A stretch of 64,000 nt of DNA. Origin: an uncultured bacterium. GTDB lineage: Bacteria > Bacillota > Clostridia > Lachnospirales > Lachnospiraceae. A program made the position numbers and the translations under genes. The stretch lies in NCBI GenBank assembly GCA_947383005.1, contig CANDBT010000006.1, positions 62,001 through 126,000 on the forward strand, read 5' to 3'. Positions 1-64,000 of this stretch are shown one piece after another (within the stretch, counting starts at the first letter, position 1; every line of letters begins with the position of its first letter). Under the pieces are notes generated by a model. The model was not told the DNA's origin. It saw only the letters and a list, made by a program, of their open reading frames with translations, and did not search any database.

Positions 1-1
1 G

Positions 2-175
2 GTCATGCAGGCGGCCGGAAGGGTAATTCGCACAGCTCATGACAGGGGGGTTATCCTGCTGTTGGATGACCGCTTTCTCAGAACGGAGATTCAGGAGCTG
101 TTTCCCCGGGAATGGTCGGAGTATGGCCATGTCACGCGAAATACGGTTTCCGGCTGGCTGAAGAGGTTTTGGTAG
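2..175 (+). CDS. DinG/XPD-like ATP-dependent helicase, C-terminal end (partial)
   Basis: Only the last 57 codons are present; the gene enters from the left edge. The visible peptide holds a superfamily 2 motif VI-like stretch (QAAGRVIRT, then a D-R-G and LLLDDRF), which is typical of the DinG/XPD/Rad3-type DNA helicases found in Firmicutes. These enzymes unwind DNA 5'-3' using ATP and act in repair. The end is a TAG at 173-175. The 3' end overlaps the convergent SOS-controlled small gene by about 44 bases. The family call rests on motif VI alone, so a different SF2 helicase is possible. Confidence 0.7.
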   Translation, partial: VMQAAGRVIRTAHDRGVILLLDDRFLRTEIQELFPREWSEYGHVTRNTVSGWLKRFW

Positions 176-395
176 TTGCGGAATATTCCCAAAAGGAAAT
201 CGTATAAGGATGGTTTTCTTCATCCGCCTTGAGCGCCTTTTGATAGATACTTATGGCAGTCATGGCAGAAATCACGATATCATGGTAATAATATAAACTG
301 GCTCCGGTATGGGTCACTACTTCTTCGATCAATAATCTGGCATCTTGATTTTCAAATAAAACTTCATTTAAATTATTTTTTGTTATCAACATCAT
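132..395 (-). CDS. small SOS-controlled protein of unknown function
   Basis: An 87-residue protein starting MMLITKNN. I do not recognise the family. I chose the ATG at 393-395 because a GTGAGG ribosome binding site lies 5-6 bases upstream; a TTG at 411-413 is an in-frame alternative. The protein has no membrane segment or signal peptide; the middle is mildly hydrophobic and rich in Tyr and Ile. The promoter is a near-perfect sigma-70 type with two LexA boxes (see 422-474), so expression is probably DNA-damage induced. By position and regulation it could be a damage-checkpoint or repair accessory protein. That is inference only. Confidence 0.65.
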   Translation of the reverse strand: MMLITKNNLNEVLFENQDARLLIEEVVTHTGASLYYYHDIVISAMTAISIYQKALKADEENHPYTISFWEYSATTKTSSASRKPYFA

Positions 396-421
396 TGCCG
401 CCTCACTTTCCAAACAAAGCA

Positions 422-474
422 GAACATATGTTCATGTCTATATAGATTATAGAGCATGAACATATGTTTGTCAA
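422..474 (-). promoter_or_regulatory. sigma-70 promoter with two LexA/SOS boxes
   Basis: Read on the minus strand, TTGACA (469-474) and TATAAT (446-451) are separated by exactly 17 bases, an ideal vegetative promoter. GAACATATGTTC (422-433) is a perfect match to the Gram-positive LexA core GAAC-RNRY-GTTC. A second copy, GAACATATGTTT (458-469), has one mismatch and fills the -35/-10 spacer. The second box blocks polymerase binding and the first lies around the transcription start, which suggests tight repression by LexA. Confidence 0.85.
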
Positions 475-707
475 TAGTGAATTGAAACAAAATGTTCTTA
501 AATTTGTTTTTTTTCTCTAAATATTGTAACCGTATATGGGGAATAAAAAAATTGTCAATGGAAATTTTGCAAAAATCGGCGATGGTGAGTACAATATAGT
601 TTGAAAATGATTCATTCCTGTCAATTCAAGGGGAGAATTGCATTTTTGAATATGTTATACTAAAAACACTTAAAAATACCGGTATATATAAAGTAATAAG
701 ATGAAAA

Positions 708-756
708 TTTGTGCATTCCTCATAAAACAGTATTGTTTTTATGGGAAATGCACAAA
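708..756 (+). promoter_or_regulatory. long hairpin directly upstream of dctP
   Basis: Arms beginning TTTGTGCATT (708-717) and ending AATGCACAAA (747-756) pair almost continuously, with small bulges, around a loop near 731-733. The structure ends 4 bases before the AAGGAG ribosome binding site of dctP. There is no T-tract, so it is unlikely to be a terminator. It may be an operator palindrome or a structured 5' leader that affects dctP mRNA stability or translation. Confidence 0.5.
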
Positions 757-776
757 GGAAAAGGAGAATGAGAAGT

Positions 777-1799
777 ATGGAAAAATGGAAAAAAACGCTT
801 GGAATTGCTGCCAGCGTAGCCGCTATTGCGGTAGTGGGAGCCACTTTTTTCTCGGTAGCAGGGACTTCTTCGGGGGATGTACTGGAGCTTCGCCTGGCTC
901 ATAATCAGGCGGCCGGATCGGAAATTGCCGGGTCAATTGCCAAAATATCGGAGTTTGTGGCAGAAGATCCGAGTCAGAATCTAAAGGTTTCCATTTATGC
1001 CAGCGGAGTGCTGGGGACCGAAAAAGAGGAAATCGAGATGGTACAGGCGGGAGTTCTGGATATGGCTAAGGTCAGTTCCAATACTTTAGGCCAGTTTAAG
1101 GATGAATATTCCATTTTTGCGGTGCCTTATCTGTTTCAGAGCCAGGAACATTATTATGCGGCCTGCGAAAACAGCGAGAAAGTGAAAGAGCTGTTTGAAT
1201 CAACCGCAGAGGATGGCTATATTGCAATCGGATATTATGCCAATGGTTCCCGGAATTTTTATCTCAAGGAAAATGTGGCTTGCACGGACCCATCGGTTTT
1301 GAAGGGGAAGAAAATCCGTTCTATGCCAAGCTCTACTTCCATGGATATGATTGAGCTGATGGGCGGTTCTCCGGTACCTATGGCAGGCGGAGAGACTTAC
1401 AGTGCCCTGCAGCAGGGAATTATAGATGGGGCGGAGAATACGGAGCTTGTGCTGACTGTGGACGGACATCAGGATTTGGTCAAGGCGTATACCTACACGG
1501 AGCATCAGTATTCACCGGATATTTATATCATCAGCACCAGAACCTGGAACCGGATGACGGACGGACAGAAGCAGCTTTTGGTAGACTCGATTCAGAAGGC
1601 AAACGAGAATTTCAAGAGCCTGTATAACGGGATGATGGCGGAAGCTATCGCAGAAGCTGAAAGCCATGGGGTGACTATTTACCGGGATATTGACAAGACG
1701 GCCTTTATTCAGGCGGTACAGCCGGTTCATGAGAATTATTGTGCCAAAGGCGAAAGCTACAAGGCGCTTTATGACGATATTCAGAAATATGCACAGTGA
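777..1799 (+). CDS. dctP: TRAP transporter solute-binding protein (DctP family)
   Basis: A 340-residue extracytoplasmic binding protein of a tripartite ATP-independent transporter. After a basic start comes a hydrophobic signal or anchor segment (about residues 8-28), then a DctP domain with the family-typical opening (LRLAHNQA), the GxLGTEKE region, and the R-x-M plus SALQQGIIDGAENT stretch around the ligand-binding Arg region. I placed the start at ATG 777, with AAGGAG at 761-766; upstream ATGs at 741 and 768 are in frame but lack spacing. It precedes dctQ by 12 bases. The substrate is probably a uronate or oligogalacturonide acid, given the downstream pectin genes. That is inference. Confidence 0.9.
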   Translation: MEKWKKTLGIAASVAAIAVVGATFFSVAGTSSGDVLELRLAHNQAAGSEIAGSIAKISEFVAEDPSQNLKVSIYASGVLGTEKEEIEMVQAGVLDMAKVSSNTLGQFKDEYSIFAVPYLFQSQEHYYAACENSEKVKELFESTAEDGYIAIGYYANGSRNFYLKENVACTDPSVLKGKKIRSMPSSTSMDMIELMGGSPVPMAGGETYSALQQGIIDGAENTELVLTVDGHQDLVKAYTYTEHQYSPDIYIISTRTWNRMTDGQKQLLVDSIQKANENFKSLYNGMMAEAIAEAESHGVTIYRDIDKTAFIQAVQPVHENYCAKGESYKALYDDIQKYAQ

Positions 1800-1811
1800 G
1801 GAGGGGTATAA

Positions 1812-1865
1812 ATGAAAATACTGAATAAGATTGTCCCTTTTCATAAAAATGTGTGGGTGGTATAA
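1812..1865 (+). pseudogene. dctQ: dctQ 5' fragment, cut by the mobile element
   Basis: An ATG at 1812, preceded by GAGGAGGGG, begins the TRAP small-permease gene (MKILNKIVPFH). The native frame is lost after CAT at 1842-1844 and hits a stop at 1863-1865. The remaining 171 codons resume in frame at 5285, after a second copy of CTTTTCAT. Joining codon 11 to 5285 restores a normal 182-residue DctQ, so the gene was split by insertion. The shared CTTTTCAT (1837-1844 and 5277-5284) is the likely 8-bp target duplication. Confidence 0.85.
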
Positions 1866-1940
1866 ACATGTATAAATATACATTATACCGTATATAAATG
1901 TATGAGTATACGCAAATTTGATTGTGTATACTCATTTTTT
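1862..1940 (+). repeat. nested palindromes at left end of the element
   Basis: ATGAGTATAC (1902-1911) pairs with GTATACTCAT (1926-1935) and is followed by a T-run, like an intrinsic terminator; it may insulate the element from dctP read-through. Just before it, GGTATAA and TTATACC flank an imperfect palindrome at about 1859-1889. The rest of 1941-2206 has no gene; it holds two near copies of a GTATCACC-TAAGTT motif (about 2054-2094), possibly a remnant or transposase-binding repeats. Confidence 0.45.
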
Positions 1941-2206
1941 ATTGTTATAGACGAGTAAAGAGTCTTTTCATAGTTATAGAAGTGAAAATAAGGAGGTGGT
2001 ATGTTTTGAAATAATGTGACTATGTTGAAAAATAACACAACTATGTTTTAGATTGTATCACCTAAGTTATAATGTATCACCCTTAAGTTTTGGAGTAATG
2101 AGCACACACGTTATCTATTATAAGCACTATATATTAAACAAACTCTTTTGTAGTAAAGGGTACAGTCCATCATTTTGGGCGAGTACAACTATAAAGGAGT
2201 AAGTTT

Positions 2207-2878
2207 ATGAGTATAAGTAGGGTGTTTAATCCAAGAAATTGTGATAATGGTATTGAGTTTGAAGCATACGTTGTAGATTATTTGAATAAGTTTGGACTTA
2301 ATGCACGAAGAACTAAAGGTGATGATGGTGGTGTGGACGTTATAGCCACATACTCTCATAACAATGTAGATTATAATTTTTATATTCAGTGTAAGTTTCA
2401 AAATAGGATGCAAGGAAAAGAACCCATTCAGGAAATTTATGCAGGAATGCACTTTAGAAATGACAAAAATGGATACCCAGTTGTGATTACAAATAATAAT
2501 TTTAGTATAGAATCACAGAAATATGCTAGGAAATTAGGGGTAGAATTGATTGGAAAAGGTGAAATAGGACTTATTCGTTATGCTAATAGTTGTGGATCTG
2601 TTTTTACTTACAATATAGGATTTTTGTTGAGCATAATTTTATATGAGATAACAAATGATGAAAAGTTAAAAGAAAATTTAAGGTTTAAAGACCTACCATG
2701 TGAAGATAGTAAGAAATCTGAAAGAGAAACTTTAAGAGAACAGATAATAAATGAATTTGAGACAGCCAAAGATATGGTATTAGAATATGAGTTATTACAA
2801 ATGAAAGCGTCTGCAAAATTAAAGGAGGCTTTAGAAGCAAAGAAAAACGCGATAATTCATGGCATTGAGTATGGATGA
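2207..2878 (+). CDS. Mrr-type restriction endonuclease-like protein (element cargo)
   Basis: A 223-residue protein whose first 110 residues match the Mrr catalytic fold: a GIEFEAYV helix, GLNARRTKG, then D-x-G-V-D-V-I and, about 20 residues on, IQCK. These give the PD-(D/E)xK nuclease acid and lysine residues. The sequence continues with VVITNNNFS and GVELIGK, the usual end of that domain. The C-terminal third is a charged helical tail. AAAGGAG lies 7-8 bases before the ATG. Mrr enzymes cut foreign or modified DNA; here the gene has no visible methyltransferase partner and sits 36 bases before the transposase, so it may act in element maintenance or competition instead. Confidence 0.75.
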   Translation: MSISRVFNPRNCDNGIEFEAYVVDYLNKFGLNARRTKGDDGGVDVIATYSHNNVDYNFYIQCKFQNRMQGKEPIQEIYAGMHFRNDKNGYPVVITNNNFSIESQKYARKLGVELIGKGEIGLIRYANSCGSVFTYNIGFLLSIILYEITNDEKLKENLRFKDLPCEDSKKSERETLREQIINEFETAKDMVLEYELLQMKASAKLKEALEAKKNAIIHGIEYG

Positions 2879-2914
2879 AGGGAAGTCCATGGAAATGCTC
2901 TTAACGGGTTGACT

Positions 2915-4093
2915 ATGGAAGAAAAAACAAAGTGCATTAAAGATATTTTAAATAGCTGTAGTAAATCAGAATTAAAGGAATTAAATACATATTTACAAGC
3001 ATTTCTTTCTGGAGTAGAACCATCTGAAATAAGTAATTTTGACAGTGATAAATTACGTCCAGTGAAATGTGAAAAATGTGGAAGTGAAAGGATAATCAAG
3101 CATGGAATATCATCAAACGGTAGTCCAAGATACATATGTAAAGATTGTAAGAAAACGATTACAGTTTCTAAAAATACAAGGATAAGATATAGTAAATTAA
3201 CAAATGATGAGTGGCATGATTATTTAGAGGGGTTGATTCTTAATTTAAGCATACCCTTATTATCAAAGAAAACGGGGATAAGTAAAACTAATTGCTGGGT
3301 TAACAAAATCAAGGTCTGTATGGCAATATATGAAAAATATGGAGAGCAGGTACAAGAGTTTAAAGGTACAGTACAAGCGGATGAATTTTATGCACCAGTA
3401 TCATTTAAAGGAAAGAAGAACGCAAGATTTTTTATTTACACTTTAGGAAGAATGCCAAGACATCATAGGTCAGTAGAGGAAAGAATTGAGTATTTGCAAA
3501 AGAATGATTTGTATGACGAGTTAAGAATAAATGACCCTGATTTTTTGGAAGATTTGATAAGTGGAGAATCAGAGAAGAAATATAAAGGAATCAGTAGAGA
3601 CCAGACATGTATATTAACTTGTATGGATACAAAAGAAAGTTTATATGTGAAACCAGTATGTGTGAGTGCAATAGCTACAAAACATTTAAAAGAATTAAAG
3701 GGTAAATTTAAAGAAGCAAATGTTCTTGTTACAGATGGAGAAGATTCATATAGAAGTTTGGCAAAATCAGAGAATTTATTACATGAGCAGGTATTAGCGG
3801 ACAAACACGTAAAAGGTAATTTTAATTTAGGTGATATTAATGGATTACACTCTAAATTAAATAAGTTTTGGAATGCTAAAGATGGTCGTTCGCCATCAAC
3901 AAAGTACATGGATATAGAGATAATGTTGTTTTGGTGGTTAGAACAAAATAAGAATTTATCTTTAGAAGAACAGATAAGAAAATTATATAATCTGTTAGTA
4001 GAGGTATATGGAAAAACGACTGTAGATTATAAAGAAATATCCAAACACAAAATGAGTTTGGATACAAAAGGATATTTCCCAAAAGAAGTATAA
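2915..4093 (+). CDS. IS1595-family-like DDE transposase
   Basis: A 392-residue transposase. A zinc ribbon near residues 50-80 (CEKCGS...RYICKDCKKT) is followed by a helix-turn-helix-like stretch (LSKKTGISKTNCWVNK) and an ISXO2/DDE domain. Candidate catalytic residues are the Asp in QADEFY, the Asp in VTDGEDSY, and the His/Asn stretch in NGLHSKLNKFW; the last is characteristic of IS1595-type enzymes. The start is uncertain: ATG 2915 lacks a clear ribosome binding site, with a TTG at 2909 next to it. It is AT-rich like the rest of the element and appears intact, so the element may still be mobile. Confidence 0.8.
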   Translation: MEEKTKCIKDILNSCSKSELKELNTYLQAFLSGVEPSEISNFDSDKLRPVKCEKCGSERIIKHGISSNGSPRYICKDCKKTITVSKNTRIRYSKLTNDEWHDYLEGLILNLSIPLLSKKTGISKTNCWVNKIKVCMAIYEKYGEQVQEFKGTVQADEFYAPVSFKGKKNARFFIYTLGRMPRHHRSVEERIEYLQKNDLYDELRINDPDFLEDLISGESEKKYKGISRDQTCILTCMDTKESLYVKPVCVSAIATKHLKELKGKFKEANVLVTDGEDSYRSLAKSENLLHEQVLADKHVKGNFNLGDINGLHSKLNKFWNAKDGRSPSTKYMDIEIMLFWWLEQNKNLSLEEQIRKLYNLLVEVYGKTTVDYKEISKHKMSLDTKGYFPKEV

Positions 4094-4232
4094 AAAGTAA
4101 TAAATACAAAAATTTTGATAAAATTGTCACAAAAAGCGAAATAGTCAAAAAACAATTGTGATTATTTCATATACATTGAAATATACACCAAAATATTATA
4201 TAATATAAAATATATTTTTGAGGGGGATAACC

Positions 4233-4628
4233 ATGAAAAAGAAGATAAATCAGATACTAAATATTATCATGGGTTCTTTTATCGGTGTGTTCATTGGTTC
4301 AGGACTATATAAATATTGGGATTTTCAAAAATATCCAGATTTATATGTTATACAATCTGCTCCATGGTATACCAGTATTTTGATAAATGGATTATTAACG
4401 CTTGTATTATTGGCAGTTTGTATGATAGTAAAAGTTATTCTTATAGAAAAGATAGGAAGAGTCCAAAAAATAGCTTTGATTTTAGGAATTGTTTTTATGA
4501 CTTTAACATTTATAGGCGGTGGATATGTTCTTATAAATCATGGACAGGTAAATGCAGGGTATGCTGCTGTGCCTGGAATTTGGACTATAATATGTTTTGG
4601 GTTTTATCGAAAAAAGAGAGGCGATTAA
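4233..4628 (+). CDS. small membrane protein of unknown function (element cargo)
   Basis: A 131-residue protein with four predicted membrane segments (about residues 10-27, 48-70, 81-102 and 108-124) and a basic C-terminal tail. GAGGGGG lies 6-7 bases before the ATG at 4233. No recognised catalytic motif. It sits inside the mobile element in a two-gene pair with the DUF3784-like gene, after a 139-base spacer from the transposase that has its own AT-rich promoter-like sequence. Function unknown. Confidence 0.65.
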   Translation: MKKKINQILNIIMGSFIGVFIGSGLYKYWDFQKYPDLYVIQSAPWYTSILINGLLTLVLLAVCMIVKVILIEKIGRVQKIALILGIVFMTLTFIGGGYVLINHGQVNAGYAAVPGIWTIICFGFYRKKRGD

Positions 4629-4710
4629 ATGGAATTATAAATACGCAGTACAAATAGCAGATAAATATTTTATAATTGCATATAAACTGGAATTTACGGA
4701 GGTTAATGCT

Positions 4711-5037
4711 ATGGGAAATATAGTTGGAGCGATTGTATTAGGTGTAATAGCAATTATATGTTTTGTATTTAGTTACTTGCAGTTTAATGAAAAAGGGTTC
4801 TTGTTTAACAATGCATATATTTATGCATCAACGCAGGAGAGAAAAAACATGGATAAGAAACTACATTACAAACAATCGGGGATTGTCTTTCTTTTAATTG
4901 GAATTATATTTTTGATTAATGCAATTGATATAATTTTACAAACGGTCTGGCTGGTTTATTTAGTAATAGGAGTTGTAATAGTTGCGATTGTATATGCGAT
5001 TGTGTCATCGGTTATGATAGAGAAAAGAAAAAAGTAA
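4711..5037 (+). CDS. DUF3784-like membrane protein (element cargo)
   Basis: A 108-residue protein with three membrane segments. The family signature is the loop after the first helix: KGFLFNNAYIYAS followed by a basic KxxHYKQSG and a second hydrophobic segment. I chose ATG 4711 because CGGAGGT lies 7 bases upstream; a longer frame from 4597 overlaps the preceding gene and lacks a signal. DUF3784 proteins are common in Firmicutes accessory regions, often near other small membrane proteins, and their role is unknown. Confidence 0.7.
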   Translation: MGNIVGAIVLGVIAIICFVFSYLQFNEKGFLFNNAYIYASTQERKNMDKKLHYKQSGIVFLLIGIIFLINAIDIILQTVWLVYLVIGVVIVAIVYAIVSSVMIEKRKK

Positions 5038-5170
5038 AATTCCAGATTGTAGTAACAAGTTGTTGTATAACTTCTTTAGTATATGTATAGAAATTACAAT
5101 CTACCAGGGAATTGCCCTTTTTAGATGAATGGGTTTGTGAAACGATGTTGAGTGACACTAATTTTAGAGA

Positions 5171-5203
5171 AAGAAGAGTAGAAAATTTGAATCTACTCTT
5201 CTT
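5171..5203 (+). terminator. intrinsic terminator at the right end of the element
   Basis: AAGAAGAGTAGA (5171-5182) pairs perfectly with TCTACTCTTCTT (5192-5203), followed by further T residues. It would stop cargo transcription about 70 bases before the right boundary, which makes expression of the downstream dctQ remnant and dctM from cargo promoters less likely. Confidence 0.8.
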
Positions 5204-5284
5204 TTTGTTACAAAAAGTGAATGTCGATTTGTGTGTATAGATATGCACTAAATTTTGGTAGGTAGCAGCGAGTACACTTTTCAT

Positions 5285-5800
5285 GAAAAGGGAGATAAGA
5301 TTTTGGAAATTCTCCTGGGAGTTGTGGTGGCAGTAATGGTGGCGGGATGCTTTTGGCAGGTGTTTACCCGCTTTGTCTTAAACAGTCCCAGCAAGTATAC
5401 GGAAGAACTGCTGCGGTATCTTCTGATTTGGATGACTATGCTGGGTGTGCCTTATGCCTATGGGAAGGACAGCCATCTGTCCATCAATCTGGTAACTCGT
5501 TCGTTCAGCGAGAAGGGGATGCTGATGACGAAGATAGGGATTGAAATTTTGGTTCTGTTTTTGAGTGTTTTTGTGATGATTGCCGGCGGATGGATTGTGA
5601 CGATGAATTCTTCCGGACAGATTTCTCCGGCATTACATATGCCTATGGAGCTTTATTATCTGTGCGTGCCTATTGGGGGCGTAATGATGGTGATATACTG
5701 CATTAACCGGCTGTGGGGCTTTATGAAGGAGTGGAAAGAGGGAGCGCTAAAGGCGGCTGTAAAGACAGAAAAAAATCAGGGACAGAAGGAGGGGAAGTAA
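5285..5800 (+). pseudogene. dctQ: dctQ 3' part: TRAP small permease lacking its N-terminus
   Basis: This 171-codon remainder encodes the four-helix DctQ membrane subunit, including the family-typical CFWQVFTRF region near the start of helix 1 and the EELLRYLLIW stretch. The frame is open back to a TTG at 5255 inside the element, so a protein with a foreign N-terminus could be made, but no ribosome binding site precedes it. The stop codon abuts the dctM start, so the two were translationally coupled. DctQ is required for TRAP transport in known systems, so the transporter is probably inactive or impaired. Confidence 0.8.
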
Positions 5801-7105
5801 ATGCAGGTTCAGGCGGCAATTGTTTTGATTCTGGTGTTTTTCATGCTGTTGGCATATGGGGTGCCGGTGTCTTTCAGCATTATCAGCGCGGCGTTGGTGA
5901 CGATCATTATGTTTTTAAGTCCTGGATTTGGGATGTTTATTTCGGCGCAGAAGCTGGTAGGGGGGATTGACAGCTTTTCGCTGCTGGCTGTCCCATTCTT
6001 TATTCTGGCGGGTCTTCTGATGAGCAGCGGCGGAATTGCGCGGCGTCTGGTGAATCTGGCGCTACTGATTCTGGGACGGGTGCCCGGTTCTCTGGCGCTG
6101 ACGAATATTGCAGGAAATGCTATGTTTGGCTCCATTTCCGGATCGGGAATTGCGGCTGCTACGGCTATCGGCGGGGTGATGAATCCATTGGAGAAGGAGC
6201 ATGGTTATGATGAGACTTTTTCGGCGGCAGTTAATATCGCTTCCGCTCCGGTAGGGCAGTTGATTCCTCCTACTACGGCGCCGATCATTTATTCGACGGC
6301 AGCAGGCGGCATTTCCGTGGCAGCTTTTTTGATGGCCGGATGGATTCCCGGGCTTCTGTGGGCGGGGCTTTGTATGCTGGTGGCATTTTTGTATGGAAAA
6401 AAGAAAGGGTATGTGGTAAAAGGAGAAAAGATCACGGCGGCGGCAGCGATGAAGACCATATGGGATGCGGTGCCCAGCCTGTTTCTGATTGTCATTATCA
6501 TCGGAGGTATTTTGTCTGGCAAGTTTACGGCTACGGAAGCTTCCGGCGTGGCCGTGGTTTACGCGTTTGTTTTGGCTGTCTTTGTGTACCGCAGCATCAA
6601 GCCTGCGGAAATTATGGGGATTCTGACCAATACGGCAGTAATGACAACCATTGTCATGCTGATTATCGGTGCATCCACGGTTCTTAGTTTTGTGCTTTCC
6701 TTTACTGGTTTGCCGCAGGCAATCAGCAATCTGTTGTTGGGGATTTCCGACAACAAAATTGTGATTTTGCTGATTATCAATCTGGTTTTGCTGATTGTGG
6801 GAACGTTTATGGACATGGCTCCGGCGCTGCTGATTTTTACGCCAATCTTTTTACCGGTGGTCAAAAGCCTGGGGATGGACTCGATTCAGTTTGGTATTAT
6901 GATGATTATGAATCTGGCAATCGGCACGATTACCCCGCCGGTGGGGAGTGTGCTGTTCGTGGGATGCAGCGTGGCCCATTTGCCGGTAGAGGATGTAATA
7001 AAGCAGCTAATCCCGTATTTTCTGGCTGTTGTGGCAGGGCTTTTGCTGGTGACTTTTGTACCGGCGTTCTCCATGTGGCTGCCGGGAGTGCTGGGGCTGC
7101 TGTAA
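5801..7105 (+). CDS. dctM: TRAP transporter large permease (DctM family)
   Basis: A 434-residue, roughly 12-helix membrane protein that couples Na+ import to substrate uptake. Family features include GSISGSGIAAATAIGG near residue 105, SAPVGQLIPPTTAPI near 150 and NLAIGTITPPVGSVLF near 370; the PP-containing re-entrant loops are conserved in DctM. GGAGGGG lies 6 bases upstream and the ATG directly follows the dctQ stop. The gene is intact. Its expression depends on read-through or promoters inside the inserted element. Confidence 0.93.
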   Translation: MQVQAAIVLILVFFMLLAYGVPVSFSIISAALVTIIMFLSPGFGMFISAQKLVGGIDSFSLLAVPFFILAGLLMSSGGIARRLVNLALLILGRVPGSLALTNIAGNAMFGSISGSGIAAATAIGGVMNPLEKEHGYDETFSAAVNIASAPVGQLIPPTTAPIIYSTAAGGISVAAFLMAGWIPGLLWAGLCMLVAFLYGKKKGYVVKGEKITAAAAMKTIWDAVPSLFLIVIIIGGILSGKFTATEASGVAVVYAFVLAVFVYRSIKPAEIMGILTNTAVMTTIVMLIIGASTVLSFVLSFTGLPQAISNLLLGISDNKIVILLIINLVLLIVGTFMDMAPALLIFTPIFLPVVKSLGMDSIQFGIMMIMNLAIGTITPPVGSVLFVGCSVAHLPVEDVIKQLIPYFLAVVAGLLLVTFVPAFSMWLPGVLGLL

Positions 7106-7130
7106 GAGCAAGGGCGGTGGATGAAAGGCA

Positions 7131-7158
7131 TGCAGCCGGGGAACGAATTTCCGGCTGC
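7131..7158. terminator. hairpin between convergent dctM and AraC genes
   Basis: GCAGCCGG (about 7131-7138) pairs with CCGGCTGC (about 7151-7158). It lies between the stop codons of two convergent genes and could stop transcription from both sides, although neither side has a clear T-tract. Confidence 0.4.
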
Positions 7159-7164
7159 GAAATG

Positions 7165-8073
7165 CTACATGGGCGGCCGGGCGGAAAACCGGGGCTTGGG
7201 AACATTGGTGTATGTGACGGTGTTCAGGGTTTTGCGGTATTTTAACGGGGAAAGAGTCATGTAAGATTTAAAAGTGCGTTCGAAGTAGGTCAGGCTTTCG
7301 TAGCCCAGGGCGTTCGCGACCTGGGAGATGCTCATGTCGGTTTCTTCCAGATACCGCTTGGCTTTGCGGATGCGGTGGATATTGGTGTATTCGCTGATGG
7401 TATAGCCGGTCACTTCCTTGAATATCCGGCAAATGTAAGACCTGCTCAGGTAAAACCGGCCAGCCAGCTCGTCTAAAGATACCGGGTGTTCGCAGTTTTC
7501 GGACAGGTAGTCAGCGATGGCGTAGGCGGCTTTGTATTTGGGATTGTCGGAATCATTGGGGATTTCCTGGTGCTGGTGACGCACGAAAGACATCAGTTTG
7601 AAAAACCAGGCCAGGATTTCTAAGTCTATGCCGGTTTTGTAGTTGTGTTCCTGGTCAGTCAGGAAATGGCGCAGGGTGCGGAACAGGTTGAGTATCAAAG
7701 CCTGCTGTTCCCGATCTAAATGATAGACGCCATAATAGTCTTCCAGGAAGCGGACAAGCTGGAGAGACGGCCAGAGTTTATCGTAGGATTCCATTTTTTC
7801 TTTGGTAATGTAGAGAATAATGCGGTTGTGGCCATCATTGGAGCCAAAGTTGGAGCGAGTCATATGAATCAGGTTGGAGTTGACCAATATCAGGTCTCCA
7901 GCCCGGGCGATGTATTCCCGGTTGTTGAAAAAGAATATCCGCTCGCCTTCGACAATATAAAAGATTTCATATTGGGTGTGGAAATGTTTGACTCGCATAT
8001 CAAATTTTTCGTAACGAACCATTTGTTCTAAGGCGATTCCGTCTGTTTCGCCATAATAAGTTACTTTTTCCAT
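7165..8073 (-). CDS. AraC-family transcriptional regulator
   Basis: A 302-residue protein. The N-terminal cupin-like sensor domain (about residues 1-150) includes HFHTQYEIFYIVEG, the sugar-binding barrel signature. The C-terminal domain (about 185-285) has the two AraC helix-turn-helix units: LDELAGRFYLSRSYICRIFKE and MSISQVANALGYESLTYFERTFK. I placed the start at ATG 8071-8073 with AGAAAGG 7 bases upstream. It sits between the TRAP genes and the divergently transcribed GH105 gene, so it likely controls the pectin locus in response to a sugar acid. Confidence 0.9.
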   Translation of the reverse strand: MEKVTYYGETDGIALEQMVRYEKFDMRVKHFHTQYEIFYIVEGERIFFFNNREYIARAGDLILVNSNLIHMTRSNFGSNDGHNRIILYITKEKMESYDKLWPSLQLVRFLEDYYGVYHLDREQQALILNLFRTLRHFLTDQEHNYKTGIDLEILAWFFKLMSFVRHQHQEIPNDSDNPKYKAAYAIADYLSENCEHPVSLDELAGRFYLSRSYICRIFKEVTGYTISEYTNIHRIRKAKRYLEETDMSISQVANALGYESLTYFERTFKSYMTLSPLKYRKTLNTVTYTNVPKPRFSARPPM

Positions 8074-8513
8074 AGAGGGGCCTTTCTGTAAGTGTGCCTT
8101 CATGCCGCAGGCAATGAAAATGGGCATATGCGGTTATCTGTAAAGGGTTCCGGTGAACAGTAACGGAGCCGGGACTGCACAGGTTGATTGATTAGCGGCG
8201 GGGTTGAAAATAGTTATGAGATTATTATAATAAATGTGTGGGTAAAAATCCAGAAGATACGAGAAGAGATTGTCGGTTTTTGATGGCTGGTACAGATAGG
8301 GGGCAAGAGCATATGCTTTTCTGCTGCAGGCAATGTAAAACGGGCCTGTGAGCTTCCGGCAGGTGCGCACAAAAACGGGAGCGGAAGATGTCGCTTCACG
8401 CTCCTGTTCCATGTGGCTTGGCGCCGGTGCATTGAGATTTCGCAACAAGTCCTAAGAAAAGAGAAGTCGGACGCAGGAAGTATCGGATGGAGGATTGCCA
8501 GAAAGGAGAAGGA
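8074..8513. other. divergent intergenic region upstream of AraC and GH105 genes
   Basis: About 440 bases between two divergently transcribed genes. I see no convincing gene. It contains an AT-rich stretch (about 8210-8245, with TATAAT-like sequence on the minus strand) and short inverted repeats near 8379-8405 (GGAGCG with CGCTCC). It is the likely site of promoters and AraC binding, but no operator can be assigned from sequence alone. Confidence 0.4.
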
Positions 8514-9632
8514 ATGAAGAATATTGACAAAAAAGAATTGGATCAGAAACTAGGGCTGGTAATTGAGAAGCTGATGAATCTGGGAGGGCCGGAGGATGAG
8601 CAGGAACTGGCTGAAGGCGGAGAGAAGATTGGGTTTTTCCGTCGGGATTTTGGCATTCATGAGTGGGATTGGCCCCAGGGAGTGGGGCTGTATGGGCTGC
8701 TGAAGATTATGAAGGTTACGAAGCGGGATGAGTACCGGGATTTTCTGTATCGCTGGTTTAAAGATAATATCAGCGCGGGGCTGCCTTCCAAGAATATTAA
8801 TACCACGACGCCGCTTCTGACGCTGGCGGAGCTGAATGAGGATTATCGGGACGAACAGTTTGAGGAGCTTTGCCTGAAATGGGCGGACTGGCTGATGTGC
8901 TGCCTGCCTCGCACCTGGGAAGGAGGATTCCAGCATGTAACCAGCGCTAACGGGGACCGTCAGGGGGTGCGTCTCAATGAAAATGAGATGTGGATTGATA
9001 CTTTGTTTATGACTGTGTTGTTTTTAAATAAGATGGGGCAGAAATACCATCGGCAAATCTGGATTGACGAGTCGATCCATCAGGTGCTGATGCACATAAA
9101 GTATTTGTATGATAAGGAGAGCGGGCTGTTTTACCATGGCTGGACCTTTAATGAACGGAATAATTTCGGCGGTATTTTCTGGTGCAGGGGGAACAGTTGG
9201 TTTACCCTTGGGATTCTGGATTATATCGATATGTTTGAGGGAACCATGAATGCAGGGTTAAAAACGTTTATTGTGGATACCTATAAGGCGCAGGTAGCGA
9301 AACTGAAGGAGGTGCAGGATATAAGCGGGCTGTGGCATACGGTCCTATTGGATAATACCAGCTATCTGGAAACATCAGGCACGGCGGCTATCGCAGCGGG
9401 GATTTTGAAGGGGATTCGTTATGGGATTCTGGATGATTCGTATTTGCCTTGTGCAGAGAAGGCTATTCAGGGCATTTTGAATAATATTGATGAGGACGGG
9501 ACGGTTCTCAATGTGTCGGGAGGCACCGGTATGGGTTACAATGCAGAACATTATAAGAACATTTTGATTGCGCCCATGGCTTATGGCCAGTCATTGACCA
9601 TTTTGGCTTTGGCAGAGGCTCTTGCCATATAG
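8514..9632 (+). CDS. GH105 unsaturated rhamnogalacturonyl hydrolase
   Basis: A 372-residue (alpha/alpha)6-barrel enzyme that removes unsaturated galacturonic acid from the non-reducing end of rhamnogalacturonan oligosaccharides made by pectate or RG lyases. Signatures: WDWPQGVGLYGL near residue 46, MWIDTLFM near 155 (the conserved Asp region), W-C-R-G-N-S-W near 225 and YLETSGTAAIA near 285. There is no signal peptide, so it works in the cytoplasm on imported oligosaccharides. Start ATG 8514 has AAAGGAG at about 8502-8508. It heads a plus-strand run with the acetylesterase and isomerase genes. Confidence 0.9.
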   Translation: MKNIDKKELDQKLGLVIEKLMNLGGPEDEQELAEGGEKIGFFRRDFGIHEWDWPQGVGLYGLLKIMKVTKRDEYRDFLYRWFKDNISAGLPSKNINTTTPLLTLAELNEDYRDEQFEELCLKWADWLMCCLPRTWEGGFQHVTSANGDRQGVRLNENEMWIDTLFMTVLFLNKMGQKYHRQIWIDESIHQVLMHIKYLYDKESGLFYHGWTFNERNNFGGIFWCRGNSWFTLGILDYIDMFEGTMNAGLKTFIVDTYKAQVAKLKEVQDISGLWHTVLLDNTSYLETSGTAAIAAGILKGIRYGILDDSYLPCAEKAIQGILNNIDEDGTVLNVSGGTGMGYNAEHYKNILIAPMAYGQSLTILALAEALAI

Positions 9633-9656
9633 GATTGATGAAGGAGTTGGGGAATC

Positions 9657-10864
9657 GTGAAGAACCAGTTTCGTTTATTTATCCGGGAAACCGGGGGCTA
9701 TCCAGGCAATCTTGTGATTCCGGAAGTGTCCAACGGATTTGATGTGACGCTTCCTCCCCTTCCTTTTGGCATGGTGCCGGTGAGCTTGTGGTCGGAGCCG
9801 GTGCCTGCCGGAATTTATCGGGTTCGTATCCGTCTGGAGGCATTAGAGGATGTGGAGCGCCTTTATCTGTTTACCGGGAGAAAGCAACTGAGGGAAATCC
9901 TTTCCATGAAGTGTGGTCAATGTCTTGATCAGGTGTATAATTTGTCGCTGATGGAGATTATTCCCCGCTTTCGGGAGCAAAGCTATCCGGTGGAGCATTT
10001 GTTTTTTACTTTCTGCACGGAACATCCCGGCGCCATACGGGTAAAAGCGGAGTGGGAAATACCACAAGATAATATTACAAGAATTTTTTGTGCGGGGATT
10101 CCACGGTTACGGATCATGCCAGCGAACTCCCTTACCATCCCGGAGCCTGTTATGCAGCCTGGGGACAGGCCATGCCAGCGTTCCTGAAAGGGAATTTTGC
10201 CGTGGAGAATCAGGCGCATTGCGGGCTGACCACGGAGTCTTTCCGGGATGAGGGCCATTTTGCCATTGTAAAACGTCGTATTCGGAAAGGGGATATCGTC
10301 CTGTTCCAGTTTGGCCATAATGATCAGAAGCTGTCTCATTTGCTGGCGGACAGGGAATATCGGGAAAATCTGCGGCGGTTTGCCAGGGAAACCCGGGAAG
10401 CCGGGGCATATCCGGTATTGGTAACTCCGTTAGGGCGGAATATTTGGGATGGTGACGGGAGATATCTGGATTTTCTGGATGAACATGCCAGGGCAGTATG
10501 CCGGGTGGCCGAAGAGGAGGATGTCCCGTGGATTGACCTTCATGGATTTTCTGTGGATTTTATCCGTAAGAATGGGATGGGATATAGCCGCAGTTTTTTC
10601 CATCCGGAGGATTATACCCATACCAATGAATATGGGGCCTGCGTTTTTGGGGAATATATGGCAGGGCGGATGTCGGAATTGTTTCCGGGAATTTTGAAAG
10701 CGAGGAAGGGCGTGGCAGATTTTGTTCCGCCGGATGGGCTTTGGGAGAAGCTGGGGCTGGGCGGCCGCCGGACAGATTCGGGAAGCCAGAGGGAACAGTT
10801 CGACAATATGGAGAAATCTACGGCTGAGCTTTTGCGGGTACTTCGGAAGGCCAAAGGGGGCTGA
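9657..10864 (+). pseudogene. rhamnogalacturonan acetylesterase-like SGNH hydrolase (CE12), frameshifted
   Basis: Two overlapping frames together make one protein of about 400 residues. The first (GTG 9657, AAGGAG upstream) gives an N-terminal beta domain ending NITRIFCAG; the second continues with GDSTVTDH, the SGNH block I containing the catalytic Ser. Later blocks are intact: GLTTESF, QFGHNDQ (block III) and DYTHTNEYG with the catalytic Asp/His. The break is at about 10094-10098, where GCG-GGG-ATT should read GCG-GGG-GAT: one G is missing from a G-run. The enzyme would deacetylate rhamnogalacturonan. This may be a real mutation or a homopolymer sequencing error. Confidence 0.85.
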
Positions 10865-10983
10865 GGAGGCTGTTAAGGGAGGGAGATGCTGGAAAGCATG
10901 CAGGCTGAGGGGGCATATAGCCTATGGTAAGGCAGCAGAATTCATGGTTTGGGACTGTTAGAGTCGGAAAACTGAGGTGTCGA

Positions 10984-11796
10984 ATGAAGATAGGAGTTCG
11001 GGCCCATGATTATGGGAAACGAAAGATAGAGGAGATGGCTGCCCTTCTTCGGGATGAGGGATATGGGGCAGCGCAACTGGTATTGCCGAAAGCGTTTATG
11101 GAAATTGGCAGTTATGAAGACATTACACCGGGAATTCTGGCAAAAATACGTCGGGTGTTTGAGAAAAATGATGTAGAGATTCCCGTGCTCGGCTGTTACA
11201 TGGATTTGGGGAACCCGGATAAACAGGTGCGGAAAGCTGCCGTGAGGACGTTGGAACGGTGCCTGGTTTGGGGAAAGGAACTGGGGGCCGGAGTGGTCGG
11301 GACGGAGACGGCTTATCCCCGCCTGACAGAGGCGCAGAAACGGGTATGGAAGCCTTTTATGATGGATAGCATTAAACGGGTGATGGAGACTGCCTGCCGG
11401 GTGGATATGCGTCTGGCATTGGAACCGGTTTACTGGCATCCGCTGACAGATCTGGAGACGACTTTGGAGGTGATTCAGATGGTGGAAGATGAAAAGCATT
11501 TGCGGCTGATTTTTGATGCCTCCAATTTGTTGGAATTTCCAGAAGAGACGGATCAGGATGCGTTGTGGACAGAGTGGCTTCTGCGGGTTGGGGATTATGT
11601 GGATGTTCTTCATATCAAAGATTTCAGCCTGGACAGGAGAAAACGGTATCAGCCGGAGCCTTTGGGAAAAGGGGTGATGCGCTATGAAGCGGTCAGCCGT
11701 TGGCTGGAAGGGCAGAAGAGGGAGATCAGCCTGATAAGGGAGGAAATGAACCTTTTGTTTGTGAAGGAAGATTTGGCGTTTATGCGGAATCTGTGA
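10984..11796 (+). CDS. sugar phosphate isomerase/epimerase-like TIM-barrel protein
   Basis: A 270-residue protein of the xylose isomerase-like TIM-barrel family (AP endonuclease 2 fold). Features: a KIGVRAHDYG start, GAGVVGTETAYP near residue 95, LALEPVYWHP near 140 (metal-ligand Glu), LIFDASNLLEF near 178 (metal-ligand Asp) and VDVLHIKDFS near 205 (His and Asp). It is probably a cytoplasmic isomerase or epimerase acting on a sugar released by the pectin enzymes; the exact substrate is unknown. I chose ATG 10984 because an upstream frame from 10924 has no ribosome site. Confidence 0.8.
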   Translation: MKIGVRAHDYGKRKIEEMAALLRDEGYGAAQLVLPKAFMEIGSYEDITPGILAKIRRVFEKNDVEIPVLGCYMDLGNPDKQVRKAAVRTLERCLVWGKELGAGVVGTETAYPRLTEAQKRVWKPFMMDSIKRVMETACRVDMRLALEPVYWHPLTDLETTLEVIQMVEDEKHLRLIFDASNLLEFPEETDQDALWTEWLLRVGDYVDVLHIKDFSLDRRKRYQPEPLGKGVMRYEAVSRWLEGQKREISLIREEMNLLFVKEDLAFMRNL

Positions 11797-11858
11797 GTGC
11801 CAGACAGCATTTTTGGCAGCTTGAATCGGCAAATGAAAAAGGGAGAGCAGGCAGTCTT

Positions 11859-12422
11859 TTAGTCCGAGATATCTGCGGAATCGCAGGATACTTCGCTGCC
11901 ATTCCAGTATAACCGGATATCTGACGGCCATGCTCCGAAAGTGGGTGCTGCAAAATGCAGTATCCACTTTTTTGGAGGTTCTGCGGATTTTTGCTCTTCT
12001 GCAGAGATGTTTTTGTGGGAAGGAACAGTGCTTTCCTGACAAGGCGTTGTTACATACACGTTTAAGGTGTGCTCAACATACTCCACAGCAACCTGATCGT
12101 TTGTCAGCATTTGCGTTTCCGGCTGCTTTTTCGGATAGAAGAGATACCCATCCCAGGAATCCGGGTCAGAACAAATAAGGTATTGAAATCCTTCTTTATC
12201 GGTCAGGCCGGATACCCAGCCGACGACCCGGTCGCCCATTTCATCGGCTGTGGCAATATTCAAGCCGAATGTGCTGATTTTACCATTAGTCTGATTTTTT
12301 ACCTGGTATTCTTCTGGAAAAGAGGTATTTTTGGCGATGCCAGGGATATGAGGAAGCCCAAAGCAGGAGGAGAGAAGCAGGGTGCTGAGTATTAACAGAG
12401 GAATGGCGGTTTTTTTCTTCAT
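11859..12422 (-). CDS. putative lipoprotein of unknown function
   Basis: A 187-residue protein with a lipoprotein signal peptide: basic MKKK, a hydrophobic stretch and a lipobox LLSSC near residue 20. AAAGGTG lies 6 bases before the ATG at 12420-12422. The mature domain has YLICSDPDSWDGYLFYP, VEYVEHTLNVYV and a C-terminal LHFAAPTFGAWPSDIRLYWNG, with no family I recognise. It is a stand-alone gene convergent with the pectin genes and has its own promoter region (12423-12540). Confidence 0.7.
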   Translation of the reverse strand: MKKKTAIPLLILSTLLLSSCFGLPHIPGIAKNTSFPEEYQVKNQTNGKISTFGLNIATADEMGDRVVGWVSGLTDKEGFQYLICSDPDSWDGYLFYPKKQPETQMLTNDQVAVEYVEHTLNVYVTTPCQESTVPSHKNISAEEQKSAEPPKKWILHFAAPTFGAWPSDIRLYWNGSEVSCDSADISD

Positions 12423-12699
12423 GTTGTCACCTTTTGATGTTTGAGGGTTTATTTTTCTATAAGGCTTATAGTTGTAGTATACGGTAAAAGGAAGAAAAAT
12501 GTCAATTGTAAGATATGATACGGATAGTACGTTACTGTTCACTGGTATCCAGCGAACAGTAACGATAGTACAAATGGCATGAAAAACGCGGGTATTATTG
12601 AATGGGAATAAGAAACTTTGCCAAATATATGATTATACACAAAAAAACGACAATTTACATTCCCATTTTTGGATAAATATTAGAAAATTAAAATTAGTG

Positions 12700-12728
12700 T
12701 TCACAGATGCAGAAAGTTATGCTATAAT
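12700..12728 (+). promoter_or_regulatory. promoter of tRNA-Ala
   Basis: TTCACA (12700-12705) and TATAAT (12723-12728) are separated by exactly 17 bases, with an extended TATGC before the -10 element. The tRNA begins 30 bases after the -10 element. Confidence 0.8.
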
Positions 12729-12757
12729 ACATTCGGAATTGAGTGAAAGTTTTGAAT

Positions 12758-12830
<73 letters not shown>

Positions 12831-12880
12831 TTTTAGAGATGCCGAAAGTCGTTGGTTTTGCGGGCTTTGTGGCATTTTTT

Positions 12881-13065
12881 TTGTACCATAGGAAAGTGCA
12901 TCCTATGATACAAAACGTTCTGCGAGGATTGCAACACGGTGCGGGTTTGTTCACTAAGCTCATTGCATTCGCTAAGTGAGCCAATGCCTGCGGCGGATAG
13001 GAATTGTGTCGCTAAAGCGATCCGCCGCAGGCGGAGAATCCTGCTCAGCAAGATTCTTTTTATGA
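12881..13065 (+). repeat. dispersed palindromic repeat, copy A (long form)
   Basis: It starts with TACCATAGG (12884-12892) pairing with CCTATGATA (12902-12910), then a CAAAACGTTCTGCGAGG tail. After a variable part comes a second module: GCCTGCGGCGGATAGGAATT..GTCGCTAAAGCGATCCGCCGCAGGC, then a short hairpin near 13038-13056. The same two modules recur, in inverse orientation, at 31880-31985, and the first module at 17985 and 40014. It occupies noncoding space after the tRNA. Confidence 0.75.
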
Positions 13066-13223
13066 ATAATCAAAAGAAATAGTTTACATAAAACGTCAGT
13101 GATTATTGGCGTTATTTTTTTGTCTGTTAAAGGAGCAAGTGTGTTATCAGTTATGCGGATGATGTCATTGCAATGGTAGATGAAATCATGAAAGGCGGGC
13201 ATATCCGGGAGCAGATCAGAAGA
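13066..13223. other. intergenic stretch with hairpin and short coding remnant
   Basis: AACGTCA..TTGGCGTT followed by a T-run (about 13092-13121) resembles a plus-strand terminator. On the plus strand 13140-13268 reads as an open stretch (CVISYADDVIAM...) that overlaps the 3' end of the transporter gene. It has no start codon with a ribosome site and may be the degraded end of an unknown gene. Confidence 0.35.
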
Positions 13224-13781
13224 TTAGCCATAAAAAAAGCATCCAAAAGTTGCCGCAAGTACAATTAGCGCGATAGGAGGGAATTCTCTTTTTCGGATGG
13301 CGGAATATAAAATGACGGTCATGAGCAAAAAGGAAAATATTGCGCATGATGTCATATCGATACTGAAGGAGGGCTGCGTGGTGCAGAGAGTAATGGCCAT
13401 AGATACGCCTGTGGCGAGGATTACCCCCATCAAACAAGGTTTAATCCCCTTTAATATTGCCTGCATATTTTTATGTTTTAGGATGTTTTGAAAAATAATC
13501 GTGACAACCAGCAGAATGGCGAAAGAGGGGAGGACTACGCCGGTAGTTGCCAAAAGCGCGCCCCAAAACCCAGCCTGCCGGCTTCCGATATAAGTAGCCA
13601 TATTTACCATAATCGGCCCAGGCGTGGATTCGCTCAGCGCCACAAGGTTGGCAAACATCTCTTCGTCCGCCCACTGATTCGCCACGACTGCATCCTGAAT
13701 AAGAGGTATTGCCCCGTATGCCCCTCCAAAAGAAAATAAGCCTATTTTCAAAAAAGAAATTAATAATTCTAAATATATCAT
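13224..13781 (-). CDS. chromate transporter family protein, half-size (second subunit)
   Basis: A 185-residue membrane protein of the CHR family. The conserved N-terminal pattern is present: FLKIGLFSFGGAYGAIPL, followed by LVALSESTPGPIMVNMATYIG. Short CHR proteins occur in pairs and presumably insert in opposite orientations to form one transporter. Full-length relatives export chromate; the substrate of paired short forms in anaerobes is not certain. It follows the partner gene by 3 bases and shares its promoter and ArsR regulator. Confidence 0.88.
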   Translation of the reverse strand: MIYLELLISFLKIGLFSFGGAYGAIPLIQDAVVANQWADEEMFANLVALSESTPGPIMVNMATYIGSRQAGFWGALLATTGVVLPSFAILLVVTIIFQNILKHKNMQAILKGIKPCLMGVILATGVSMAITLCTTQPSFSIDMTSCAIFSFLLMTVILYSAIRKREFPPIALIVLAATFGCFFYG

Positions 13782-13784
13782 AGA

Positions 13785-14372
13785 TTAGCCCTCCGTGTCA
13801 TTCCGGTTTTTTGGTGCATTTTTTCGAAGAAGGACAAAGCCGATGAGGCCGCTGCATAAGATAAAATATATAGTAGAAATACGGATATTGATCATATTTA
13901 AGGTAAATGTGAGAAGAAAGAAAAAAATGGTAATGGATATCTGAAATTTCTTATCGGGGGACTTTTTTATCATTTTTTTAATCATTTTTGTGCCTGCCCG
14001 AATAATTAAAATGGCAACAGCTATCCGTATTCCCTTAAATGCGTGGGAGATGATTCCTACGGTTAATATGTTTTCAAAAAATTGGGATAAAATAAATATC
14101 AACAGAAATGATGGGGATACGATGCCAACCGTTGCCGAAACAGCGCCTTTCATACCGGCCAATTTGTATCCGGTATAAGTCGCGCAGTTTATGGCAATGG
14201 GACCAGGTGTTGATTCGGCAATTACCGTAACATCCATAAGCTCCTCGGATGTCAACCATTGCCTTTTTTCTACGCATTCATGGTCAAGCAGGGAGAGCAT
14301 CGCGTATCCGCCGCCAAAAGTAAATGCCCCTATTTTGCTGAAAGTTAAAAATAAGTCAATTATCTGATTCAT
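13785..14372 (-). CDS. chromate transporter family protein, half-size (first subunit)
   Basis: A 195-residue CHR-family half transporter with FSKIGAFTFGGGYAMLSLL and VTVIAESTPGPIAINCATYTG, the same motifs as its downstream partner. It has five or six hydrophobic segments. Its ATG overlaps the stop codon of the ArsR-type gene by four bases, showing translational coupling in a three-gene operon (regulator, first half, second half). Confidence 0.9.
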   Translation of the reverse strand: MNQIIDLFLTFSKIGAFTFGGGYAMLSLLDHECVEKRQWLTSEELMDVTVIAESTPGPIAINCATYTGYKLAGMKGAVSATVGIVSPSFLLIFILSQFFENILTVGIISHAFKGIRIAVAILIIRAGTKMIKKMIKKSPDKKFQISITIFFFLLTFTLNMINIRISTIYFILCSGLIGFVLLRKNAPKNRNDTEG

Positions 14373-14698
14373 CTGGAAAGATTCCCTTTCTTAAATTCAC
14401 AACAGCAAACGGAAATATCTCTGTTGAGATTCTGTGACTGTTCCTGCATGGAGCAAAAAGTACCGGCGAGCAAATCCATGGCTTCCTGATTGGGGAAGTA
14501 ATGGGTGTGGTAGCCGTATTTCTGGCTGCAGACAAGCCCGGCTTCTTTCATGATTTTTAGATGTTGGGATATCGCGGACTCGCTTATTCCCATTTTTTTT
14601 GATAAGGAACGGACACAATGTTTCCGTAAAAGTAATTGCCGGAGGATGCGATACCGCATAGGCTCGCCGATGATTTTGATCAGAGTGTCAGCATTCAT
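14369..14698 (-). CDS. ArsR-family transcriptional regulator
   Basis: A 109-residue winged-helix repressor. It has the ArsR helix-turn-helix (VRSLSKKMGISESAISQHLKIMKEAGLV) near residues 30-60. A Cys triplet (VCCCEF) lies near the C-terminus and could bind a metal or metalloid ion or sense redox state; this is inference. The start is ATG 14696-14698 with GAGGTAG upstream. It leads the CHR transporter operon, which it probably represses until an inducer binds. Confidence 0.85.
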   Translation of the reverse strand: MNADTLIKIIGEPMRYRILRQLLLRKHCVRSLSKKMGISESAISQHLKIMKEAGLVCSQKYGYHTHYFPNQEAMDLLAGTFCSMQEQSQNLNRDISVCCCEFKKGNLSR

Positions 14699-14717
14699 GC
14701 CACTACCTCTTTGTTTT

Positions 14718-14757
14718 AGTATATACTTAATTATAATCACTTTTTTGATTTAGTCAA
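14718..14757 (-). promoter_or_regulatory. promoter and candidate ArsR operator
   Basis: On the minus strand TTGACT (14752-14757) and TATAAT (14730-14735) are 16 bases apart. AGTATATACT (14718-14727), a perfect palindrome within TTTTAGTATATACTTAA, covers the transcription start region, and a related TTAGTATTGACTAA lies over the -35. These are good candidates for autorepression by the ArsR protein. Confidence 0.6.
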
Positions 14758-14946
14758 TACTAAAATAAAAGCTGTACATATTACGGAGGAAATTTTATAT
14801 TTAAGCATGATATTTATGCTAATTATACAAGAATAACCATTTAAGATAAAAACGTCCTATATATCGCAAAAAAATACGATAGGAATAGAAGAAAATTTTA
14901 GTTAAAATATGGATATAAAGAAATCATATTTAAGGAGGAACAAAGC

Positions 14947-15702
14947 ATGAAAGTATCTAAAAAAATTCTCGCCGTCACGATGTCTGCCGTGGTGATAACC
15001 AGCATTGCTGCTGCCGGGACTCTGGCTTATCTGACCAGCCAGGATACGGCGGTCAATACCTTTACCGTAGGTAAAGTGAATATCACCCTGGATGAAGCAA
15101 AAGTCGGGCCGGACGGCAAAGCAGACCCCAGCGGGGAGCGGGTAAAAGAAAATGTATATGAAAATATCCTGCCTGGCGCTGTCCTGGACAAGGATCCCAC
15201 AGTGACCGTCGAAGCTGGCAGCGCTGACTGCTATGTTTATGTGGCAGTCCGCAATTATCTGGCCGATCGGAACGGCACAGGCGGCCCGGGTAATTGGGAT
15301 AACTGGTATGGCGGTTTTGATGTTAGCGACAATTGGGATTACAGTTATTTTATCCCCTATGATCCCGGATTCCCCAATAATGTTACCAGGGATATCTCCA
15401 CAGTTGAAATTTTCCGTTATATCGGCCCCGGCACTGAGGACGGCGTGCTTAAATCCAGCGACGAGGATATCGTTTTGGAAAGTGTTTTTGAAGACGGGAA
15501 ATTTTATATCTACAATTCCCTCACTTCAGAGCAGGTGGAAAATATGTATGGCGACAGGGTTGTGGTGAAAGCTTTTGCCATCCAGGCAGACAATCTGGTG
15601 TACGACGGCCCCAACGGGAGCGGAAAAACCGGGCTTGAGGCAGCCAATCAGATGGCGTCGGATTACTTTAGCAACGATGACAACTGGGAATACAAACCGT
15701 GA
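14947..15702 (+). CDS. SipW-dependent TasA/camelysin-like exported protein 1
   Basis: A 251-residue protein with the SipW-type N-terminus: basic MKVSKK, a hydrophobic segment, then AGTLAYLTSQDTAVNTFTVG, the cleavage and mature-start region. The mature part is a CalY/TasA-like beta domain (ILPGAVLDKDPTVTVEAGSADCYVYVAV near residue 75), the pattern of fibre-forming matrix proteins. AGGAGGAAC lies upstream. It is first in the operon, directly before the dedicated signal peptidase. The N-terminal 45 residues are nearly identical to those of the third gene, indicating duplication. It is predicted to form or decorate an extracellular fibre. Confidence 0.85.
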   Translation: MKVSKKILAVTMSAVVITSIAAAGTLAYLTSQDTAVNTFTVGKVNITLDEAKVGPDGKADPSGERVKENVYENILPGAVLDKDPTVTVEAGSADCYVYVAVRNYLADRNGTGGPGNWDNWYGGFDVSDNWDYSYFIPYDPGFPNNVTRDISTVEIFRYIGPGTEDGVLKSSDEDIVLESVFEDGKFYIYNSLTSEQVENMYGDRVVVKAFAIQADNLVYDGPNGSGKTGLEAANQMASDYFSNDDNWEYKP

Positions 15703-15761
15703 TAAAATATAAAGAAGAAAAACGGAATTTTTAGCACCAGGTACAGAAAAGAGGAAGACAA

Positions 15762-16280
15762 ATGAACCCGACGCTGAAAAAAATCTGGAATATGGCTTTT
15801 GGTATTCTGGCGGCTGCTATTGTGGTTTTGGCAGTCTTGCTGGCAGGAGTGCGGGTGATAGGCATCACGCCCTATGTCGTGCTCAGCGGAAGTATGGAGC
15901 CGTCTTATCCGGTTGGTTCGATGATTTATGTCAAAGCAGCGCAGCCTGAGGATGTGGCTGTGGGACAACCGATCACGTTCTATTTGGATGAAGGGCTGAT
16001 TGCTACCCACCGCGTTGTGGAAATCGACGAGTCAGGACAGTGTTTCCTTACCAAAGGGGATGCCAATGATGTGGTCGACGCTCCGGTGCCTTATGGCAAT
16101 CTGATTGGGAAACCGCTTTTTTGTATACCGGGGCTGGGGAAATTATCTGCCTGGATCGCCCATCCTCCGGGAATATATGTGGCCGAGAGCTTTGCCCTGA
16201 TTGTGCTGCTGATGATGTTTCTTCCGGAAGTGCTGGATATGGCGGATGCGGCAGACAAGAAAAAAGACGGGACGGAATAA
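15762..16280 (+). CDS. sipW: SipW-type (ER-like) signal peptidase I
   Basis: A 172-residue membrane peptidase. A first membrane segment (about residues 10-30) is followed by VVLSGSMEPSYPVGS with the catalytic Ser, LIATHRVVEID with His in place of the bacterial Lys (the Ser-His arrangement of SipW and eukaryotic signal peptidases), then FLTKGDAND. A second membrane segment lies near 140-158. It lies between two TasA-like genes and should process all five substrates encoded in the operon. GGAAG lies upstream of the ATG. Confidence 0.93.
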   Translation: MNPTLKKIWNMAFGILAAAIVVLAVLLAGVRVIGITPYVVLSGSMEPSYPVGSMIYVKAAQPEDVAVGQPITFYLDEGLIATHRVVEIDESGQCFLTKGDANDVVDAPVPYGNLIGKPLFCIPGLGKLSAWIAHPPGIYVAESFALIVLLMMFLPEVLDMADAADKKKDGTE

Positions 16281-16330
16281 AGGGAACAGGTCAAGCAGTT
16301 ACAGTAATTATTTAGGAGGCAGAAATAAAA

Positions 16331-17029
16331 ATGAAATCATCAAAAAAGATCCTTGCATTAGCTATGTCGGCCGCGGTTGTGACCAGTATCGCCGCCGCGG
16401 GAACCCTGGCTTATCTGACCAGCCAGGATACGGCGGTGAATACCTTTACTGTTGGTAAGGTAGATATTGAGATTGATGAATCAAAAGTCGGGCCGGACGG
16501 GAAAATCATTCCCGGTGAAGCTCCGGTAAAGCAAAACGAGTATGTCGATGTCCTTCCCGGCGACGTTTTGGATAAGGACCCGGCAGTAACGGTTAAAGGA
16601 GGCAGTGCAGACTGCTATGTCTATGTGGCGGTTTGGAATTGTCTGGCAAATGCATCTGGCCAGGATGTCCTGGAATATGTGGATTGGGAAGCAAATGATG
16701 AGAATTGGGAATGGGTGACGGAATACCTTCCCTGGGAAGCTCCCGCAATCGAGGTTTACCGTTATGATGGCGTTTTGGCTGAAGAGGGGTTAGTTAAGTC
16801 TTCAAATGAAGATATCCAATTGGGAACGGTTTTTGTAAATAATCAGGTCAAGATAAAAGGTTCAGCGACAGCGGACGACCTGGCTGATATATATGCGCCG
16901 GTGATTCTGGTGAAGGGCTTTGCCATTCAGGCGGATAATTTGGAAGCAGACGGAATGGCCGGGCGTGACGCGGCTGATGCGATGGCTGAGGAATTCTTTA
17001 CCAATCTTGGAAATTGGAGCTGGGAGTAA
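16331..17029 (+). CDS. SipW-dependent TasA/camelysin-like exported protein 2
   Basis: A 232-residue paralogue of the protein at 14947. The signal region (AGTLAYLTSQDTAVNTFTVG) is the same and the coding DNA there is nearly identical, while the rest diverges. The beta domain keeps VLPGDVLDKDPAVTVKGGSADCYVYVAV and the C-terminal VKGFAIQADNLEADG. Probably a second fibre subunit. AGGAGG lies 10 bases before the ATG. It is followed by a 281-base hairpin-rich spacer, which may set its mRNA level relative to later genes. Confidence 0.85.
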   Translation: MKSSKKILALAMSAAVVTSIAAAGTLAYLTSQDTAVNTFTVGKVDIEIDESKVGPDGKIIPGEAPVKQNEYVDVLPGDVLDKDPAVTVKGGSADCYVYVAVWNCLANASGQDVLEYVDWEANDENWEWVTEYLPWEAPAIEVYRYDGVLAEEGLVKSSNEDIQLGTVFVNNQVKIKGSATADDLADIYAPVILVKGFAIQADNLEADGMAGRDAADAMAEEFFTNLGNWSWE

Positions 17030-17039
17030 CGGACACAGA

Positions 17040-17310
17040 CGCAGAGTGCGAGCAATCCGGGTATTATAGGGGCCAAAAGTCTTTTGGCCCCAACATCTTA
17101 AAATAGAATTTTGGCTGGCTGCCATAGGATAGGCTATGGGGTAGATGGTTAGCAGTTCCGTATTGCGGTAGGTCAGCGCCGCAATACGGCTTTTATGCAC
17201 AGCCCCATGCAGAGGGAGTATGCCGCAGAAGCGGTGCATGAGGCGTGCGGTGAGTAGGGGGGAATTTTCCCTACTTGATTGGAGTAAACAACCTGAAAAG
17301 GGAGGGAAAG
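17040..17310 (+). promoter_or_regulatory. hairpin-rich spacer inside the surface-protein operon
   Basis: No gene seen. Three strong inverted repeats occur in order: GGGGCCAAAAG/CTTTTGGCCCC (about 17070-17094), CCGTATTGCGG/CCGCAATACGG followed by CTTTT (about 17157-17193), and GTAGGG/CCCTAC (about 17254-17275). The second resembles an intrinsic terminator, so it may lower transcription into later genes. The first and third belong to repeat families seen elsewhere in the window (34.68 kb and 31.80 kb). Confidence 0.6.
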
Positions 17311-17874
17311 ATGAAGAAAAAAGCCATGATTTTCCTGGTAGCATTACTGATGGCGGTAAGTGCATGTGCGGGCGGGACGCTGGCCTATTTAACGGATACA
17401 ACCAGTAGCGTGAGCAATACATTTACCGTGGGGAACGTGGATATTACCCTGACGGAGAGCGAAGGGACGAAAACAGCGGCGGACAGGGAATTTAAAATGG
17501 TGCCGGGAAATGAGATAAAAAAGGATCCGCTGGTTGAGGTTGCCGAAGGCAGCGAGGATTGCTGGTTGTTTGTCAGGGTTGAAAAATCGGATAACCTTGA
17601 TGATTTTATCCGTTATGAAGCGGCTGAGGGATGGTCGGCGTTGTCTGGGGAAGATGAGGTATATTATCGGGCGGTAAATGCCGACAGCCAGGGTAAAGCC
17701 TTTCCGGTGCTGAAAGATAACCGGGTTTTTGTCAGGGATGACGTCACAAAGGGACAGATGGACGAAATTGTCGGAGGGAAGGTAAAAGAGCCGTCATTGT
17801 CCTTTACCGCTTATGCTGTCCAGAAGGCCAATATAGCGACAGTTGACGAAGCATGGAAGCAGATAGAGCCGTGA
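17311..17874 (+). CDS. SipW-dependent TasA/camelysin-like exported protein 3
   Basis: A 187-residue protein with GGTLAYLTDTTSSVSNTFTVG after the hydrophobic signal, then NVDITLTESEG and MVPGNEIKKDPLVEVAEGSEDCWLFVRVEKS, the camelysin/TasA pattern. It is shorter than the first two and matches the SipW-exported families seen in Clostridium genomes. The start ATG 17311 follows GGGAGGG. It lies downstream of the hairpin spacer and may be a minor or capping subunit. Confidence 0.83.
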   Translation: MKKKAMIFLVALLMAVSACAGGTLAYLTDTTSSVSNTFTVGNVDITLTESEGTKTAADREFKMVPGNEIKKDPLVEVAEGSEDCWLFVRVEKSDNLDDFIRYEAAEGWSALSGEDEVYYRAVNADSQGKAFPVLKDNRVFVRDDVTKGQMDEIVGGKVKEPSLSFTAYAVQKANIATVDEAWKQIEP

Positions 17875-17984
17875 TCCTTTGATGGAGCAGGGCATACACA
17901 AGGGTTTCCGCAAAAAGGAGCGGGAGTCTTTGTGTATGTCTTACTGGAAGATAGCAGGTTTTCCGTAAGCCCTATGCATGATTC

Positions 17985-18112
17985 CTTTTTATATCATAGG
18001 AAAGTGCGCCCTATGATACAAAACGCTCCGCGAGATGCGCGCTTCGCGCAAAGGAAGATGGTTGTTGTCACAACCGCGCTCCAGCGCGAGTGTGCGCTAA
18101 GACGCACACACT
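17985..18112 (+). repeat. dispersed palindromic repeat, copy B
   Basis: TATCATAGG (17992-18000) pairs with CCTATGATA (18010-18018), followed by CAAAACGCTCCGCGAG as in other copies. The following part is unique here but also palindromic: GCGCGCTTCGCGC, GCGCTCCAGCGCG and GTGTGCG..CGCACAC. It separates two genes of the same operon (17874 and 18135), so the RNA hairpins would be transcribed in the polycistronic message. Confidence 0.75.
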
Positions 18113-18134
18113 TTAAATATGAAGAGGTACAATT

Positions 18135-18710
18135 ATGAAGAAAAAAATTATCCTTGCCCTGGCGGCAGTTGCGTCTTTCTTGTCAATAAGCGTCTACGGC
18201 TCCTATGCGTATCTTACCGCAGAGATAAAGACAGAGAATGTCATCACGGCAGGAAATTTAAAAATTGCCCTGATCGAAACTTCGTCTGCGGAGGATGGCT
18301 TTGGGGCGGCCGTGGCAGGCAGGTTAAATGGCGTAATGCCGGGAAAGACAATATCCAAGATTGTGCAGGTGGAAAATAGGGGGGATAATGAAGCTTATGT
18401 CCGTGTTCAGGTAAAGAAAGATATTATCCTGGCAGAGGGAAATAGCAGTCCGGATTTGAGTTTGGTGACGTGTGATTTCAACAAAGAATATTGGATTGAC
18501 GGAAATGACGGCTATTATTATTATCGGGACAGCCTGGAAGCAGGACGCCGGACAGTACCGTTGTTTGAGAAGGTGGCATTTGATGCTTCCATGGGAAATT
18601 TGTATCAGGACAGCAGGATACGCATGGAGATTAAGGCGCAGGCTACTCAGGTAGCGAACAACGGAGAGAGCGTTATGGAGGCCAAGGGCTGGCCGGAGGA
18701 CGGGGAATAA
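18135..18710 (+). CDS. SipW-dependent exported protein 4
   Basis: A 191-residue protein. MKKKIILALAAVASFL is followed by YGSYAYLTAEIKTENVITAGNLKIAL, the alternate signal typical of SipW substrates, and then a beta domain with VMPGKTISKIVQVENRGDNEAYVRVQVKK and DGYYYYRDSLEAG. The D-G-Y-Y-Y-Y pattern is typical of one SipW-exported family known from Clostridium perfringens genomes. It is directly upstream of the large VWA adhesin (15 bases), suggesting they work together. Confidence 0.83.
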   Translation: MKKKIILALAAVASFLSISVYGSYAYLTAEIKTENVITAGNLKIALIETSSAEDGFGAAVAGRLNGVMPGKTISKIVQVENRGDNEAYVRVQVKKDIILAEGNSSPDLSLVTCDFNKEYWIDGNDGYYYYRDSLEAGRRTVPLFEKVAFDASMGNLYQDSRIRMEIKAQATQVANNGESVMEAKGWPEDGE

Positions 18711-18725
18711 AGGGGGAATGGAGCA

Positions 18726-21700
18726 ATGAAATTTAAGGGGAAAAAACAGCTCAGCGCATTCCTGATCGGTGTTTTGGTGATGATGAGCGGGGCGCCGCAT
18801 TTAACCGTTTCCGCTGCTGTCAATAATGCAGAAAATCAAAAGGATGATTTTTTTGTCAGCAGCAATGGGACAAAATATGATCCTGCTTACGATCCCTATA
18901 TTTGGGATGAAGATATACAAGATTATGATGAGGATAGCGAAGAATACGCGGATTTGATCAAAACCTTAGCGAGTCCATCCGATTTTGGCAGTTGGCTAGG
19001 GGGGAAACTGGCGAGTCCGGCCAATATGGCTTCGGCATCAAATGCGGATCAGGGCGGCGAAACCGTAGTTTTTACGGAGGCCGGACCGTTCCTTGCGCCA
19101 GTATCCGCCGATTCGGCTCGCCGGCAGATGAAGGCGGGAATACCGGCAGGGGAAGATTCTGCCGACGGAAGCGGATTGATCCTCAATAAAACGGCTGAGG
19201 CGGATCAAGACAATGAGGGGGAATACCGTATCCGCCTGGAGGCTTATACTACAGGAAAAGGGATTTCTTCGGCAGAACCCTGTCCGGCAGACATCGTGCT
19301 GGTGCTGGATCAATCCAGCTCGATGGCTTATGATTTTGAGGGGGAATTTACGTTTTTGCAGGAAGACCGCAGGCAGTATGCGATGAAACAAGCGGTAAGC
19401 CAATTTATCGAGCTGGTTAGCGAAAAATTCAATTGGTCGGCTACCGATCATCGGATGGCAGTTGTGACGTTTGGAGAAAAAGCTTCTGTTTTAAGCAATT
19501 GGAATTTCGTGGATGAAGACGGGAAAGAAGCCCTTTTGGATGCCGTCAGCAGCCTGGATGATTTGCCTTCGGGCGCGTCGGATCTTGCTGCCGATATCGA
19601 AGAGGCGGGGAACCTGATGGACGGTGGTTATCGCTATATTGGCAGCCATACGGCCAGGCAGAAAGCCGTGATTGTATTTACGGACAGCGTGCCGACGGCT
19701 GCGTCCGGTTTCGATACGGAGATGGCCGATGAGGCAATCCAAGGCGCAAAAAAGCTGAAGGACGGCGGAGTGGCTGTTTATTCGGTAGGAATTTTCCACG
19801 GGGCAAACCCGGATGAATTATATGGAGACGCATGGAGACGCCAGGAACCGTTCCCGCATACCTTATGCACAGGGGAGGTGGGAAGCTGCTGGGGAGGTTC
19901 CTGGGTGTCAGTTCTGTTTGAGCGGAATGATTTCCCGGGAATCGATATAGCGGCAGGCAACCGTTTTTTAAACTATTTGTCGACGAATTCCCATGACGCG
20001 GAAGAAACCGGCGTCATCAGGGATCTGATGATGAAGGCGCCGGGATTTGGAATTGCCGGCCCGGGATATACCATAACAAAGAATTATCCTTGTGAAAATA
20101 ATGGTTATTATCTGACGGCTGACGGTCAGGATTCCCTGGAGGACATATTTACGTCAATCAGCCAAAATATTTCTGTTGCGGATATTGTCCTGGGGACGGA
20201 GACGGCAGTAGAAGACAGGATTTCTCCTTATTTTGAGTTTGCCGATATTCATGATATTTCGGTGACGACGGCAGACTATCAGGGAGACGGCAGGTTTGGA
20301 GAAGCATCAGACGCATTACCTGGAGAATTTCAAGTAGATATAAGGGCAGAGGAGGGGAGGCAGAGCCTGTCGGTAACGGGGTTTGATTTCGATAAATATT
20401 ATGTCGCGGAAGAACCCCGGGAGGTTGGCGGGGAGCTTGTAAGAGGAAAGAAGCTGGTCATCGAATTCAATATAAAACCGAGGGAGGGCTTCCTGGGAGG
20501 GAACGGAGTTCCCACTAATGGAGGAGAATCCGGAGCATATGACAGAAAAGATGGACGGGATATCCGGATTGGAGGATTTTCAATCCCGGAAGTGGATGTT
20601 CCTATTCCTGAGTTGATGATAGAAGCTTTGCCCAAAAATGTGTACCTGGAGGGAAGAATGAGCGAGGCTGATTATCGGGAAGGGGTATTGGTCAAATGCG
20701 GCGACACGGTAATTCTCGGAGAAGGGAAAGAAGAGCTGGAAGAGTGGCAGTCGGCTTACGTAAAGCTTCCGGATATTTCGGATATCGCTGTCAATTACCC
20801 GACGGGGAGCCTGTTGGACGATACGGGATATACCTTGTCTTATACGTTATTTCCCAAGAAGGCAGGTTCGGTTGCTTCATCGGAAACGGCTGTGAGCGAA
20901 ACGGCGGATATTCTTGTCTATAAGCCGGTGATGCTTTTTGGGGATGGGGAGATTTTCTATGGGGAAGAGCTGGCAGATGGTTATGGCTATGACGCTGACA
21001 AAGACCCTGTTGTATCCTGGGAGCATGAGGGGAAGGCTAAAACGGACAGCACGGTCATGGCTTGCCGGGAACCACGGTTTTCTTTTACTTACCGTTATGA
21101 CTCATCGAAGGTGGCCGGCGGGAAGGTAAATACCAAGGTTGTCCTTCCGGTGAAGGTGGAGGCAGTTGTGGCAGATTGGCAGCCCGGTGAAGGAAAGACA
21201 GCCGGGGCGGACCCGCACCCTGATGAGAGCGGGGAGAATCTGATAAGCCATGTGATTTTTGCCCACAGGGATTGTATGGGTACCGGATTCAAGGAAATGG
21301 ATGCATATCCCGGATACCATTTCCTGCTCCATGTTAAGACCGGGTCGCTTACGGTTAAAAAAGTGATAGAAGATGACATCGGGAAAGGAGAACCTTTTGT
21401 ATTTACGGTTAAAAAGGATGGCATACCCTATACCCAATGTACGGTTTTAGGAAACGGCATGGTGACGATATCCGAATTGCCTTTGGGAAATTACGAGATT
21501 GAAGAGGAGACAAATAGAGGTACGCTGGCCTGGCGGTACGGCGCCCCGGAATATGGGGATTTCGCCGCTCAGGCAGATTTGACCAAAGATAATCCTGCTC
21601 TTATTTTCACCTGTACAAACAGAATAGAAAATCGTCGGTGGCTGAACGGCAGCGACAGGACAATTCATGAAAGGCAGCCGGAGAAAACGCCTTACAGCCC

Positions 21701-21833
21701 GTTGGCCAGCGGTTTTTTGCGGAGAGAGGGAATACCGGGAGGAAAAGAGGAGTGGCTGAAGAAATTTGATGATCCGGATATGAGGCTGTATGGTGAAGGA
21801 ATGAGAAATAAAACCGTGGGAGGTGACCGGTGA
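18726..21833 (+). CDS. VWA- and Cna-B-domain surface adhesin
   Basis: A 1035-residue secreted protein with an ordinary Sec signal (VSAAV near residue 30). An acidic, low-complexity linker (35-170) leads to a von Willebrand A domain starting near residue 190 with the MIDAS motif DQSSS at about 195. Beta-rich segments follow, then a Cna-B-like domain near 870-935 (LTVKKVIEDDIGKGEPFVF). The C-terminus lacks LPXTG and any membrane anchor, which is unusual for such adhesins. It may be held by the fibre or by the LPRTG protein encoded two genes later. It is probably the tip or binding component of the surface structure. Confidence 0.85.
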   Translation: MKFKGKKQLSAFLIGVLVMMSGAPHLTVSAAVNNAENQKDDFFVSSNGTKYDPAYDPYIWDEDIQDYDEDSEEYADLIKTLASPSDFGSWLGGKLASPANMASASNADQGGETVVFTEAGPFLAPVSADSARRQMKAGIPAGEDSADGSGLILNKTAEADQDNEGEYRIRLEAYTTGKGISSAEPCPADIVLVLDQSSSMAYDFEGEFTFLQEDRRQYAMKQAVSQFIELVSEKFNWSATDHRMAVVTFGEKASVLSNWNFVDEDGKEALLDAVSSLDDLPSGASDLAADIEEAGNLMDGGYRYIGSHTARQKAVIVFTDSVPTAASGFDTEMADEAIQGAKKLKDGGVAVYSVGIFHGANPDELYGDAWRRQEPFPHTLCTGEVGSCWGGSWVSVLFERNDFPGIDIAAGNRFLNYLSTNSHDAEETGVIRDLMMKAPGFGIAGPGYTITKNYPCENNGYYLTADGQDSLEDIFTSISQNISVADIVLGTETAVEDRISPYFEFADIHDISVTTADYQGDGRFGEASDALPGEFQVDIRAEEGRQSLSVTGFDFDKYYVAEEPREVGGELVRGKKLVIEFNIKPREGFLGGNGVPTNGGESGAYDRKDGRDIRIGGFSIPEVDVPIPELMIEALPKNVYLEGRMSEADYREGVLVKCGDTVILGEGKEELEEWQSAYVKLPDISDIAVNYPTGSLLDDTGYTLSYTLFPKKAGSVASSETAVSETADILVYKPVMLFGDGEIFYGEELADGYGYDADKDPVVSWEHEGKAKTDSTVMACREPRFSFTYRYDSSKVAGGKVNTKVVLPVKVEAVVADWQPGEGKTAGADPHPDESGENLISHVIFAHRDCMGTGFKEMDAYPGYHFLLHVKTGSLTVKKVIEDDIGKGEPFVFTVKKDGIPYTQCTVLGNGMVTISELPLGNYEIEEETNRGTLAWRYGAPEYGDFAAQADLTKDNPALIFTCTNRIENRRWLNGSDRTIHERQPEKTPYSPLASGFLRREGIPGGKEEWLKKFDDPDMRLYGEGMRNKTVGGDR

Positions 21834-22429
21834 TGGATGGGAAAAAAAGGGGTTTTGTTTTGATCACCAGTTTGCTGGCCGTATTTCTGCGTACGGCCGG
21901 AACGACAACGGCTTTTCTCGTTACCAGGAGCGAGTCCATCGAAAATCGCTTTCAGGCCGCAATAGTGGCCTGTGAAGTGGAGGAAGAATTTGACGGAGAG
22001 GAAAAAACCAGCATTGTTGTAAAAAATACCGGTACGGCTACCGCTTACGTGAGGGTGAAACTGGTGAGTTACCGGATCAATGACAGGGGTGAGCATATCG
22101 GAGGTATGGCGGAAGTCCCGGCATTTTTGCCGGGGACAGGCTGGCGGGCTGACGAGAGAGGTTATTATTATTACCGCTATCCGCTCGCTCCGTCAGAGAG
22201 TGAAGAAAACTCGGAAACAACCGGCAATTTGATAGCTCCGCCTGGTAAGATGGTTTTGAAATTATTTCCGGAGGAAGACGGGGGCGGCAGACAGGTGGTT
22301 GAAGTTATTGCCGAAGCAATTCAGAGCAGCCCTATGGACGCGGTAAAAGATGCGTGGCCGGAAGAAATTATTGATTGGCTGTCTGCGGATATGCAGCAGG
22401 AAAAAGCGTCTGATGCTGATGGCATGTAG
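21833..22429 (+). CDS. SipW-dependent exported protein 5
   Basis: A 198-residue protein. The signal TTTAFLVTRSESIENRFQAA fits the alternate SipW type but is degenerate (F-L-V in place of Y-L-T). The mature domain has SIVVKNTGTATAYVRVKLVSY and RGYYYYRYPLAP, shared with protein 4. Its ATG overlaps the stop codon of the VWA gene (TGATG), a sign of coupled translation and matched amounts. GGGAGGTG lies upstream. It is probably an adaptor between the adhesin and the fibre. Confidence 0.78.
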   Translation: MDGKKRGFVLITSLLAVFLRTAGTTTAFLVTRSESIENRFQAAIVACEVEEEFDGEEKTSIVVKNTGTATAYVRVKLVSYRINDRGEHIGGMAEVPAFLPGTGWRADERGYYYYRYPLAPSESEENSETTGNLIAPPGKMVLKLFPEEDGGGRQVVEVIAEAIQSSPMDAVKDAWPEEIIDWLSADMQQEKASDADGM

Positions 22430-22440
22430 GAGGTGCGGGG

Positions 22441-23256
22441 ATGGAAAAAAAGAAAAAAGAGTTTGCGGCTTTTGTCCTCGCCTGGCTGTTTGCGGCGCTG
22501 GCAGTATTGCCGGTTCATGCGGCAAGCAGTACCGTGTCCTATGAAGGGGGCGCGGAGCAGTTTGTCCTTATTCCGTCAGACGGGAATCTGTTCCCTGATT
22601 TTGCGGGAGTGATGCCGGGGGACAGTTTGACTCAGGTCATTACGGTGCGCAACGGAGCAAGAGCCGACGGCGGGGTGAAGCAGTATCTGCGAGGAGAGAG
22701 TACGGATGAGACAGTGGAAGGCTTTTTAGAGCAGATGACGCTGGTTGTCCGGCAAGGGAATACGGTTTTGTCTGAGGATACGGCAGAAAAGACAGCAGGT
22801 CTTACGGAAAACGTCCTTTTAGGGCATTTTACCAATAAGGGGGAAATTACCCTGGAGGTAACTTTGCATATCCCTATTGAGATGGATAACCGTTTTCAGG
22901 AAGCGGCGGGGAAGCTGACATGGGTATTTACCGCGGAGGAGCTGGATGCCGGAAGGAATCCTTCAGGAGGCGGAGGAAGCTCCGGCGGCGGGAACGGTTC
23001 CGGTTCCGGATCGCCCGGCAATGGAACCGTGGAGATAGGCGAGGGGACTACGCCGCTGACGGGCAATCTTCCTGATGTGATATCCCAGATAATCCCGGAG
23101 ACGATCCGGGATGCGCTGGCGCCTTTGGCGGCGCTGCCGCGGACCGGCGATGGGTTGAATACAGGGTTGTGGGCTTTTTTGGCAATCGTTTCCGTCTGTG
23201 CTTTGGCCGGATTGGTGATCGTGAGAAAGCGGATGAGGAAAAACAGCAATAGATAG
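22441..23256 (+). CDS. LPXTG-anchored surface protein
   Basis: A 271-residue protein with a Sec signal ending VHAAS near residue 30, a beta domain with FAGVMPGDSLTQVITVRNGA (a TasA-like pattern without the alternate signal), a Gly/Ser-rich linker near 178-198 and a sorting signal: LPRTG at about 234, a hydrophobic helix and basic RKRMRKNSNR. A sortase should link it to peptidoglycan. No sortase gene lies in the window, so a housekeeping enzyme must act. It is the likely wall anchor of the surface structure and the last gene of the operon. Confidence 0.88.
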   Translation: MEKKKKEFAAFVLAWLFAALAVLPVHAASSTVSYEGGAEQFVLIPSDGNLFPDFAGVMPGDSLTQVITVRNGARADGGVKQYLRGESTDETVEGFLEQMTLVVRQGNTVLSEDTAEKTAGLTENVLLGHFTNKGEITLEVTLHIPIEMDNRFQEAAGKLTWVFTAEELDAGRNPSGGGGSSGGGNGSGSGSPGNGTVEIGEGTTPLTGNLPDVISQIIPETIRDALAPLAALPRTGDGLNTGLWAFLAIVSVCALAGLVIVRKRMRKNSNR

Positions 23257-23311
23257 AGAAAAAAGTTGTAAAGACAGTGGCGAGAGAGGATTTTGAAGAG
23301 GGAAAAGGCAT

Positions 23312-23345
23312 CAGGCAGGCAGTTCCGTTAAGGAGCGCCTGCCTG
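23312..23345 (+). terminator. terminator of the surface-protein operon
   Basis: CAGGCAGGC (23312-23320) pairs perfectly with GCCTGCCTG (23337-23345), followed by TTT. It lies 56 bases after the last gene of the operon. Confidence 0.65.
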
Positions 23346-23515
23346 TTTGGCAATCGGAACGGACGAATGAACAATAACCCTCCCGTGGAAAAGAACGGAA
23401 GAAATATTGAAATATGCTTTTGAAAATGATATAATTTTTTACATCATGAAAAAAAAGATGGGCAATCGTTCATCGTTCGGATTGCTGTAAAATTTAGCAG
23501 ATTTAAGGAGGAAAA

Positions 23516-24271
23516 ATGAATCGCTCAGGCAGACTAAAGATTTTTGTGGTTGTCATATCTATAGTTGCGGCTGTGATTTTGGCGGCTATCGTATTCGGTG
23601 CGTTTTTTTTATGGCGCAGCGGGAATGATATTGACGGACAACGGCTGTTAGAAGATTATTTTGAGGAAAATACGGGATATACTTTCCATGAGGAACAGTA
23701 TCAGGAATGTTACCGCTACGCGATTAATGATATGGTCAGACAGCTTTCCGGAAAGATGGTTTATTTGCTGGAGTCGGCAGGGCTTAGCGCCGACGGGGTT
23801 GATACTGATGAGATTGCGGAATTGGCTGGTGATAAGATATCCGGTTATTTTTCTCGTTCGGATAATCAAATTACTCTGGTTGATGCGGTGCTTTCCCGTT
23901 CTTCCGCTAAAGTCGGGAAGATCAAAAGGAATGGCGATACGGCCACGGCAGAAGTGACGGTGACATCTGTGGATATCACGGATGTGAACCGCATGCTGAT
24001 CGATGATAGCGTCAGTGTACAGAAATTTGCAGTTCTGGCGGCTCAGCTGGTTCTGGAAAGAACCCCCGGCGTTGGCGTCGAATGGATTAAAAATCTTATC
24101 AAAGGGGATCTCTCCTTTGTATTGGATGGTTTTGTGGAAAACGCAAAAAAGACGAAGTGCGAGAAGAGCTATGTCGGCCAGGTGGAATTTCAGTATCATA
24201 AGGATACTGGAGAGTGGAGCATCTGTTCTATAGACGAGGGGTTATTGAAGGCATATTACGGAATGGATTAA
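23516..24271 (+). CDS. membrane-anchored protein of unknown function
   Basis: A 251-residue protein with one N-terminal membrane segment (about residues 8-34) and a large outside domain with no recognised family. The domain has a helical part (YRYAINDMVRQLSGKMVYLLES) and a possible beta region (TATAEVTVTSVDITDVN), similar in style to lumazine-like or DUF-type lipoprotein domains, but I cannot name it. AGGAGG precedes the ATG. It has its own upstream promoter region (23400-23500, with TATAAT at 23428-23433) and is 11 bases from luxS, so probably co-transcribed with it. Confidence 0.65.
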   Translation: MNRSGRLKIFVVVISIVAAVILAAIVFGAFFLWRSGNDIDGQRLLEDYFEENTGYTFHEEQYQECYRYAINDMVRQLSGKMVYLLESAGLSADGVDTDEIAELAGDKISGYFSRSDNQITLVDAVLSRSSAKVGKIKRNGDTATAEVTVTSVDITDVNRMLIDDSVSVQKFAVLAAQLVLERTPGVGVEWIKNLIKGDLSFVLDGFVENAKKTKCEKSYVGQVEFQYHKDTGEWSICSIDEGLLKAYYGMD

Positions 24272-24282
24272 AGGAGAAGAAA

Positions 24283-24765
24283 ATGGAGAAGATAACCAGT
24301 TTTACGATCAATCATTTGAAATTGCTGCCGGGAGTTTATGTGTCGCGCAGGGACAAGGCAGGAGATACGACAGTTACTACGTTTGATATTCGGATGACGA
24401 GACCTAATTTTGAACCTGTGATGAATACGGCAGAAATCCATGCGATTGAACATTTGGGGGCGACATTTCTCAGAAATCACAAGGATTTTGCGGATAAAGT
24501 GTTGTATTTTGGCCCTATGGGCTGCCGGACCGGTTTTTATTTGCTGCTGACGGGAGATTTCCAGTCGAAAGATATTGTCCCCCTGATGAGGGAAATGTTT
24601 TCCTTTATCCGGGATTTCGAAGGCGATGTGCCGGGAGCGTCTGCCAGGGATTGCGGCAATTATCTGGATATCAATTTGCCTATGGCCAAATATATTGCCG
24701 GGCGCTATCTTGAGGAAACATTGTCGGTGATTGACGAAAAAAGGTTGAATTATCCGGAAGATTGA
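24283..24765 (+). CDS. luxS: S-ribosylhomocysteine lyase LuxS
   Basis: A 160-residue enzyme that splits S-ribosylhomocysteine into homocysteine and DPD, the precursor of autoinducer-2. It acts in the activated methyl cycle. The metal-binding motif HAIEHL, the catalytic Cys in GPMGCRTGFYL near residue 83 and the ARDCGNYL region near 125 are all present. Length matches the family. AAGGAG lies 7-8 bases before ATG 24283. It is followed after 19 bases by the sigma-like gene. Confidence 0.97.
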   Translation: MEKITSFTINHLKLLPGVYVSRRDKAGDTTVTTFDIRMTRPNFEPVMNTAEIHAIEHLGATFLRNHKDFADKVLYFGPMGCRTGFYLLLTGDFQSKDIVPLMREMFSFIRDFEGDVPGASARDCGNYLDINLPMAKYIAGRYLEETLSVIDEKRLNYPED

Positions 24766-24784
24766 AACTGACAGGGAGGCAAAT

Positions 24785-25306
24785 ATGCACGATGATGTAT
24801 ATCAGATGTATCTGGATGAAATCCGCCTGATTCCTGCCTGTACGCTTAGGGAGGAACAGATACTCCCTCTTCAGGCAAAAGAAGGGGACGAGGAAGCCAG
24901 AAAGCGTCTTTTGGAAGGTATGTTGCATTATGCGGTGGAGCTGGCCGGAAAATATAAAAACAGAGGGCTTTTGGCAGGAGATCTGGTACAGGAGGCCAAT
25001 ATGGGGCTGATTATGGCCGTGGACCGGTATGAAAGCGGAGATTTTCGCCAATATGCCAAAACAGTGATGACGGAATGCCTGGAAGCCGCTGTGGCTGAGC
25101 AGAAAAGGGAAGCGCAGGTATCGGAAGAATTGGTTGCCAGGGTTAATGTGCTGAAAGATATTTCGGCAATGATGGCGGAAGATTTGGGACGGGAAGCAAG
25201 CGTAGAGGAACTGGCGCAGAAGATGAAAATGACGGCAGATGAAATTAAAGATATTATGAAGTTGACTCTGGATGCCATGAGCGTCAGCCCTGATGCGGAG
25301 ATTTGA
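24785..25306 (+). CDS. sigma-70-like protein lacking region 4
   Basis: A 173-residue protein. The start (VYQMYLDEIRLIPACTLREE) matches sigma region 1.2; residues about 40-105 match region 2 (LVQEANMGLIMAVDRYESGDFRQYA); the end (DISAMMAEDLGREASVEELAQKMKMTADEIKDIMKLTLDAMSV) matches region 3. It stops before region 4, which normally reads the -35 element and contacts the beta flap. It may compete with the main sigma factor, act as a modulator, or be a truncated paralogue. GGAGG lies 4 bases before the ATG. Confidence 0.75.
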   Translation: MHDDVYQMYLDEIRLIPACTLREEQILPLQAKEGDEEARKRLLEGMLHYAVELAGKYKNRGLLAGDLVQEANMGLIMAVDRYESGDFRQYAKTVMTECLEAAVAEQKREAQVSEELVARVNVLKDISAMMAEDLGREASVEELAQKMKMTADEIKDIMKLTLDAMSVSPDAEI

Positions 25307-25309
25307 TCT

Positions 25310-26068
25310 ATGGCAAGGACAATAATTGTAGGCGATATCCATGGTTGCTATAAGGAACTGAAAAAACTTCTAAAAAAAGTAAGTTTCCATGAAGATGAAG
25401 ATTGGCTGATAAGCCTGGGTGATTTAATGGATCGTGGCCGGCAATCTTATGAAGTGTTTGATTTTTTCCGCAGGCGAAAAATAAATATGAAGGAACGGTG
25501 TGTCATCATCCGGGGAAATCACGAGCAAATTATGTTGAATTGCGCAGAGGATAAACAGATGCTTCCCTTGTGGAATCAAAACGGAGGCAGCGAAACCATC
25601 CGCTCTTTTAAGCAACATCATGATCGGGTGAAAGCTCATGTGGGATGGTTTAAGGCTAATACCCAACTGTATTTTGAAGCCGGCCAATATCAATGTGTGC
25701 ACGCCGGGATAGAGAAAGAAAAGGTGTCGGACAATGACGAGGAAACGCTTCTGTGGGACCGGACGGCGCTGACAATGAATCGGTATCAGGGAAAGCTGAC
25801 GATAATCGGCCATACGCCTATTTACGATCCGGTATATATGGACGGGAATGGGAAAGACGCGCAGGTTTTGCAGGAAGGAGCCAGATGCCGGCTGCCTCAA
25901 AAGGGTCTGATTGCTATTGATACCGGCTGTGTGTTTAAAGGCAGGCTGACGGCTATGGTCATTGAAAAAGATCAGTTTTATTTATCTTCCGTCCTTTCGG
26001 AAGAGGTTTCTGCCGGCCTTTTGCAGAAGTTTAGAAAAACGTCGTCAGAAAGGAAAAAAGAAGGATGA
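25310..26068 (+). CDS. calcineurin-like serine/threonine phosphatase family protein
   Basis: A 252-residue metallophosphoesterase of the PP1/PrpE/ApaH type. It has all of GDIHG near residue 8, GDLMDRG near 38, RGNHE near 65 and later GHTP near 165 and DTGC near 203, which hold the two metals and catalytic His. It may remove phosphate from proteins or from dinucleoside polyphosphates; sequence does not decide. It lies 3 bases after the sigma-like gene and overlaps the next gene by four bases (ATGA), so it is in one operon. Confidence 0.88.
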   Translation: MARTIIVGDIHGCYKELKKLLKKVSFHEDEDWLISLGDLMDRGRQSYEVFDFFRRRKINMKERCVIIRGNHEQIMLNCAEDKQMLPLWNQNGGSETIRSFKQHHDRVKAHVGWFKANTQLYFEAGQYQCVHAGIEKEKVSDNDEETLLWDRTALTMNRYQGKLTIIGHTPIYDPVYMDGNGKDAQVLQEGARCRLPQKGLIAIDTGCVFKGRLTAMVIEKDQFYLSSVLSEEVSAGLLQKFRKTSSERKKEG

Positions 26069-26631
26069 TTTATTATTTGATTGATTATGAAAATACCGGT
26101 GAAAATGGGTTGGAAGGTATTGAAGATTTGGAAAGCGGCGGCCGGGTAATTATTTTTTACAGCGAGAATGCGGATAAGATGAGTTTTGATTTGCACCAGA
26201 GGCTTCGGGAGTGCAGGGCAGGCATTGAGTTTAAAAAAATAACGACGGGCAAGAAAAACGCGTTGGATTTCCAATTGGCGACATATCTGGGGTATTTGAT
26301 TGCCAAGGACGGGGACAGCCAGTTTTGTATTGTCAGTAAAGACTTGGGTTATGAAGTGCTGCTGGAATTTTGGAAGGAACAAGGCATTCAATTGATTGAC
26401 GGTATTTTTGCACGGGAAAAGGAAACGGTTAAAAAATCCGGTAGTCCGCAAAATAAACTGCAATCGCTTATTCCCGACGAAGAAGAACGGAAGGTGGCGG
26501 CAGATTGCCTAACCCGGTGCAAAACAAAACAGGAAATCAATAATATCCTGGTGAGGAAATTTGGCAGCGAGAAAGCCGGTGAGCTGTATAAGAAGATTAA
26601 GCCATTGATAAAAAACAAAAAGGGGAAGTAA
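26065..26631 (+). CDS. PIN/NYN-like nuclease-fold protein
   Basis: A 188-residue protein. The start (YYLIDYENTGENGLEGIE) carries an early Asp as in PIN/NYN ribonuclease domains. Later come LDFQLATYLGYLIA, with a second acidic position, and FCIVSKDLGYEVLLEFW with a third, near residue 93, consistent with a metal site. The C-terminal part (residues 135-188) is a helical domain. Prokaryotic proteins of this type are predicted RNases; the substrate is unknown. It overlaps the phosphatase gene by four bases and the Nudix gene follows one base later, so all are translated together. Confidence 0.65.
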   Translation: MIYYLIDYENTGENGLEGIEDLESGGRVIIFYSENADKMSFDLHQRLRECRAGIEFKKITTGKKNALDFQLATYLGYLIAKDGDSQFCIVSKDLGYEVLLEFWKEQGIQLIDGIFAREKETVKKSGSPQNKLQSLIPDEEERKVAADCLTRCKTKQEINNILVRKFGSEKAGELYKKIKPLIKNKKGK

Positions 26632-26632
26632 C

Positions 26633-27112
26633 ATGGCCAGATTAAGCACCTTATGTTATTTGGAACAAGAGGGGAAGTATCTGATGCTCCATCGGACGGT
26701 AAAAAAGGATGACGTAAATAAAGATAAGTGGATTGGTGTGGGCGGTCATTTTGAGGCAGATGAGAGCCCGGAGGAATGCCTGCTGCGCGAGGTGAAGGAA
26801 GAGACGGGATATACGCTTACTTCTTACCGGTACCGTGGAATGGTAACTTTTGTTTCCGGAGACGGCGTGACGGAGTATATGTCTTTGTTTACCGCAGACG
26901 GATTTATCGGTGAACCTGTGGCTTGTGATGAGGGGGAACTGGCGTGGATAGATAAAGGGGAGGTGGAGAATCTCAATATCTGGGAGGGGGATAAGATATT
27001 TTTTCGTTTGCTCAGGGAGAGGCAGGATTTCTTCTCCCTGAAACTGGTATATGACGGCGAAGGAGGGCTGTCGTATGCTGCGTTGGACGGAAAGCCTGTT
27101 ACTTTTGATTGA
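26633..27112 (+). CDS. Nudix hydrolase (8-oxo-dGTP diphosphatase type)
   Basis: A 159-residue protein with a complete Nudix box (GHFEADESPEEC then REVKEETG) near residues 38-60, which binds Mg2+ and splits nucleoside diphosphate bonds. The opening TLCYLEQEGKYLMLHR and length resemble the MutT/YtkD-like 8-oxo-dGTP cleaning enzymes. GGGG lies upstream. Its 3' end overlaps that of the convergent YihY-type gene by 14 bases. Confidence 0.88.
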   Translation: MARLSTLCYLEQEGKYLMLHRTVKKDDVNKDKWIGVGGHFEADESPEECLLREVKEETGYTLTSYRYRGMVTFVSGDGVTEYMSLFTADGFIGEPVACDEGELAWIDKGEVENLNIWEGDKIFFRLLRERQDFFSLKLVYDGEGGLSYAALDGKPVTFD

Positions 27113-27941
27113 GATGTACGTTGATTTCCGCACCGATAAATAAAATACAGATACAAAAATACAGCCACAGCATAAACAGCACTACGGCAGTCAGGCTTCC
27201 GTACATATAAGAATAGTTGCTGAAATTGGAAAAATACAGAGAAAAGCTATAGGAAAACAACAGCCAGCAAATGGCTGCGAAAATCGCCCCGGGCAGTTGC
27301 TGCCAGGGGTTTTGCTTTTTTGCAGGAACGAGTGTGTAGAGCATGACAAAAGCAAATAAAAATAGTATGGTAGACAGCAGGCTGCGGAAACTGATTATGC
27401 GTTGGATCAGGTGTCCGATAATGGGAAAAAAGAAAATAAACAGTTCCTGGATGGAGTTGCCAAATACCAATAGAGCCAAAGATACGACACATACAAGCAT
27501 AAACAGCAAGGTATAACCGGTGCAGATCAAACGTCGGAGAAAATAGTTCCGTCTTTTTGCGGCGCCATATATCCGGTTCAGCCCGCGTTCTATCCCCATG
27601 ATTCCCCGCGAGGAAGACCAGAGAGCCGTCAAAGCAGTAACGGACAGCATTGTCCCCGGGGATTTCATATATAAATCGTTGATGATGGAAATTACCAGTG
27701 AATCCAGCATGTTCGGCATGATATTAACCAAAGTTTGCAGCAAATCGGATTTGCTGACGGAAGGGATGAACTGGATTAAGGTTAAAAGCAGCATAACAAA
27801 GGGAAAAGATGCCAGTACAAGAAAAAAGGATGCTTGCGCCGCGTATACGGTTATCTCATCCTTGGTATATTTGTTTCCGATAATTCGGCATTTTTTGATA
27901 AAGTCAGATAGGGAAATTTCTTTTACCGAGGGATTTTTCAT
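27099..27941 (-). CDS. YihY/BrkB-family membrane protein
   Basis: A 280-residue protein with about six membrane segments. The family's opening (FIKKCRIIGNKYTKDEITVYAAQASFFLVLASFPFVMLLL) is present, as are WSSSRGIMGIERGLNRIYG near residue 108 and the C-terminal YGSLTAVVLFMLWLYFCICILFIGAEINV. These were once called ribonuclease BN, but that activity belongs to another gene; the real role is unclear (envelope integrity is suggested). I chose ATG 27939-27941 because GCAGGT is 8-9 bases upstream; an ATG at 27965 is also in frame. Confidence 0.85.
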   Translation of the reverse strand: MKNPSVKEISLSDFIKKCRIIGNKYTKDEITVYAAQASFFLVLASFPFVMLLLTLIQFIPSVSKSDLLQTLVNIMPNMLDSLVISIINDLYMKSPGTMLSVTALTALWSSSRGIMGIERGLNRIYGAAKRRNYFLRRLICTGYTLLFMLVCVVSLALLVFGNSIQELFIFFFPIIGHLIQRIISFRSLLSTILFLFAFVMLYTLVPAKKQNPWQQLPGAIFAAICWLLFSYSFSLYFSNFSNYSYMYGSLTAVVLFMLWLYFCICILFIGAEINVHLNQK

Positions 27942-28129
27942 TATTTTTACCTGCATAGCGATCATTTTGCGGCATTGGATAAGAAGCGGAACGGTAACTT
28001 TTAGAATATAGTAGCATGAATGGGGAAAAATAGCAAGGAGGGAAAAGAGACGAAAAAAGTCTTGTTAGGATAGATTGGATTATGCTATAATTTTCCATAG
28101 ATTTTGTTTTTTACGAGCAGGGAGGAAAC

Positions 28130-29983
28130 ATGAAGAAACTGATCAGGTACTTAAAAAATTATAAGCTGGAGAGCGTATTGGGGCCTCTGTTTAAAATGCT
28201 TGAGGCAAGCTTTGAATTATTTGTGCCCTTGGTTATGGCGCAAATTATTGATGTGGGGATAAAAAACCACGATGTGCCCTACATTCTAAAAATGGGCGGC
28301 TTTTTGGTGCTGTTGGGAGTTATTGGCCTGGCCTGTTCCCTGACTGCCCAATATTTTGCCGCCAAAGCCGCCGTTGGCTTCAGTACGGCGTTGCGAGACG
28401 ATTTGTTTACCCACATTACCGGTTTGTCCTACAGCGAACAAGATGGGATTGGCACGGCGACATTGATAACCCGGATGACCAGTGATGTAAATCAGGTGCA
28501 GTCGGGCCTTAATCTGGCTTTGCGTCTGCTTCTTCGCTCTCCTTTTATTGTATTTGGAGCCATGATTATGGCTTTTACCGTCAATGCCAGGGCTGCCATG
28601 GTATTTGTGGTGGCGATTCCGGCGCTGAGTGTAGTGGTGTTTGGCATTATGGCGTGGAGTATGCCTTTGTATAAAAAGGTACAGCGCCAGTTGGATCAGG
28701 TCACTCTGGCAACCCGGGAAAACCTGGTTGGCGCCCGCGTTATCCGTGCATTTAACCGTCAGGAAGATGAGATTGAACGATTTGGCCAGTCCAATGGGCG
28801 GCTGGTGCGTTTTCAGGTTTTCGTAGGCAAGATTTCCGCTATGATGAATCCGGTTACGTATGTGATTGTCAACTTGGCGGTTATTGCGGTTATCTGGATT
28901 TCCGGGAAGCAGGTGAACGACGGGATTATTACTCAGGGGGAGACTGTGGCTCTGGTAAATTATATGTCACAGATTTTAGTGGAATTGATTAAGATGGCTA
29001 ATTTGATCGTATCGATTTCCAAAGCGCTGGCATGTGCGAATCGTATCAGCTCCGTATTTGAGGAAAAAAGCAGTATTGTTGACCCGGCCGAGATGAGAAA
29101 AGAAGGGATGCAGAAGGAGGGAATGCGGAAGGAAGAAACGCAGAAAGAAAAAACGCAGAAGGAGGGAACGCAGCAAGAAGAAGTACAGAAAGAAGAAACG
29201 CGGAAGGAAGGGACAAAAGGGAAAGAAACAAAAGCTTTGGATGCGAAGGTTTGTTTCCGCCAGGTAAATTTTGCCTACAAGGGGGCAAAGGAGGATTCGC
29301 TTTCCCATATTGATTTTACCGTGGAAAAGGGCCAGACTATCGGGATAATCGGAGGAACCGGTTCGGGAAAGTCTTCGCTGATGAATTTAATCCCCCGTTT
29401 TTATGATGTAAGGGAAGGAGAGGTGCTTGTTGACGGCCGGGATGTGCGGGAATATCCGTTGGAACAGCTTCGCCAAAAGATTGGTATGGTCCCGCAGAGA
29501 GCGGTGCTGTTTAAAGGGACTTTGCGTGAAAACATGCAGTGGGGGGAAAAGGATGCTACTGACGAGGAAATCTACCGGGCTCTGGATATGGCTCAAGCCA
29601 GGGAATTTGTAGACAGCAAGGAAAGGGGATTGGATTTGTTTATCGAGCAAAACGGGAAAAATCTTTCCGGCGGCCAGCGTCAGCGTTTGACAATTGCCCG
29701 GGCTTTGGTAAAAAATCCGGAGATTTTGATTATGGATGACAGTGCGTCGGCTCTGGATTTTGCTACCGATGCAAAGCTGCGCAAGGCGATTGGGCAGGGG
29801 ACTAAAGGAATGACGGTGTTTATCGTATCCCAGAGAGCGACTACCATTAAGAATGCGGACAAAATTATCGTGCTGGAGGATGGGCATATAGCCGGGAGCG
29901 GGACGCATCAGGAGCTTTTGCAAGACTGCCAGGTGTATCGGGAGATCTGCCTGTCCCAATTGTCGGAAGAGGAGGTGCGGTAA
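28130..29983 (+). CDS. ABC multidrug-type exporter, subunit 1 (degenerate ATP site)
   Basis: A 617-residue half-transporter with a six-helix membrane domain (residues 1-300), a linker and an ATPase domain (about 375-617). Walker A is GGTGSGKS, the signature is LSGGQRQ, and the Walker B is LIMDDSASALD, where Asp replaces the catalytic Glu. This marks the degenerate half of a heterodimeric exporter (as in TM287/288 and BmrCD). The linker at residues 322-366 is nine tandem pentapeptides, (M/T)(R/Q)KE(G/E), which I have not seen in this family. AGGGAGG precedes the ATG. The partner follows one base after the stop. Confidence 0.9.
   Translation: MKKLIRYLKNYKLESVLGPLFKMLEASFELFVPLVMAQIIDVGIKNHDVPYILKMGGFLVLLGVIGLACSLTAQYFAAKAAVGFSTALRDDLFTHITGLSYSEQDGIGTATLITRMTSDVNQVQSGLNLALRLLLRSPFIVFGAMIMAFTVNARAAMVFVVAIPALSVVVFGIMAWSMPLYKKVQRQLDQVTLATRENLVGARVIRAFNRQEDEIERFGQSNGRLVRFQVFVGKISAMMNPVTYVIVNLAVIAVIWISGKQVNDGIITQGETVALVNYMSQILVELIKMANLIVSISKALACANRISSVFEEKSSIVDPAEMRKEGMQKEGMRKEETQKEKTQKEGTQQEEVQKEETRKEGTKGKETKALDAKVCFRQVNFAYKGAKEDSLSHIDFTVEKGQTIGIIGGTGSGKSSLMNLIPRFYDVREGEVLVDGRDVREYPLEQLRQKIGMVPQRAVLFKGTLRENMQWGEKDATDEEIYRALDMAQAREFVDSKERGLDLFIEQNGKNLSGGQRQRLTIARALVKNPEILIMDDSASALDFATDAKLRKAIGQGTKGMTVFIVSQRATTIKNADKIIVLEDGHIAGSGTHQELLQDCQVYREICLSQLSEEEVR
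29093..29227 (+). repeat. 15-base tandem repeat in the ABC exporter linker
   Basis: Nine degenerate 15-base units, purine-rich, encode the pentapeptides MRKEG, MQKEG, MRKEE, TQKEK, TQKEG, TQQEE, VQKEE, TRKEG and TKGKE. The unit length is a multiple of three, so copy-number changes keep the frame. The product is a highly charged, probably helical or disordered linker between the membrane and ATPase domains. Confidence 0.85.
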
Positions 29984-29984
29984 G

Positions 29985-31736
29985 ATGAAAATACCTTTGA
30001 ATAAACATAAGTCTACTTTGGCCCGCATTTTGAACTATATTGGCGCTTACCGCTGGCTGGTATGGCTGTCTTTGGCTTTGGCGGCGATAACGGTGGCTGC
30101 CACATTGTATGTTCCTATATTGATCGGAAAAGGAATCGATTTGATTTTAGGGCCGGGGAACGTAGATTTTGCCGGACTTTTGGGGATTTTGAAGCAAATC
30201 GGCATAGTGATTTTTATTACGGCATTGGCGCAATGGCTGATGAACCACATCAATAACCGCATAACCTATTATGTGGCAAAAGATATCCGCACAAAAGCAT
30301 TCAATCATTTGGAAATTTTGCCTCTTAGTTATGTGGATTCCCACCCTTATGGGGATACTATTAGCCGGATTATCGCCGATATTGATCAGTTTTCGGAAGG
30401 GCTTTTGATGGGATTTACCCAGCTTTTTACTGGTGTGCTGACGATTTTGGGCACTTTGGGATTTATGTTGGCGGTCAACCCGTTGATTACAGTGGTAGTG
30501 GTGGTGGTGACTCCTTTGTCGCTGTTTGTTGCCAGCTATATTGCCAGAAAAACTTATTCAATGTTTCATCTTCAATCACAGACCAGAGGTGAGCTGACTT
30601 CCCTGGTTGACGAGATGATCGGCAGTCAGAAAGTCGTGCAGGCATTTGGGTATGAGAAAGAAGCCAGATTGAGGTTTTCCGAGATTAACGAGCGGCTGCG
30701 GGCATGCAGCCTGCGGGCTATTTTTTTCTCCTCCATCACGAATCCGGCTACCCGCTTTGTAAACAGCATGGTTTATGCCAGTGTCGGCATTGCCGGGGCA
30801 TATGCCGCTATCCGGGGGCTGTTGAGCGTGGGGCAGCTATCGATATTTTTAAGTTATGCGAATCAGTATACAAAGCCTTTTAACGAGATTTCCGGGGTGA
30901 TTACCGAATTACAGAACGCATTGTCCTGTGCGGCCAGGGTATTTGAGCTGATTGACGAACCGCCGATACCGGCGGAGGCGGCAGATGCCGCTGTTTTGGA
31001 GGACGTGGACGGAAGCGTGATCCTGGACAATGTTTCTTTTTCTTACAGCCGGGAAACGCAATTGATCGAGCATCTGAACCTGTCGGTGCGGCCAGGGCAG
31101 CGAGTGGCGATTGTCGGGCCTACCGGGTGCGGGAAGACGACGGTAATCAATCTGCTGATGCGTTTCTATGATGTGGATGCAGGAAGTATTCAGGTGTCCG
31201 GTCATGATATCCGCCGGATAACCAGAAAAAGCTTACGGAAAAATTACGGGATGGTGCTGCAGGAAACGTGGCTGAAATCCGGCACTATAGCAGAAAATAT
31301 TGCCTATGGAAAACCTGATGCGACGAGGGAGGAGATTGTGGAGGCGGCTAAAAAAGCTCATGCACATAGTTTTATCCGCAGGATGCCCCAGGGCTATGAT
31401 ACGATGATTTCGGAAGACGGCGGCAATCTGTCCCAGGGGCAGAAGCAGCTATTGTGTATTGCCAGAGTAATGCTTTGCCTGCCGCCGATGCTGATTTTGG
31501 ATGAAGCGACTTCCTCTATCGATACCCGTACGGAAATTCGGATCCAGAAAGCGTTTGCTGCTATGATGGAAGGCAGGACTAGTTTTATTGTGGCTCACCG
31601 CTTGTCTACGATACGGGAAGCTGATGTGATTCTGGTCATGAAGGATGGCCATATTATTGAGCAGGGTACTCATGGGACGCTGTTGGAAAAAGGCGGATTT
31701 TATGCGGATTTGTATAACAGCCAGTTTTCCTGTTGA
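29985..31736 (+). CDS. ABC multidrug-type exporter, subunit 2 (active ATP site)
   Basis: A 583-residue half-transporter with a membrane domain (1-310) and ATPase (about 335-583). Walker A is GPTGCGKT, Walker B is LILDEATSSID with the catalytic Glu, and the signature is LSQGQ, an altered form that pairs with the degenerate site of subunit 1. This matches the asymmetric design of heterodimeric exporters. Substrates of relatives include drugs and lipids. It starts 1 base after subunit 1 stops, so the subunits are made together. Confidence 0.92.
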   Translation: MKIPLNKHKSTLARILNYIGAYRWLVWLSLALAAITVAATLYVPILIGKGIDLILGPGNVDFAGLLGILKQIGIVIFITALAQWLMNHINNRITYYVAKDIRTKAFNHLEILPLSYVDSHPYGDTISRIIADIDQFSEGLLMGFTQLFTGVLTILGTLGFMLAVNPLITVVVVVVTPLSLFVASYIARKTYSMFHLQSQTRGELTSLVDEMIGSQKVVQAFGYEKEARLRFSEINERLRACSLRAIFFSSITNPATRFVNSMVYASVGIAGAYAAIRGLLSVGQLSIFLSYANQYTKPFNEISGVITELQNALSCAARVFELIDEPPIPAEAADAAVLEDVDGSVILDNVSFSYSRETQLIEHLNLSVRPGQRVAIVGPTGCGKTTVINLLMRFYDVDAGSIQVSGHDIRRITRKSLRKNYGMVLQETWLKSGTIAENIAYGKPDATREEIVEAAKKAHAHSFIRRMPQGYDTMISEDGGNLSQGQKQLLCIARVMLCLPPMLILDEATSSIDTRTEIRIQKAFAAMMEGRTSFIVAHRLSTIREADVILVMKDGHIIEQGTHGTLLEKGGFYADLYNSQFSC

Positions 31737-31794
31737 TTTTCGGCAACCGTCCGGACGGCGTTTCTTGCTCTGTATAGGAGGAATCGAGTAGGGA

Positions 31795-31990
31795 AGAGCC
31801 ATCTTCCCCTACTCGCTGCGCGGCCCGCGTGCTGCGTCAGCAGCAAGCTTCCATACGCGGGCCTGTACATAAAAAGGAATCCTGCTTCGCAGGATTCTCC
31901 GCCTGCGGCGGGTCGCTTTAGCGACATAATTCCTTTCCGCCGCAGTGCGATACTCGCGGAGCGTTTGTATCATAGAACGCACTGTCTGAA
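31795..31990 (-). repeat. dispersed palindromic repeat, copy C (long form, inverted)
   Basis: On the minus strand: CTATGATACAAACGCTCCGCGAG, then a GCGGCGGAAAGGAATT..GTCGCTAAAGCGACCCGCCGC module, the hairpin AATCCTGCGAAGCAGGATT and TTTTTATG, in the same order as copy A. It also includes GAGTAGGG..CCCTACTC (about 31788-31817) and GGCCCGCGT..ACGCGGGCC hairpins. The region 31737-32062 holds no gene. The stretch shared with copy A is well conserved over roughly 100 bases. Confidence 0.75.
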
Positions 31991-32062
31991 CTGTTCTTAC
32001 GATTAAAAAAGGCGCTGGTGAACAAGCAGTATGGGTTTGCATGAAAGAGGAGGGGGATAAAG

Positions 32063-32596
32063 ATGAACTATGCAGAAATAAAGCCGACAGATGTGGCGAA
32101 TGGACCGGGAGTGCGCGTATCTTTATTTGTCAGCGGTTGCACTCATCACTGTAAGAATTGTTTTAATCGGGAGGCATGGGATTTTTCTTACGGAGAGGAA
32201 TTTACCGAAGAGGTACAAAGAAAACTTCTTGAACTTTTGTCTCCAACGTATATCGTGGGGCTGACTTTATTGGGAGGCGAACCGATGGAACCCGAAAACC
32301 AGGAAGGATTGCTTCCGTTTGTCCGTCAAATGCGGACAAGGTTTCCGGAAAAATCAATTTGGTGTTTTACGGGATATGATTTTGAAACAGATATTTTAGA
32401 ACGTATGTTTCGAGAGTCACCAATAACCAGGGAACTGGTATCTCTGATTGATGTTATGGTTGATGGGGAATATATAGAGGAGAAAAAGAATCTGCGGTTA
32501 AAGTTCCGTGGATCGGAGAACCAGAGAATATTGGATGTCAAGCGGTCTTTGGAAGCGGGAAAAGCCGTGTGGATGGAGGAATATAACTTATCGTAA
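32063..32596 (+). CDS. nrdG: anaerobic ribonucleotide reductase activating protein
   Basis: A 177-residue radical-SAM activase that places the glycyl radical on the class III reductase NrdD. The iron-sulfur motif CTHHCKNC (Cx3Cx2C) lies near residue 26, followed by LTLLGGEPM (the SAM-binding GGE motif). The closing DVMVDGEYIEEKKN and RGSENQRILD match NrdG. AGGAGGGGG precedes the ATG by 6-7 bases. NrdD is not beside it, so the partner is encoded elsewhere; this is common when nrdG is transcribed alone. Confidence 0.93.
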   Translation: MNYAEIKPTDVANGPGVRVSLFVSGCTHHCKNCFNREAWDFSYGEEFTEEVQRKLLELLSPTYIVGLTLLGGEPMEPENQEGLLPFVRQMRTRFPEKSIWCFTGYDFETDILERMFRESPITRELVSLIDVMVDGEYIEEKKNLRLKFRGSENQRILDVKRSLEAGKAVWMEEYNLS

Positions 32597-32888
32597 GATT
32601 ATTGTTATAATTGTCAGAAAACGTTTATCATTATCTAAGGAATCATTAAGGTCTTAAAGAGGGCTTACATGCTATAATGTCGTTAGACATTATAGCAGCG
32701 CCAGTTCGCGTCCGACCAGAGGGAGGACAAGTTCCCAAGCGAACTGTGCGCATCCCCCCGGAGGGAGCATGTGCGGAGCACATGCTATAATGTCACCATA
32801 GGACAGAAACGTAGCCGTTCAGAGAGGCTTTTTCTTATCCGCCGTCTGGACAACTGCCGGAAATTGTCGGGAAAGGGGTGACAGGTTT
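32597..32888 (+). repeat. intergenic palindrome cluster before the GT51 gene
   Basis: No gene. GCTATAATGTC (32671-32681) pairs perfectly with GACATTATAGC (32686-32696). The same GCTATAATGTCAC reappears about 110 bases on (32784-32796) after GCATGTGC/GCACATGC (32767-32774 with 32778-32785). Between these are AGTTCGC and GCGAACT inverted repeats and two GAGGGAG motifs. TATAAT in both copies could serve as a -10 element, so the copies may be two promoters or a duplicated mobile hairpin. Confidence 0.5.
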
Positions 32889-33614
32889 ATGGCAATGCGC
32901 AGGATACGCAGAATAATTCGCTATTTTATGATGTTGGCAACAGGTGTTTTCCTGCTGTCCGGTTTTAGTGTAGCTGGCCAGGGATACCGTATGTACCGGG
33001 AAGCCATAGAAGCCACAAGCCTGGAAGAGATGGTTTCTTCTGTTCGCCAGAAAGAAAATTTCACTGAATTGGAGGATATACCGGTGGTTTACCAAAATGC
33101 GGTAGTATCCGTAGAAGACCATCGATTCTACCACCATATAGGAATTGATTTTATTGCTATCGGCCGGGCGGCCCTTCATGATATCCAGGCCGGGAGTTTT
33201 GTGGAAGGTGGGAGTACGATTACTCAGCAGTTGGCAAAAAATCTTTACTTTACCCAGGAAAAAGAGCTGACCCGAAAAGTTGCGGAAGTATTTGTGGCTT
33301 TTGATTTGGAGAAGAATTATACAAAGGACGAGATTTTGGAGCTGTATATGAACAGTATTTATTACGGTGACGGATACTATACCGTAAGCGAGGCCAGCCA
33401 GGGATATTTTGGCAAGGAGCCTGAAGAAATGAGTGAATATGAGAGTACATTGCTGGCGGGCATTCCTAATGCGCCAAGCAAATATGCGCCGACGAAAAGC
33501 CAGGAGCTGGCAGAGAAACGGCAGCGGCAGGTACTCCGGCGTTTGGAAGCATGTGGTTATTTTTCTCAGGAAGAGGTGGAGACGGTATCGGCTCAGATGA
33601 TGGTTATGGAGTGA
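32889..33614 (+). CDS. mtgA: monofunctional peptidoglycan glycosyltransferase (GT51)
   Basis: A 241-residue protein: membrane anchor near residues 13-32, then a GT51 domain. The catalytic Glu lies in VVSVEDHRFYHHIGID near residue 77, and the other motifs EGGSTITQQLAKNLYF near 105 and KVAEVFVAFDLEKNYTKDEILELYMNSIYYG near 140 are complete. It polymerises lipid II into glycan strands outside the membrane. There is no transpeptidase domain, so it is not a full class A PBP. ATG 32889 or 32895 are both possible; GGGGTG lies upstream. Confidence 0.9.
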   Translation: MAMRRIRRIIRYFMMLATGVFLLSGFSVAGQGYRMYREAIEATSLEEMVSSVRQKENFTELEDIPVVYQNAVVSVEDHRFYHHIGIDFIAIGRAALHDIQAGSFVEGGSTITQQLAKNLYFTQEKELTRKVAEVFVAFDLEKNYTKDEILELYMNSIYYGDGYYTVSEASQGYFGKEPEEMSEYESTLLAGIPNAPSKYAPTKSQELAEKRQRQVLRRLEACGYFSQEEVETVSAQMMVME

Positions 33615-33656
33615 ATCAGGTATAGCAACAGATTTTCTTATATGGGCCTGTGTATA

Positions 33657-33697
33657 AAAATCCCTCTGTCCAAAGATGGACAGGGGGATTTTTATGT
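33657..33697. terminator. bidirectional terminator between GT51 and hsp20 genes
   Basis: AAAAATCCCTCTGTCC pairs with GGACAGGGGGATTTTT, with A- and T-runs on both sides. It lies between two convergent stop codons, so it can stop both transcripts. Confidence 0.88.
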
Positions 33698-33720
33698 GAT
33701 AATAGGTTAGATGTTGAGTG

Positions 33721-34161
33721 TTATCCTTCGATGGGGATATATCGGGGAGAATCTTCGACTGTTTTTAGCGGCTCTTTAGGAAACTGTAGCTTTAGGACAC
33801 CATTTTCAAATGCGGCTTTGATGTCTTCTTGTTTTAAGCTGTCGCCCACATAAAAACTTCTTCTGCATGAACCGCTGTAGCGTTCCTGGCGGATGAGTTT
33901 GCCCTGTTGGTCTTTCTCGTCTTTGTTTTCCTCATGGGAAGCGGAAATAGTCAGGTATCCGTTCTTCAGCTCAGCCTTGATGTCTTCTTTTTTGAAGCCA
34001 GGCAGTTCCATATCCAGTAAATAGCAGGAACCGTTGTCGCTCACGTCGGTACGCATCAGGGTATTTTGTGACTGTCCTGCCGGAGCAGTGAAAAACGGGT
34101 CATTGAAAAAATCGTCAAACAAATCAAATCCTGTGTGTCTTCTTGATGGTGTAAATAACAT
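33721..34161 (-). CDS. small heat-shock protein (Hsp20 family)
   Basis: A 146-residue chaperone of the alpha-crystallin type that holds unfolded proteins. The N-terminus has the clostridial Hsp18-like FDLFDDFFNDPFF. The crystallin domain spans about residues 38-140 with MELPGFKKEDIKAELKNGYLTISA and a later AAFENGVLKLQFPK (the conserved A-x-x-x-n-GVL motif). AAGGAGG lies 7-8 bases before the ATG. Its promoter contains a CIRCE-like operator, so HrcA probably controls it. Confidence 0.93.
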   Translation of the reverse strand: MLFTPSRRHTGFDLFDDFFNDPFFTAPAGQSQNTLMRTDVSDNGSCYLLDMELPGFKKEDIKAELKNGYLTISASHEENKDEKDQQGKLIRQERYSGSCRRSFYVGDSLKQEDIKAAFENGVLKLQFPKEPLKTVEDSPRYIPIEG

Positions 34162-34248
34162 AAATCATTCCTCCTTCAAAATTAAATATGGGAACGAATG
34201 CGGTTAATCAACATCCGTTGTTTTATATGTGTTATTTGTTATATGTGT

Positions 34249-34291
34249 AATATAACATAAATTATTAGCCAAGTCAATAGGTGAGTGCTAA
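34249..34291 (-). promoter_or_regulatory. hsp20 promoter with degenerate CIRCE (HrcA) operator
   Basis: On the minus strand TTGACT (34272-34277) and TATATT (34249-34254) are 17 bases apart. The 27-base CIRCE layout, 9-9-9, covers the -35: the arm TTAGCACTC (34283-34291 in complement) is perfect, and the other arm TTAGCCAAG (34265-34273) keeps only TTAGC. HrcA would cover the -35 element. A one-sided CIRCE suggests weaker repression. Confidence 0.75.
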
Positions 34292-34659
34292 TTTTTTGTG
34301 AACATTTTGTGAAATCTAAACCGTTCAGATAGGGTCTGAATGGTTAAAATGTGGCGCCGTAGGCTGTGTTTGATTGTGATTAGTGTGTACTTACAGCACG
34401 GTATGATATATATTGCCCATAGTTTTTGTTTGCATTCACTTATATTGTATGATAATAATGTCTTAAGGTCAAAATCCGCTGTAATGGATGTTACAGTTTA
34501 CGGGGCGGGGAAAAACAGATAAAAATGGGTAAGAAGGTGCTCCATCCCATGAATGGTAACTAATGGATAAACAATAAACAATAAATTAACTTGGGTTATA
34601 GATTTATCTATAATTTTCCGGTATGATGGAAATACCATAATGTGTTTTAGGATTGTGAG

Positions 34660-34728
34660 AGCACGAAGCGTGGAACAATCCATGGTATCATAGGGGGACA
34701 AAACACTTTTTGCCCCAACATCATTATT
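34660..34728 (+). repeat. second repeat family, copy 2
   Basis: GTGGAACAATCCATGGTATCATAGGGGGACAAAACAC, then TTTTTGCCCCAACATC matches base by base, with few changes, the stretch 17050-17098 (GCGAGCAATCC.GGTATTATAGGGGCCAAAAGTCTTTTGGCCCCAACATC). The palindrome is degraded in this copy. It sits just before the ribosome site of the next gene. The rest of 34292-34750 holds no gene that I can support. Confidence 0.6.
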
Positions 34729-34750
34729 ATACGAGGAGGTAGCAGTAAAT

Positions 34751-35473
34751 ATGGGCATGGAAAAACCAAAAAAGATCTACGCGAAAGATAATCCGGAAGT
34801 GGCGCTTAAGGTTACTAAAGGTCATTTTTCTTCTGACCGTTTTCATATTAATTATTATATTGATATGACTTCCCTGAAGATGCGGCGCAAAGAAGCGCAG
34901 GAAGTAGCGAAGGCTATGGTTTCCCGCTATGTAAGCAGGGTAAATTTGCCATCAGGAAATATTTCGCTGGCAGGCGGGGACATGGAGCAATTGATGGCTT
35001 CCTTGTCAACCAAGGCGACGATTGACACGGTTATCTGTATGGACGGGTGCGAGGTAATTGGCGCGTATGTGGCGGAAGAGCTTTCCAACGTCGGCGTGAC
35101 TACGCTGAACAGCCATCATACCAGTTATATCATCACCCCGGAGTTTGACTCCACCGGCCAGATGGTAGTCCGTGACAATATCCGTCCGATGTTAAAGGAC
35201 AAGCATGTGCTGGTCGTGCTGGCTACTGCCATGTCCGGGAGGACAATCTCCAAGAGTATCCGCTGCATCCGTTCCTATGGCGGTATTATTGAAGGAATTT
35301 CCGTAATTTTCTCGGCTGTGGATGAGATTGAAGGCTATCCGGTAAATTCTGTGTTTGGCGTATCCGACTTGCCGGATTTCAAGCTTTCTGACCCGGATCA
35401 GTGTCCGGATTGCCAGAATGGCATCAAACTGGATGCCATTGTCAACAGCTACGGTTATACTGTATTGGATTGA
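34751..35473 (+). CDS. orotate phosphoribosyltransferase-like PRTase
   Basis: A 240-residue type I phosphoribosyltransferase. The PRPP-binding loop is HVLVVLATAMSGRTISKSI near residue 155, differing from the usual D-D-V/T-T-G-x-T pattern because Ala-Thr replace the acidic pair. The GCEVIGAYVAEEL segment near residue 96 resembles OPRT. The C-terminus has a CPDCQNGIKLDAI cluster (two Cys), not part of PyrE. Such proteins are annotated as orotate PRTases in clostridia, but a substrate other than orotate is possible. ACGAGGAGGT lies upstream. Confidence 0.7.
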   Translation: MGMEKPKKIYAKDNPEVALKVTKGHFSSDRFHINYYIDMTSLKMRRKEAQEVAKAMVSRYVSRVNLPSGNISLAGGDMEQLMASLSTKATIDTVICMDGCEVIGAYVAEELSNVGVTTLNSHHTSYIITPEFDSTGQMVVRDNIRPMLKDKHVLVVLATAMSGRTISKSIRCIRSYGGIIEGISVIFSAVDEIEGYPVNSVFGVSDLPDFKLSDPDQCPDCQNGIKLDAIVNSYGYTVLD

Positions 35474-35485
35474 GAGGACAGGGAT

Positions 35486-35515
35486 AGCCCCCGCCATTTT
35501 TGATGGCGGGGGCTA
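35486..35515. terminator. strong hairpin after the PRTase gene
   Basis: AGCCCCCGCCA pairs with TGGCGGGGGCT around TTTTTGA, only about 14 bases after the stop codon and 20 bases before the convergent stop. Probably terminates both genes, although the downstream T-tract is weak. Confidence 0.7.
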
Positions 35516-35533
35516 TTTGGCTTTGCATGAGCT

Positions 35534-36220
35534 TTATTTGATATCTATGCCGTTTTCTATCATTTGCAAAAGTTTTGCTTCATCCTGGATTACCACAACG
35601 CCTTGTTCTTTGACGATGCAGCCGTACTTTTTGAGGACAGCTACGATTCGGGATACAGTTACCGGATGGGTTCCCAGGTATTTGGACATTTCCAAAAAGC
35701 TCATGGTTTTGGGAAGGATTTTTTTGCCGTTTTCGATAATGTAGGAGTCCAGAAGCAGCCGGCATAAGCGGACGCTGGCATTATCCTCCAAAGCTTGCTG
35801 AAAATGGTTTAAGACCTCTTGGTAATTGACAGCGGTTGCCTGCAGTATCAGACGGTTAAATTGTATATCTTTTTCCAAAAGCTGGCGAAAGGTAGCCCCT
35901 TGCATTTGATAAAGGACGCAGCGCGTTTTTGTCATCTGAAAAAAATGGCCGGGGGAGATGTTGCCAAGAATCTGTTTGCTGTTGATGACATCCAGCAGCA
36001 AAGTCATAAAAGAGATGATTCGTGGCGCTTTCAGATAGAGATAGACCCGTTCCTCCCCGTTTCGGGAGTAGCTCATCAGGGCTACCAGGCCGGACTCCAG
36101 ATAATAGAGCGAATTAGCTTGAGATTGGTTATCCGGGGCATATATGATTCTATTTTTGTCTACAACAATTCGTTCTCCATAAGTAAGAAAACAATCAAAT
36201 ATTCCGTTCTTTGTTTCCAT
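35534..36220 (-). CDS. Crp/Fnr-family transcriptional regulator
   Basis: A protein of about 228 residues. The N-terminal cyclic-nucleotide-type barrel (residues 10-125) includes YYLESGLVALMSYSRNGEERVYLYLKAPRIISF. The C-terminal winged helix has FLEMSKYLGTHPVTVSRIVAVLKKYG near residue 180. No N-terminal Cys cluster for an iron-sulfur centre, so it is not a classical Fnr. The start is unsure: ATG 36220 (METKNG) is preferred, with in-frame ATGs up to 36274. It is divergent from the permease/sulfotransferase genes and probably controls them. Confidence 0.8.
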   Translation of the reverse strand: METKNGIFDCFLTYGERIVVDKNRIIYAPDNQSQANSLYYLESGLVALMSYSRNGEERVYLYLKAPRIISFMTLLLDVINSKQILGNISPGHFFQMTKTRCVLYQMQGATFRQLLEKDIQFNRLILQATAVNYQEVLNHFQQALEDNASVRLCRLLLDSYIIENGKKILPKTMSFLEMSKYLGTHPVTVSRIVAVLKKYGCIVKEQGVVVIQDEAKLLQMIENGIDIK

Positions 36221-36472
36221 AATTCTTTTAACCATCCTTGATATAACTGATTTTGTGTGCATTGTACATGCCATTTGAATACATCACCATCCGGCGAGAG
36301 CCAGACAAATAAACTGGATGCCCCGAATTCATATGAAATTCCCTGCGGTCCGAATGGTCACGGTAAATAGGTTTAGGAAAATCCGCCAGGAGTGTATACA
36401 ATAGGCATTGATTAAACCACTGTCAAGATTATACCATATTTTATGAAATATTGCTATATTTATTAAAATTCT

Positions 36473-36520
36473 TAACATATGTTATGCTATATTATCCAAT
36501 TGAATGTTAAAATAATAACA
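36473..36520 (+). promoter_or_regulatory. candidate Crp/Fnr-type operators before the first permease
   Basis: TAACATATGTTA (36473-36484) is a perfect 12-base palindrome. TGTTA-N6-TAACA (36505-36509 and 36516-36520) has the arm spacing of Crp/Fnr sites. TATATT (36488-36493) between them could be the -10. Both use the same TAACA/TGTTA half-site and lie next to a divergent Crp/Fnr gene, which supports binding by it. Confidence 0.5.
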
Positions 36521-36552
36521 GGACATACAAAAAAGAATGGAGGTATTTAGTT

Positions 36553-38028
36553 ATGGGAAATTCAATTGTTCCAGTCAGCAAGAGGGCGATTCATTCTTTG
36601 GTGGGTGTAGCGATCATGTTTCTGTTTCGTTTTCTGCCGTTGCCGCTTCCTGAAGTTACTCCTGTCGGTAAGGAGATTATCGGGATATTTATTGGAACCT
36701 TATATCTCTGGACAACCGTTGATCCGGTTTGGTCCAGCCTTTTGAGTATTTTTATGATTGGGATCTCCAGCTATGCGCCGATGAATCAGGTATTGTCAGC
36801 TGCCTTTGGAAACCCGGTAGTGATCCAGATGTTATTTTTAATGATTGTCATGAATGCTATGGTCTATAATAAGCTGACCGCCTATATTGGACGTTTTTTC
36901 CTGACCATGAAGATTAATAATGGGCGTCCATGGGTGTTTACGGCTATGCTGATGGTGGGTGCGATGTTGATGGCGGCTTTTGTAGGGCCGTTTTCGCCTA
37001 TCTTCCTATTTTGGCCGGTACTTTATGATATTTTTAAAGAGATTGGGATTAAAAAAGAGGAAAAATATCCCACGATTATGTTGATTTTGGTGGCTATTGC
37101 CACCTTGCTGGGCTTTCCGGTGCCGCCATACAGCGGGAATTCCCTGGCGCTGATTGGCAATTATGCGGGGATTACGGAAAATATGGGCAACAGGGTGATG
37201 ATCAATAGTGCCGCATATTTGGCTGTGGCTTTGGCATATGGTTTTATCTCTATTGCGGCAATTGTACTGTTCTGTAAATATGTGTTGCGGCCGGATGTAT
37301 CAAAGCTTAAGAATCTGGATGTAGATATGCTAAAGAAAAATCCGCTGCCTCCGCTGAATGGCAATCAGAAATTCATGGCAGTTTCTTTTGTGATTTATAT
37401 TTTAACCATGCTGCTGCCAAGCATGTTTCCGAAGCTGGGCATTATGCAGTTCCTAAGCGCCAACAATTATGGCATTGCCCTGGGATATACGGCATTACTC
37501 TGCTGTATCAGCCTGGACAAAGAGAAACAGGAAATGGTACTGCCTTTTAATAAGGTGTTGAACGGGTTTGCCTGGGGGACTTTTTTCCTTTGTACGGCGG
37601 CCATACTTTTAGGAAGTGTCCTTACAAATGAATCCACGGGTATTTCCGCATTCCTGAATACTATTTTGCGTCCGATTTTCAGCAATATGTCATTAGTGGC
37701 GTTTTATATAACCTTGTTGGTAATTACATTGATTTTGACAAATATCTGCAACAGCCTGGTAGTCGGGATGCTGATGCAGCCGGTAATTGCTTCGTTTTGC
37801 TTGTCAAGTGGAATTAATTCAGCTCCGATTACGTCGTTGATTATCATTTTTGTTTTGGCAAGCGCTTCGGTCACTCCTTCGGCATCGCCTTTTGCGGCAA
37901 TGATTCATGGCAATAAGGAATGGCTGAATTCCGGGGATATTTATAAACATACAATGATGTTTGCGGCTATTGAGCTGATTCTGGTGATTGTGGTGGGGAT
38001 TCCGCTGGCAACAGCATTGATTCATTGA
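36553..38028 (+). CDS. divalent anion:sodium symporter-like permease 1 (DASS/SLC13-like)
   Basis: A 491-residue membrane protein with about 12 helices. SLC13-like features: a LPEVTPVGKEIIGIFIGTLYLW opening, helix-hairpin segments with SASVTPSASPFAAMIHGN near residue 440 (the second Na+/substrate loop) and NICNSLVVGMLMQPVIAS. It imports or exchanges dicarboxylates, sulfate or similar anions. It is about 50% or more similar to the permease at 43436, showing duplication. The downstream partner is an aryl-sulfate sulfotransferase, so a sulfated or acidic aromatic may be the substrate. AGGAGG-like GGAGG lies upstream. Confidence 0.8.
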   Translation: MGNSIVPVSKRAIHSLVGVAIMFLFRFLPLPLPEVTPVGKEIIGIFIGTLYLWTTVDPVWSSLLSIFMIGISSYAPMNQVLSAAFGNPVVIQMLFLMIVMNAMVYNKLTAYIGRFFLTMKINNGRPWVFTAMLMVGAMLMAAFVGPFSPIFLFWPVLYDIFKEIGIKKEEKYPTIMLILVAIATLLGFPVPPYSGNSLALIGNYAGITENMGNRVMINSAAYLAVALAYGFISIAAIVLFCKYVLRPDVSKLKNLDVDMLKKNPLPPLNGNQKFMAVSFVIYILTMLLPSMFPKLGIMQFLSANNYGIALGYTALLCCISLDKEKQEMVLPFNKVLNGFAWGTFFLCTAAILLGSVLTNESTGISAFLNTILRPIFSNMSLVAFYITLLVITLILTNICNSLVVGMLMQPVIASFCLSSGINSAPITSLIIIFVLASASVTPSASPFAAMIHGNKEWLNSGDIYKHTMMFAAIELILVIVVGIPLATALIH

Positions 38029-38072
38029 GTAGTTGTAGTATTTTCATATATTTTATCAAGGAGGGATTTGCC

Positions 38073-39941
38073 ATGGAAACTATTAAATATTCATTTTTAC
38101 CGTCAATCCTGACCCGCCAGGCTGAGGCAGAGGAGGCGATGCTGGCAGAGTTTGAGGCTGGAAATTATACCATTGAAGAGCCGCTTGTCAAGTATAATCC
38201 TTATTTGATCAATCCGTTGGCGGCAGTTGTGCTGTTTAAGACCGAGAAGGAGACGGCGGTGACGGTGACGGTGCTGGGCAAGGAACAGCCGCAGGGAAAT
38301 ATCAAACATACTTTTCCGCGGGGGACGACTCATATTCTGCCGGTGATGGGGCTGTATGCGGATTATGACAATACGGTGGAGATTGAGCTGTACCGTGGTT
38401 ACAAAAAGGTCATTCATATCAAGACAGAGCCGTTGGGCAAAGATGTCCCGAAGCTGGTACATATGAACACCACAGCGGGATATCTGCGGGACCAGATTAT
38501 TATTGTTACTCCGGCACTGACCCAGTTGGCAACAGGATTTGACTACCAGGGCGAGATTCGCTGGTATTTGAATATTCCGGTAGTATTTGATTTAAAGCGG
38601 CTGAAAAACGGCAATATCTGCGTGGGCACAGACCGTCTGCTGCAGATTCCCTACTATATGTCAGGGATTTATGAGATGAGTATGGTGGGAAAGATTTATA
38701 AGGAATTTGCCATCCCGGGCGGCTATCACCATGATCAATTTGAGATGGAAGATGGCAATTTGCTGGTTTTGACTGAAGATTTGAGAAGCGATACGGTAGA
38801 AGATATGTGTGTCCTGGTTGACCGCAATACCGGCGAAATATTAAAAACCTGGGATTATAAAAAATTCCTTGACCCGGGCTGCAGCAAATCGGGAAGCTGG
38901 ACGGCTCATGACTGGTTCCACAATAACGCTGTGTGGTACGATAAAAATACGAATTCCCTGACATTTTCCGGACGCCATGTTGACGCCATGGTGAATATTG
39001 ATTTTGACAGCGGAGAGCTCAACTGGATTATTGGTGATCCGACCGGATGGCCGGAAAAATACCAGAAATATATGTTTACCCCGGTGGGAGAGGGAGATTT
39101 TGACTGGCAGTATGAACAGCATGCGAATCTGATTACTCCTGATGGCGATGTGATGTGTTTTGACAACGGGCATTTCCGCTCCAAAATTAAAGAACATTAT
39201 CGGGAAAATAAGGACAATTTTTCTCGTGGCGTCCGGTATAAGATCAACACCGATGATATGACAATCCGGCAGGTATGGCAGTATGGAAAAGAGCGGGGGG
39301 CAGAGTTTTTCTCTAAATATATTTGTAATGTGGAATATTATAAAGAGGGACATTATATGGTTCATTCCGGAGGTATTCAATATTACAAAGGTGTAGCGGC
39401 GGAGATCTTTGCGGCATTGATGCAGGATGATCCGGATGTATCTACCAGAAGCATTACCGTTGAAGTGCTTGATGATCAGGTAATGCTGGAATTGGAGGTA
39501 GAAGGTAATTTCTACCGTGCAGAAAAATTGTATTTGTACCATGACAACGAAGAGCTGATATTAGGTAAGGGAAAATATTTAGGCGCTATGGGTGTGACCA
39601 AGGAATTCGATACGGATATTCCGATAGAGAGTACCGGAGAATTGCTTCCGGAGCGCTATGAGGCGCAAATTATTGAGGAGGATGACCGTTTTACTTACAA
39701 GGCTGTTTTTGAGAAAGGACAGTTGGTGATGCTGATGCTGGAGCGGGGAGAGGAGAAGCATCGCTATTATATTTCCACGGCGGCTAATAAGTTTGAGGCT
39801 CTTTGCTGCGGGACATTTATTACTAAAGATGCCCGTGCCGTCACTTTAAGTGTCAATAAGGCGGGGCTTAGCGGGGATTATGATGTGCGTGTAATTGTTG
39901 ACGACGAAAAATTCGAGACGGGAATTAAGATACATTGTTAG
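38073..39941 (+). CDS. aryl-sulfate sulfotransferase-like protein 1 (cytoplasmic)
   Basis: A 622-residue protein of the arylsulfotransferase (ASST) beta-propeller family, which moves sulfate from one phenol to another without PAPS through a sulfated His. Conserved segments: GGYHHDQFEMEDGNLLVLTED near residue 220, DWFHNNAVWYDKNTNSLTFSGRH near 280 and EQHANLITPDGDVMCFDNGH near 350, each with candidate His or Arg ligands. Unlike E. coli AssT there is no signal peptide, so it acts in the cytoplasm. AAGGAGG lies before ATG 38073. It is in an operon with permease 1. Confidence 0.85.
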   Translation: METIKYSFLPSILTRQAEAEEAMLAEFEAGNYTIEEPLVKYNPYLINPLAAVVLFKTEKETAVTVTVLGKEQPQGNIKHTFPRGTTHILPVMGLYADYDNTVEIELYRGYKKVIHIKTEPLGKDVPKLVHMNTTAGYLRDQIIIVTPALTQLATGFDYQGEIRWYLNIPVVFDLKRLKNGNICVGTDRLLQIPYYMSGIYEMSMVGKIYKEFAIPGGYHHDQFEMEDGNLLVLTEDLRSDTVEDMCVLVDRNTGEILKTWDYKKFLDPGCSKSGSWTAHDWFHNNAVWYDKNTNSLTFSGRHVDAMVNIDFDSGELNWIIGDPTGWPEKYQKYMFTPVGEGDFDWQYEQHANLITPDGDVMCFDNGHFRSKIKEHYRENKDNFSRGVRYKINTDDMTIRQVWQYGKERGAEFFSKYICNVEYYKEGHYMVHSGGIQYYKGVAAEIFAALMQDDPDVSTRSITVEVLDDQVMLELEVEGNFYRAEKLYLYHDNEELILGKGKYLGAMGVTKEFDTDIPIESTGELLPERYEAQIIEEDDRFTYKAVFEKGQLVMLMLERGEEKHRYYISTAANKFEALCCGTFITKDARAVTLSVNKAGLSGDYDVRVIVDDEKFETGIKIHC

Positions 39942-39979
39942 TGAAAAAGTAAAAAACAGGCCGTTAGCCGGAAAAAAAT

Positions 39980-40014
39980 GGTGCTTGCCCAATCTTGAGC
40001 AAGCACCGTTTTTT
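39980..40014. terminator. bidirectional terminator between the two sulfotransferase genes
   Basis: GGTGCTTGC (39980-39988) pairs perfectly with GCAAGCACC (39999-40007), with an A-run before and T-run after. It lies between convergent stop codons. Confidence 0.9.
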
Positions 40015-40062
40015 GTATCATAGGAAAGTGTGTCCTATGATACAAAAACGCTCCGCGTGATT
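40014..40062 (+). repeat. dispersed palindromic repeat, copy D
   Basis: TATCATAGGAAAGTGTGTCCTATGATA followed by CAAAAACGCTCCGCG, the first module of the repeat in its complete form. It directly follows the terminator, in the gap between the convergent sulfotransferase genes. Confidence 0.8.
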
Positions 40063-40072
40063 CTTTTTTTAA

Positions 40073-41950
40073 TTATTCGCAGGTGATCTTCACACCGGTT
40101 TCATATTTCTTATCGTCAACAATAACCCTCACATCGTAGACGCCTTTTAAGCCGGCTTTGTTGACACTGGTCTTGGTGTTGCGTTCGTCAGAATCCAGGA
40201 AGGTACCGCAACACATAGCCAGATAAGCGATGGCGGTGGTGGAGATAAAGTATCTGTGCACTTCGTCGCCCTGCTCTAAGAGCATCATAACCATCTGGCC
40301 TTTTTCGAAGCGGGAGTAGAAGGTGAAACGGTCGATTTCTTCTACAATTCTGGCATTGCAGCTATCCGGAAGCATCTCGCCGCAGCTTTCCATAGGAATA
40401 TCGGTATCGAATTCCTTGGTATGGCCCATCTTACCAAGGATTTGGCCTTTGCCCAATTCCAGGTTAATGCCGTCGCTGTACAATTTCAGCTTTTCAGCAC
40501 GATAGTAGTTGCCGGGAACATCCATATCCAACATAACTTTACCATCACAAACTTCAACCGTAATGCTGTGGAGATCGCCGCCTAAATCCTTAAGGAATGC
40601 GCCTAAAGCCTCGGCCGGAGTTCCATCCTGATTGTAGGCAATTCCGCCGGAATGAACCATGTAATGTCCTTCATTGTAGTATTCTACATTACAGATATAG
40701 GGTGAGAAGAACTCTGCACCGCGGTCTTTACCATATTCCCATACTTGTTCAATCGTCATTTCATCTGTGTTGATACGGTAACGGACACCTCTGGAATAGT
40801 TGTCTTTTGCAGCCAGAAGCTTGGTGTCCTGATCAACTTCTTTACAGCCGTAATGATGGTTGTCAAAGCACATGACATCACCGTTTGGCGTAATCAGATT
40901 GGCATGTTGTTCATACTGCCAGCCAAAGTTGTTGCCGACCGGTTTGAAGAAATATTTATCTACCATATCCTGGGGCCAGCCAGCCGGATCGCCGATAATC
41001 CAGTTCAGATCGCCGGTTTCAAAGTCGATATTGACCATGGAGTCAATATGACGGCCGGAGAAAGTCAGGGAGTTGGTATTTTTGTCATACCATACGGCAT
41101 TATTGTGGAACCAGTCTTCCTCAGACCAGCTCTTGGAGTGGCTGACGGTCTTCGGGTTAAGGAATTTCTTATAATCCCAGGTCTTTAAAATCTCACCAGT
41201 GTTGCGGTCAAGCAGGACGCACATATCTTCAACCGTCTCGCTTTCCAGATCTTCGGTCAGGCACAGGATATTGCCGTCTTCCATCTCAAATTCATCGTGA
41301 TGGTAGCCGCCGGGTACCCGGAATTCTTTATAAATCTTACCGCAGGGACTGATCTCATAGAGGCCGGACATATAATAAGGCATTTTGATCAGACGGCTGG
41401 AACCCATGATCAGATTGCCGTTCCTGAGGCGTTTGATATCGAAGATACAAGGAACATTCATATGCCAGCGGGCATCGCCTGCGTAGTCAAAAGCGGAAGA
41501 AAGAGTCTCGCCGGCCGGGGATACCATGATAACATTATCTTGCAGGTACTCCGGGGTAGTGTGCATATAATGAAGCGGATTGAAGCCATCATATACATCC
41601 GGAACATCGATAGTGATTACGTTGGACTCGCCGCGGTAAGCACGGATTTCCACCTTATTGGAATAGTTGGAATACAGGCCCAGAACCGGGAGTACATGTC
41701 TTTTTGCTTTAGGGAATGTATGTCCCATATTGGCTTCTTTGGTCTTGCCGAGTACGGTAATGGTAACAGCGGTTTCTTTTTCCGTTTCGAAGCATACAAC
41801 GGCAGTCAGAGGGCTGACTTCATACAGATTGTATTTTACCAGTGGATTCTGAATCGTATAGCTGCCGGATTCAAGTTCTTTCAACATGGCTTCTTCGGCT
41901 TCTGCCTGGCGGTCGATCAGGTGTTTTTCAAAGATATAATTTACACTCAT
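40073..41950 (-). CDS. aryl-sulfate sulfotransferase-like protein 2 (cytoplasmic)
   Basis: A 625-residue paralogue of the gene at 38073, similar over its whole length. Shared blocks are RQAEAEEAML near the start, HHDEFEMEDGNILCLTEDLE, DWFHNNAVWYDKN and EQHANLITPNGDVMCFDNHH. It has no signal peptide and several Cys, e.g. near the AMCCGTF segment that also exists in protein 1. It lies last in a minus-strand operon: permease 2, trxB, trxA, this gene. The thioredoxin pair beside it may keep its Cys reduced. GGAGGG precedes the ATG. Confidence 0.85.
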   Translation of the reverse strand: MSVNYIFEKHLIDRQAEAEEAMLKELESGSYTIQNPLVKYNLYEVSPLTAVVCFETEKETAVTITVLGKTKEANMGHTFPKAKRHVLPVLGLYSNYSNKVEIRAYRGESNVITIDVPDVYDGFNPLHYMHTTPEYLQDNVIMVSPAGETLSSAFDYAGDARWHMNVPCIFDIKRLRNGNLIMGSSRLIKMPYYMSGLYEISPCGKIYKEFRVPGGYHHDEFEMEDGNILCLTEDLESETVEDMCVLLDRNTGEILKTWDYKKFLNPKTVSHSKSWSEEDWFHNNAVWYDKNTNSLTFSGRHIDSMVNIDFETGDLNWIIGDPAGWPQDMVDKYFFKPVGNNFGWQYEQHANLITPNGDVMCFDNHHYGCKEVDQDTKLLAAKDNYSRGVRYRINTDEMTIEQVWEYGKDRGAEFFSPYICNVEYYNEGHYMVHSGGIAYNQDGTPAEALGAFLKDLGGDLHSITVEVCDGKVMLDMDVPGNYYRAEKLKLYSDGINLELGKGQILGKMGHTKEFDTDIPMESCGEMLPDSCNARIVEEIDRFTFYSRFEKGQMVMMLLEQGDEVHRYFISTTAIAYLAMCCGTFLDSDERNTKTSVNKAGLKGVYDVRVIVDDKKYETGVKITCE

Positions 41951-41974
41951 GCTTTGTTTCCCTCCATATAATAT

Positions 41975-42286
41975 TTAAATATTTTCTTTAACCATATTGA
42001 CAATAACCGGTTTCTGCTGCAGGCCCTGCAGGCGTTTTACTTCGGTACCATCTTTTAAAAGTACCAGAGTGGGATAACCGGCTACCCCGTATTCGGCAGT
42101 CAGTTCTTTATTTTGGTCAAAATCCACTTTTAAGATGGTGAGATCATCGCCGAATTCTTTTTCCACATCTTTTAAAACGAAACCCAGCATTTTGCAGGGA
42201 CCGCAGGTGGTGGAAAAGAAATCGGCGAGCACGAGGCCCTTGTCGGCCAGCTCCTTAAATTCTGCACTGTTTACTTCTTTTAACAT
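41975..42286 (-). CDS. trxA: thioredoxin
   Basis: A 103-residue thioredoxin with the active site TTCGPCK (CGPC) near residue 29, the cis-Pro loop GYPTLVLLKDG near 75 and an otherwise normal fold. It passes electrons from thioredoxin reductase to protein disulfides. It lies 24 bases before the sulfotransferase start and 66 bases after trxB, in the same operon, so it is likely a dedicated reductant rather than the main housekeeping copy. AAAGGAGG precedes the ATG. Confidence 0.95.
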   Translation of the reverse strand: MLKEVNSAEFKELADKGLVLADFFSTTCGPCKMLGFVLKDVEKEFGDDLTILKVDFDQNKELTAEYGVAGYPTLVLLKDGTEVKRLQGLQQKPVIVNMVKENI

Positions 42287-42352
42287 ATTGTACCTCCTTT
42301 AAATGATGATCAATCGTAACAGTTCAAACGACAAATCAAAACCCTTTTCGTG

Positions 42353-43273
42353 TTACAGGTTCTTTACATAATGGGATGCTTCCTGGGCTGCGATGGCTCC
42401 GTCTGCACAGGCGGTAATAACCTGGCGCAGGTTTTTGGTTACGCAGTCGCCGGCGCCGAAAATGCCAGGGATCTTCGTTACCATTCGGTCGTTGACTTCT
42501 ACATAACCCATTTGATTTAATACACCCAGATCTTTAAAGCATTCGGTAGTGGGAGTGAGTCCGATGTATTCGAAAACACCGTCACAGCTTACGGTTTTTT
42601 CTTCACCGGTCTTGGTGGAACGGAAACGGACTCCTTCCAGGCGGGTATCGCCGACAAATTCCAGAATGTCCTGGAACGGATAGATGGTTACTTTGTCCAT
42701 GGCACGCAGTTTGTCACAGGCAATAGGATCGGCAGTAAGATCGAACATTGTGACAATAGTCAGGGATTTGACGATGCCAGCCAGGAAAATTGATTCTTCT
42801 ACGGCAGAGTTGCCGCCGCCGATTACGACTACATCCTTGTCACGGTATTGTGCTCCGTCACAGATGGCGCACCAGCTTATGCCATTGCCGCGAAATTTAT
42901 CCTCACCGGTTACGTGCAGACATCGGGGACGAGTACCGGTAGCGAGAATCACGGAATTGGCAGTAAATTCTTTGCCGTCTTCCTCGCAGCGGACAACCTT
43001 TTCCGTTCCATTGTCCACGACTTCTTTGACCGTGGCGTAGTCAAAGGTAATCGTATCGAACTGCTGTGTGTGTTCAAACATCTGATAAGCAAGTTCGGCG
43101 CCGTTGACGGTGCCTACTCCGGTGTAATTTTGGATTTCATTTGTGTTGATGATCTGTCCGCCGGGAGCCAGCTTGTCAAGCATCAGGACGTTCATGTCTG
43201 CCCTGGCCCCATAAATGGCAGCAGTCATGCCGGCTGGCCCGGCGCCGATGATGATCAGATCGTATTGTGCCAT
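42353..43273 (-). CDS. trxB: thioredoxin reductase
   Basis: A 306-residue FAD and NADPH enzyme that reduces TrxA. FAD motif GAGPAGMTAAIYGARA near residue 9; redox Cys pair in WCAICDGA near 134 (the family usually has CATC, here CAIC); NADPH motif GGGNSAVEES near 152; second FAD motif GIFGAGDC near 277. GGAGG lies before the ATG. Its gene is between permease 2 (gap of 162 bases with a hairpin) and trxA. Confidence 0.95.
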   Translation of the reverse strand: MAQYDLIIIGAGPAGMTAAIYGARADMNVLMLDKLAPGGQIINTNEIQNYTGVGTVNGAELAYQMFEHTQQFDTITFDYATVKEVVDNGTEKVVRCEEDGKEFTANSVILATGTRPRCLHVTGEDKFRGNGISWCAICDGAQYRDKDVVVIGGGNSAVEESIFLAGIVKSLTIVTMFDLTADPIACDKLRAMDKVTIYPFQDILEFVGDTRLEGVRFRSTKTGEEKTVSCDGVFEYIGLTPTTECFKDLGVLNQMGYVEVNDRMVTKIPGIFGAGDCVTKNLRQVITACADGAIAAQEASHYVKNL

Positions 43274-43383
43274 GGTAATAACCTCCTTATATTGCTTGTG
43301 TACTTTTAATTATTTGTGTATCTTAATTATAGATGTCTTTGGTAAAAAACGCTATGGAAAAATGAATGGACTTGATAGTATTT

Positions 43384-43409
43384 GGGCCAATCAGCGAAGT
43401 GATTGGCCC
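43384..43409 (-). terminator. hairpin between permease 2 and trxB
   Basis: GGGCCAATCA (43384-43393) pairs perfectly with TGATTGGCCC (43400-43409). It lies 27 bases after the permease stop in the direction of transcription. There is no T-run, so it may attenuate or protect mRNA ends rather than stop transcription completely. Confidence 0.5.
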
Positions 43410-43435
43410 GGAGACGGATTTTCTGCATTCAGTGA

Positions 43436-44911
43436 TTAAGCTCCGCAGAGTATAGTGGCTACCGGGATTCCGATAATCAACATCAATACCAGCTCGATGA
43501 GAACCATCGGCAGGGTATAGGAATATACATATTTGGTGGGAACCCATTCCTTATTGCTGTGCAGAAGCGCCGCAAAGGGTGAAGCCGCCGGAGTAACGCA
43601 GGCTGACAACAGTACAAACTGGATCATCAGGGTCACGATGGGCCGGGGATCGGCGCCCGCCTGGGTACAATAAGTAATGATAATGGGCTGCAGCAACATA
43701 CCGATTACCAAGCTGTTGCAAAGGTTGGTAAGGATAGCGCCCAAAAGCAGCAGCAGGATAATAAATACGGTCGGGGACATGCCCTGGAAAATCGGGGTAA
43801 GGATCACACGCAGGAAAGCGGAGATACCGGTTGCCTGGTTTGTCAGCACGCCGCCTAAAAGGATAGCGGCAACGATAATAAAGTATGCACCCCAGCTATT
43901 GCCTTCCAGAACTTTGGCGATATCCAGTACTGGTTCACCCTTAATACGGATGGCAGCCAGGCAGGCAGCAATAAACATAGCCAAACCGTATACACAGCCT
44001 TTCAGGTATCCCATGAAAGGCAGGGTGGGAACCAATGAAGGGATCATCATGCCCAGGATTACCAGGACAAAACCCAGGATATACAGCTTCTGACTCAGGG
44101 AAAGGGGAGGAAGCGGGTTGCGGTTCAGGCTTTCCACATCATAATCCTTCAGCTTGGAAGCATCCGGACGCAGGACAAATTTGGCAAACAGAACTACGGC
44201 TGTAATCAGAACCATACCCAGGATAATGGCCGTGAGCAGATATCCGCCGCTGTTGACCACAACGGGCCCGCCAGGCATCTCGGCGCTGATTTTTTCGAAG
44301 TTGCTGAGGAGCGCCAAACCGTTTTGGGCAAACGGAGCCATCGGGAAACCAATCAGGGAAGCAATCACAACTAAAGTGATGGCAACTCTTGGGAACGGAT
44401 CGCCTTTTTTGTAACCAACTTCGTCAAAAACTCCATACAAAACGGGCCACATGACAAAGATGGGTGTAAAAGCGTTGACAAAACCGGCGATAAAATAGCA
44501 TCCCATACAGATGACACCCATCAGCAGCCAGGGCTTACCGTTGGTGAACTTCCTGGTCAGGAAGAAACGTCCCATGTAGCTGGTGATTTTGTAGTAGGCC
44601 AGGCCGCCTGACATGATCTGCATGAACAATACCTGGCAAACGACCGGGGAACCGAAAGCTTCCCCAATAACTCCAGACATATTGCTGTAGGAGGAAAAGC
44701 CAACCATAGCAATGGACATAATGCTGCCCCATATCGGATCGACAAAAGTCCACAGATACAAGGTCCCCAGGAATATACCCAGGATCTCCATACCGACCGG
44801 AGTGACCTCCGGGAGGCTGAGCGGCAGGAACCGGAAAAATAACATGATACCTACACCGACAGCGGAGTGAATTAGAGTGGCTTGTTCTTTTTTGTTTGCT
44901 GTACTAGCCAT
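43436..44911 (-). CDS. divalent anion:sodium symporter-like permease 2 (DASS/SLC13-like)
   Basis: A 491-residue paralogue of the permease at 36553, of identical length, sharing LPEVTPVGMEILGIFLGTLYLW, the TNQATGISAFL stretch, NLCNSLVIGMLLQPII and SACVTPAASPFAALLHSN. It is the first gene of the operon with trxB, trxA and sulfotransferase 2. It probably moves an anion linked to sulfotransfer, e.g. sulfate, an aryl sulfate or a dicarboxylate; sequence does not decide. Confidence 0.8.
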   Translation of the reverse strand: MASTANKKEQATLIHSAVGVGIMLFFRFLPLSLPEVTPVGMEILGIFLGTLYLWTFVDPIWGSIMSIAMVGFSSYSNMSGVIGEAFGSPVVCQVLFMQIMSGGLAYYKITSYMGRFFLTRKFTNGKPWLLMGVICMGCYFIAGFVNAFTPIFVMWPVLYGVFDEVGYKKGDPFPRVAITLVVIASLIGFPMAPFAQNGLALLSNFEKISAEMPGGPVVVNSGGYLLTAIILGMVLITAVVLFAKFVLRPDASKLKDYDVESLNRNPLPPLSLSQKLYILGFVLVILGMMIPSLVPTLPFMGYLKGCVYGLAMFIAACLAAIRIKGEPVLDIAKVLEGNSWGAYFIIVAAILLGGVLTNQATGISAFLRVILTPIFQGMSPTVFIILLLLLGAILTNLCNSLVIGMLLQPIIITYCTQAGADPRPIVTLMIQFVLLSACVTPAASPFAALLHSNKEWVPTKYVYSYTLPMVLIELVLMLIIGIPVATILCGA

Positions 44912-44954
44912 TGTTAAAATACCCCTTTTCCTGAAAGATTGTTAAATTTGTAAC

Positions 44955-44976
44955 TTATGGTGAAATTGTACCATAA
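44955..44976 (-). promoter_or_regulatory. candidate operator before permease 2
   Basis: TTATGGT (44955-44961) and ACCATAA (44970-44976) are perfect inverted arms around 8 bases; a TACAAT -10-like element overlaps on the minus strand. Located 44-65 bases before the start codon. A repressor site is likely; the protein is unknown. Confidence 0.45.
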
Positions 44977-45092
44977 AAGCAGAAAAAGGGATATAGCCTA
45001 TGTTATGTTTTGCAACTTTTTTGTCGAAATCACCGCAAAAATATAGTAAATATTGGTAATGGTTCAGAAGGATATTTTCTCCTTATGCAAAA

Positions 45093-45275
45093 TTGTTTTC
45101 CCGCCTGCTCTCCAAGCCGGTGATCTGCCTGGATCAAGCCATGCTTAAGCAGGAGGCGGCAAAGGAAGGGAAAACAGCCATTTTGTGTACGTTTACCGGA
45201 AACGTGGAGACAACCAGGAACCTGTATTATTCTTGCTGCAGGGAATTAGGGCGGGAGGCTATTGGCGGCAAATAG
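45093..45275 (+). pseudogene. fragment of an aspartate/glutamate racemase-like gene
   Basis: A 60-codon open stretch (SKPVICLDQAMLKQEAAKEGKTAILCTFTG...TTRNLYYSCCRELG) resembles the middle part of the Asp/Glu/hydantoin racemase family, where a PVxxIDxAM segment is followed by a second-half beta strand. No start with a ribosome site, no catalytic Cys regions on either side, and the frame ends at 45275. It looks like a decayed remnant. The gap from 44912 to 45687 otherwise holds no gene. Confidence 0.4.
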
Positions 45276-45532
45276 GAACAACCAATATTGGGGGCATATT
45301 GGCAAATCATTTGGATCACGGGTATAAGGAGTACATAGGAAATTTTATATGGTTTACATATAAATCTATATATTTTACTTAAAGAAATGCAGCAATTAAA
45401 ATTAGGAGAAGGATGCTCTTGGGTTAATGCTTGGAATATAATTTATTTCTGCCATCTGCAACAAATATCAGGCGTTACCGGGAGGGCTTTTGAATTTAAA
45501 AGGGGAAGGAGGATGGGGTTTAGGGAAAGGAT

Positions 45533-45587
45533 GGTAACAGCCCGGGGTAACCGGACAGTTACCAAGGATGGCTGTTTTAGGGCCATC
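45533..45587 (+). promoter_or_regulatory. leader hairpins before the 2HCT transporter
   Basis: GGTAAC (45533-45538) pairs with GTTACC (45558-45563), with another GGTAACC between them; then GATGGC (45567-45572) pairs with GCCATC (45582-45587). They lie about 100-150 bases before the start. They could be operator repeats or a structured RNA leader, but match no riboswitch I know. Confidence 0.4.
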
Positions 45588-45687
45588 TGTCTGTGACCAA
45601 AAAGGGGTAGTTGTCTGCAGAAACACCCTAATCATTTGGCGAATAAGTATGCTCGTGGGTATAAGATGGCAAAAGGAGGGTATGGAT

Positions 45688-46998
45688 ATGGAAACAAATG
45701 AAGTTGCAAAAAAGGAACTGAAGCTGGGAGGGCTTCCCTGGTGGCAGGCGATTGTGGCGATTGTGCTCTGTGCGATTCCCATGTACTGGGGGATCCAGTC
45801 CAGCAGTATGGCGGGAACCCTGTGTTCGTGTTTCGCCCTGGCTGTAGTATTTAATGAGATTGGCGAGCGTTTGCCTATCTGGAACAATTACATCGGCGGC
45901 GGGCTTTTGATGGCCTTTTTCGGGGTGGCGGTCCTGAAATATTTCGGGCTGATTCCGGAGGAGGCAATTACCAACATCAACAGCTTTGTGTCAGAGGATG
46001 CCAATTTTTTGGAGTTTTTTATTGTGATTCTGATTGTGGGTTCGGTGCTGGCCTTGGACCGCGATATTCTGCTGCGCTCCTTCGGCGGATATATTCCGGC
46101 GATTTTAGGCGGCCTGGTGGTGGCAAGTATCCTGGGTGTGGTCACGGGACTGATTTTCGGGGTGTCCCCGGCAGACTCCATCATCAAGTACGTGCTTCCC
46201 ATCATGGGCGGCGGCAATGGCGCGGGAGCGGTTCCCTTAAGTAATATTTATGAGACCGTGACCGGCGACGCGGCGGCCAATTACTATGGCTTTGCCATTA
46301 TTATTCTGACCATTGCCAACATTTTTTCTATTATTGGCTCAGCGCTTTTAAATACCATTGGCCAGAAGTACCCGGCTCTGACAGGAGACAAGAAAACCCT
46401 TCTGCGCAAGGGGGGAAGCATTACCCGGGATGATGCAAAGGTCAAAACTACCATAGAAGATATGATGGGGGCGCTTCTGCTGGCGTTTGCCTGCTTCGCT
46501 GTGGGACGGATCATGAATAAGAAAATTTTGCCCACCATCGCGGGGGCGGCGATCCATCAGTATGCATATCTGATTATTTTTGTGGTGATACTGGCAGCCA
46601 CCGGCCTGATCCCGGCCAATGTACGGGCAGGGGCCAAGCGTCTGCAGAGCTTTATGTCAGGCGGCATGGGCATTATCATCATGGTCGGCATGGGCGCTGA
46701 TTTTGATATTGCGGAGCTGTTCTCGGCCATGACTCCGGGAAATGTGCTCATGGCCCTGATGATTGTAGTCGGCGCTATCATCGGCGCAGGCGGAATCGGC
46801 TATCTGGTGGGCTTTTATCCGGTGGACTCGGCTCTCACAGCCGGACTTTGTATGGCAAACCGCGGCGGAAACGGGGATCTGGCCTGCCTGGGCGCTGCAG
46901 ACCGTATGGATCTGATTGCTTATGCACAGCTTTCCTCCCGTCTGGGTGGCGGAATCGTGCTGATTATCGCTTCCTTTATCTTCTCATTCTGGTTATAA
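45688..46998 (+). CDS. 2-hydroxycarboxylate transporter (2HCT family)
   Basis: A 436-residue, about 11-helix secondary transporter for citrate, malate or lactate-type acids (CitS, MleP, CimH relatives). The two re-entrant GGNG loops are diagnostic: MGGGNGAGAVPLS near residue 175 and ANRGGNGDLACLGAADRMDLIAYAQLSSRLGGG near 395, including the substrate-binding Arg. AAAGGAGGG lies 8 bases before ATG 45688. It probably supplies the carboxylate used by downstream genes. Confidence 0.93.
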   Translation: METNEVAKKELKLGGLPWWQAIVAIVLCAIPMYWGIQSSSMAGTLCSCFALAVVFNEIGERLPIWNNYIGGGLLMAFFGVAVLKYFGLIPEEAITNINSFVSEDANFLEFFIVILIVGSVLALDRDILLRSFGGYIPAILGGLVVASILGVVTGLIFGVSPADSIIKYVLPIMGGGNGAGAVPLSNIYETVTGDAAANYYGFAIIILTIANIFSIIGSALLNTIGQKYPALTGDKKTLLRKGGSITRDDAKVKTTIEDMMGALLLAFACFAVGRIMNKKILPTIAGAAIHQYAYLIIFVVILAATGLIPANVRAGAKRLQSFMSGGMGIIIMVGMGADFDIAELFSAMTPGNVLMALMIVVGAIIGAGGIGYLVGFYPVDSALTAGLCMANRGGNGDLACLGAADRMDLIAYAQLSSRLGGGIVLIIASFIFSFWL

Positions 46999-47001
46999 AA
47001 T

Positions 47002-47826
47002 ATGGTTGCTTATTTCCGGAAACAGAACAATTGTTTTATGGCTCTGGGAGCTTTGGTGGGATTTTTGGCTATATTTGAGGCAGGCCAGGCATGGCTGGTT
47101 TCCCAGGCTGGTTATATCCGGGGATTTCTGGCAATTCTTGCCGTATTTATGGGAGCGGTGGCAGGAAGGCTTGTGTCAGCATTTTTGGCAACAAGGCGGA
47201 TTGCCCGGATCACGGCGCTCCTTTACCAGGAGGGGCAGCCAGAACTGTTTATGGAGAAATTTGCAGGAATCCTGGCGAAAACGCCGAAGGGCACAGCAGA
47301 GTATGTGGACGGAAGCAATAAGATGGCCTATGCTTTGGAGGCTCTGGGAGAATTTGACCGGGCCATGGAAATAGTGGACGGGCTGAGGCCGGAACAACTT
47401 CGGCTCCATTCCTTATCTTGCCAGGCCCTTACAGCCAATCAGCGGCTGCGGCTGTATCTTCTCAAGGGAGAGAGGTCCCTGGCCGGGGAGGAGCTGGTCC
47501 TCATGGCCGGGTTGTGGCAGCAGGCCAAGTGCAGGGCGCCGGTTCTGGCAGCTAATTTGAAGGAATGTGTATGGCTGGGAGAAAACTGGCTGAAAATTTT
47601 GATGGGGCAGAAAGCGGATGAGCAATATCTCCGCCAGGAGATAGCCTTGGCAAAAAACAGGATTCACAAGGGAGAAATGCTGGCCCTTCTGGGCCGGTAC
47701 CTGCAGCAGCAGAGACGGGAAGATGAGGCAAGGGAACTTTTGGAGGAAGCCTGCGCCTGCGGGGAAGGGCTATATGCGGGACGGCTGGCCAGGGAAATGC
47801 TAGGCGGCAGCCATGTCCTATCATAG
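47002..47826 (+). CDS. membrane protein with TPR-like helices, unknown function
   Basis: A 274-residue protein. Two membrane segments near residues 12-30 and 36-58 are followed by a soluble helical domain with TPR-like repeats (NKMAYALEALGEFDRAMEIVDGL near 108 and GRYLQQQRREDEARELLEEACACG near 235). Starts 3 bases after the 2HCT stop, with no clear ribosome site (ATG 47038 is an alternative), so it may be translationally coupled. The stop codon TAG and last codons come from a copy of the dispersed palindromic repeat at 47819. Confidence 0.6.
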   Translation: MVAYFRKQNNCFMALGALVGFLAIFEAGQAWLVSQAGYIRGFLAILAVFMGAVAGRLVSAFLATRRIARITALLYQEGQPELFMEKFAGILAKTPKGTAEYVDGSNKMAYALEALGEFDRAMEIVDGLRPEQLRLHSLSCQALTANQRLRLYLLKGERSLAGEELVLMAGLWQQAKCRAPVLAANLKECVWLGENWLKILMGQKADEQYLRQEIALAKNRIHKGEMLALLGRYLQQQRREDEARELLEEACACGEGLYAGRLAREMLGGSHVLS

Positions 47827-47837
47827 GAAAGTGCATC
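47819..47837 (+). repeat. dispersed palindromic repeat, half copy E
   Basis: TATCATAGGAAAGTGCATC, the left arm and loop of the repeat, without the second arm. It overlaps the end of the preceding gene and gives it its stop codon. Confidence 0.65.
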
Positions 47838-47956
47838 TTAAAAAGTTATTTTCATGGAAAAATGAGGCAGGGGAGGTCAGGGACGGTTTCCCCTGCTTTT
47901 CGTATTGGATTTGTTTTTTCCGTTTCTGTATTGGACTGCAGGGAAAGGAGTATAGG

Positions 47957-48604
47957 ATGGATAAGATAAAGCAGGAAATTATCAGGACAGGCAGATGGAT
48001 TAAAGAACAGAAGCTGACCTGGGGGACATCGGGAAATATCAGCGCCCGGGAGGGCAGCATGGTGTATGTGACAGCCAGCGGGACGGTCATGGGGGATTTG
48101 AGGGAAGAGGATATTCTTGTCTGTGGCTTGGATGGAAGGGTTATAGATGGGGAAGGAAAGCCGTCAAAGGAGACGGGAATGCACCTGGAGGTATACCGCC
48201 GGCGGGAAGATGTGCAGGCGATCGTCCATAGCTCGCCTTTTTACAGCACTTTTTGTGCATGCAGTAATCTGGTATTGAAAACGAATCTTTTTATTGAATC
48301 GATGTATTATGACGAGGCGGTAAAGTATGTACCTTACTTTCACGCAGGAAGCAAAGAACTGGCGGAAGCAGTCCGGGATATCTGCGGCCAGTGCCATGTG
48401 ATTTTGATGGAGCATCATGGGATTTTGGCGTATGATAAAAATTTGGCGGAGTGCAGGGCAGCCTTGGAAGTGACGGAAAACGTGTGCAAAATGAATGTCC
48501 TGGCCCAGATGGGTGGGATAGCTTTGCAGGAAGTCCCTGCGGAAACGGTGAAAGATTTTTTGGAAGGCGGATATTATAAAAAGAGGAGGATACAAAATGG
48601 ATAA
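47957..48604 (+). CDS. class II aldolase-family protein (OtnC-like, four-carbon acid sugar)
   Basis: A 215-residue enzyme of the class II aldolase/adducin fold. TSGNISAREG near residue 24 is the phosphate-binding loop; the zinc ligands are His in QAIVHSSPFYSTFCA near 92 and H-H in LMEHHGILAY near 155. The gene is paired with the kinase that follows (8-base overlap), as in the 3-oxo-tetronate route: kinase then OtnC decarboxylase to a triose phosphate. AAAGGAG precedes ATG 47957. The substrate is inferred from its partner. Confidence 0.82.
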   Translation: MDKIKQEIIRTGRWIKEQKLTWGTSGNISAREGSMVYVTASGTVMGDLREEDILVCGLDGRVIDGEGKPSKETGMHLEVYRRREDVQAIVHSSPFYSTFCACSNLVLKTNLFIESMYYDEAVKYVPYFHAGSKELAEAVRDICGQCHVILMEHHGILAYDKNLAECRAALEVTENVCKMNVLAQMGGIALQEVPAETVKDFLEGGYYKKRRIQNG

Positions 48605-49897
48605 TATATGGCTGGGAATCGTGGCAGATGATTTTACCGGGGCTTCCGATGCCGCCTCCTTTTTAGTGGAGGCGGGAGTCCCCACAATCTTGTTTAACGG
48701 GATTTCGGAGCAGATGCCGGAATTGGATGAAGGCTGCGCAGCGCTGGTGGTGGCGTTAAAGACAAGGACTATGCCGGCGGCGGATGCGGTAAAAGAAAGC
48801 ATGGATGCGTTTCGGTGGCTGAAGGCTATGGGAGCGGAAAAACTGTATTTAAAATATTGTTCTACTTTTGATTCCACAAAAGAGGGGAATATAGGGCCGG
48901 TGGTGGACGCGGTGCTTAAAGAGTACCAAATTCCCTACACGGTTCTGTGCCCGTCCCTGCCAGTTAATGGAAGAACAGTCAAAAGCGGGAAATTATACGT
49001 GAATGGGATTTTGTTGGAAGAAAGCCATATGAAGGATCATCCCCTGACCCCTATGAGGGAGTCGGACGTGGGGAAATTGATGGAAGCCCAGGGAAACTAC
49101 CAAACCCTGAAACTGAAAATCGGCCAGGGGGAAGAGAGCTGGAAACAGCAGATTCGGGACATGGAGGAAAAAGAAGGGCATTTTTATGTGATTCCCGACT
49201 ATTTTGAAGACAGCCATGGAGATTGGATAGCCAGGGCATTTTGGGATCTGCCGTTTTTCACCGGCGGTTCCGGGTTGGCAGGAGCGCTGGGCAGAATCTG
49301 CGCAACGCAGATTGCCGGGAGCCGGAAAAAGGAAGGAAACGCGGGAAAAGAGGAACAGGGATTCCAGGCAGGCGGGCAGGAAATAGCCAGCCAGTCTCTT
49401 TTGCTGGCTGGCAGTTGTTCCGCCGTCACCCTGGCCCAGATTGAAGACTATCGGGAAAAAGGCTACCCGGCATTTTGCATCGAACCGGAAAAACTGTTGG
49501 ACAATACCCTGACCGGGGATCAAATAGGGGACTGGATTTGGGAGACGGGAAGCAAGGGGCTGGTGTATAGTTCCGCAGCGCCGGAGAGTATCAAAAAGAC
49601 CCAGGAGATGGGCAAGGAACGGGTTGCCGCACGGATAGAAGAAACTTTGTCAGAACTGGCGAGGCAGTCGGTGGCCCGGGGATATGGCATCGTGGTTGTT
49701 GCCGGCGGTGAAACTTCCGGGGCAGTGACCAGGGGGCTGGTTACCAGGCATTTAGAATCGGGCCCAGTGTGGCGCCGGGAGTTCCCGTCATGACACCGCT
49801 GGAAAATAAAGAGGTGAGGCTGGTGTTAAAGTCCGGGAATTTTGGCCAGAGGGATTTTTTTGAGAGGGCTTTGCGTGTGGCTGGCGGGACTTTCTGA
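48597..49897 (+). pseudogene. four-carbon acid sugar kinase (OtnK/DUF1537), C-terminal frameshift
   Basis: Codes for a kinase of the DUF1537 family that phosphorylates 3-oxo-tetronates or similar acids. The N-domain opens with GIVADDFTGASDAASFL, and the C-domain has SLLLAGSCSAVTLAQI and VVVAGGETSGAVTRGL, which bind nucleotide. After 49750 the frame goes to an early stop at 49793, but one added T in ...CATTT-AGA... continues as RIGPSVAPGVPVMTPLEN, then VRLVLKSGNFGQRDFF to 49897, the normal family end. So one base seems missing in a T-run. The protein would lose its last about 40 residues, including part of the active site region. Confidence 0.85.
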
Positions 49898-50002
49898 GCT
49901 ACTACAGCGCTGGTTGAACTCGTATAGCGTTGCATTAATTCTCGGGTAATCCGTACTTGCTGTTTACTTCAAGATGGAATTCCTTGTTCAAAAATCTTCA
50001 CG

Positions 50003-50054
50003 CTGAAGGGGAGGCCGGAAAGTTTCAACAATTACTTTCTGGCCTCCTCTTCAG
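50003..50054. terminator. long hairpin between convergent otnK and LysR genes
   Basis: CTGAAG...GGAGGCC.GAAAGT pairs with ACTTTC.GGCCTCC...CTTCAG (50003-50054) around a 10-base loop. It lies between convergent genes and probably terminates both. Nothing else is seen in 49898-50083. Confidence 0.7.
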
Positions 50055-50083
50055 ACACTAAAAGAAATTTTAGCCAGCATTGT

Positions 50084-50962
50084 TTACATCAAAGAAAAGT
50101 CCCACATACGGATTTCATGAAGAAAATTTTGGATCATTGGCTCTTGTTCCCGCTGGCGGTTGTAGATCAGGTAGCAGTTGCGGGAAACCGGGGAGCCGTC
50201 CATATAATAGATCGGCGTCGCACACAGGCCGTGATTTTCAAAAAAATGTTTTCCCCGATAAAACATCAGGCTGTAGCATAGGCTTTTTTTTATTATTTGC
50301 AGGGCAAGTTCCCCATTGTGAGCTTTAAAGCAAAAGGTTGGAGGATCGGCATAATGTTCATCCCACCAGTTTTGCATGACCTGTTGGGAATGTTTGTTAT
50401 GATTGCTGACAATACAGGGAATTTCCGGGAGGCTGGCCAGGTCTACAGGGGTTTTGGAAACCACATAGCAAGGTTCTGTGCGGAGCAGGTGTTTGGAAAT
50501 CTGGCTGGAGTAAACTTGCGAGCAGATAAAACCAAAATCCAGCTTGTTTTGAATAATCAGGTCAATGGTATACTCACTGATATGGTCGGCAATATCTGCA
50601 TGCAGGTGTGGGAATTTCTTGGAAAACTCTGTAAAGAACCCGGGAATTACATAATTGGCAATAGAAAGGCTGATACCGATACGGATAGTCGCCGGTTGCG
50701 GCTGAGGAGTGTCATTCAGGTGCGTTTTTAATTCCTGGGTCAATTGCAGAATTTGATTGGCATATTTTACAGCAAGTTCTCCTTTGGGCGTAAAAGTAAT
50801 TCCCTTTGTGTGCCGCAAGAGAAGCTGGGCACCCAGTTCTTCCTCCATTTTCTGTATTCGCTTGGTCAGGGTGGGCTGGGACAGAAAAAACAGGTTTGCC
50901 GTTTTGGTTATGTTTTTGTTTTGATACAAAGTGGAAAGGATTTTCCAATCGCTATCCCTCAT
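50084..50962 (-). CDS. LysR-family transcriptional regulator
   Basis: A 292-residue regulator with a classical N-terminal winged helix (TKTANLFFLSQPTLTKRIQKMEEELGAQLLLR) near residues 17-50 and a periplasmic-binding-like effector domain (about 90-290). It is divergent from the peptide ABC importer, with 196 bases between, a typical arrangement for control of the neighbouring operon. The inducer is unknown; peptides or a tricarboxylate would fit. Confidence 0.93.
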   Translation of the reverse strand: MRDSDWKILSTLYQNKNITKTANLFFLSQPTLTKRIQKMEEELGAQLLLRHTKGITFTPKGELAVKYANQILQLTQELKTHLNDTPQPQPATIRIGISLSIANYVIPGFFTEFSKKFPHLHADIADHISEYTIDLIIQNKLDFGFICSQVYSSQISKHLLRTEPCYVVSKTPVDLASLPEIPCIVSNHNKHSQQVMQNWWDEHYADPPTFCFKAHNGELALQIIKKSLCYSLMFYRGKHFFENHGLCATPIYYMDGSPVSRNCYLIYNRQREQEPMIQNFLHEIRMWDFSLM

Positions 50963-51158
50963 TATTTATCCTCCATAAGAGAGAGCCATTCATTTTTTCT
51001 ATGGCAAAATTCCCATTTTTTGAATTTTACACAAAAACAGAAATGTTATATGATAGTTACATATCGAAAATGATGAAAGTATGGATTCGTTATATTCTTT
51101 ATTTTAATCTCAGCAATTGCTTTTGTCAATGGATAAAAAACACAAGGAGGATTTCGGT

Positions 51159-52807
51159 ATGAAAAGAAAAACAATGGCAGGGATAATGGCAATATTGATG
51201 GCGGTTTCTGGTTTGGCCGGATGCGGGGGTTCAGGCAGCCAGGGAAATTCGGGGGAAAGCAGTAAAACCGAAAGCAGCGCAGCGGGCGCCGGGGCAGCCA
51301 TTGAAGCAGCAAAGGAAAAGGGCGCCGGGGATGAACTGGCAAAACCAAAAGGGAAAATACTGACGGCTGCCATTGCCGCTCAGGAGCATGAGGATCGCAT
51401 CGGTATGGTGCAGCCGATTGCTAATAACGACGCCATGCGGGGAATCATGCCAGGGATTGAGGATTTATTCCACTACAATTCGGGAAAAGTAGAAGGATGG
51501 CTGATCGATGAGTGGACCGTATCTGAGGACGGGATGGAGTACAACTGGCATGTGCGGGAGGGAGTCAAATTCCATGATGGCTCCGAATTGACAGCAGAAG
51601 TGGTGCGGTGGAATTTGCAGTATGCCTTGGATAACGGGGTTACGGCGATACCGATTCAGTCGATGGAAGTGGTGGATAGCCATAATCTGAAGGTGGTTTT
51701 GTCAGAGAAAAATCCACTGTTTTTGGATACCCTGGCAACTGGCCTGTTTGGCTTTGTATATTCCCAAGAGGCTTATGAGAAGAATGGTGTTATAAAAATC
51801 CGGTCGGCACAGGTGCATACCGGTTTGGTTCGTGGGAGCAGGGAACACAATTAAGCTGGGTGGCAAATGAAGATTATTGGGGTGACGGCCCCTATCTGGA
51901 CGGTATTACCTTTAAATGGTTTGAGAGTAAGGCGACGGCCATCGCTTCCTACATCAACGGAGATATCCAGGTATTGTTTGATTCAGATTTGGATATATAC
52001 AAGGAGGTGCTTCCGTCCTTACATGAAGCAGATGCCGAGCAGGTGCTTTCCAAGACGCCAAATAATATTTTCTATATCTGGATGGACGGCAATGACGAAA
52101 ATTCTCCTTTCCATGATGTACGGGTCCGCCAGGCATTCTGCCATGCTATTGATACCGATGCGATTGTGAATGACTTGTTTGAAGGTTTCCGCAGAAAGAC
52201 CACCAACCAGCCGTCCTATGAAGGGAGCATCTACTATAATGATGAGATTGTGGGCTATGGATATGATCCGGAGAAGGCAAAGCAGCTATTGGATGAGGCT
52301 GGTTATCCGGATGGTTTTTCCTACACGATCCAATGCCGCAATGGTACGCCCTATGATGCTTATGTCCCGGCGGTACAGGCTTATGCGGCGGCAGTAGGCA
52401 TTAACCTGGAGGTGAATTATCTGGAAGGGACGGCCTTTAACGCTGTGATGTATGATAGCTTTGCAGGAACATTGTTCACCAACCCGGCATCCTTTGCCCC
52501 TAATGAATTCGGCCGCATGCGGGAGCGTTTTTCCAAGGGGAATATTGAGAGCTTTGGATATAAGGATATCTATTTCAGCGATAAATATTTTGACTATTTT
52601 GAACAGGCCAAGAATCAGGGTATGGCTGAAGAAGCGGCACGATATTATCAGTTGGCCATGAAAGAGGCTATTGACACCGATTGTTCCTTCATGGTGCTGT
52701 ATGCTGACCATTCTTGCACGATGAAGTATCATTTTGTGGAGGACAGCGGTGTGGATGTGGCGCCCAATAACCAGTGGTTCCCCAATGCCGTAAAATTCGT
52801 GGAATAA
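51159..52807 (+). pseudogene. dipeptide/oligopeptide-type binding lipoprotein, frameshifted
   Basis: An SBP family 5 lipoprotein with a signal and lipobox (LAGC) near residue 20, then a Ser/Gly-rich linker. The first frame is normal to YEKNGV at about 51790 and then runs to a stop at 51854. The other frame continues exactly where expected: KNPVGTGAYRFGSWEQGTQ, then LSWVANEDYWG, the family signature, on to the end at 52807. One T appears to be missing in GTTATA (expected GTTTATA) near 51790-51793. AAGGAGG lies before the ATG. Whether real or a sequencing error cannot be told here. Confidence 0.9.
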
Positions 52808-52846
52808 AGGTGGGAATACAGCAGAAAAGATGGGAGGGATAAGAAA

Positions 52847-53797
52847 TTGGCCAAGTATATAACCGCAAAGGTGGCGCAGGCAGCCGTAGTGTTGTTTATT
52901 ATCGGGTTTGCAACATTTATGTTGTTGAGTTACATGCCTGGGGATATGGCAACTGCCATGGCTGGTGATGCAACCCCGGAGCAGGTAGCGGCCATGCGTA
53001 CGGAGATGGGGTTGGACCGTCCGATTATTGTGCAGTTTTCGAGTTGGCTGGGGAAAGCAATACAAGGAGATTTTGGATATTCCTATTATTATAACGACCA
53101 GGTGATCCATGTGGTTTTAAAGCCTTTGGAGCGTACAATGATCCTGGGGACGGTTTCTCTGGCGGTCAGCTTTGCCGTGGGAATTTTTCTGGGCATGGTT
53201 TCTGCCGTATATCGGGGGAAATGGCTGGATGATTTGATTTCTATTGTGGCCAATATGGGAATTGCGGCGCCCCAGTTCTGGATCGGCATTATCCTAATCT
53301 ATATGCTGGCTATGAATAATGGAATCTTTCCCATAGAAGGTTATATCGATCCTTATGTAAATTTGAAAGAGTTTCTGCGATGCAGCGCCTTGCCGGTGGC
53401 AACTCTGGCAATCCCGTCAGTGGCGGCGATTGCCAGGCAAGCCCGCTCGGCAGTATTGGAGACCATTGGCCAGGATTATGTCCGGACAGCCCGGGCCAAA
53501 GGGCTGGCGCAGACGGCAATTTAAAGCAAGCATGTCCTGAAAAATGCCCTGATGCCGGTGATTACGCTATTAGGGCTACGAATACGCCTGATTTTTGGAG
53601 GTTCTGTCATCGTAGAGCAGATTTTTAACATCAATGGAATGGGGCGGGTCATGTCCAAGGCAATTACCATGCAGGACACCAATGTGGCACAATGCTGTGT
53701 GCTGATTATTGGTATTGTAGTGATTTTGTCCACACTGTTGATTGATATTTTGTATGGCGTGATTGACCCGCGTATCCGTGACCGAAAGGGGGTATAG
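52847..53797 (+). pseudogene. dipeptide ABC transporter permease 1 with in-frame stop
   Basis: A DppB-type permease starting at TTG 52847 with GGAGGG upstream. Residues 1-225 are normal, ending ARAKGLAQTAI. A TAA at 53522-53524 interrupts it in the same frame; the rest (SKHVLKNALMPVITLLG to DPRIRDRKGV) follows at once and completes the family C-terminus. A single base change (for example from TTA or TAT) explains it. The lost piece includes part of the EAA loop that contacts the ATPase. A restart at ATG 53552 is unlikely to rescue function. Confidence 0.88.
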
Positions 53798-53802
53798 AGA
53801 GG

Positions 53803-54651
53803 ATGAAAAAGAGGGCAGGCGAGTTTCTTTCCCTGATGTATGCCAGAAAATTGGTATTTGCTTGTTTTGTGGTGATTCTTCTGATTGTGCTGATAGCAAT
53901 ATTTGCCCCGTTTTTGACCCGGCATGGGCCTTATGACATTGATCTGAAAAACCGTCTGGCTGGATGTACGGCAGATCATCTGCTGGGAACGGACAACCAG
54001 GGGCGGGATTTGCTGACGAGGATGTTTTATGGTACCCGGTCGGCTCTGCTGATTGCAGCGGCCTCTATTGTAGTTGGCGGGGCTATCGGGGTGTTTTTGG
54101 GTATGGTTGCCGGTTATTTTGGAAATTGGGCAGATTATCTGATCATGCGTTTTACGGAGACTCTTCTGGCTGTTCCGGGGATTGTGCTTTCTATGGCAGT
54201 GATGCTGGTTCTTGGCCAGAGTACCTGGAATTTGGTGTTTGCCATCGCCATCTCGACGATCCCTACCTATATCCGTGTTATGCGGAGCCAGGTTATGAGC
54301 GTGAAAACGGCAGACTATATTGCTTCCTGCCGGATTCAGGGAGGGACAGACTGGCATATTATGGCCCGGCATGTGCTGCCTAATGCGATCTCACCGATTA
54401 TTGTTACCGCTACCATGAATATTGGCAATTCGATTTTAAGCGAAGCGACTTTAAGTTTTCTGGGATTGGGTATCCCTGTGCCCCAGGCCGCCTGGGGGTC
54501 GATGGTTAGTGAAGGATTTGCGATTTTGAGGTCAAATCCAAGGCTTTCCATCGTGCCGGGCTGTGCGATCTTGATCGTGGTGTTGGCCTTTAATATTTTT
54601 GGTGACGGTATCCGTGATATTTTAGATCCAAGGATTAAAAATAATATCTGA
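53803..54651 (+). CDS. dipeptide ABC transporter permease 2 (DppC type)
   Basis: A 282-residue membrane protein with six helices and the binding-protein-dependent permease motif (EAA loop YIASCRIQGGTDWHIMARHVLPN near residue 180). Early part has HLLGTDNQGRDLLTRMFYGTR, typical of DppC/OppC. The gene follows permease 1 by 5 bases and is intact. It works with permease 1 and the fused ATPase downstream. Confidence 0.92.
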   Translation: MKKRAGEFLSLMYARKLVFACFVVILLIVLIAIFAPFLTRHGPYDIDLKNRLAGCTADHLLGTDNQGRDLLTRMFYGTRSALLIAAASIVVGGAIGVFLGMVAGYFGNWADYLIMRFTETLLAVPGIVLSMAVMLVLGQSTWNLVFAIAISTIPTYIRVMRSQVMSVKTADYIASCRIQGGTDWHIMARHVLPNAISPIIVTATMNIGNSILSEATLSFLGLGIPVPQAAWGSMVSEGFAILRSNPRLSIVPGCAILIVVLAFNIFGDGIRDILDPRIKNNI

Positions 54652-54664
54652 AAGGGGTGGGAGC

Positions 54665-56683
54665 ATGTCTGAGAATAAGCCGGTGTTGGAAGTGCGGGAC
54701 TTATGTACAGAATTTAATTTGAGAAACAGGAATGTCTATGCCGTAAACGGTGTTTCCTTTCAGGTATCTGCCGGGGAGATAGTGGGAATTGTAGGGGAAT
54801 CCGGCTGCGGGAAGTCGGTTACTTGTATGTCCGTGATGCGCCTGTTGGCATCCCCGCCAGGCAATATAAAGGGTGGGTGCGCTATGTTCCGGGATGTAGA
54901 TACGTTAAAGGAAGAGGCGGACAGCCAGACTATGCGCAATTTGCGGGGCGGGAAAATTGCCATGATTTTCCAGGAACCCATGACTTCCCTGAATCCGGTC
55001 TTGACTGTAGGGGAACAGATTTCCGAGTCAATCCGCCTGCATCTGAAGATGAATAAGCAGGAGGCGAAAAAGAGGGTTATTGAGCTGTTTAAGCAGGTGC
55101 GGATTCCGGACGCCGAGCAGCGCTACGATGCCTATCCCCATCAGTTCAGCGGGGGCATGTGCCAGCGGATCATGATTGCTATGGCATTGGCTTGCGATCC
55201 GGAGCTGATTATTGCTGACGAGGCTACAACAGCCCTGGATGTGACGATTCAGGCCCAGATTTTGGGTTTGCTCTATGAAATTGCCAAGGAGCGGAAAGTG
55301 GCTATTATTATCATCACCCACAATCTGGGGATTATTGCCCGCTATGCAGACCGCATCTATGTGCTTTATGCCGGACGGGTCTGTGAGGCTGGGACGGCAG
55401 GACAGATTTTTAAAAATCCTGGCCATGCCTATACGGTCGGCCTCTTAGGGGCAGTCCCTCGCCTGGATGATGACCGGGAACGGGCGCTGGTTCCCATTGA
55501 AGGGACGCCACCCAGCTTGGAAAGCGTGCCGGAAAAATGTCCTTTTTATCCCCGGTGCCGTCAGCGCGTGGCGGCATGTGAGGAGCCTGGGCTGCCACAA
55601 CTGTATGAAATAGAACCCGGGCATCTGACTGCCTGCAAAAACAATAGCTTGAACAGGGACGTAAACGAGGGAAAAAGCCTTGAGCGGGTCAGATCAAAGG
55701 CGGAAGTTCTTATGTCAGTGGAGGATGTGAGCATGCGTTTCCCTATCTGCCGGGGAATATTGCGCCGGAAGGTGGGGGAAGTGAAAGCGGTAGAGCATGT
55801 GAGCCTGGAATTAAGGAAGGGAATGACCTTGGGGCTGGTAGGCGAATCCGGCTGTGGAAAGACAACGCTGGCTAAGACGCTATTGCGCCTTTATAAACCA
55901 ACAGGGGGAAGGATTGTATTCCAAGGAAAAGATATCACCAATTATACCAGCAGCCAGATGCGCAGCCTCCGCCAGGATATCCAGTTTATTTTCCAAGATC
56001 CCTTCGGTTCACTAGACCCAAGGCAAGCCATTGGCGATATTGTGGGAGAGTCTCTTCGGATTCATCATCTGGTAAAGACAGAAAAAGAATATGAGGAGCG
56101 CGTACACGAGTTGATGGACATTGTCAGTATTCCCTGGGCTTTTGCCAGGCGTTATCCTCATGAGCTTTCCGGAGGCCAGAGGCAGCGGGTCGGCATAGCC
56201 CGCGCCCTTGCCTGCAGCCCAAAGATAATTTTGTGCGATGAACCGGTTTCAGCCCTGGATGTGTCCGTCCAGGCCCAGGTGCTGAATTTGCTGGAACGGC
56301 TGCAGAGGGAATTGGGGCTGTCTTACATTTTTATTGCTCATGATCTTTCGGTAATACGCCATATCAGTGATGAGATTGCCGTCATGTATCTCGGGCACAT
56401 CGTGGAGCAAGGAAGCTGTATAGAGGTTTATAATCATCCGGCGCATCCTTATACCCGCTCCCTTCTCTCGGCAATTCCGATTCCTGATCCGGAGACGGAA
56501 CGCGCTCGTAAACGGCTTCTGCTCCACGGGGATATCCCCAGCGTGACAGAGCAGATCAGCGGCTGCTGTTTTCATACCCGGTGTCCCATGGCCCGTCCGG
56601 AGTGTGCAGAGAATACGCCAAAGCCGGTGTGGGTAAATGAGGAGCGCACCCATCAGGTGTCCTGCCTGCTGGCCAGGCCGTGA
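54665..56683 (+). CDS. fused dipeptide ABC ATPase (DppD-DppF type)
   Basis: A 672-residue protein with two complete ATPase domains. First: Walker [10 protein letters not shown] near residue 43, signature FSGGMCQR near 160, Walker [13 protein letters not shown]. Then an Opp-type C-terminal Cys motif ([16 protein letters not shown]), then a second domain: GESGCGKTT near 395, LSGGQRQR near 505, Walker [13 protein letters not shown], and another cysteine motif near the end ([14 protein letters not shown]). Equivalent to DppD and DppF joined. It is intact though two partner genes upstream are broken. Confidence 0.93.
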
Positions 56684-56735
56684 AAAAGATGAACATATGT
56701 AACAGATAAATATCGCAGGAAAGGGTAATAAGATT

Positions 56736-58220
56736 ATGATTCAGAATAAGAAACCAGAGGAAACGGGGATTTCCTCGGCAAGCCTGATTGATCTGCTGGA
56801 TAAGATTGATCAGGATGAAAATATGGAGATACATAGCCTTCAGTTGCTGCGCCATGGCTTTTGCATTTTGGACTGCAGTTGGAAGCCTTATGACAGCATA
56901 ACTCCCCATGCAATGTTTTCCCTGACCAAGACGCTGACTGCTCTGGCCATAGGTTTTGCAGCCGATGAGGGTCTGCTGGCACCAGAGGACAAGCTGGTAA
57001 GCTTTTTCCCGGATTATGTGACAAAGCAGACAGATGAAAAAATGAAACGGGTAACTATCCATGATTTGCTGACCATGCGCGCAGGCTATTTTGAAAATCT
57101 GTCGGGATGCGGGTATCTGAGCCAGATTGGCGGCAACCTGGCGCGCCGGTTTATCAATCTTCCCTTGACCTATGAGCCGGGAGAGCGTTTCGTGTATAAC
57201 AGTGGCAGCACCCATATGCTTTCCTGCATTCTCAGCCGCCTCACCGGAAAGCCGGAGCAAATGTACTTACAGGAGAAGCTGTTCACCCCTTTGGGAATCG
57301 GGCCGATGATGTGGGATACGGATGATGACGGGAACACCACCGGAGCCTGGGGGGCTTTCCTGAACGCCAACGAGATGGCGCTGATTGGCCAGTTTATGTT
57401 GCAGCGTGGAAGGTGGGGGGATAAGCAACTGCTTTCGGAGAGCTGGTTTGATCAGATGGCCTGTCCCCATGTACAGGTGGAGGACGCAAAACCGGGATAT
57501 TATTATGGCTATCAGGTATGGATACCTGGTGATAATTCTTACCAGGCAGATGGCGCCTTTGGCCAGGTTATCTATGTAATGCCGGATTATGACAGTGTTT
57601 TAATCATGACCAGAGGAATTCCCAATGCAAAGAGAGACCCGATGATCGGCAATTCCCAGGAGCGGGGCTGGATCTACACCAGTGTATTGGATTATGCTGC
57701 GAAAGAGGCGCTTCCGGCGAATCCGGATATGGCTGCAAAGCTGCAGGAGAGGATAGCAGGAGAGTCCATCTCGGAGAAGGAGTATGGGGAAGAACCCAAA
57801 TTTTGCCATGGACAGCGGATATATTACCAGATGGACAGCAATTTTGACGACATTCAGGGAATCGAGCTGGAATTTTGGGAAAAGCAGGTTGTTTTCTCCC
57901 TTTATGATAAAAAGGGCTATCACAGGCTTCCTTGCGGAAAGGGATGCTGGGTGAGAAGCAGCGCGGATATCCCGGGGAAGGAGCTTCATCATAACCGGTA
58001 TTTTGAGGCAATGGAGCACGGGGCCAGAGCCTCCTGGACAGGGGAAGGAGTGTTGGAGATTTCCGTGGCTTTTTTAAATCTCCAGTCTGTGGATCGGATT
58101 ATCTGCGAGCTTACGGAGGAAAAGATCATCTATAAGCGGTCCGTACGTTTTAACGCAGACGGGCTCCCGATGGAAAAAAGGGCCATCTGTGGAACCAGGA
58201 GACGGCCAGGGGGTGGATGA
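56736..58220 (+). CDS. beta-lactamase-family serine hydrolase
   Basis: A 494-residue enzyme of the class C beta-lactamase/D-peptidase/esterase superfamily. The nucleophile motif S-x-x-K is SLTK near residue 69, the Tyr motif is YNSGS near 152, and a later GAFGQ stretch near 270 is in the place of the third motif (usually H/K-x-G). No signal peptide, so cytoplasmic. The second half (330-494) is a beta domain. Located after a peptide importer, it may cleave imported D-amino acid peptides or amides. 52 bases after the ATPase stop. Confidence 0.85.
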   Translation: MIQNKKPEETGISSASLIDLLDKIDQDENMEIHSLQLLRHGFCILDCSWKPYDSITPHAMFSLTKTLTALAIGFAADEGLLAPEDKLVSFFPDYVTKQTDEKMKRVTIHDLLTMRAGYFENLSGCGYLSQIGGNLARRFINLPLTYEPGERFVYNSGSTHMLSCILSRLTGKPEQMYLQEKLFTPLGIGPMMWDTDDDGNTTGAWGAFLNANEMALIGQFMLQRGRWGDKQLLSESWFDQMACPHVQVEDAKPGYYYGYQVWIPGDNSYQADGAFGQVIYVMPDYDSVLIMTRGIPNAKRDPMIGNSQERGWIYTSVLDYAAKEALPANPDMAAKLQERIAGESISEKEYGEEPKFCHGQRIYYQMDSNFDDIQGIELEFWEKQVVFSLYDKKGYHRLPCGKGCWVRSSADIPGKELHHNRYFEAMEHGARASWTGEGVLEISVAFLNLQSVDRIICELTEEKIIYKRSVRFNADGLPMEKRAICGTRRRPGGG

Positions 58221-58317
58221 GGCGGAAAAGTATACGGTTTAATTAAAAAGTCCCTTGAAAAAGTATGTGTTTTTATCTATACTCTTGATAAAAGTACCAT
58301 GTTTTTCACGCTATTAA

Positions 58318-58560
58318 GCTGGGAGATTACCATGTGGGAAGGGTAGGACAGATATTGACGCTTCCGCTGTATATGGCTTTCTTGTTGGATCAATTTTAGG
58401 GCAGACAGCCGTTGAGTTTCAGAAAAGATTGCTCTTTCTTGGCGTTCCGATATATGGAAAGCGTTTCCTTCATAGTAGCCATGGATTTGTGGTGCAGAGA
58501 AAAGATGAATATGAGGTGGCAGAGCAGATGATTTTGACGGCTTTGCAGAGAATGATGTAA
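58318..58560 (+). pseudogene. remnant of an RpiR-type SIS-domain regulator
   Basis: The frame closing at TAA 58558-58560 reads DASAVYGFLVGSILGQTAVEF, then KRLLFLGVPIYGKRFLHSSHGFV, which resembles the strand-G-x-G-S-helix and kL-x-x-lG pattern of SIS domains in RpiR-type sugar-phosphate regulators. No start or helix-turn-helix part is visible, so it is probably a decayed fragment. The region 58221-58728 has no intact gene. Confidence 0.35.
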
Positions 58561-58612
58561 AATCCGCTGATGCGCGGACATCGGTATAGGAAAAAATATA
58601 TGATATGTATAT

Positions 58613-58681
58613 AAAACCATATATTTTCTTTATAAAAAAAACAGGAGTATACTGTTTTACAGAAAGAAAATATATGGTTTT
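58613..58681 (+). repeat. 69-base nested palindrome before the aldolase gene
   Basis: AAAACCATATATTTTCTTT (58613-58631) is matched exactly by its inverse complement at 58663-58681: 19 perfect pairs. Inside, AAAACAG and CTGTTTT also pair. It lies 48 bases before the aldolase start codon. A -10-like TATATGG or TATAAA element could sit in it. Could be a dyad operator, a transposable hairpin, or a regulatory RNA. Confidence 0.8.
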
Positions 58682-58728
58682 GTTGCTTTGGGAAGAAGGA
58701 CGCTTGAAAAAGAAATGGGGGAGCGGAA

Positions 58729-59343
58729 TTGACAGGGGAAATGAAGGAGTTAATCGGACGTCTGCGGGATTTTACCACTCCGGAGCTGTGTGACGGGGCG
58801 GGTTTGTATCATTCCATGGATTTTACCATCAAGCCAAGGGCGGGGGAAACAAAAATAATCGGGCCATCCCTCACAGTGGACGTTCCCAGCGGGGAAGGGG
58901 CGATTGTGGCAGACGCCATTCTGCAGGCTGAGGAAGGCGATGTGATCGTTGTGGCAGGCAAGGGAAACTGCCATTGTTCTTACTGGGGAGATCACCGGAG
59001 CTTTTGTGCGCAGATGAAAAAGGCGGCGGGCGTGGTGATTGACGGGGCATTCCGGGATGTGGATGAGTGTGAGGAGATCGGATTTCCCGTCTATGCCAGG
59101 GGAATTACCTGCGGGACGGCAGGGAAAAGCGGTACAGGCGCAGTCAATGTGCCGGTAAGCTGCGGCGGAGTAACCGTATGTCCGGGTGATATTATCGTAG
59201 GCGACCGCAACGGTATCTGCGTCATCAGGCCGGAAGAAGCAAAAGAGGTTATGGAACGGGCGCTGCGGAAACGGGAAAAACAGGCGGCGCTGGTGGAAGA
59301 GATGAAACGGACAGGTGTAGTAGTGACAAAGGTGAAGGGATAA
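58729..59343 (+). CDS. RraA-like aldolase family protein
   Basis: A 204-residue protein of the RraA/HMG-CHA aldolase fold, which cleaves 4-hydroxy-4-methyl- or 4-carboxy-4-hydroxy-2-oxo-acids to give pyruvate. Signatures: TPELCDGAGLYH near residue 17, GPSLTVDVPSGEGA near 44, GDVIVVAGKGN near 68, GVVIDGAFRDVDE near 103 with the substrate-binding Arg-Asp, and PGDIIVGDRNGICVI near 145 with the metal Asp. TTG start 58729 is favoured by GGGGAG 6 bases upstream; ATG 58741 is the alternative. It leads the tricarboxylate-like operon. Confidence 0.83.
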   Translation: MTGEMKELIGRLRDFTTPELCDGAGLYHSMDFTIKPRAGETKIIGPSLTVDVPSGEGAIVADAILQAEEGDVIVVAGKGNCHCSYWGDHRSFCAQMKKAAGVVIDGAFRDVDECEEIGFPVYARGITCGTAGKSGTGAVNVPVSCGGVTVCPGDIIVGDRNGICVIRPEEAKEVMERALRKREKQAALVEEMKRTGVVVTKVKG

Positions 59344-59367
59344 AAATAAGTGTGGAGGAAAAAGGAC

Positions 59368-61329
59368 ATGGCGCAAAATCTTACTAGGAAAATTCTGGCT
59401 TCTCATTTGGCGAAACCGTCAGAGATGAAGGCGGGGGAGGAAATTTATCTTAAAGTGGATCAGACACTGACTCATGATATCAATGCGGTGATGACTTATC
59501 TGGCATTTGAGGCCGTGGGTATTGACCGGGTGCGCACGGAATGCAGCGTCAGCCATCTGGATCACAATTTGCTGTATTTGGATCACAAGACGCCGGATGA
59601 TCATATTTATCTGCAGTCGGTGGCAAAAAAATACGGAGTATATGTGTCCAGGCCGGGAAACGGCATCTGTCACGCCGTTCAGGTGGCCCGGTTCGGGGCA
59701 CCGGGAAAGCTTTCCATGGGCGGGGACAGCCATACCCCTCATGGCGGAGCCATCGGGATGCTCTGTATCGGAGTGGGAGGCATGGACGTGGCTACGGCCA
59801 TGACCGGTGTTCCCATGCGGCTGAAAATGCCGGAGATTATCCGGGTGAATTTAACCGGGGAGCTGAAACCGGGGTGCAACGCCAAGGAAGTGATTCTGGA
59901 AATGCTGCGCCGGGTTACGGTTAAAGGCGGGCTGGGAAAGGTATTTGAGTATGTGGGGCCGGGAGTGGAGACTTTGGAGGTTTCGGCCCGTGCTACTATC
60001 GCCAATATGGGAGCCGAGATGGGAGCCACTACCTCCATATTCCCGGCAGATGAACAGGTGCGAAAGTTTATGAAGGCTCAGGAGAGGGAGGATGAGTATG
60101 TTCAGATGCTTCCCGACGAGGGCTGCAGCTATGACGGAGAGATGGAGATTAATTTAAGCGAGCTGGAACCGCTGATTGCCTGTCCTCATCAGCCGGACAA
60201 TGTGACTACCATCCGGGAGGTGGAAAAGAAGAAGGTGCAGCAGGTGATGATCGGAAGTTGTACCAATGCCAGTTATCGGGATATTGCGAAAGCGGCCCTG
60301 GTATTGAAAGGACGTCATGTCCATGAGGATGTAAGCTGTACCTGTGCCATTTCCTCCAAGCAGATTTATAAGCAGTTAATGCGGGACGGTTATGTGGAAA
60401 TGCTGATGGATGCCGGAGTGAGGCTTTTAGAGCTGGCTTGCGGGCCCTGCTGTGCTATCGGTCAGTCGCCGGCTACCAACGGAGTGGCTGTACGGACGAC
60501 AAACCGGAATTTCAAAGGCCGTGCGGGCAATCCTACAGCCCAGGTGTATCTGGTGAGCCCGGAGAGCGCCGCGGCAACGGCTGTTACCGGAACCTTTACC
60601 ACAGCCCAGGAATTGATGGGAGAAGAGGTAAAGATTCTTGCCCAGGTAAGGGAACCGGAGTCCTATCCGGTGGATGATTCCATGATTATTCCGCCGCTGC
60701 CGCCGGAGGAAGCGGCTAAGGTGGAGATCGTCCGGGGGCCGAATATCAAGCCGCTGCCCATACCCGATGCGCCGGAGCAGTATCTTAAGGCAAAGATCAG
60801 CCTGAAGACCGTGGACAATATTACTACGGACGACATTACACCGGCCAGCGCGGAATTTTCCAGTATGCGTTCCAATATCCCGTTGATGTCCCAGTATTGC
60901 TATCATCGCTATGACCCGGATTTTGCAGCCAGGGCAAAGGAATTGGGCAAGAGTATTATCATTGGCGGGGAGAATTACGGACAAGGATCTTCGAGAGAAC
61001 ATGCGGCTATCAATCCCATGTATTTGGGCGTGAAAGTGGTGATAGCAAAGAGCATTGCCCGGATTCATAAGGGAAATCTGGTCAATCACGGGATTATCCC
61101 GATGATTTTTGAAAATCCGGAGGATTATGACAAGCTGGAGTTGATGGATGAGCTGGAGATTGAACATCTTCGTGATCAGCTAAAGACGAGGAAGGTGACA
61201 ATTCAGGATAAGACCAGGAATATTTCTTTCCAGGCAAAGGTGGAATTGTCAGACAGTGAGCTGGAAGTGATTCTGTGCGGAGGGCAGCTTCGCTATCTGA
61301 AGGAGCAGCTGGCTAAAATGGAGGGATAA
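59368..61329 (+). CDS. aconitate hydratase family protein
   Basis: A 653-residue hydro-lyase with a 4Fe-4S centre. Cluster Cys are in MIGSCTNASYRD near residue 300 and in ELACGPCCAIGQSP near 360; the SMGGDSHTPHGGAIG segment near 110 and GGENYGQGSSREHAA near 535 are the active-site motifs. Length suits the compact bacterial aconitase rather than IPM dehydratase large subunit alone, because swivel and barrel domains are in one chain. GTGGAGG and AAAGGAC precede the ATG. It probably interconverts citrate, cis-aconitate and isocitrate, or an analogue. Confidence 0.9.
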   Translation: MAQNLTRKILASHLAKPSEMKAGEEIYLKVDQTLTHDINAVMTYLAFEAVGIDRVRTECSVSHLDHNLLYLDHKTPDDHIYLQSVAKKYGVYVSRPGNGICHAVQVARFGAPGKLSMGGDSHTPHGGAIGMLCIGVGGMDVATAMTGVPMRLKMPEIIRVNLTGELKPGCNAKEVILEMLRRVTVKGGLGKVFEYVGPGVETLEVSARATIANMGAEMGATTSIFPADEQVRKFMKAQEREDEYVQMLPDEGCSYDGEMEINLSELEPLIACPHQPDNVTTIREVEKKKVQQVMIGSCTNASYRDIAKAALVLKGRHVHEDVSCTCAISSKQIYKQLMRDGYVEMLMDAGVRLLELACGPCCAIGQSPATNGVAVRTTNRNFKGRAGNPTAQVYLVSPESAAATAVTGTFTTAQELMGEEVKILAQVREPESYPVDDSMIIPPLPPEEAAKVEIVRGPNIKPLPIPDAPEQYLKAKISLKTVDNITTDDITPASAEFSSMRSNIPLMSQYCYHRYDPDFAARAKELGKSIIIGGENYGQGSSREHAAINPMYLGVKVVIAKSIARIHKGNLVNHGIIPMIFENPEDYDKLELMDELEIEHLRDQLKTRKVTIQDKTRNISFQAKVELSDSELEVILCGGQLRYLKEQLAKMEG

Positions 61330-61558
61330 GAGAGCAGAAGACCTAAAGGAGCAGAGGTCTTAAAAGCGCAGAACCCTCAAAGGAGCAGAATTTCAGGAAG
61401 GAAAGAAATCGAAAAGGAACAGAGTTCCGGGAGGGGCAAAACTTCAAAAAGAGAAGAAACCGGAAAAGCACAAAGAAAAAGAGACAGCGATCAGGAAAGA
61501 GGAACAGGATAACTCAGAATAACAGGAAAAGCTTAAATTGAAGTAAGGAGAAGAAAAA
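61330..61558 (+). other. purine-rich degenerate spacer between aconitase and dehydrogenase genes
   Basis: No gene; about 230 bases, strongly A/G-rich on the plus strand, with repeated AGGAGCAGA-like and GAAACC-GAAAAG motifs and AGACCT/AGGTCT inverted arms near 61339-61361. It recalls the style of the repeat linker in the ABC exporter. The ribosome site AAGGAG is at the end. Confidence 0.45.
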
Positions 61559-62725
61559 ATGAGTGAGATTCAGGCGGCACAGGAAAAATTCGGGGAATTG
61601 ATTCAGTCGGAGTTTGAGCGGATTGAGCGGATGAAGAAGGACAACGAGATTACGGATTATTCCCAAATCGACAAGATTGTAGTGGGGGTATTGCCAGGAG
61701 ACGGAATCGGGCCGATTATTATGGAGCAGGCTTTGCGGGTGCTCCGCAATCTGATGGGGCCGGAGGTTGAAAGCGGAAAAGTGGAGATTCGGGTTATTGA
61801 GGGTATGACGATTGAGAACCGTGCCGCAAAACTGCAGAGCCTTCCCGATGAAGTTTTTGAAGAAGTGAAGAAGTGCAATGTGATCCTGAAGGGGCCGATG
61901 GTGACGCCCAGGGCTTCCGATCCGTGGCCGAACCTGGTCAGCGCCAACAGCCTGCTGCGCCGTGGGCTGGAATTGTTTGCGGCTGTCCGCCCCATCAAGA
62001 TTCCGGATAAAAATATTGACTGGACATTTTTCCGGGAAAATATTGAGGGTGAGTATATTTGGGGAAATAAGGGCATTCAGGTCAATGAGGATTTGGCTGT
62101 GGATTTTAAGGTGCAGACAAAGCAGGGAAGCGAGCGGATTGCCCGGGCAGCTTTTGATTTTGCCAGGAAAAACGGAAAGAAAAATGTCACGATTGTCACC
62201 AAGGCCAATATCGTCAAGCTGGCGGACGGCAATTTTATCAAGGCCGTGAGAAAGGTAGGGGAGGAATATCCGGAAATCGAGATTCAGGAGCGGCTGGTGG
62301 ATGCCATGTGTGCCAAGATGCTGGACCCGGAATTCAATAAGGGGATCGAAGTGATTGTCCTCCCAAATCTGTATGGCGATATTGTGACGGATGTGGCTGC
62401 GGAGCATCAGGGCGGCTTAGGCACGGCTTCTTCTTCCAATCTGGGCAATAAGTATGCCATGTTTGAGGCAATTCACGGGACAGCTCCGTTCCTGATCGAG
62501 CACAATCGGGGAGAATATGCAGATCCCTGCAGCCTGATTCGTGCAGTAGGTATGATGATGGCTCATATTGGTTACGCGGATCGGAAGAAAATTTTGGATC
62601 AGGCGTTGGATATCTGCACGGTTACGGAGCGGAAAGTGGTACTTACGACCTTCCGGGAGGATGCGAGCGCCAAAGAATTTACGAACTATTTGCTGGAAAC
62701 TATTGACGGGCTGAAAAAGAGATAA
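61559..62725 (+). CDS. isocitrate/isopropylmalate dehydrogenase family protein
   Basis: A 388-residue beta-decarboxylating dehydrogenase. An N-terminal helical extension precedes VGVLPGDGIGPIIMEQAL near residue 43. Substrate and metal residues: RRGLELFAAVRPIKIP near 135 (the Arg set), Y in EGEYIWG near 162, and LPNLYGDIVTDVAAEHQGGLG near 262 with the metal Asp. Probably uses NAD or NADP to turn isocitrate to 2-oxoglutarate, but a homologous 3-hydroxy-acid substrate cannot be ruled out. Preceded by AAGGAG. Confidence 0.88.
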   Translation: MSEIQAAQEKFGELIQSEFERIERMKKDNEITDYSQIDKIVVGVLPGDGIGPIIMEQALRVLRNLMGPEVESGKVEIRVIEGMTIENRAAKLQSLPDEVFEEVKKCNVILKGPMVTPRASDPWPNLVSANSLLRRGLELFAAVRPIKIPDKNIDWTFFRENIEGEYIWGNKGIQVNEDLAVDFKVQTKQGSERIARAAFDFARKNGKKNVTIVTKANIVKLADGNFIKAVRKVGEEYPEIEIQERLVDAMCAKMLDPEFNKGIEVIVLPNLYGDIVTDVAAEHQGGLGTASSSNLGNKYAMFEAIHGTAPFLIEHNRGEYADPCSLIRAVGMMMAHIGYADRKKILDQALDICTVTERKVVLTTFREDASAKEFTNYLLETIDGLKKR

Positions 62726-62768
62726 AATGAAAAACATGTGGGTTACTGGAAATTGGATGGCAACGGTT

Positions 62769-62795
62769 CAGACGGGCAAGGAAGATACCCGTCTG
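62769..62795 (+). promoter_or_regulatory. short perfect hairpin between dehydrogenase and isomerase genes
   Basis: CAGACGGG (62769-62776) pairs with CCCGTCTG (62788-62795). No T-run. It lies 34 bases before the next start and may protect the upstream mRNA. Confidence 0.45.
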
Positions 62796-62829
62796 AGCTG
62801 TTGTGCTGGATGGGGAAGGAGAGGAAAAA

Positions 62830-63966
62830 ATGAGAAAGTTTAAAACGGTATTTATGCGGGGCGGAACCAGCAAGGGATGTATGTTTCGCAGAGAGGATCT
62901 GCCGGAGGACCGGTCTTTGTGGGACAGCATTTTTTTGCAGGCTATGGGAGATCCGGACCCGAAACAGATTGATGGTATGGGCGGAACCGTATCCTCCAAC
63001 AATAAGATTGTTATTGTGTGGAAAAGTGAAGAGAAGGATGTAGATGTGGAGTATCTGGTAGGGCAGGTAATCGTGGGTAAAAGCCAGGTGGATTATAAGT
63101 CCAATTGCGGAAACATGACGGCTGCCGTGGGGCCTTATGCGGTGGAGGAAGGCATGGTGGAGGAGGCCGAGCCTGCCGTTACCGTGCGCATGTTGAACCG
63201 GAATACAGACAAATATATCAATGTGGTGGTTCCCTGCGAGAATGGAAGTTTTGCCCAGGACGGAAACTGTCAGATTGCCGGGGTTGACGGGACGGCAGCA
63301 GAGCTGAAAGTGAATTTTTTAAACCCGGCCGGTGCCAAGACAGGGAAGCTTCTGCCCACAGGAAATGTGCTGGATGTGCTTGACATTCCCGGATTCGGCA
63401 AAATTGAGGCTACTATCCTGGATGTTTCCAATCCTATGGTTCTGGTTCGGGCGGAGGATATCGGCATGAAGGGTACGGAACTGCCGGAAGAGATCAACCA
63501 GAACGCCCGGGTGTGTGAGCTGTTGGAGAAAATCCGGGGTACGGCGGCATGTCTTATGGGTTTTGCCAAGGATCTGGAAGATGCTACAGCCAATTCTCCG
63601 GCGGTACCCAAGGTGGGATTTTTTACAAAACCGGTATCGTTTACGGACATTGCCGGACAGACGGTGGAGAAAGAGAGTATGGATCTGTGCGCCAGAGTGA
63701 TTTCTGTCTTTAAATGCCATAAGGCATGTCCTCTTACGTCGGCAAGCTCTATCTCCGTGGCGGCGTTTTTGGAGGGTTCCGTGATTGAGAAAACAATCGG
63801 AGCTCCGGCAGAGGGCCGGGAGACGGTGCGTATCGGGCATCCCAGCGGTGTGATGACCATGTATCCCTATATAGAGAAAGAGAACGGAGAACTCCGGCTG
63901 CCCAGCGTGGCGGTGCAGAGGACGGCCAGAAGAATCATGGAGGGAACATTGTATATCCGGAACTAG
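62830..63966 (+). CDS. PrpF-family isomerase (aconitate/OMA tautomerase-like)
   Basis: A 378-residue protein of the PrpF family, related to diaminopimelate epimerase. Signatures: MRGGTSKGCMFR near residue 8, DGMGGTVSSNNKIVI near 45, DYKSNCGNMTAAVGPYA near 85 with a catalytic Cys, and PTGNVLDVLDIPG near 178; the C-terminal half has HKACPLTSASSIS and GHPSGVM. Enzymes of this family shift double bonds in tricarboxylates: 2-methylaconitate (PrpF), trans-aconitate, or oxalomesaconate (GalD). GGAGAGG precedes the ATG. It ends 34 bases before the window edge. Confidence 0.88.
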   Translation: MRKFKTVFMRGGTSKGCMFRREDLPEDRSLWDSIFLQAMGDPDPKQIDGMGGTVSSNNKIVIVWKSEEKDVDVEYLVGQVIVGKSQVDYKSNCGNMTAAVGPYAVEEGMVEEAEPAVTVRMLNRNTDKYINVVVPCENGSFAQDGNCQIAGVDGTAAELKVNFLNPAGAKTGKLLPTGNVLDVLDIPGFGKIEATILDVSNPMVLVRAEDIGMKGTELPEEINQNARVCELLEKIRGTAACLMGFAKDLEDATANSPAVPKVGFFTKPVSFTDIAGQTVEKESMDLCARVISVFKCHKACPLTSASSISVAAFLEGSVIEKTIGAPAEGRETVRIGHPSGVMTMYPYIEKENGELRLPSVAVQRTARRIMEGTLYIRN

Positions 63967-64000
63967 TACTGCCTTGCGGAAATTCCAGTGAATTCGGCAC

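Follow-up and report, generated by a model that had tools for sequence, protein, structure and literature searches.

A SipW and TasA-like gene set with a VWA protein and a sortase-type wall anchor in gut-type Clostridia: a candidate wall-anchored surface fibre

The window considered here is a 64,000-nucleotide stretch of a gut-type Clostridia genome. Positions 14947-23256 of its forward strand hold eight same-strand genes, all at the coordinates listed below. Their products are one signal peptidase of the SipW type, five secreted proteins resembling TasA, an adhesin with a VWA domain and a protein sorted to the wall. A first-pass annotation had already named these eight genes, including a Ser-His peptidase and an LPRTG protein, and they are present as it described.

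14947..15702 (+): TasA-like secreted subunit 1, 251 aa, with a SipW-type signal peptide; TIGR04088 30.6 bits (cut-off 19), PF12389 22.6 bits (cut-off 22.5)
15762..16280 (+): SipW-type (Ser-His, ER-type) signal peptidase, 172 aa; TIGR02228 85.7 bits (cut-off 51.85)
16331..17029 (+): TasA-like secreted subunit 2, 232 aa; TIGR04088 30 bits, PF12389 26.8 bits
17030..17310 (no strand): gap of 281 nt with two hairpins (17069-17091, found by eye, and 17158-17189), a possible attenuator or terminator
17311..17874 (+): TasA-like secreted subunit 3, 187 aa from 17311; TIGR04088 26.5 bits, PF12389 24.5 bits (scanned from 17308)
18135..18710 (+): TasA-like/BsaA-like secreted subunit 4, 191 aa; TIGR04090 44.9 bits, 1.1e-11 (cut-off 60)
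18726..21833 (+): VWA-domain adhesin and putative tip, 1035 aa; PF00092 6.1e-15, residues 189-364
21833..22429 (+): TasA-like subunit 5 (Sub5) and putative adaptor, 198 aa from ATG 21833 or 199 aa from GTG 21830; kinship through relatives
22441..23256 (+): wall anchor with a Sec-type signal, a TasA-like domain (about residues 30-170), a linker, LPRTGD, a membrane segment and a basic tail; TIGR01167 16.6 bits (cut-off 15.9)

The overlap of the adhesin and Sub5 genes, also proposed in the first-pass annotation, is borne out by a TGA at 21831-21833 and the ATG at 21833. Two gaps of about 260-280 nt (17030-17310 and 17875-18134) interrupt the gene set; between them they contain hairpins and a repeat occurring at 41 places in the genome. 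A hairpin scan gave 11 hits overall against 9.5 +/- 3.1 in shuffles; since this is not above the shuffles, neither a single transcript nor termination is demonstrated, and the existence of one operon is unproven.

In the signal peptidase family (alignment A7, n=17) the histidine of THR is invariant and SGSMEP nearly so. Against NF046067, the SipW model specific to Bacillus, the enzyme of the window falls short (60.1 vs 190). The gene for subunit 1 is a tandem duplicate of the one at 16331, the two sharing a 300-nt direct repeat with 71% identity. TIGR04088 exceeds its cut-off in three subunits (genes at 14947, 16331 and 17308). Subunits 1-3 also lie above the PF12389 gathering score of 22.5 (22.6, 26.8 and 24.5), subunit 4 lies below it (18.6), and Sub5 and the anchor have no match to this model. 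PF12389 is named after the camelysin metallo-endopeptidase, and the genes could on that account be read as a secreted metalloprotease set that forms no fibre. However, the PF12389 matches are confined to the N-terminal 50-90 residues of the subunits, and TasA of Bacillus subtilis is described as a structural fibre in the available part of its report (PMC9674648), which leaves such a reading a very small chance.

The cut-off of the BsaA family TIGR04090 (60 bits) is reached by none of the subunits, the top score being the 44.9 bits of subunit 4, which resembles this Clostridium perfringens family model below its cut-off. Sub5 (from 21830) has no family match in domain-model scans and is tied to the TasA-like proteins through its copy in a related locus, L015 (2.4e-7 with TasA3 of the window as the query, 1.6e-6 with TasA4). 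A profile of TasA1-3 (A5) and one of subunit 4 with Sub5 (A6) are clear kin (99.8%). PDB searches returned nothing at E <= 1 for profile A5 and no hits for subunit 4 (phmmer). A weak TIGR04088 match in the same genome (L020) lies in surroundings without module genes.

The anchor has the features of an LPXTG-type substrate, namely the LPRTGD motif, a hydrophobic stretch and a basic tail, and a sorting-signal-like tail closes 49/52 anchor genes across loci. In the profile comparison its alignment (A4) matches A6 at 97.7% (E 1.6e-12, 110 columns), with SipW as a control at 5.0%; against A5 it reaches 56% (E 1e-4) over 20 columns only. These comparisons repeat, with hand-picked alignments, an earlier one with built profiles, in which the anchor matched TasA4 at 97.4% and the controls gave 4.6, 2.0 and 0.3%. 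The built subunit profiles had absorbed one another, so that the likeness among them is partly circular, whereas the anchor profile contained anchors only. Against TasA in the PDB (8aur/5of1) the anchor profile gives a marginal match (E 0.064-0.078) over PGDKLT and EDFLSQ. As judged from sequence, the N-domain of the anchor is TasA-like, in agreement with the first-pass annotation.

The adhesin had been annotated as a VWA/Cna-B protein. Its VWA part holds (PF00092, 6.1e-15), and the Cna-B part is reduced to a weak SpaA-like stretch at residues 875-928 (E 0.04, below the cut-off). The protein has no sorting signal, and one was found in 0/40 TasA-linked VWA frames, of which 36 are intact at the end. 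Two sortase-pilus loci (L048 and L049) also encode members of this family, which there carry a sorting signal of their own. With the VWA protein as the query, a PDB search (phmmer) gave no hits. On the family tree the protein of the window sits on a long branch, and its C-terminal tail is diverged.

Relatives of the gene set were collected by a profile search of genome contigs with a VWA alignment (A3) as the query, leading to 34 named loci; the single VWA protein of the window found no match in the same contigs and none in a plasmid collection. In a six-frame recount of the loci, a Sub5 relative is the next module gene after the VWA gene in 26/34 adhesin-found loci, subunit 4 relatives usually sit upstream of it, and the order SipW, TasA-likes, VWA, Sub5, anchor is repeated in distant Clostridia. 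Some names of metagenome-assembled genomes, such as Desulfobulbus (L040) and Coriobacteriia (L033), may reflect binning errors. An adhesin-independent search with the anchor profile matched 27 of 391 class genomes, all 27 SipW-positive, as are 99/391 of the class (hypergeometric 4e-18, relatedness ignored). For at least 31 of the 35 anchor places a SipW place is no more than 12 kb away, counted with the 80 SipW places among the matches listed. Within the genus, the anchor profile matched only 4/24 genomes. The first-pass annotation had made a shared structure depend on the genes being conserved together; the following of VWA by Sub5 and the shared order support the view that the eight-gene set is a conserved module.

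A rather doubtful alternative is that the TasA-like proteins form a loose SipW-secreted biofilm matrix, with the VWA protein and the anchor independent and merely co-expressed. According to the accessible part of PMC7395162, BsaA polymers are found mainly outside the cell and do not depend on sortase, and many of the anchor loci retrieved show no VWA match. Nevertheless, the anchor is of the same fold type as subunit 4 and Sub5 and is nearly always encoded in SipW loci, and a VWA protein without a sorting signal would be lost unless bound to something.

The anchoring step is illuminated by 11 loci with an adjacent divergent sortase. Once two duplicates (L102 and L103, of L036 and L035) and anchors below 45 bits (L049, L052 and a second L031 frame) are excluded, TGQxxWP closes the anchor in 11/11 sortase-linked loci vs 0/38 others, the signal of the 11-locus form being LI[QHF]TGQ..WP. 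Nine of the 11 sortases were called directly by PF04203; for L029 and L030 the call comes from the second copies of these loci, L015 and L016. Sortase presence and sorting-signal type agree in 27/27 rows, with traits entered by hand from tables. The VWA tree carries five trait changes, but its supported branches yield just two independent pairs (p 0.5), and the correlation is consequently not separated from shared descent. The association indicates that the sortase belongs to the system.

Six of the 11 linked sortases were scanned and reached none of the NCBIfam class cut-offs, resembling class C at 35-55 bits (cut-off 160); those of L121 and L135 are class C-like at 143-147 bits, also under 160. 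This likeness, together with Cna-B domains in both scanned anchors with a linked sortase (L015 and L016), is what a sortase-built pilus would predict, in which the anchor or the VWA protein is polymerised covalently and the TasA-like proteins are accessory. Such a pilus is very unlikely here: the anchor carries the only sorting signal of the window, the VWA proteins of these loci showed none, and no sortase lies in the locus of the window, the five sortases elsewhere in the genome being class B-like. The first-pass view of the structure as a possible alternative to sortase-built pili is not supported in that wording. The anchor has a sortase signal, 11 relatives have an adjacent sortase and sortase-pilus loci have adhesins of the same family, so that the system looks like a hybrid.

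Polymerisation of the TasA-type fibre could follow the donor-strand assembly established for TasA in the available parts of PMC9674648 and PMC10151520. At the mature N-terminus each subunit has a short strand whose typical form is A[YW]LT....V.NTFT (a likeness of sequence only), positioned, by eye, as the donor strand of B. subtilis TasA. A 14-position matrix was built from 34 subunit N-termini, pre-selected by a pattern requiring the motif. Its best window falls in the last 40 residues of 10/34 VWA proteins (1.4 expected if uniform), and the reversed matrix placed no best window in a tail. In a control set of 139 proteins, 12.2% of the best windows likewise lie in this C-terminal stretch, and the top control scores 7.6 vs 6.9 for the best VWA tail. 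Two of the ten tail windows (L039 and L051) differ from the WL motif, the VWA proteins are related to one another, and the tail of the window's own VWA protein does not match the matrix. That the tail (WLNGFS.VV.NIFG) imitates a subunit donor strand is thus offered as an idea only.

The copy in the window is atypical, with no adjacent sortase and a long-branch VWA protein, and it might be decaying, its sortase and adhesin tail lost and its function gone. The long branch, the diverged C-terminus and the sporadic presence in the genus would fit such a history. It is nonetheless unlikely, as all eight frames are open, the signals, LPRTGD tail and membrane segment are intact, and five class B-like sortases are available in the genome.

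The gene set, homologies, gene order, sorting signals, sortase linkage and an adhesin without a sorting signal, all read at the sequence level, are consistent with a locus that builds a wall-anchored TasA-type surface fibre carrying an adhesin (probability about 0.6). SipW would release the five TasA-like proteins, and each matured subunit would hand its N-terminal strand to its neighbour. The TasA-like domain of the anchor would join the same chain, and a sortase would bond its C-terminus to peptidoglycan, which would make the anchor the base. The VWA protein, exported through an ordinary Sec signal, would attach non-covalently, the likeliest site being the far end, via Sub5 or subunit 4; homology and gene order suggest this tip position, from which the VWA domain may bind a surface. 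More tentatively, and with odds well short of even, this could be a Gram-positive appendage of a kind of its own. Its donor-strand fibre would be non-covalent, with the base fixed to the wall by a dedicated unclassified sortase that recognises LI[QHF]TGQ..WP in the 11-locus form. Its VWA tip adhesin would have been exchanged with sortase pili, would have given up its sorting signal on the TasA chassis and would dock by a donor-strand-mimicking tail.

If correct, this reading would point to a widespread gut-Clostridia appendage uniting SipW/TasA matrix fibres and sortase anchoring, which have been treated as separate. It would explain the retention of some TasA-type fibres on cells, give them a defined base and an adhesin, and add a sortase whose recognition signal seems to be private to it. 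Attachment of TasA-type fibres to cells would become testable, for instance in Cuneatibacter caecimuris DSM 29486 or Lactonifactor longoviformis DSM 17459.

The individual parts are known. The TasA-like part is no novelty by itself, as BsaA fibres of C. perfringens have been described (PMC7395162, in the part available). The combination was not found described: a literature search gave, among the matches listed, no wall-anchored, adhesin-bearing TasA-type structure, in line with the first-pass annotation. The closest set is sipW-bsaABCRSD of C. perfringens, which likewise joins SipW and a TasA-like fibre former; the terminator predicted there downstream of bsaA, which allows read-through, is counted here as a likeness. 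Its fibres are not tightly wall-bound, deletion of the neighbouring srtB is without effect, and the available part of the source mentions no VWA/LPXTG partner (PMC7395162); for BsaB, BsaC and BsaD the two sets are told apart by description.

The tapA-sipW-tasA operon of B. subtilis shares SipW processing, and its TasA has an N-terminal strand and a proline-box region at matching places (by eye, with the marginal PDB match). TapA acts there as a donor-only initiator, and the available parts of the sources mention neither a sortase-anchored base nor a VWA adhesin (PMC9674648, PMC10151520). The TasA/CalY/CapP system of Bacillus cereus also combines several TasA paralogues with a wall-associated helper, but CapP anchors through a disordered C-domain, and the accessible part of PMC13082335 calls the system sortase-independent. 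Archaeal bundling pili (AbpX, PDB 9sj2) are the sole PDB match of the profile of subunit 4 and Sub5, at a non-significant E of 0.6. Finally, the sortase pili of L048 and L049 have a homologous VWA protein, an S26 signal peptidase and a sortase; their backbone candidate is FctA/DUF7601 (L048) or DUF7601 (L049), whereas that of the window is TasA-like and is paired with a VWA protein free of a sorting signal.

The window locus belongs to a gene set that is real and wider than the first-pass annotation assumed. In its own genome (4.99 Mb; the window is G000:C6:62001-126000), it consists of eight forward-strand genes in the order TasA-like 1, the signal peptidase SipW, TasA-like 2, TasA-like 3, TasA-like 4, a VWA protein (the putative adhesin), subunit 5 (Sub5), and an LPRTG protein (the anchor), in agreement with that annotation. 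TasA-like 1 and 2 form a tandem duplicate pair (71% identity across 300 nt), and the VWA stop indeed overlaps the Sub5 start (TGATG). The features of the locus and its surroundings are as follows:

14947-23256, + strand: the eight genes
17030-17310: gap in the gene series, with hairpins inside
17875-18134: second gap in the gene series
12878-12926 and 17986-18034: palindromic intergenic repeat CATAGGAAAGTGC..CCTATGATACAAAACG, the second copy lying in the second gap
23516: downstream neighbour gene with its own good promoter-like site
13224-14740: ChrA-like transporter pair and ArsR-like regulator, upstream (by eye)
24283-24765: LuxS-like protein, just downstream (by eye)
38025-39941 (+) and 40073-41950 (-): convergent arylsulfate sulfotransferase gene pair (PF05935, E 4e-105 and 6e-99)
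2001-6000: AT-rich stretch (31-36% GC, against 42-53% for most of the window)
2909-4093: 394-aa frame in that stretch, between TRAP transporter genes, with no Pfam match at E 1e-4

Since the two gaps interrupt the series, transcription of all eight genes as a single operon is no more than possible. The palindromic repeat occurs at 41 places in the genome at up to three mismatches, and its reversed pattern, used as a control, at none.

A gene set that does not stay together had been named beforehand as evidence against a shared structure. A search of a species-level collection with an alignment of the post-VWA region yielded 34 named loci, annotated in six frames with purpose-built profiles, and in 26 of them the module gene that follows VWA, at a distance of no more than 300 nt, is Sub5. 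In the remainder, two loci end inside the VWA gene (L046 and L054), one has SipW between VWA and Sub5 (L050), and no SipW or TasA-like gene was seen in L048, L049, L052, L058 and L059. The anchor is present in 24 of the 34 loci and SipW, at 100 bits or more, in 19, several contigs being short. Most often SipW comes first, followed by several TasA-like genes, a TasA4-like gene, VWA, Sub5, and the anchor; an extra gene for a protein of some 220 aa sometimes precedes VWA, and ten loci also have a sortase. L050 and L056 have rearranged parts and a BTAD-type regulator. One locus (L038:3875-6868 and 7096-10059) holds a tandem pair of VWA adhesin genes. These loci span Lachnospiraceae, Oscillospiraceae, Christensenellaceae and others, among them the isolates Cuneatibacter caecimuris, Lactonifactor longoviformis, and Ohessyouella blattaphilus. 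VWA homologues are rare: 6 of 250 family genomes have one, and the VWA alignment A3 matches 11 of 392 order genomes, with the own genome included in each count.

A second search did without the VWA protein as query, using an anchor profile (A4) itself built from anchors beside VWA genes. At E <= 1e-6, it matched 27 of 391 class genomes, including the own genome and two profile sources (G945 and G965), and all 27 fall within the 99 of these 391 genomes that are matched by the SipW profile A7 at E <= 1e-12 (hypergeometric 4e-18, relatedness ignored). Among the SipW matches listed, SipW lies within 12 kb of 31 of 35 anchor places, the other four being G864:C23, G848:C40 (21 kb), G913:C26, and G153:C14:154270 (24 kb); conversely, an anchor match lies no further than 12 kb from 25 of the best 50 SipW places. 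Not every A4 place is a true anchor: L113 (G720) and L134 (G841) have no frame best matched by the anchor profile, and L116 (G766) has no sorting tail. The long matched frames in G785, G941, and G958 are not among the loci fetched. Because many fetched loci show no VWA match, the core is SipW, the TasA-like proteins, and a wall-sorted TasA-like protein, with the adhesin as a frequent addition. The locus is sporadic within its own genus, since A4 matches only 4 of 24 genomes. Four places were fetched from the three matched genomes besides the own one: the two in G983 have the form with the VWA protein, those in G978 and G981 the form that lacks it. The single-contig genome G853 carries two tandem minimal sets (L111: large protein, Sub5-like, LPSTG anchor, SipW, TasA4-like) with no recognised VWA match, and in L110 (G963) the class searches give one in-frame stop within the SipW match and one within the anchor match.

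The TasA-like domain proposed for the LPRTG protein is supported by its N-domain, which can be aligned to subunit 4 and Sub5 all the way between the proline box and the last strands (97.7%, E 1.6e-12; control against SipW, 5%). Subunits 1-3 are clear kin of subunit 4 and Sub5 (99.8%, E 2.6e-29), and their profile has a short, weak likeness to the anchor (56%, 20 columns). Against the PDB, the anchor profile finds B. subtilis TasA (8aur, 5of1) over PGDKLT and EDFLSQ at E 0.064-0.078, values unconvincing alone but helped by the register; three further matches fall on its signal-peptide part. A sorting-signal-like tail ends 49 of 52 anchor genes. The other three are L038, cut by the contig end, L116, and L132, which failed the hydrophobicity rule despite reading PKTGD followed by a membrane-like stretch.

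The VWA family differs in wall sorting between systems. In the sortase-pilus-like loci L048 and L049 (S26 signal peptidase; DUF7601 protein, which in L048 also has an FctA domain; sortase-domain protein; small protein; VWA protein), the VWA homologue has its own sorting signal, whereas none was found in 40 VWA reading frames of SipW/TasA loci (36 with an intact end). Outside SipW/TasA loci the signal is present in two of five; in L052 a sorting-like tail occupies the frame that comes next, and L058 and L059 have none. This difference suggests a shared tip module that may have lost wall sorting once docking on another fibre became possible, a direction of change that we infer. DxSxS and a later Asp, which we take to be the MIDAS residues, are invariant over five family members.

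A PF04203 protein adjoins the anchor in 11 loci (L026-L030, L032-L034, L037, L044, and L106), and all 11 of these anchors end in TGQxxWP (usually LIQTGQLNWP), compared with none of 38 others. The six linked sortases scanned fall below every class cut-off. In the VWA tree the sortase/signal trait changes five times, with only two independent pairs on supported branches, so that shared descent could still account for the correlation. Other sortases lie near four further loci, class B-like in L129 and L136 and class C-like in L121 and L135, where they (L121:9982-10695; L135:8423-9115) stand beside TasA-like anchors with LPKTGE signals as a second sortase association. The window anchor carries LPRTGD and its locus has no sortase; of the five that the genome encodes, each has its best match in the class B model, and two exceed the cut-off. 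C. difficile SrtB is described as cutting (S/P)PXTG, not LPXTG (PMC5118464). The proposed alternative to sortase-built pili gives way to a system of which sortase is a part.

A fibre, a tip, and adhesion are what we infer for the locus. TasA polymerises through a donor strand at its N-terminus (PMC9674648), and its chain is begun by TapA, whose N-terminus is nearly identical (PMC10151520). Mature subunit N-termini share A[YW]LT....V.NTFT (41 pattern-picked segments, 34 with the same spacing). The five subunits would be linked by strand exchange, with the anchor as the putative wall base and the VWA protein probably at the free end, the growth direction being unreadable from sequence. Imitation of the donor strand by the VWA tail is an idea with weak statistical backing.

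Full-text searches of open papers listed none that describes the combination or the TGQ signal, in line with the earlier view of a wall-anchored, adhesin-bearing TasA-like structure as undescribed; subscription papers and preprints lie largely outside this scope. The nearest described systems are the BsaA fibres of C. perfringens (PMC7395162), TasA/CalY/CapP of B. cereus (PMC13082335), and B. subtilis TasA, and the accessible sections on them speak of no TasA-like base anchored by sortase and of no VWA partner. In C. perfringens, BsaA polymerises independently of srtB, and the operon, like the gene series here, is interrupted, by a terminator predicted downstream of bsaA that allows read-through (PMC7395162); one of BsaB, BsaC and BsaD might be a relative. 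The locus is best filed with the SipW/TasA fibres, sortase being one component of the system.
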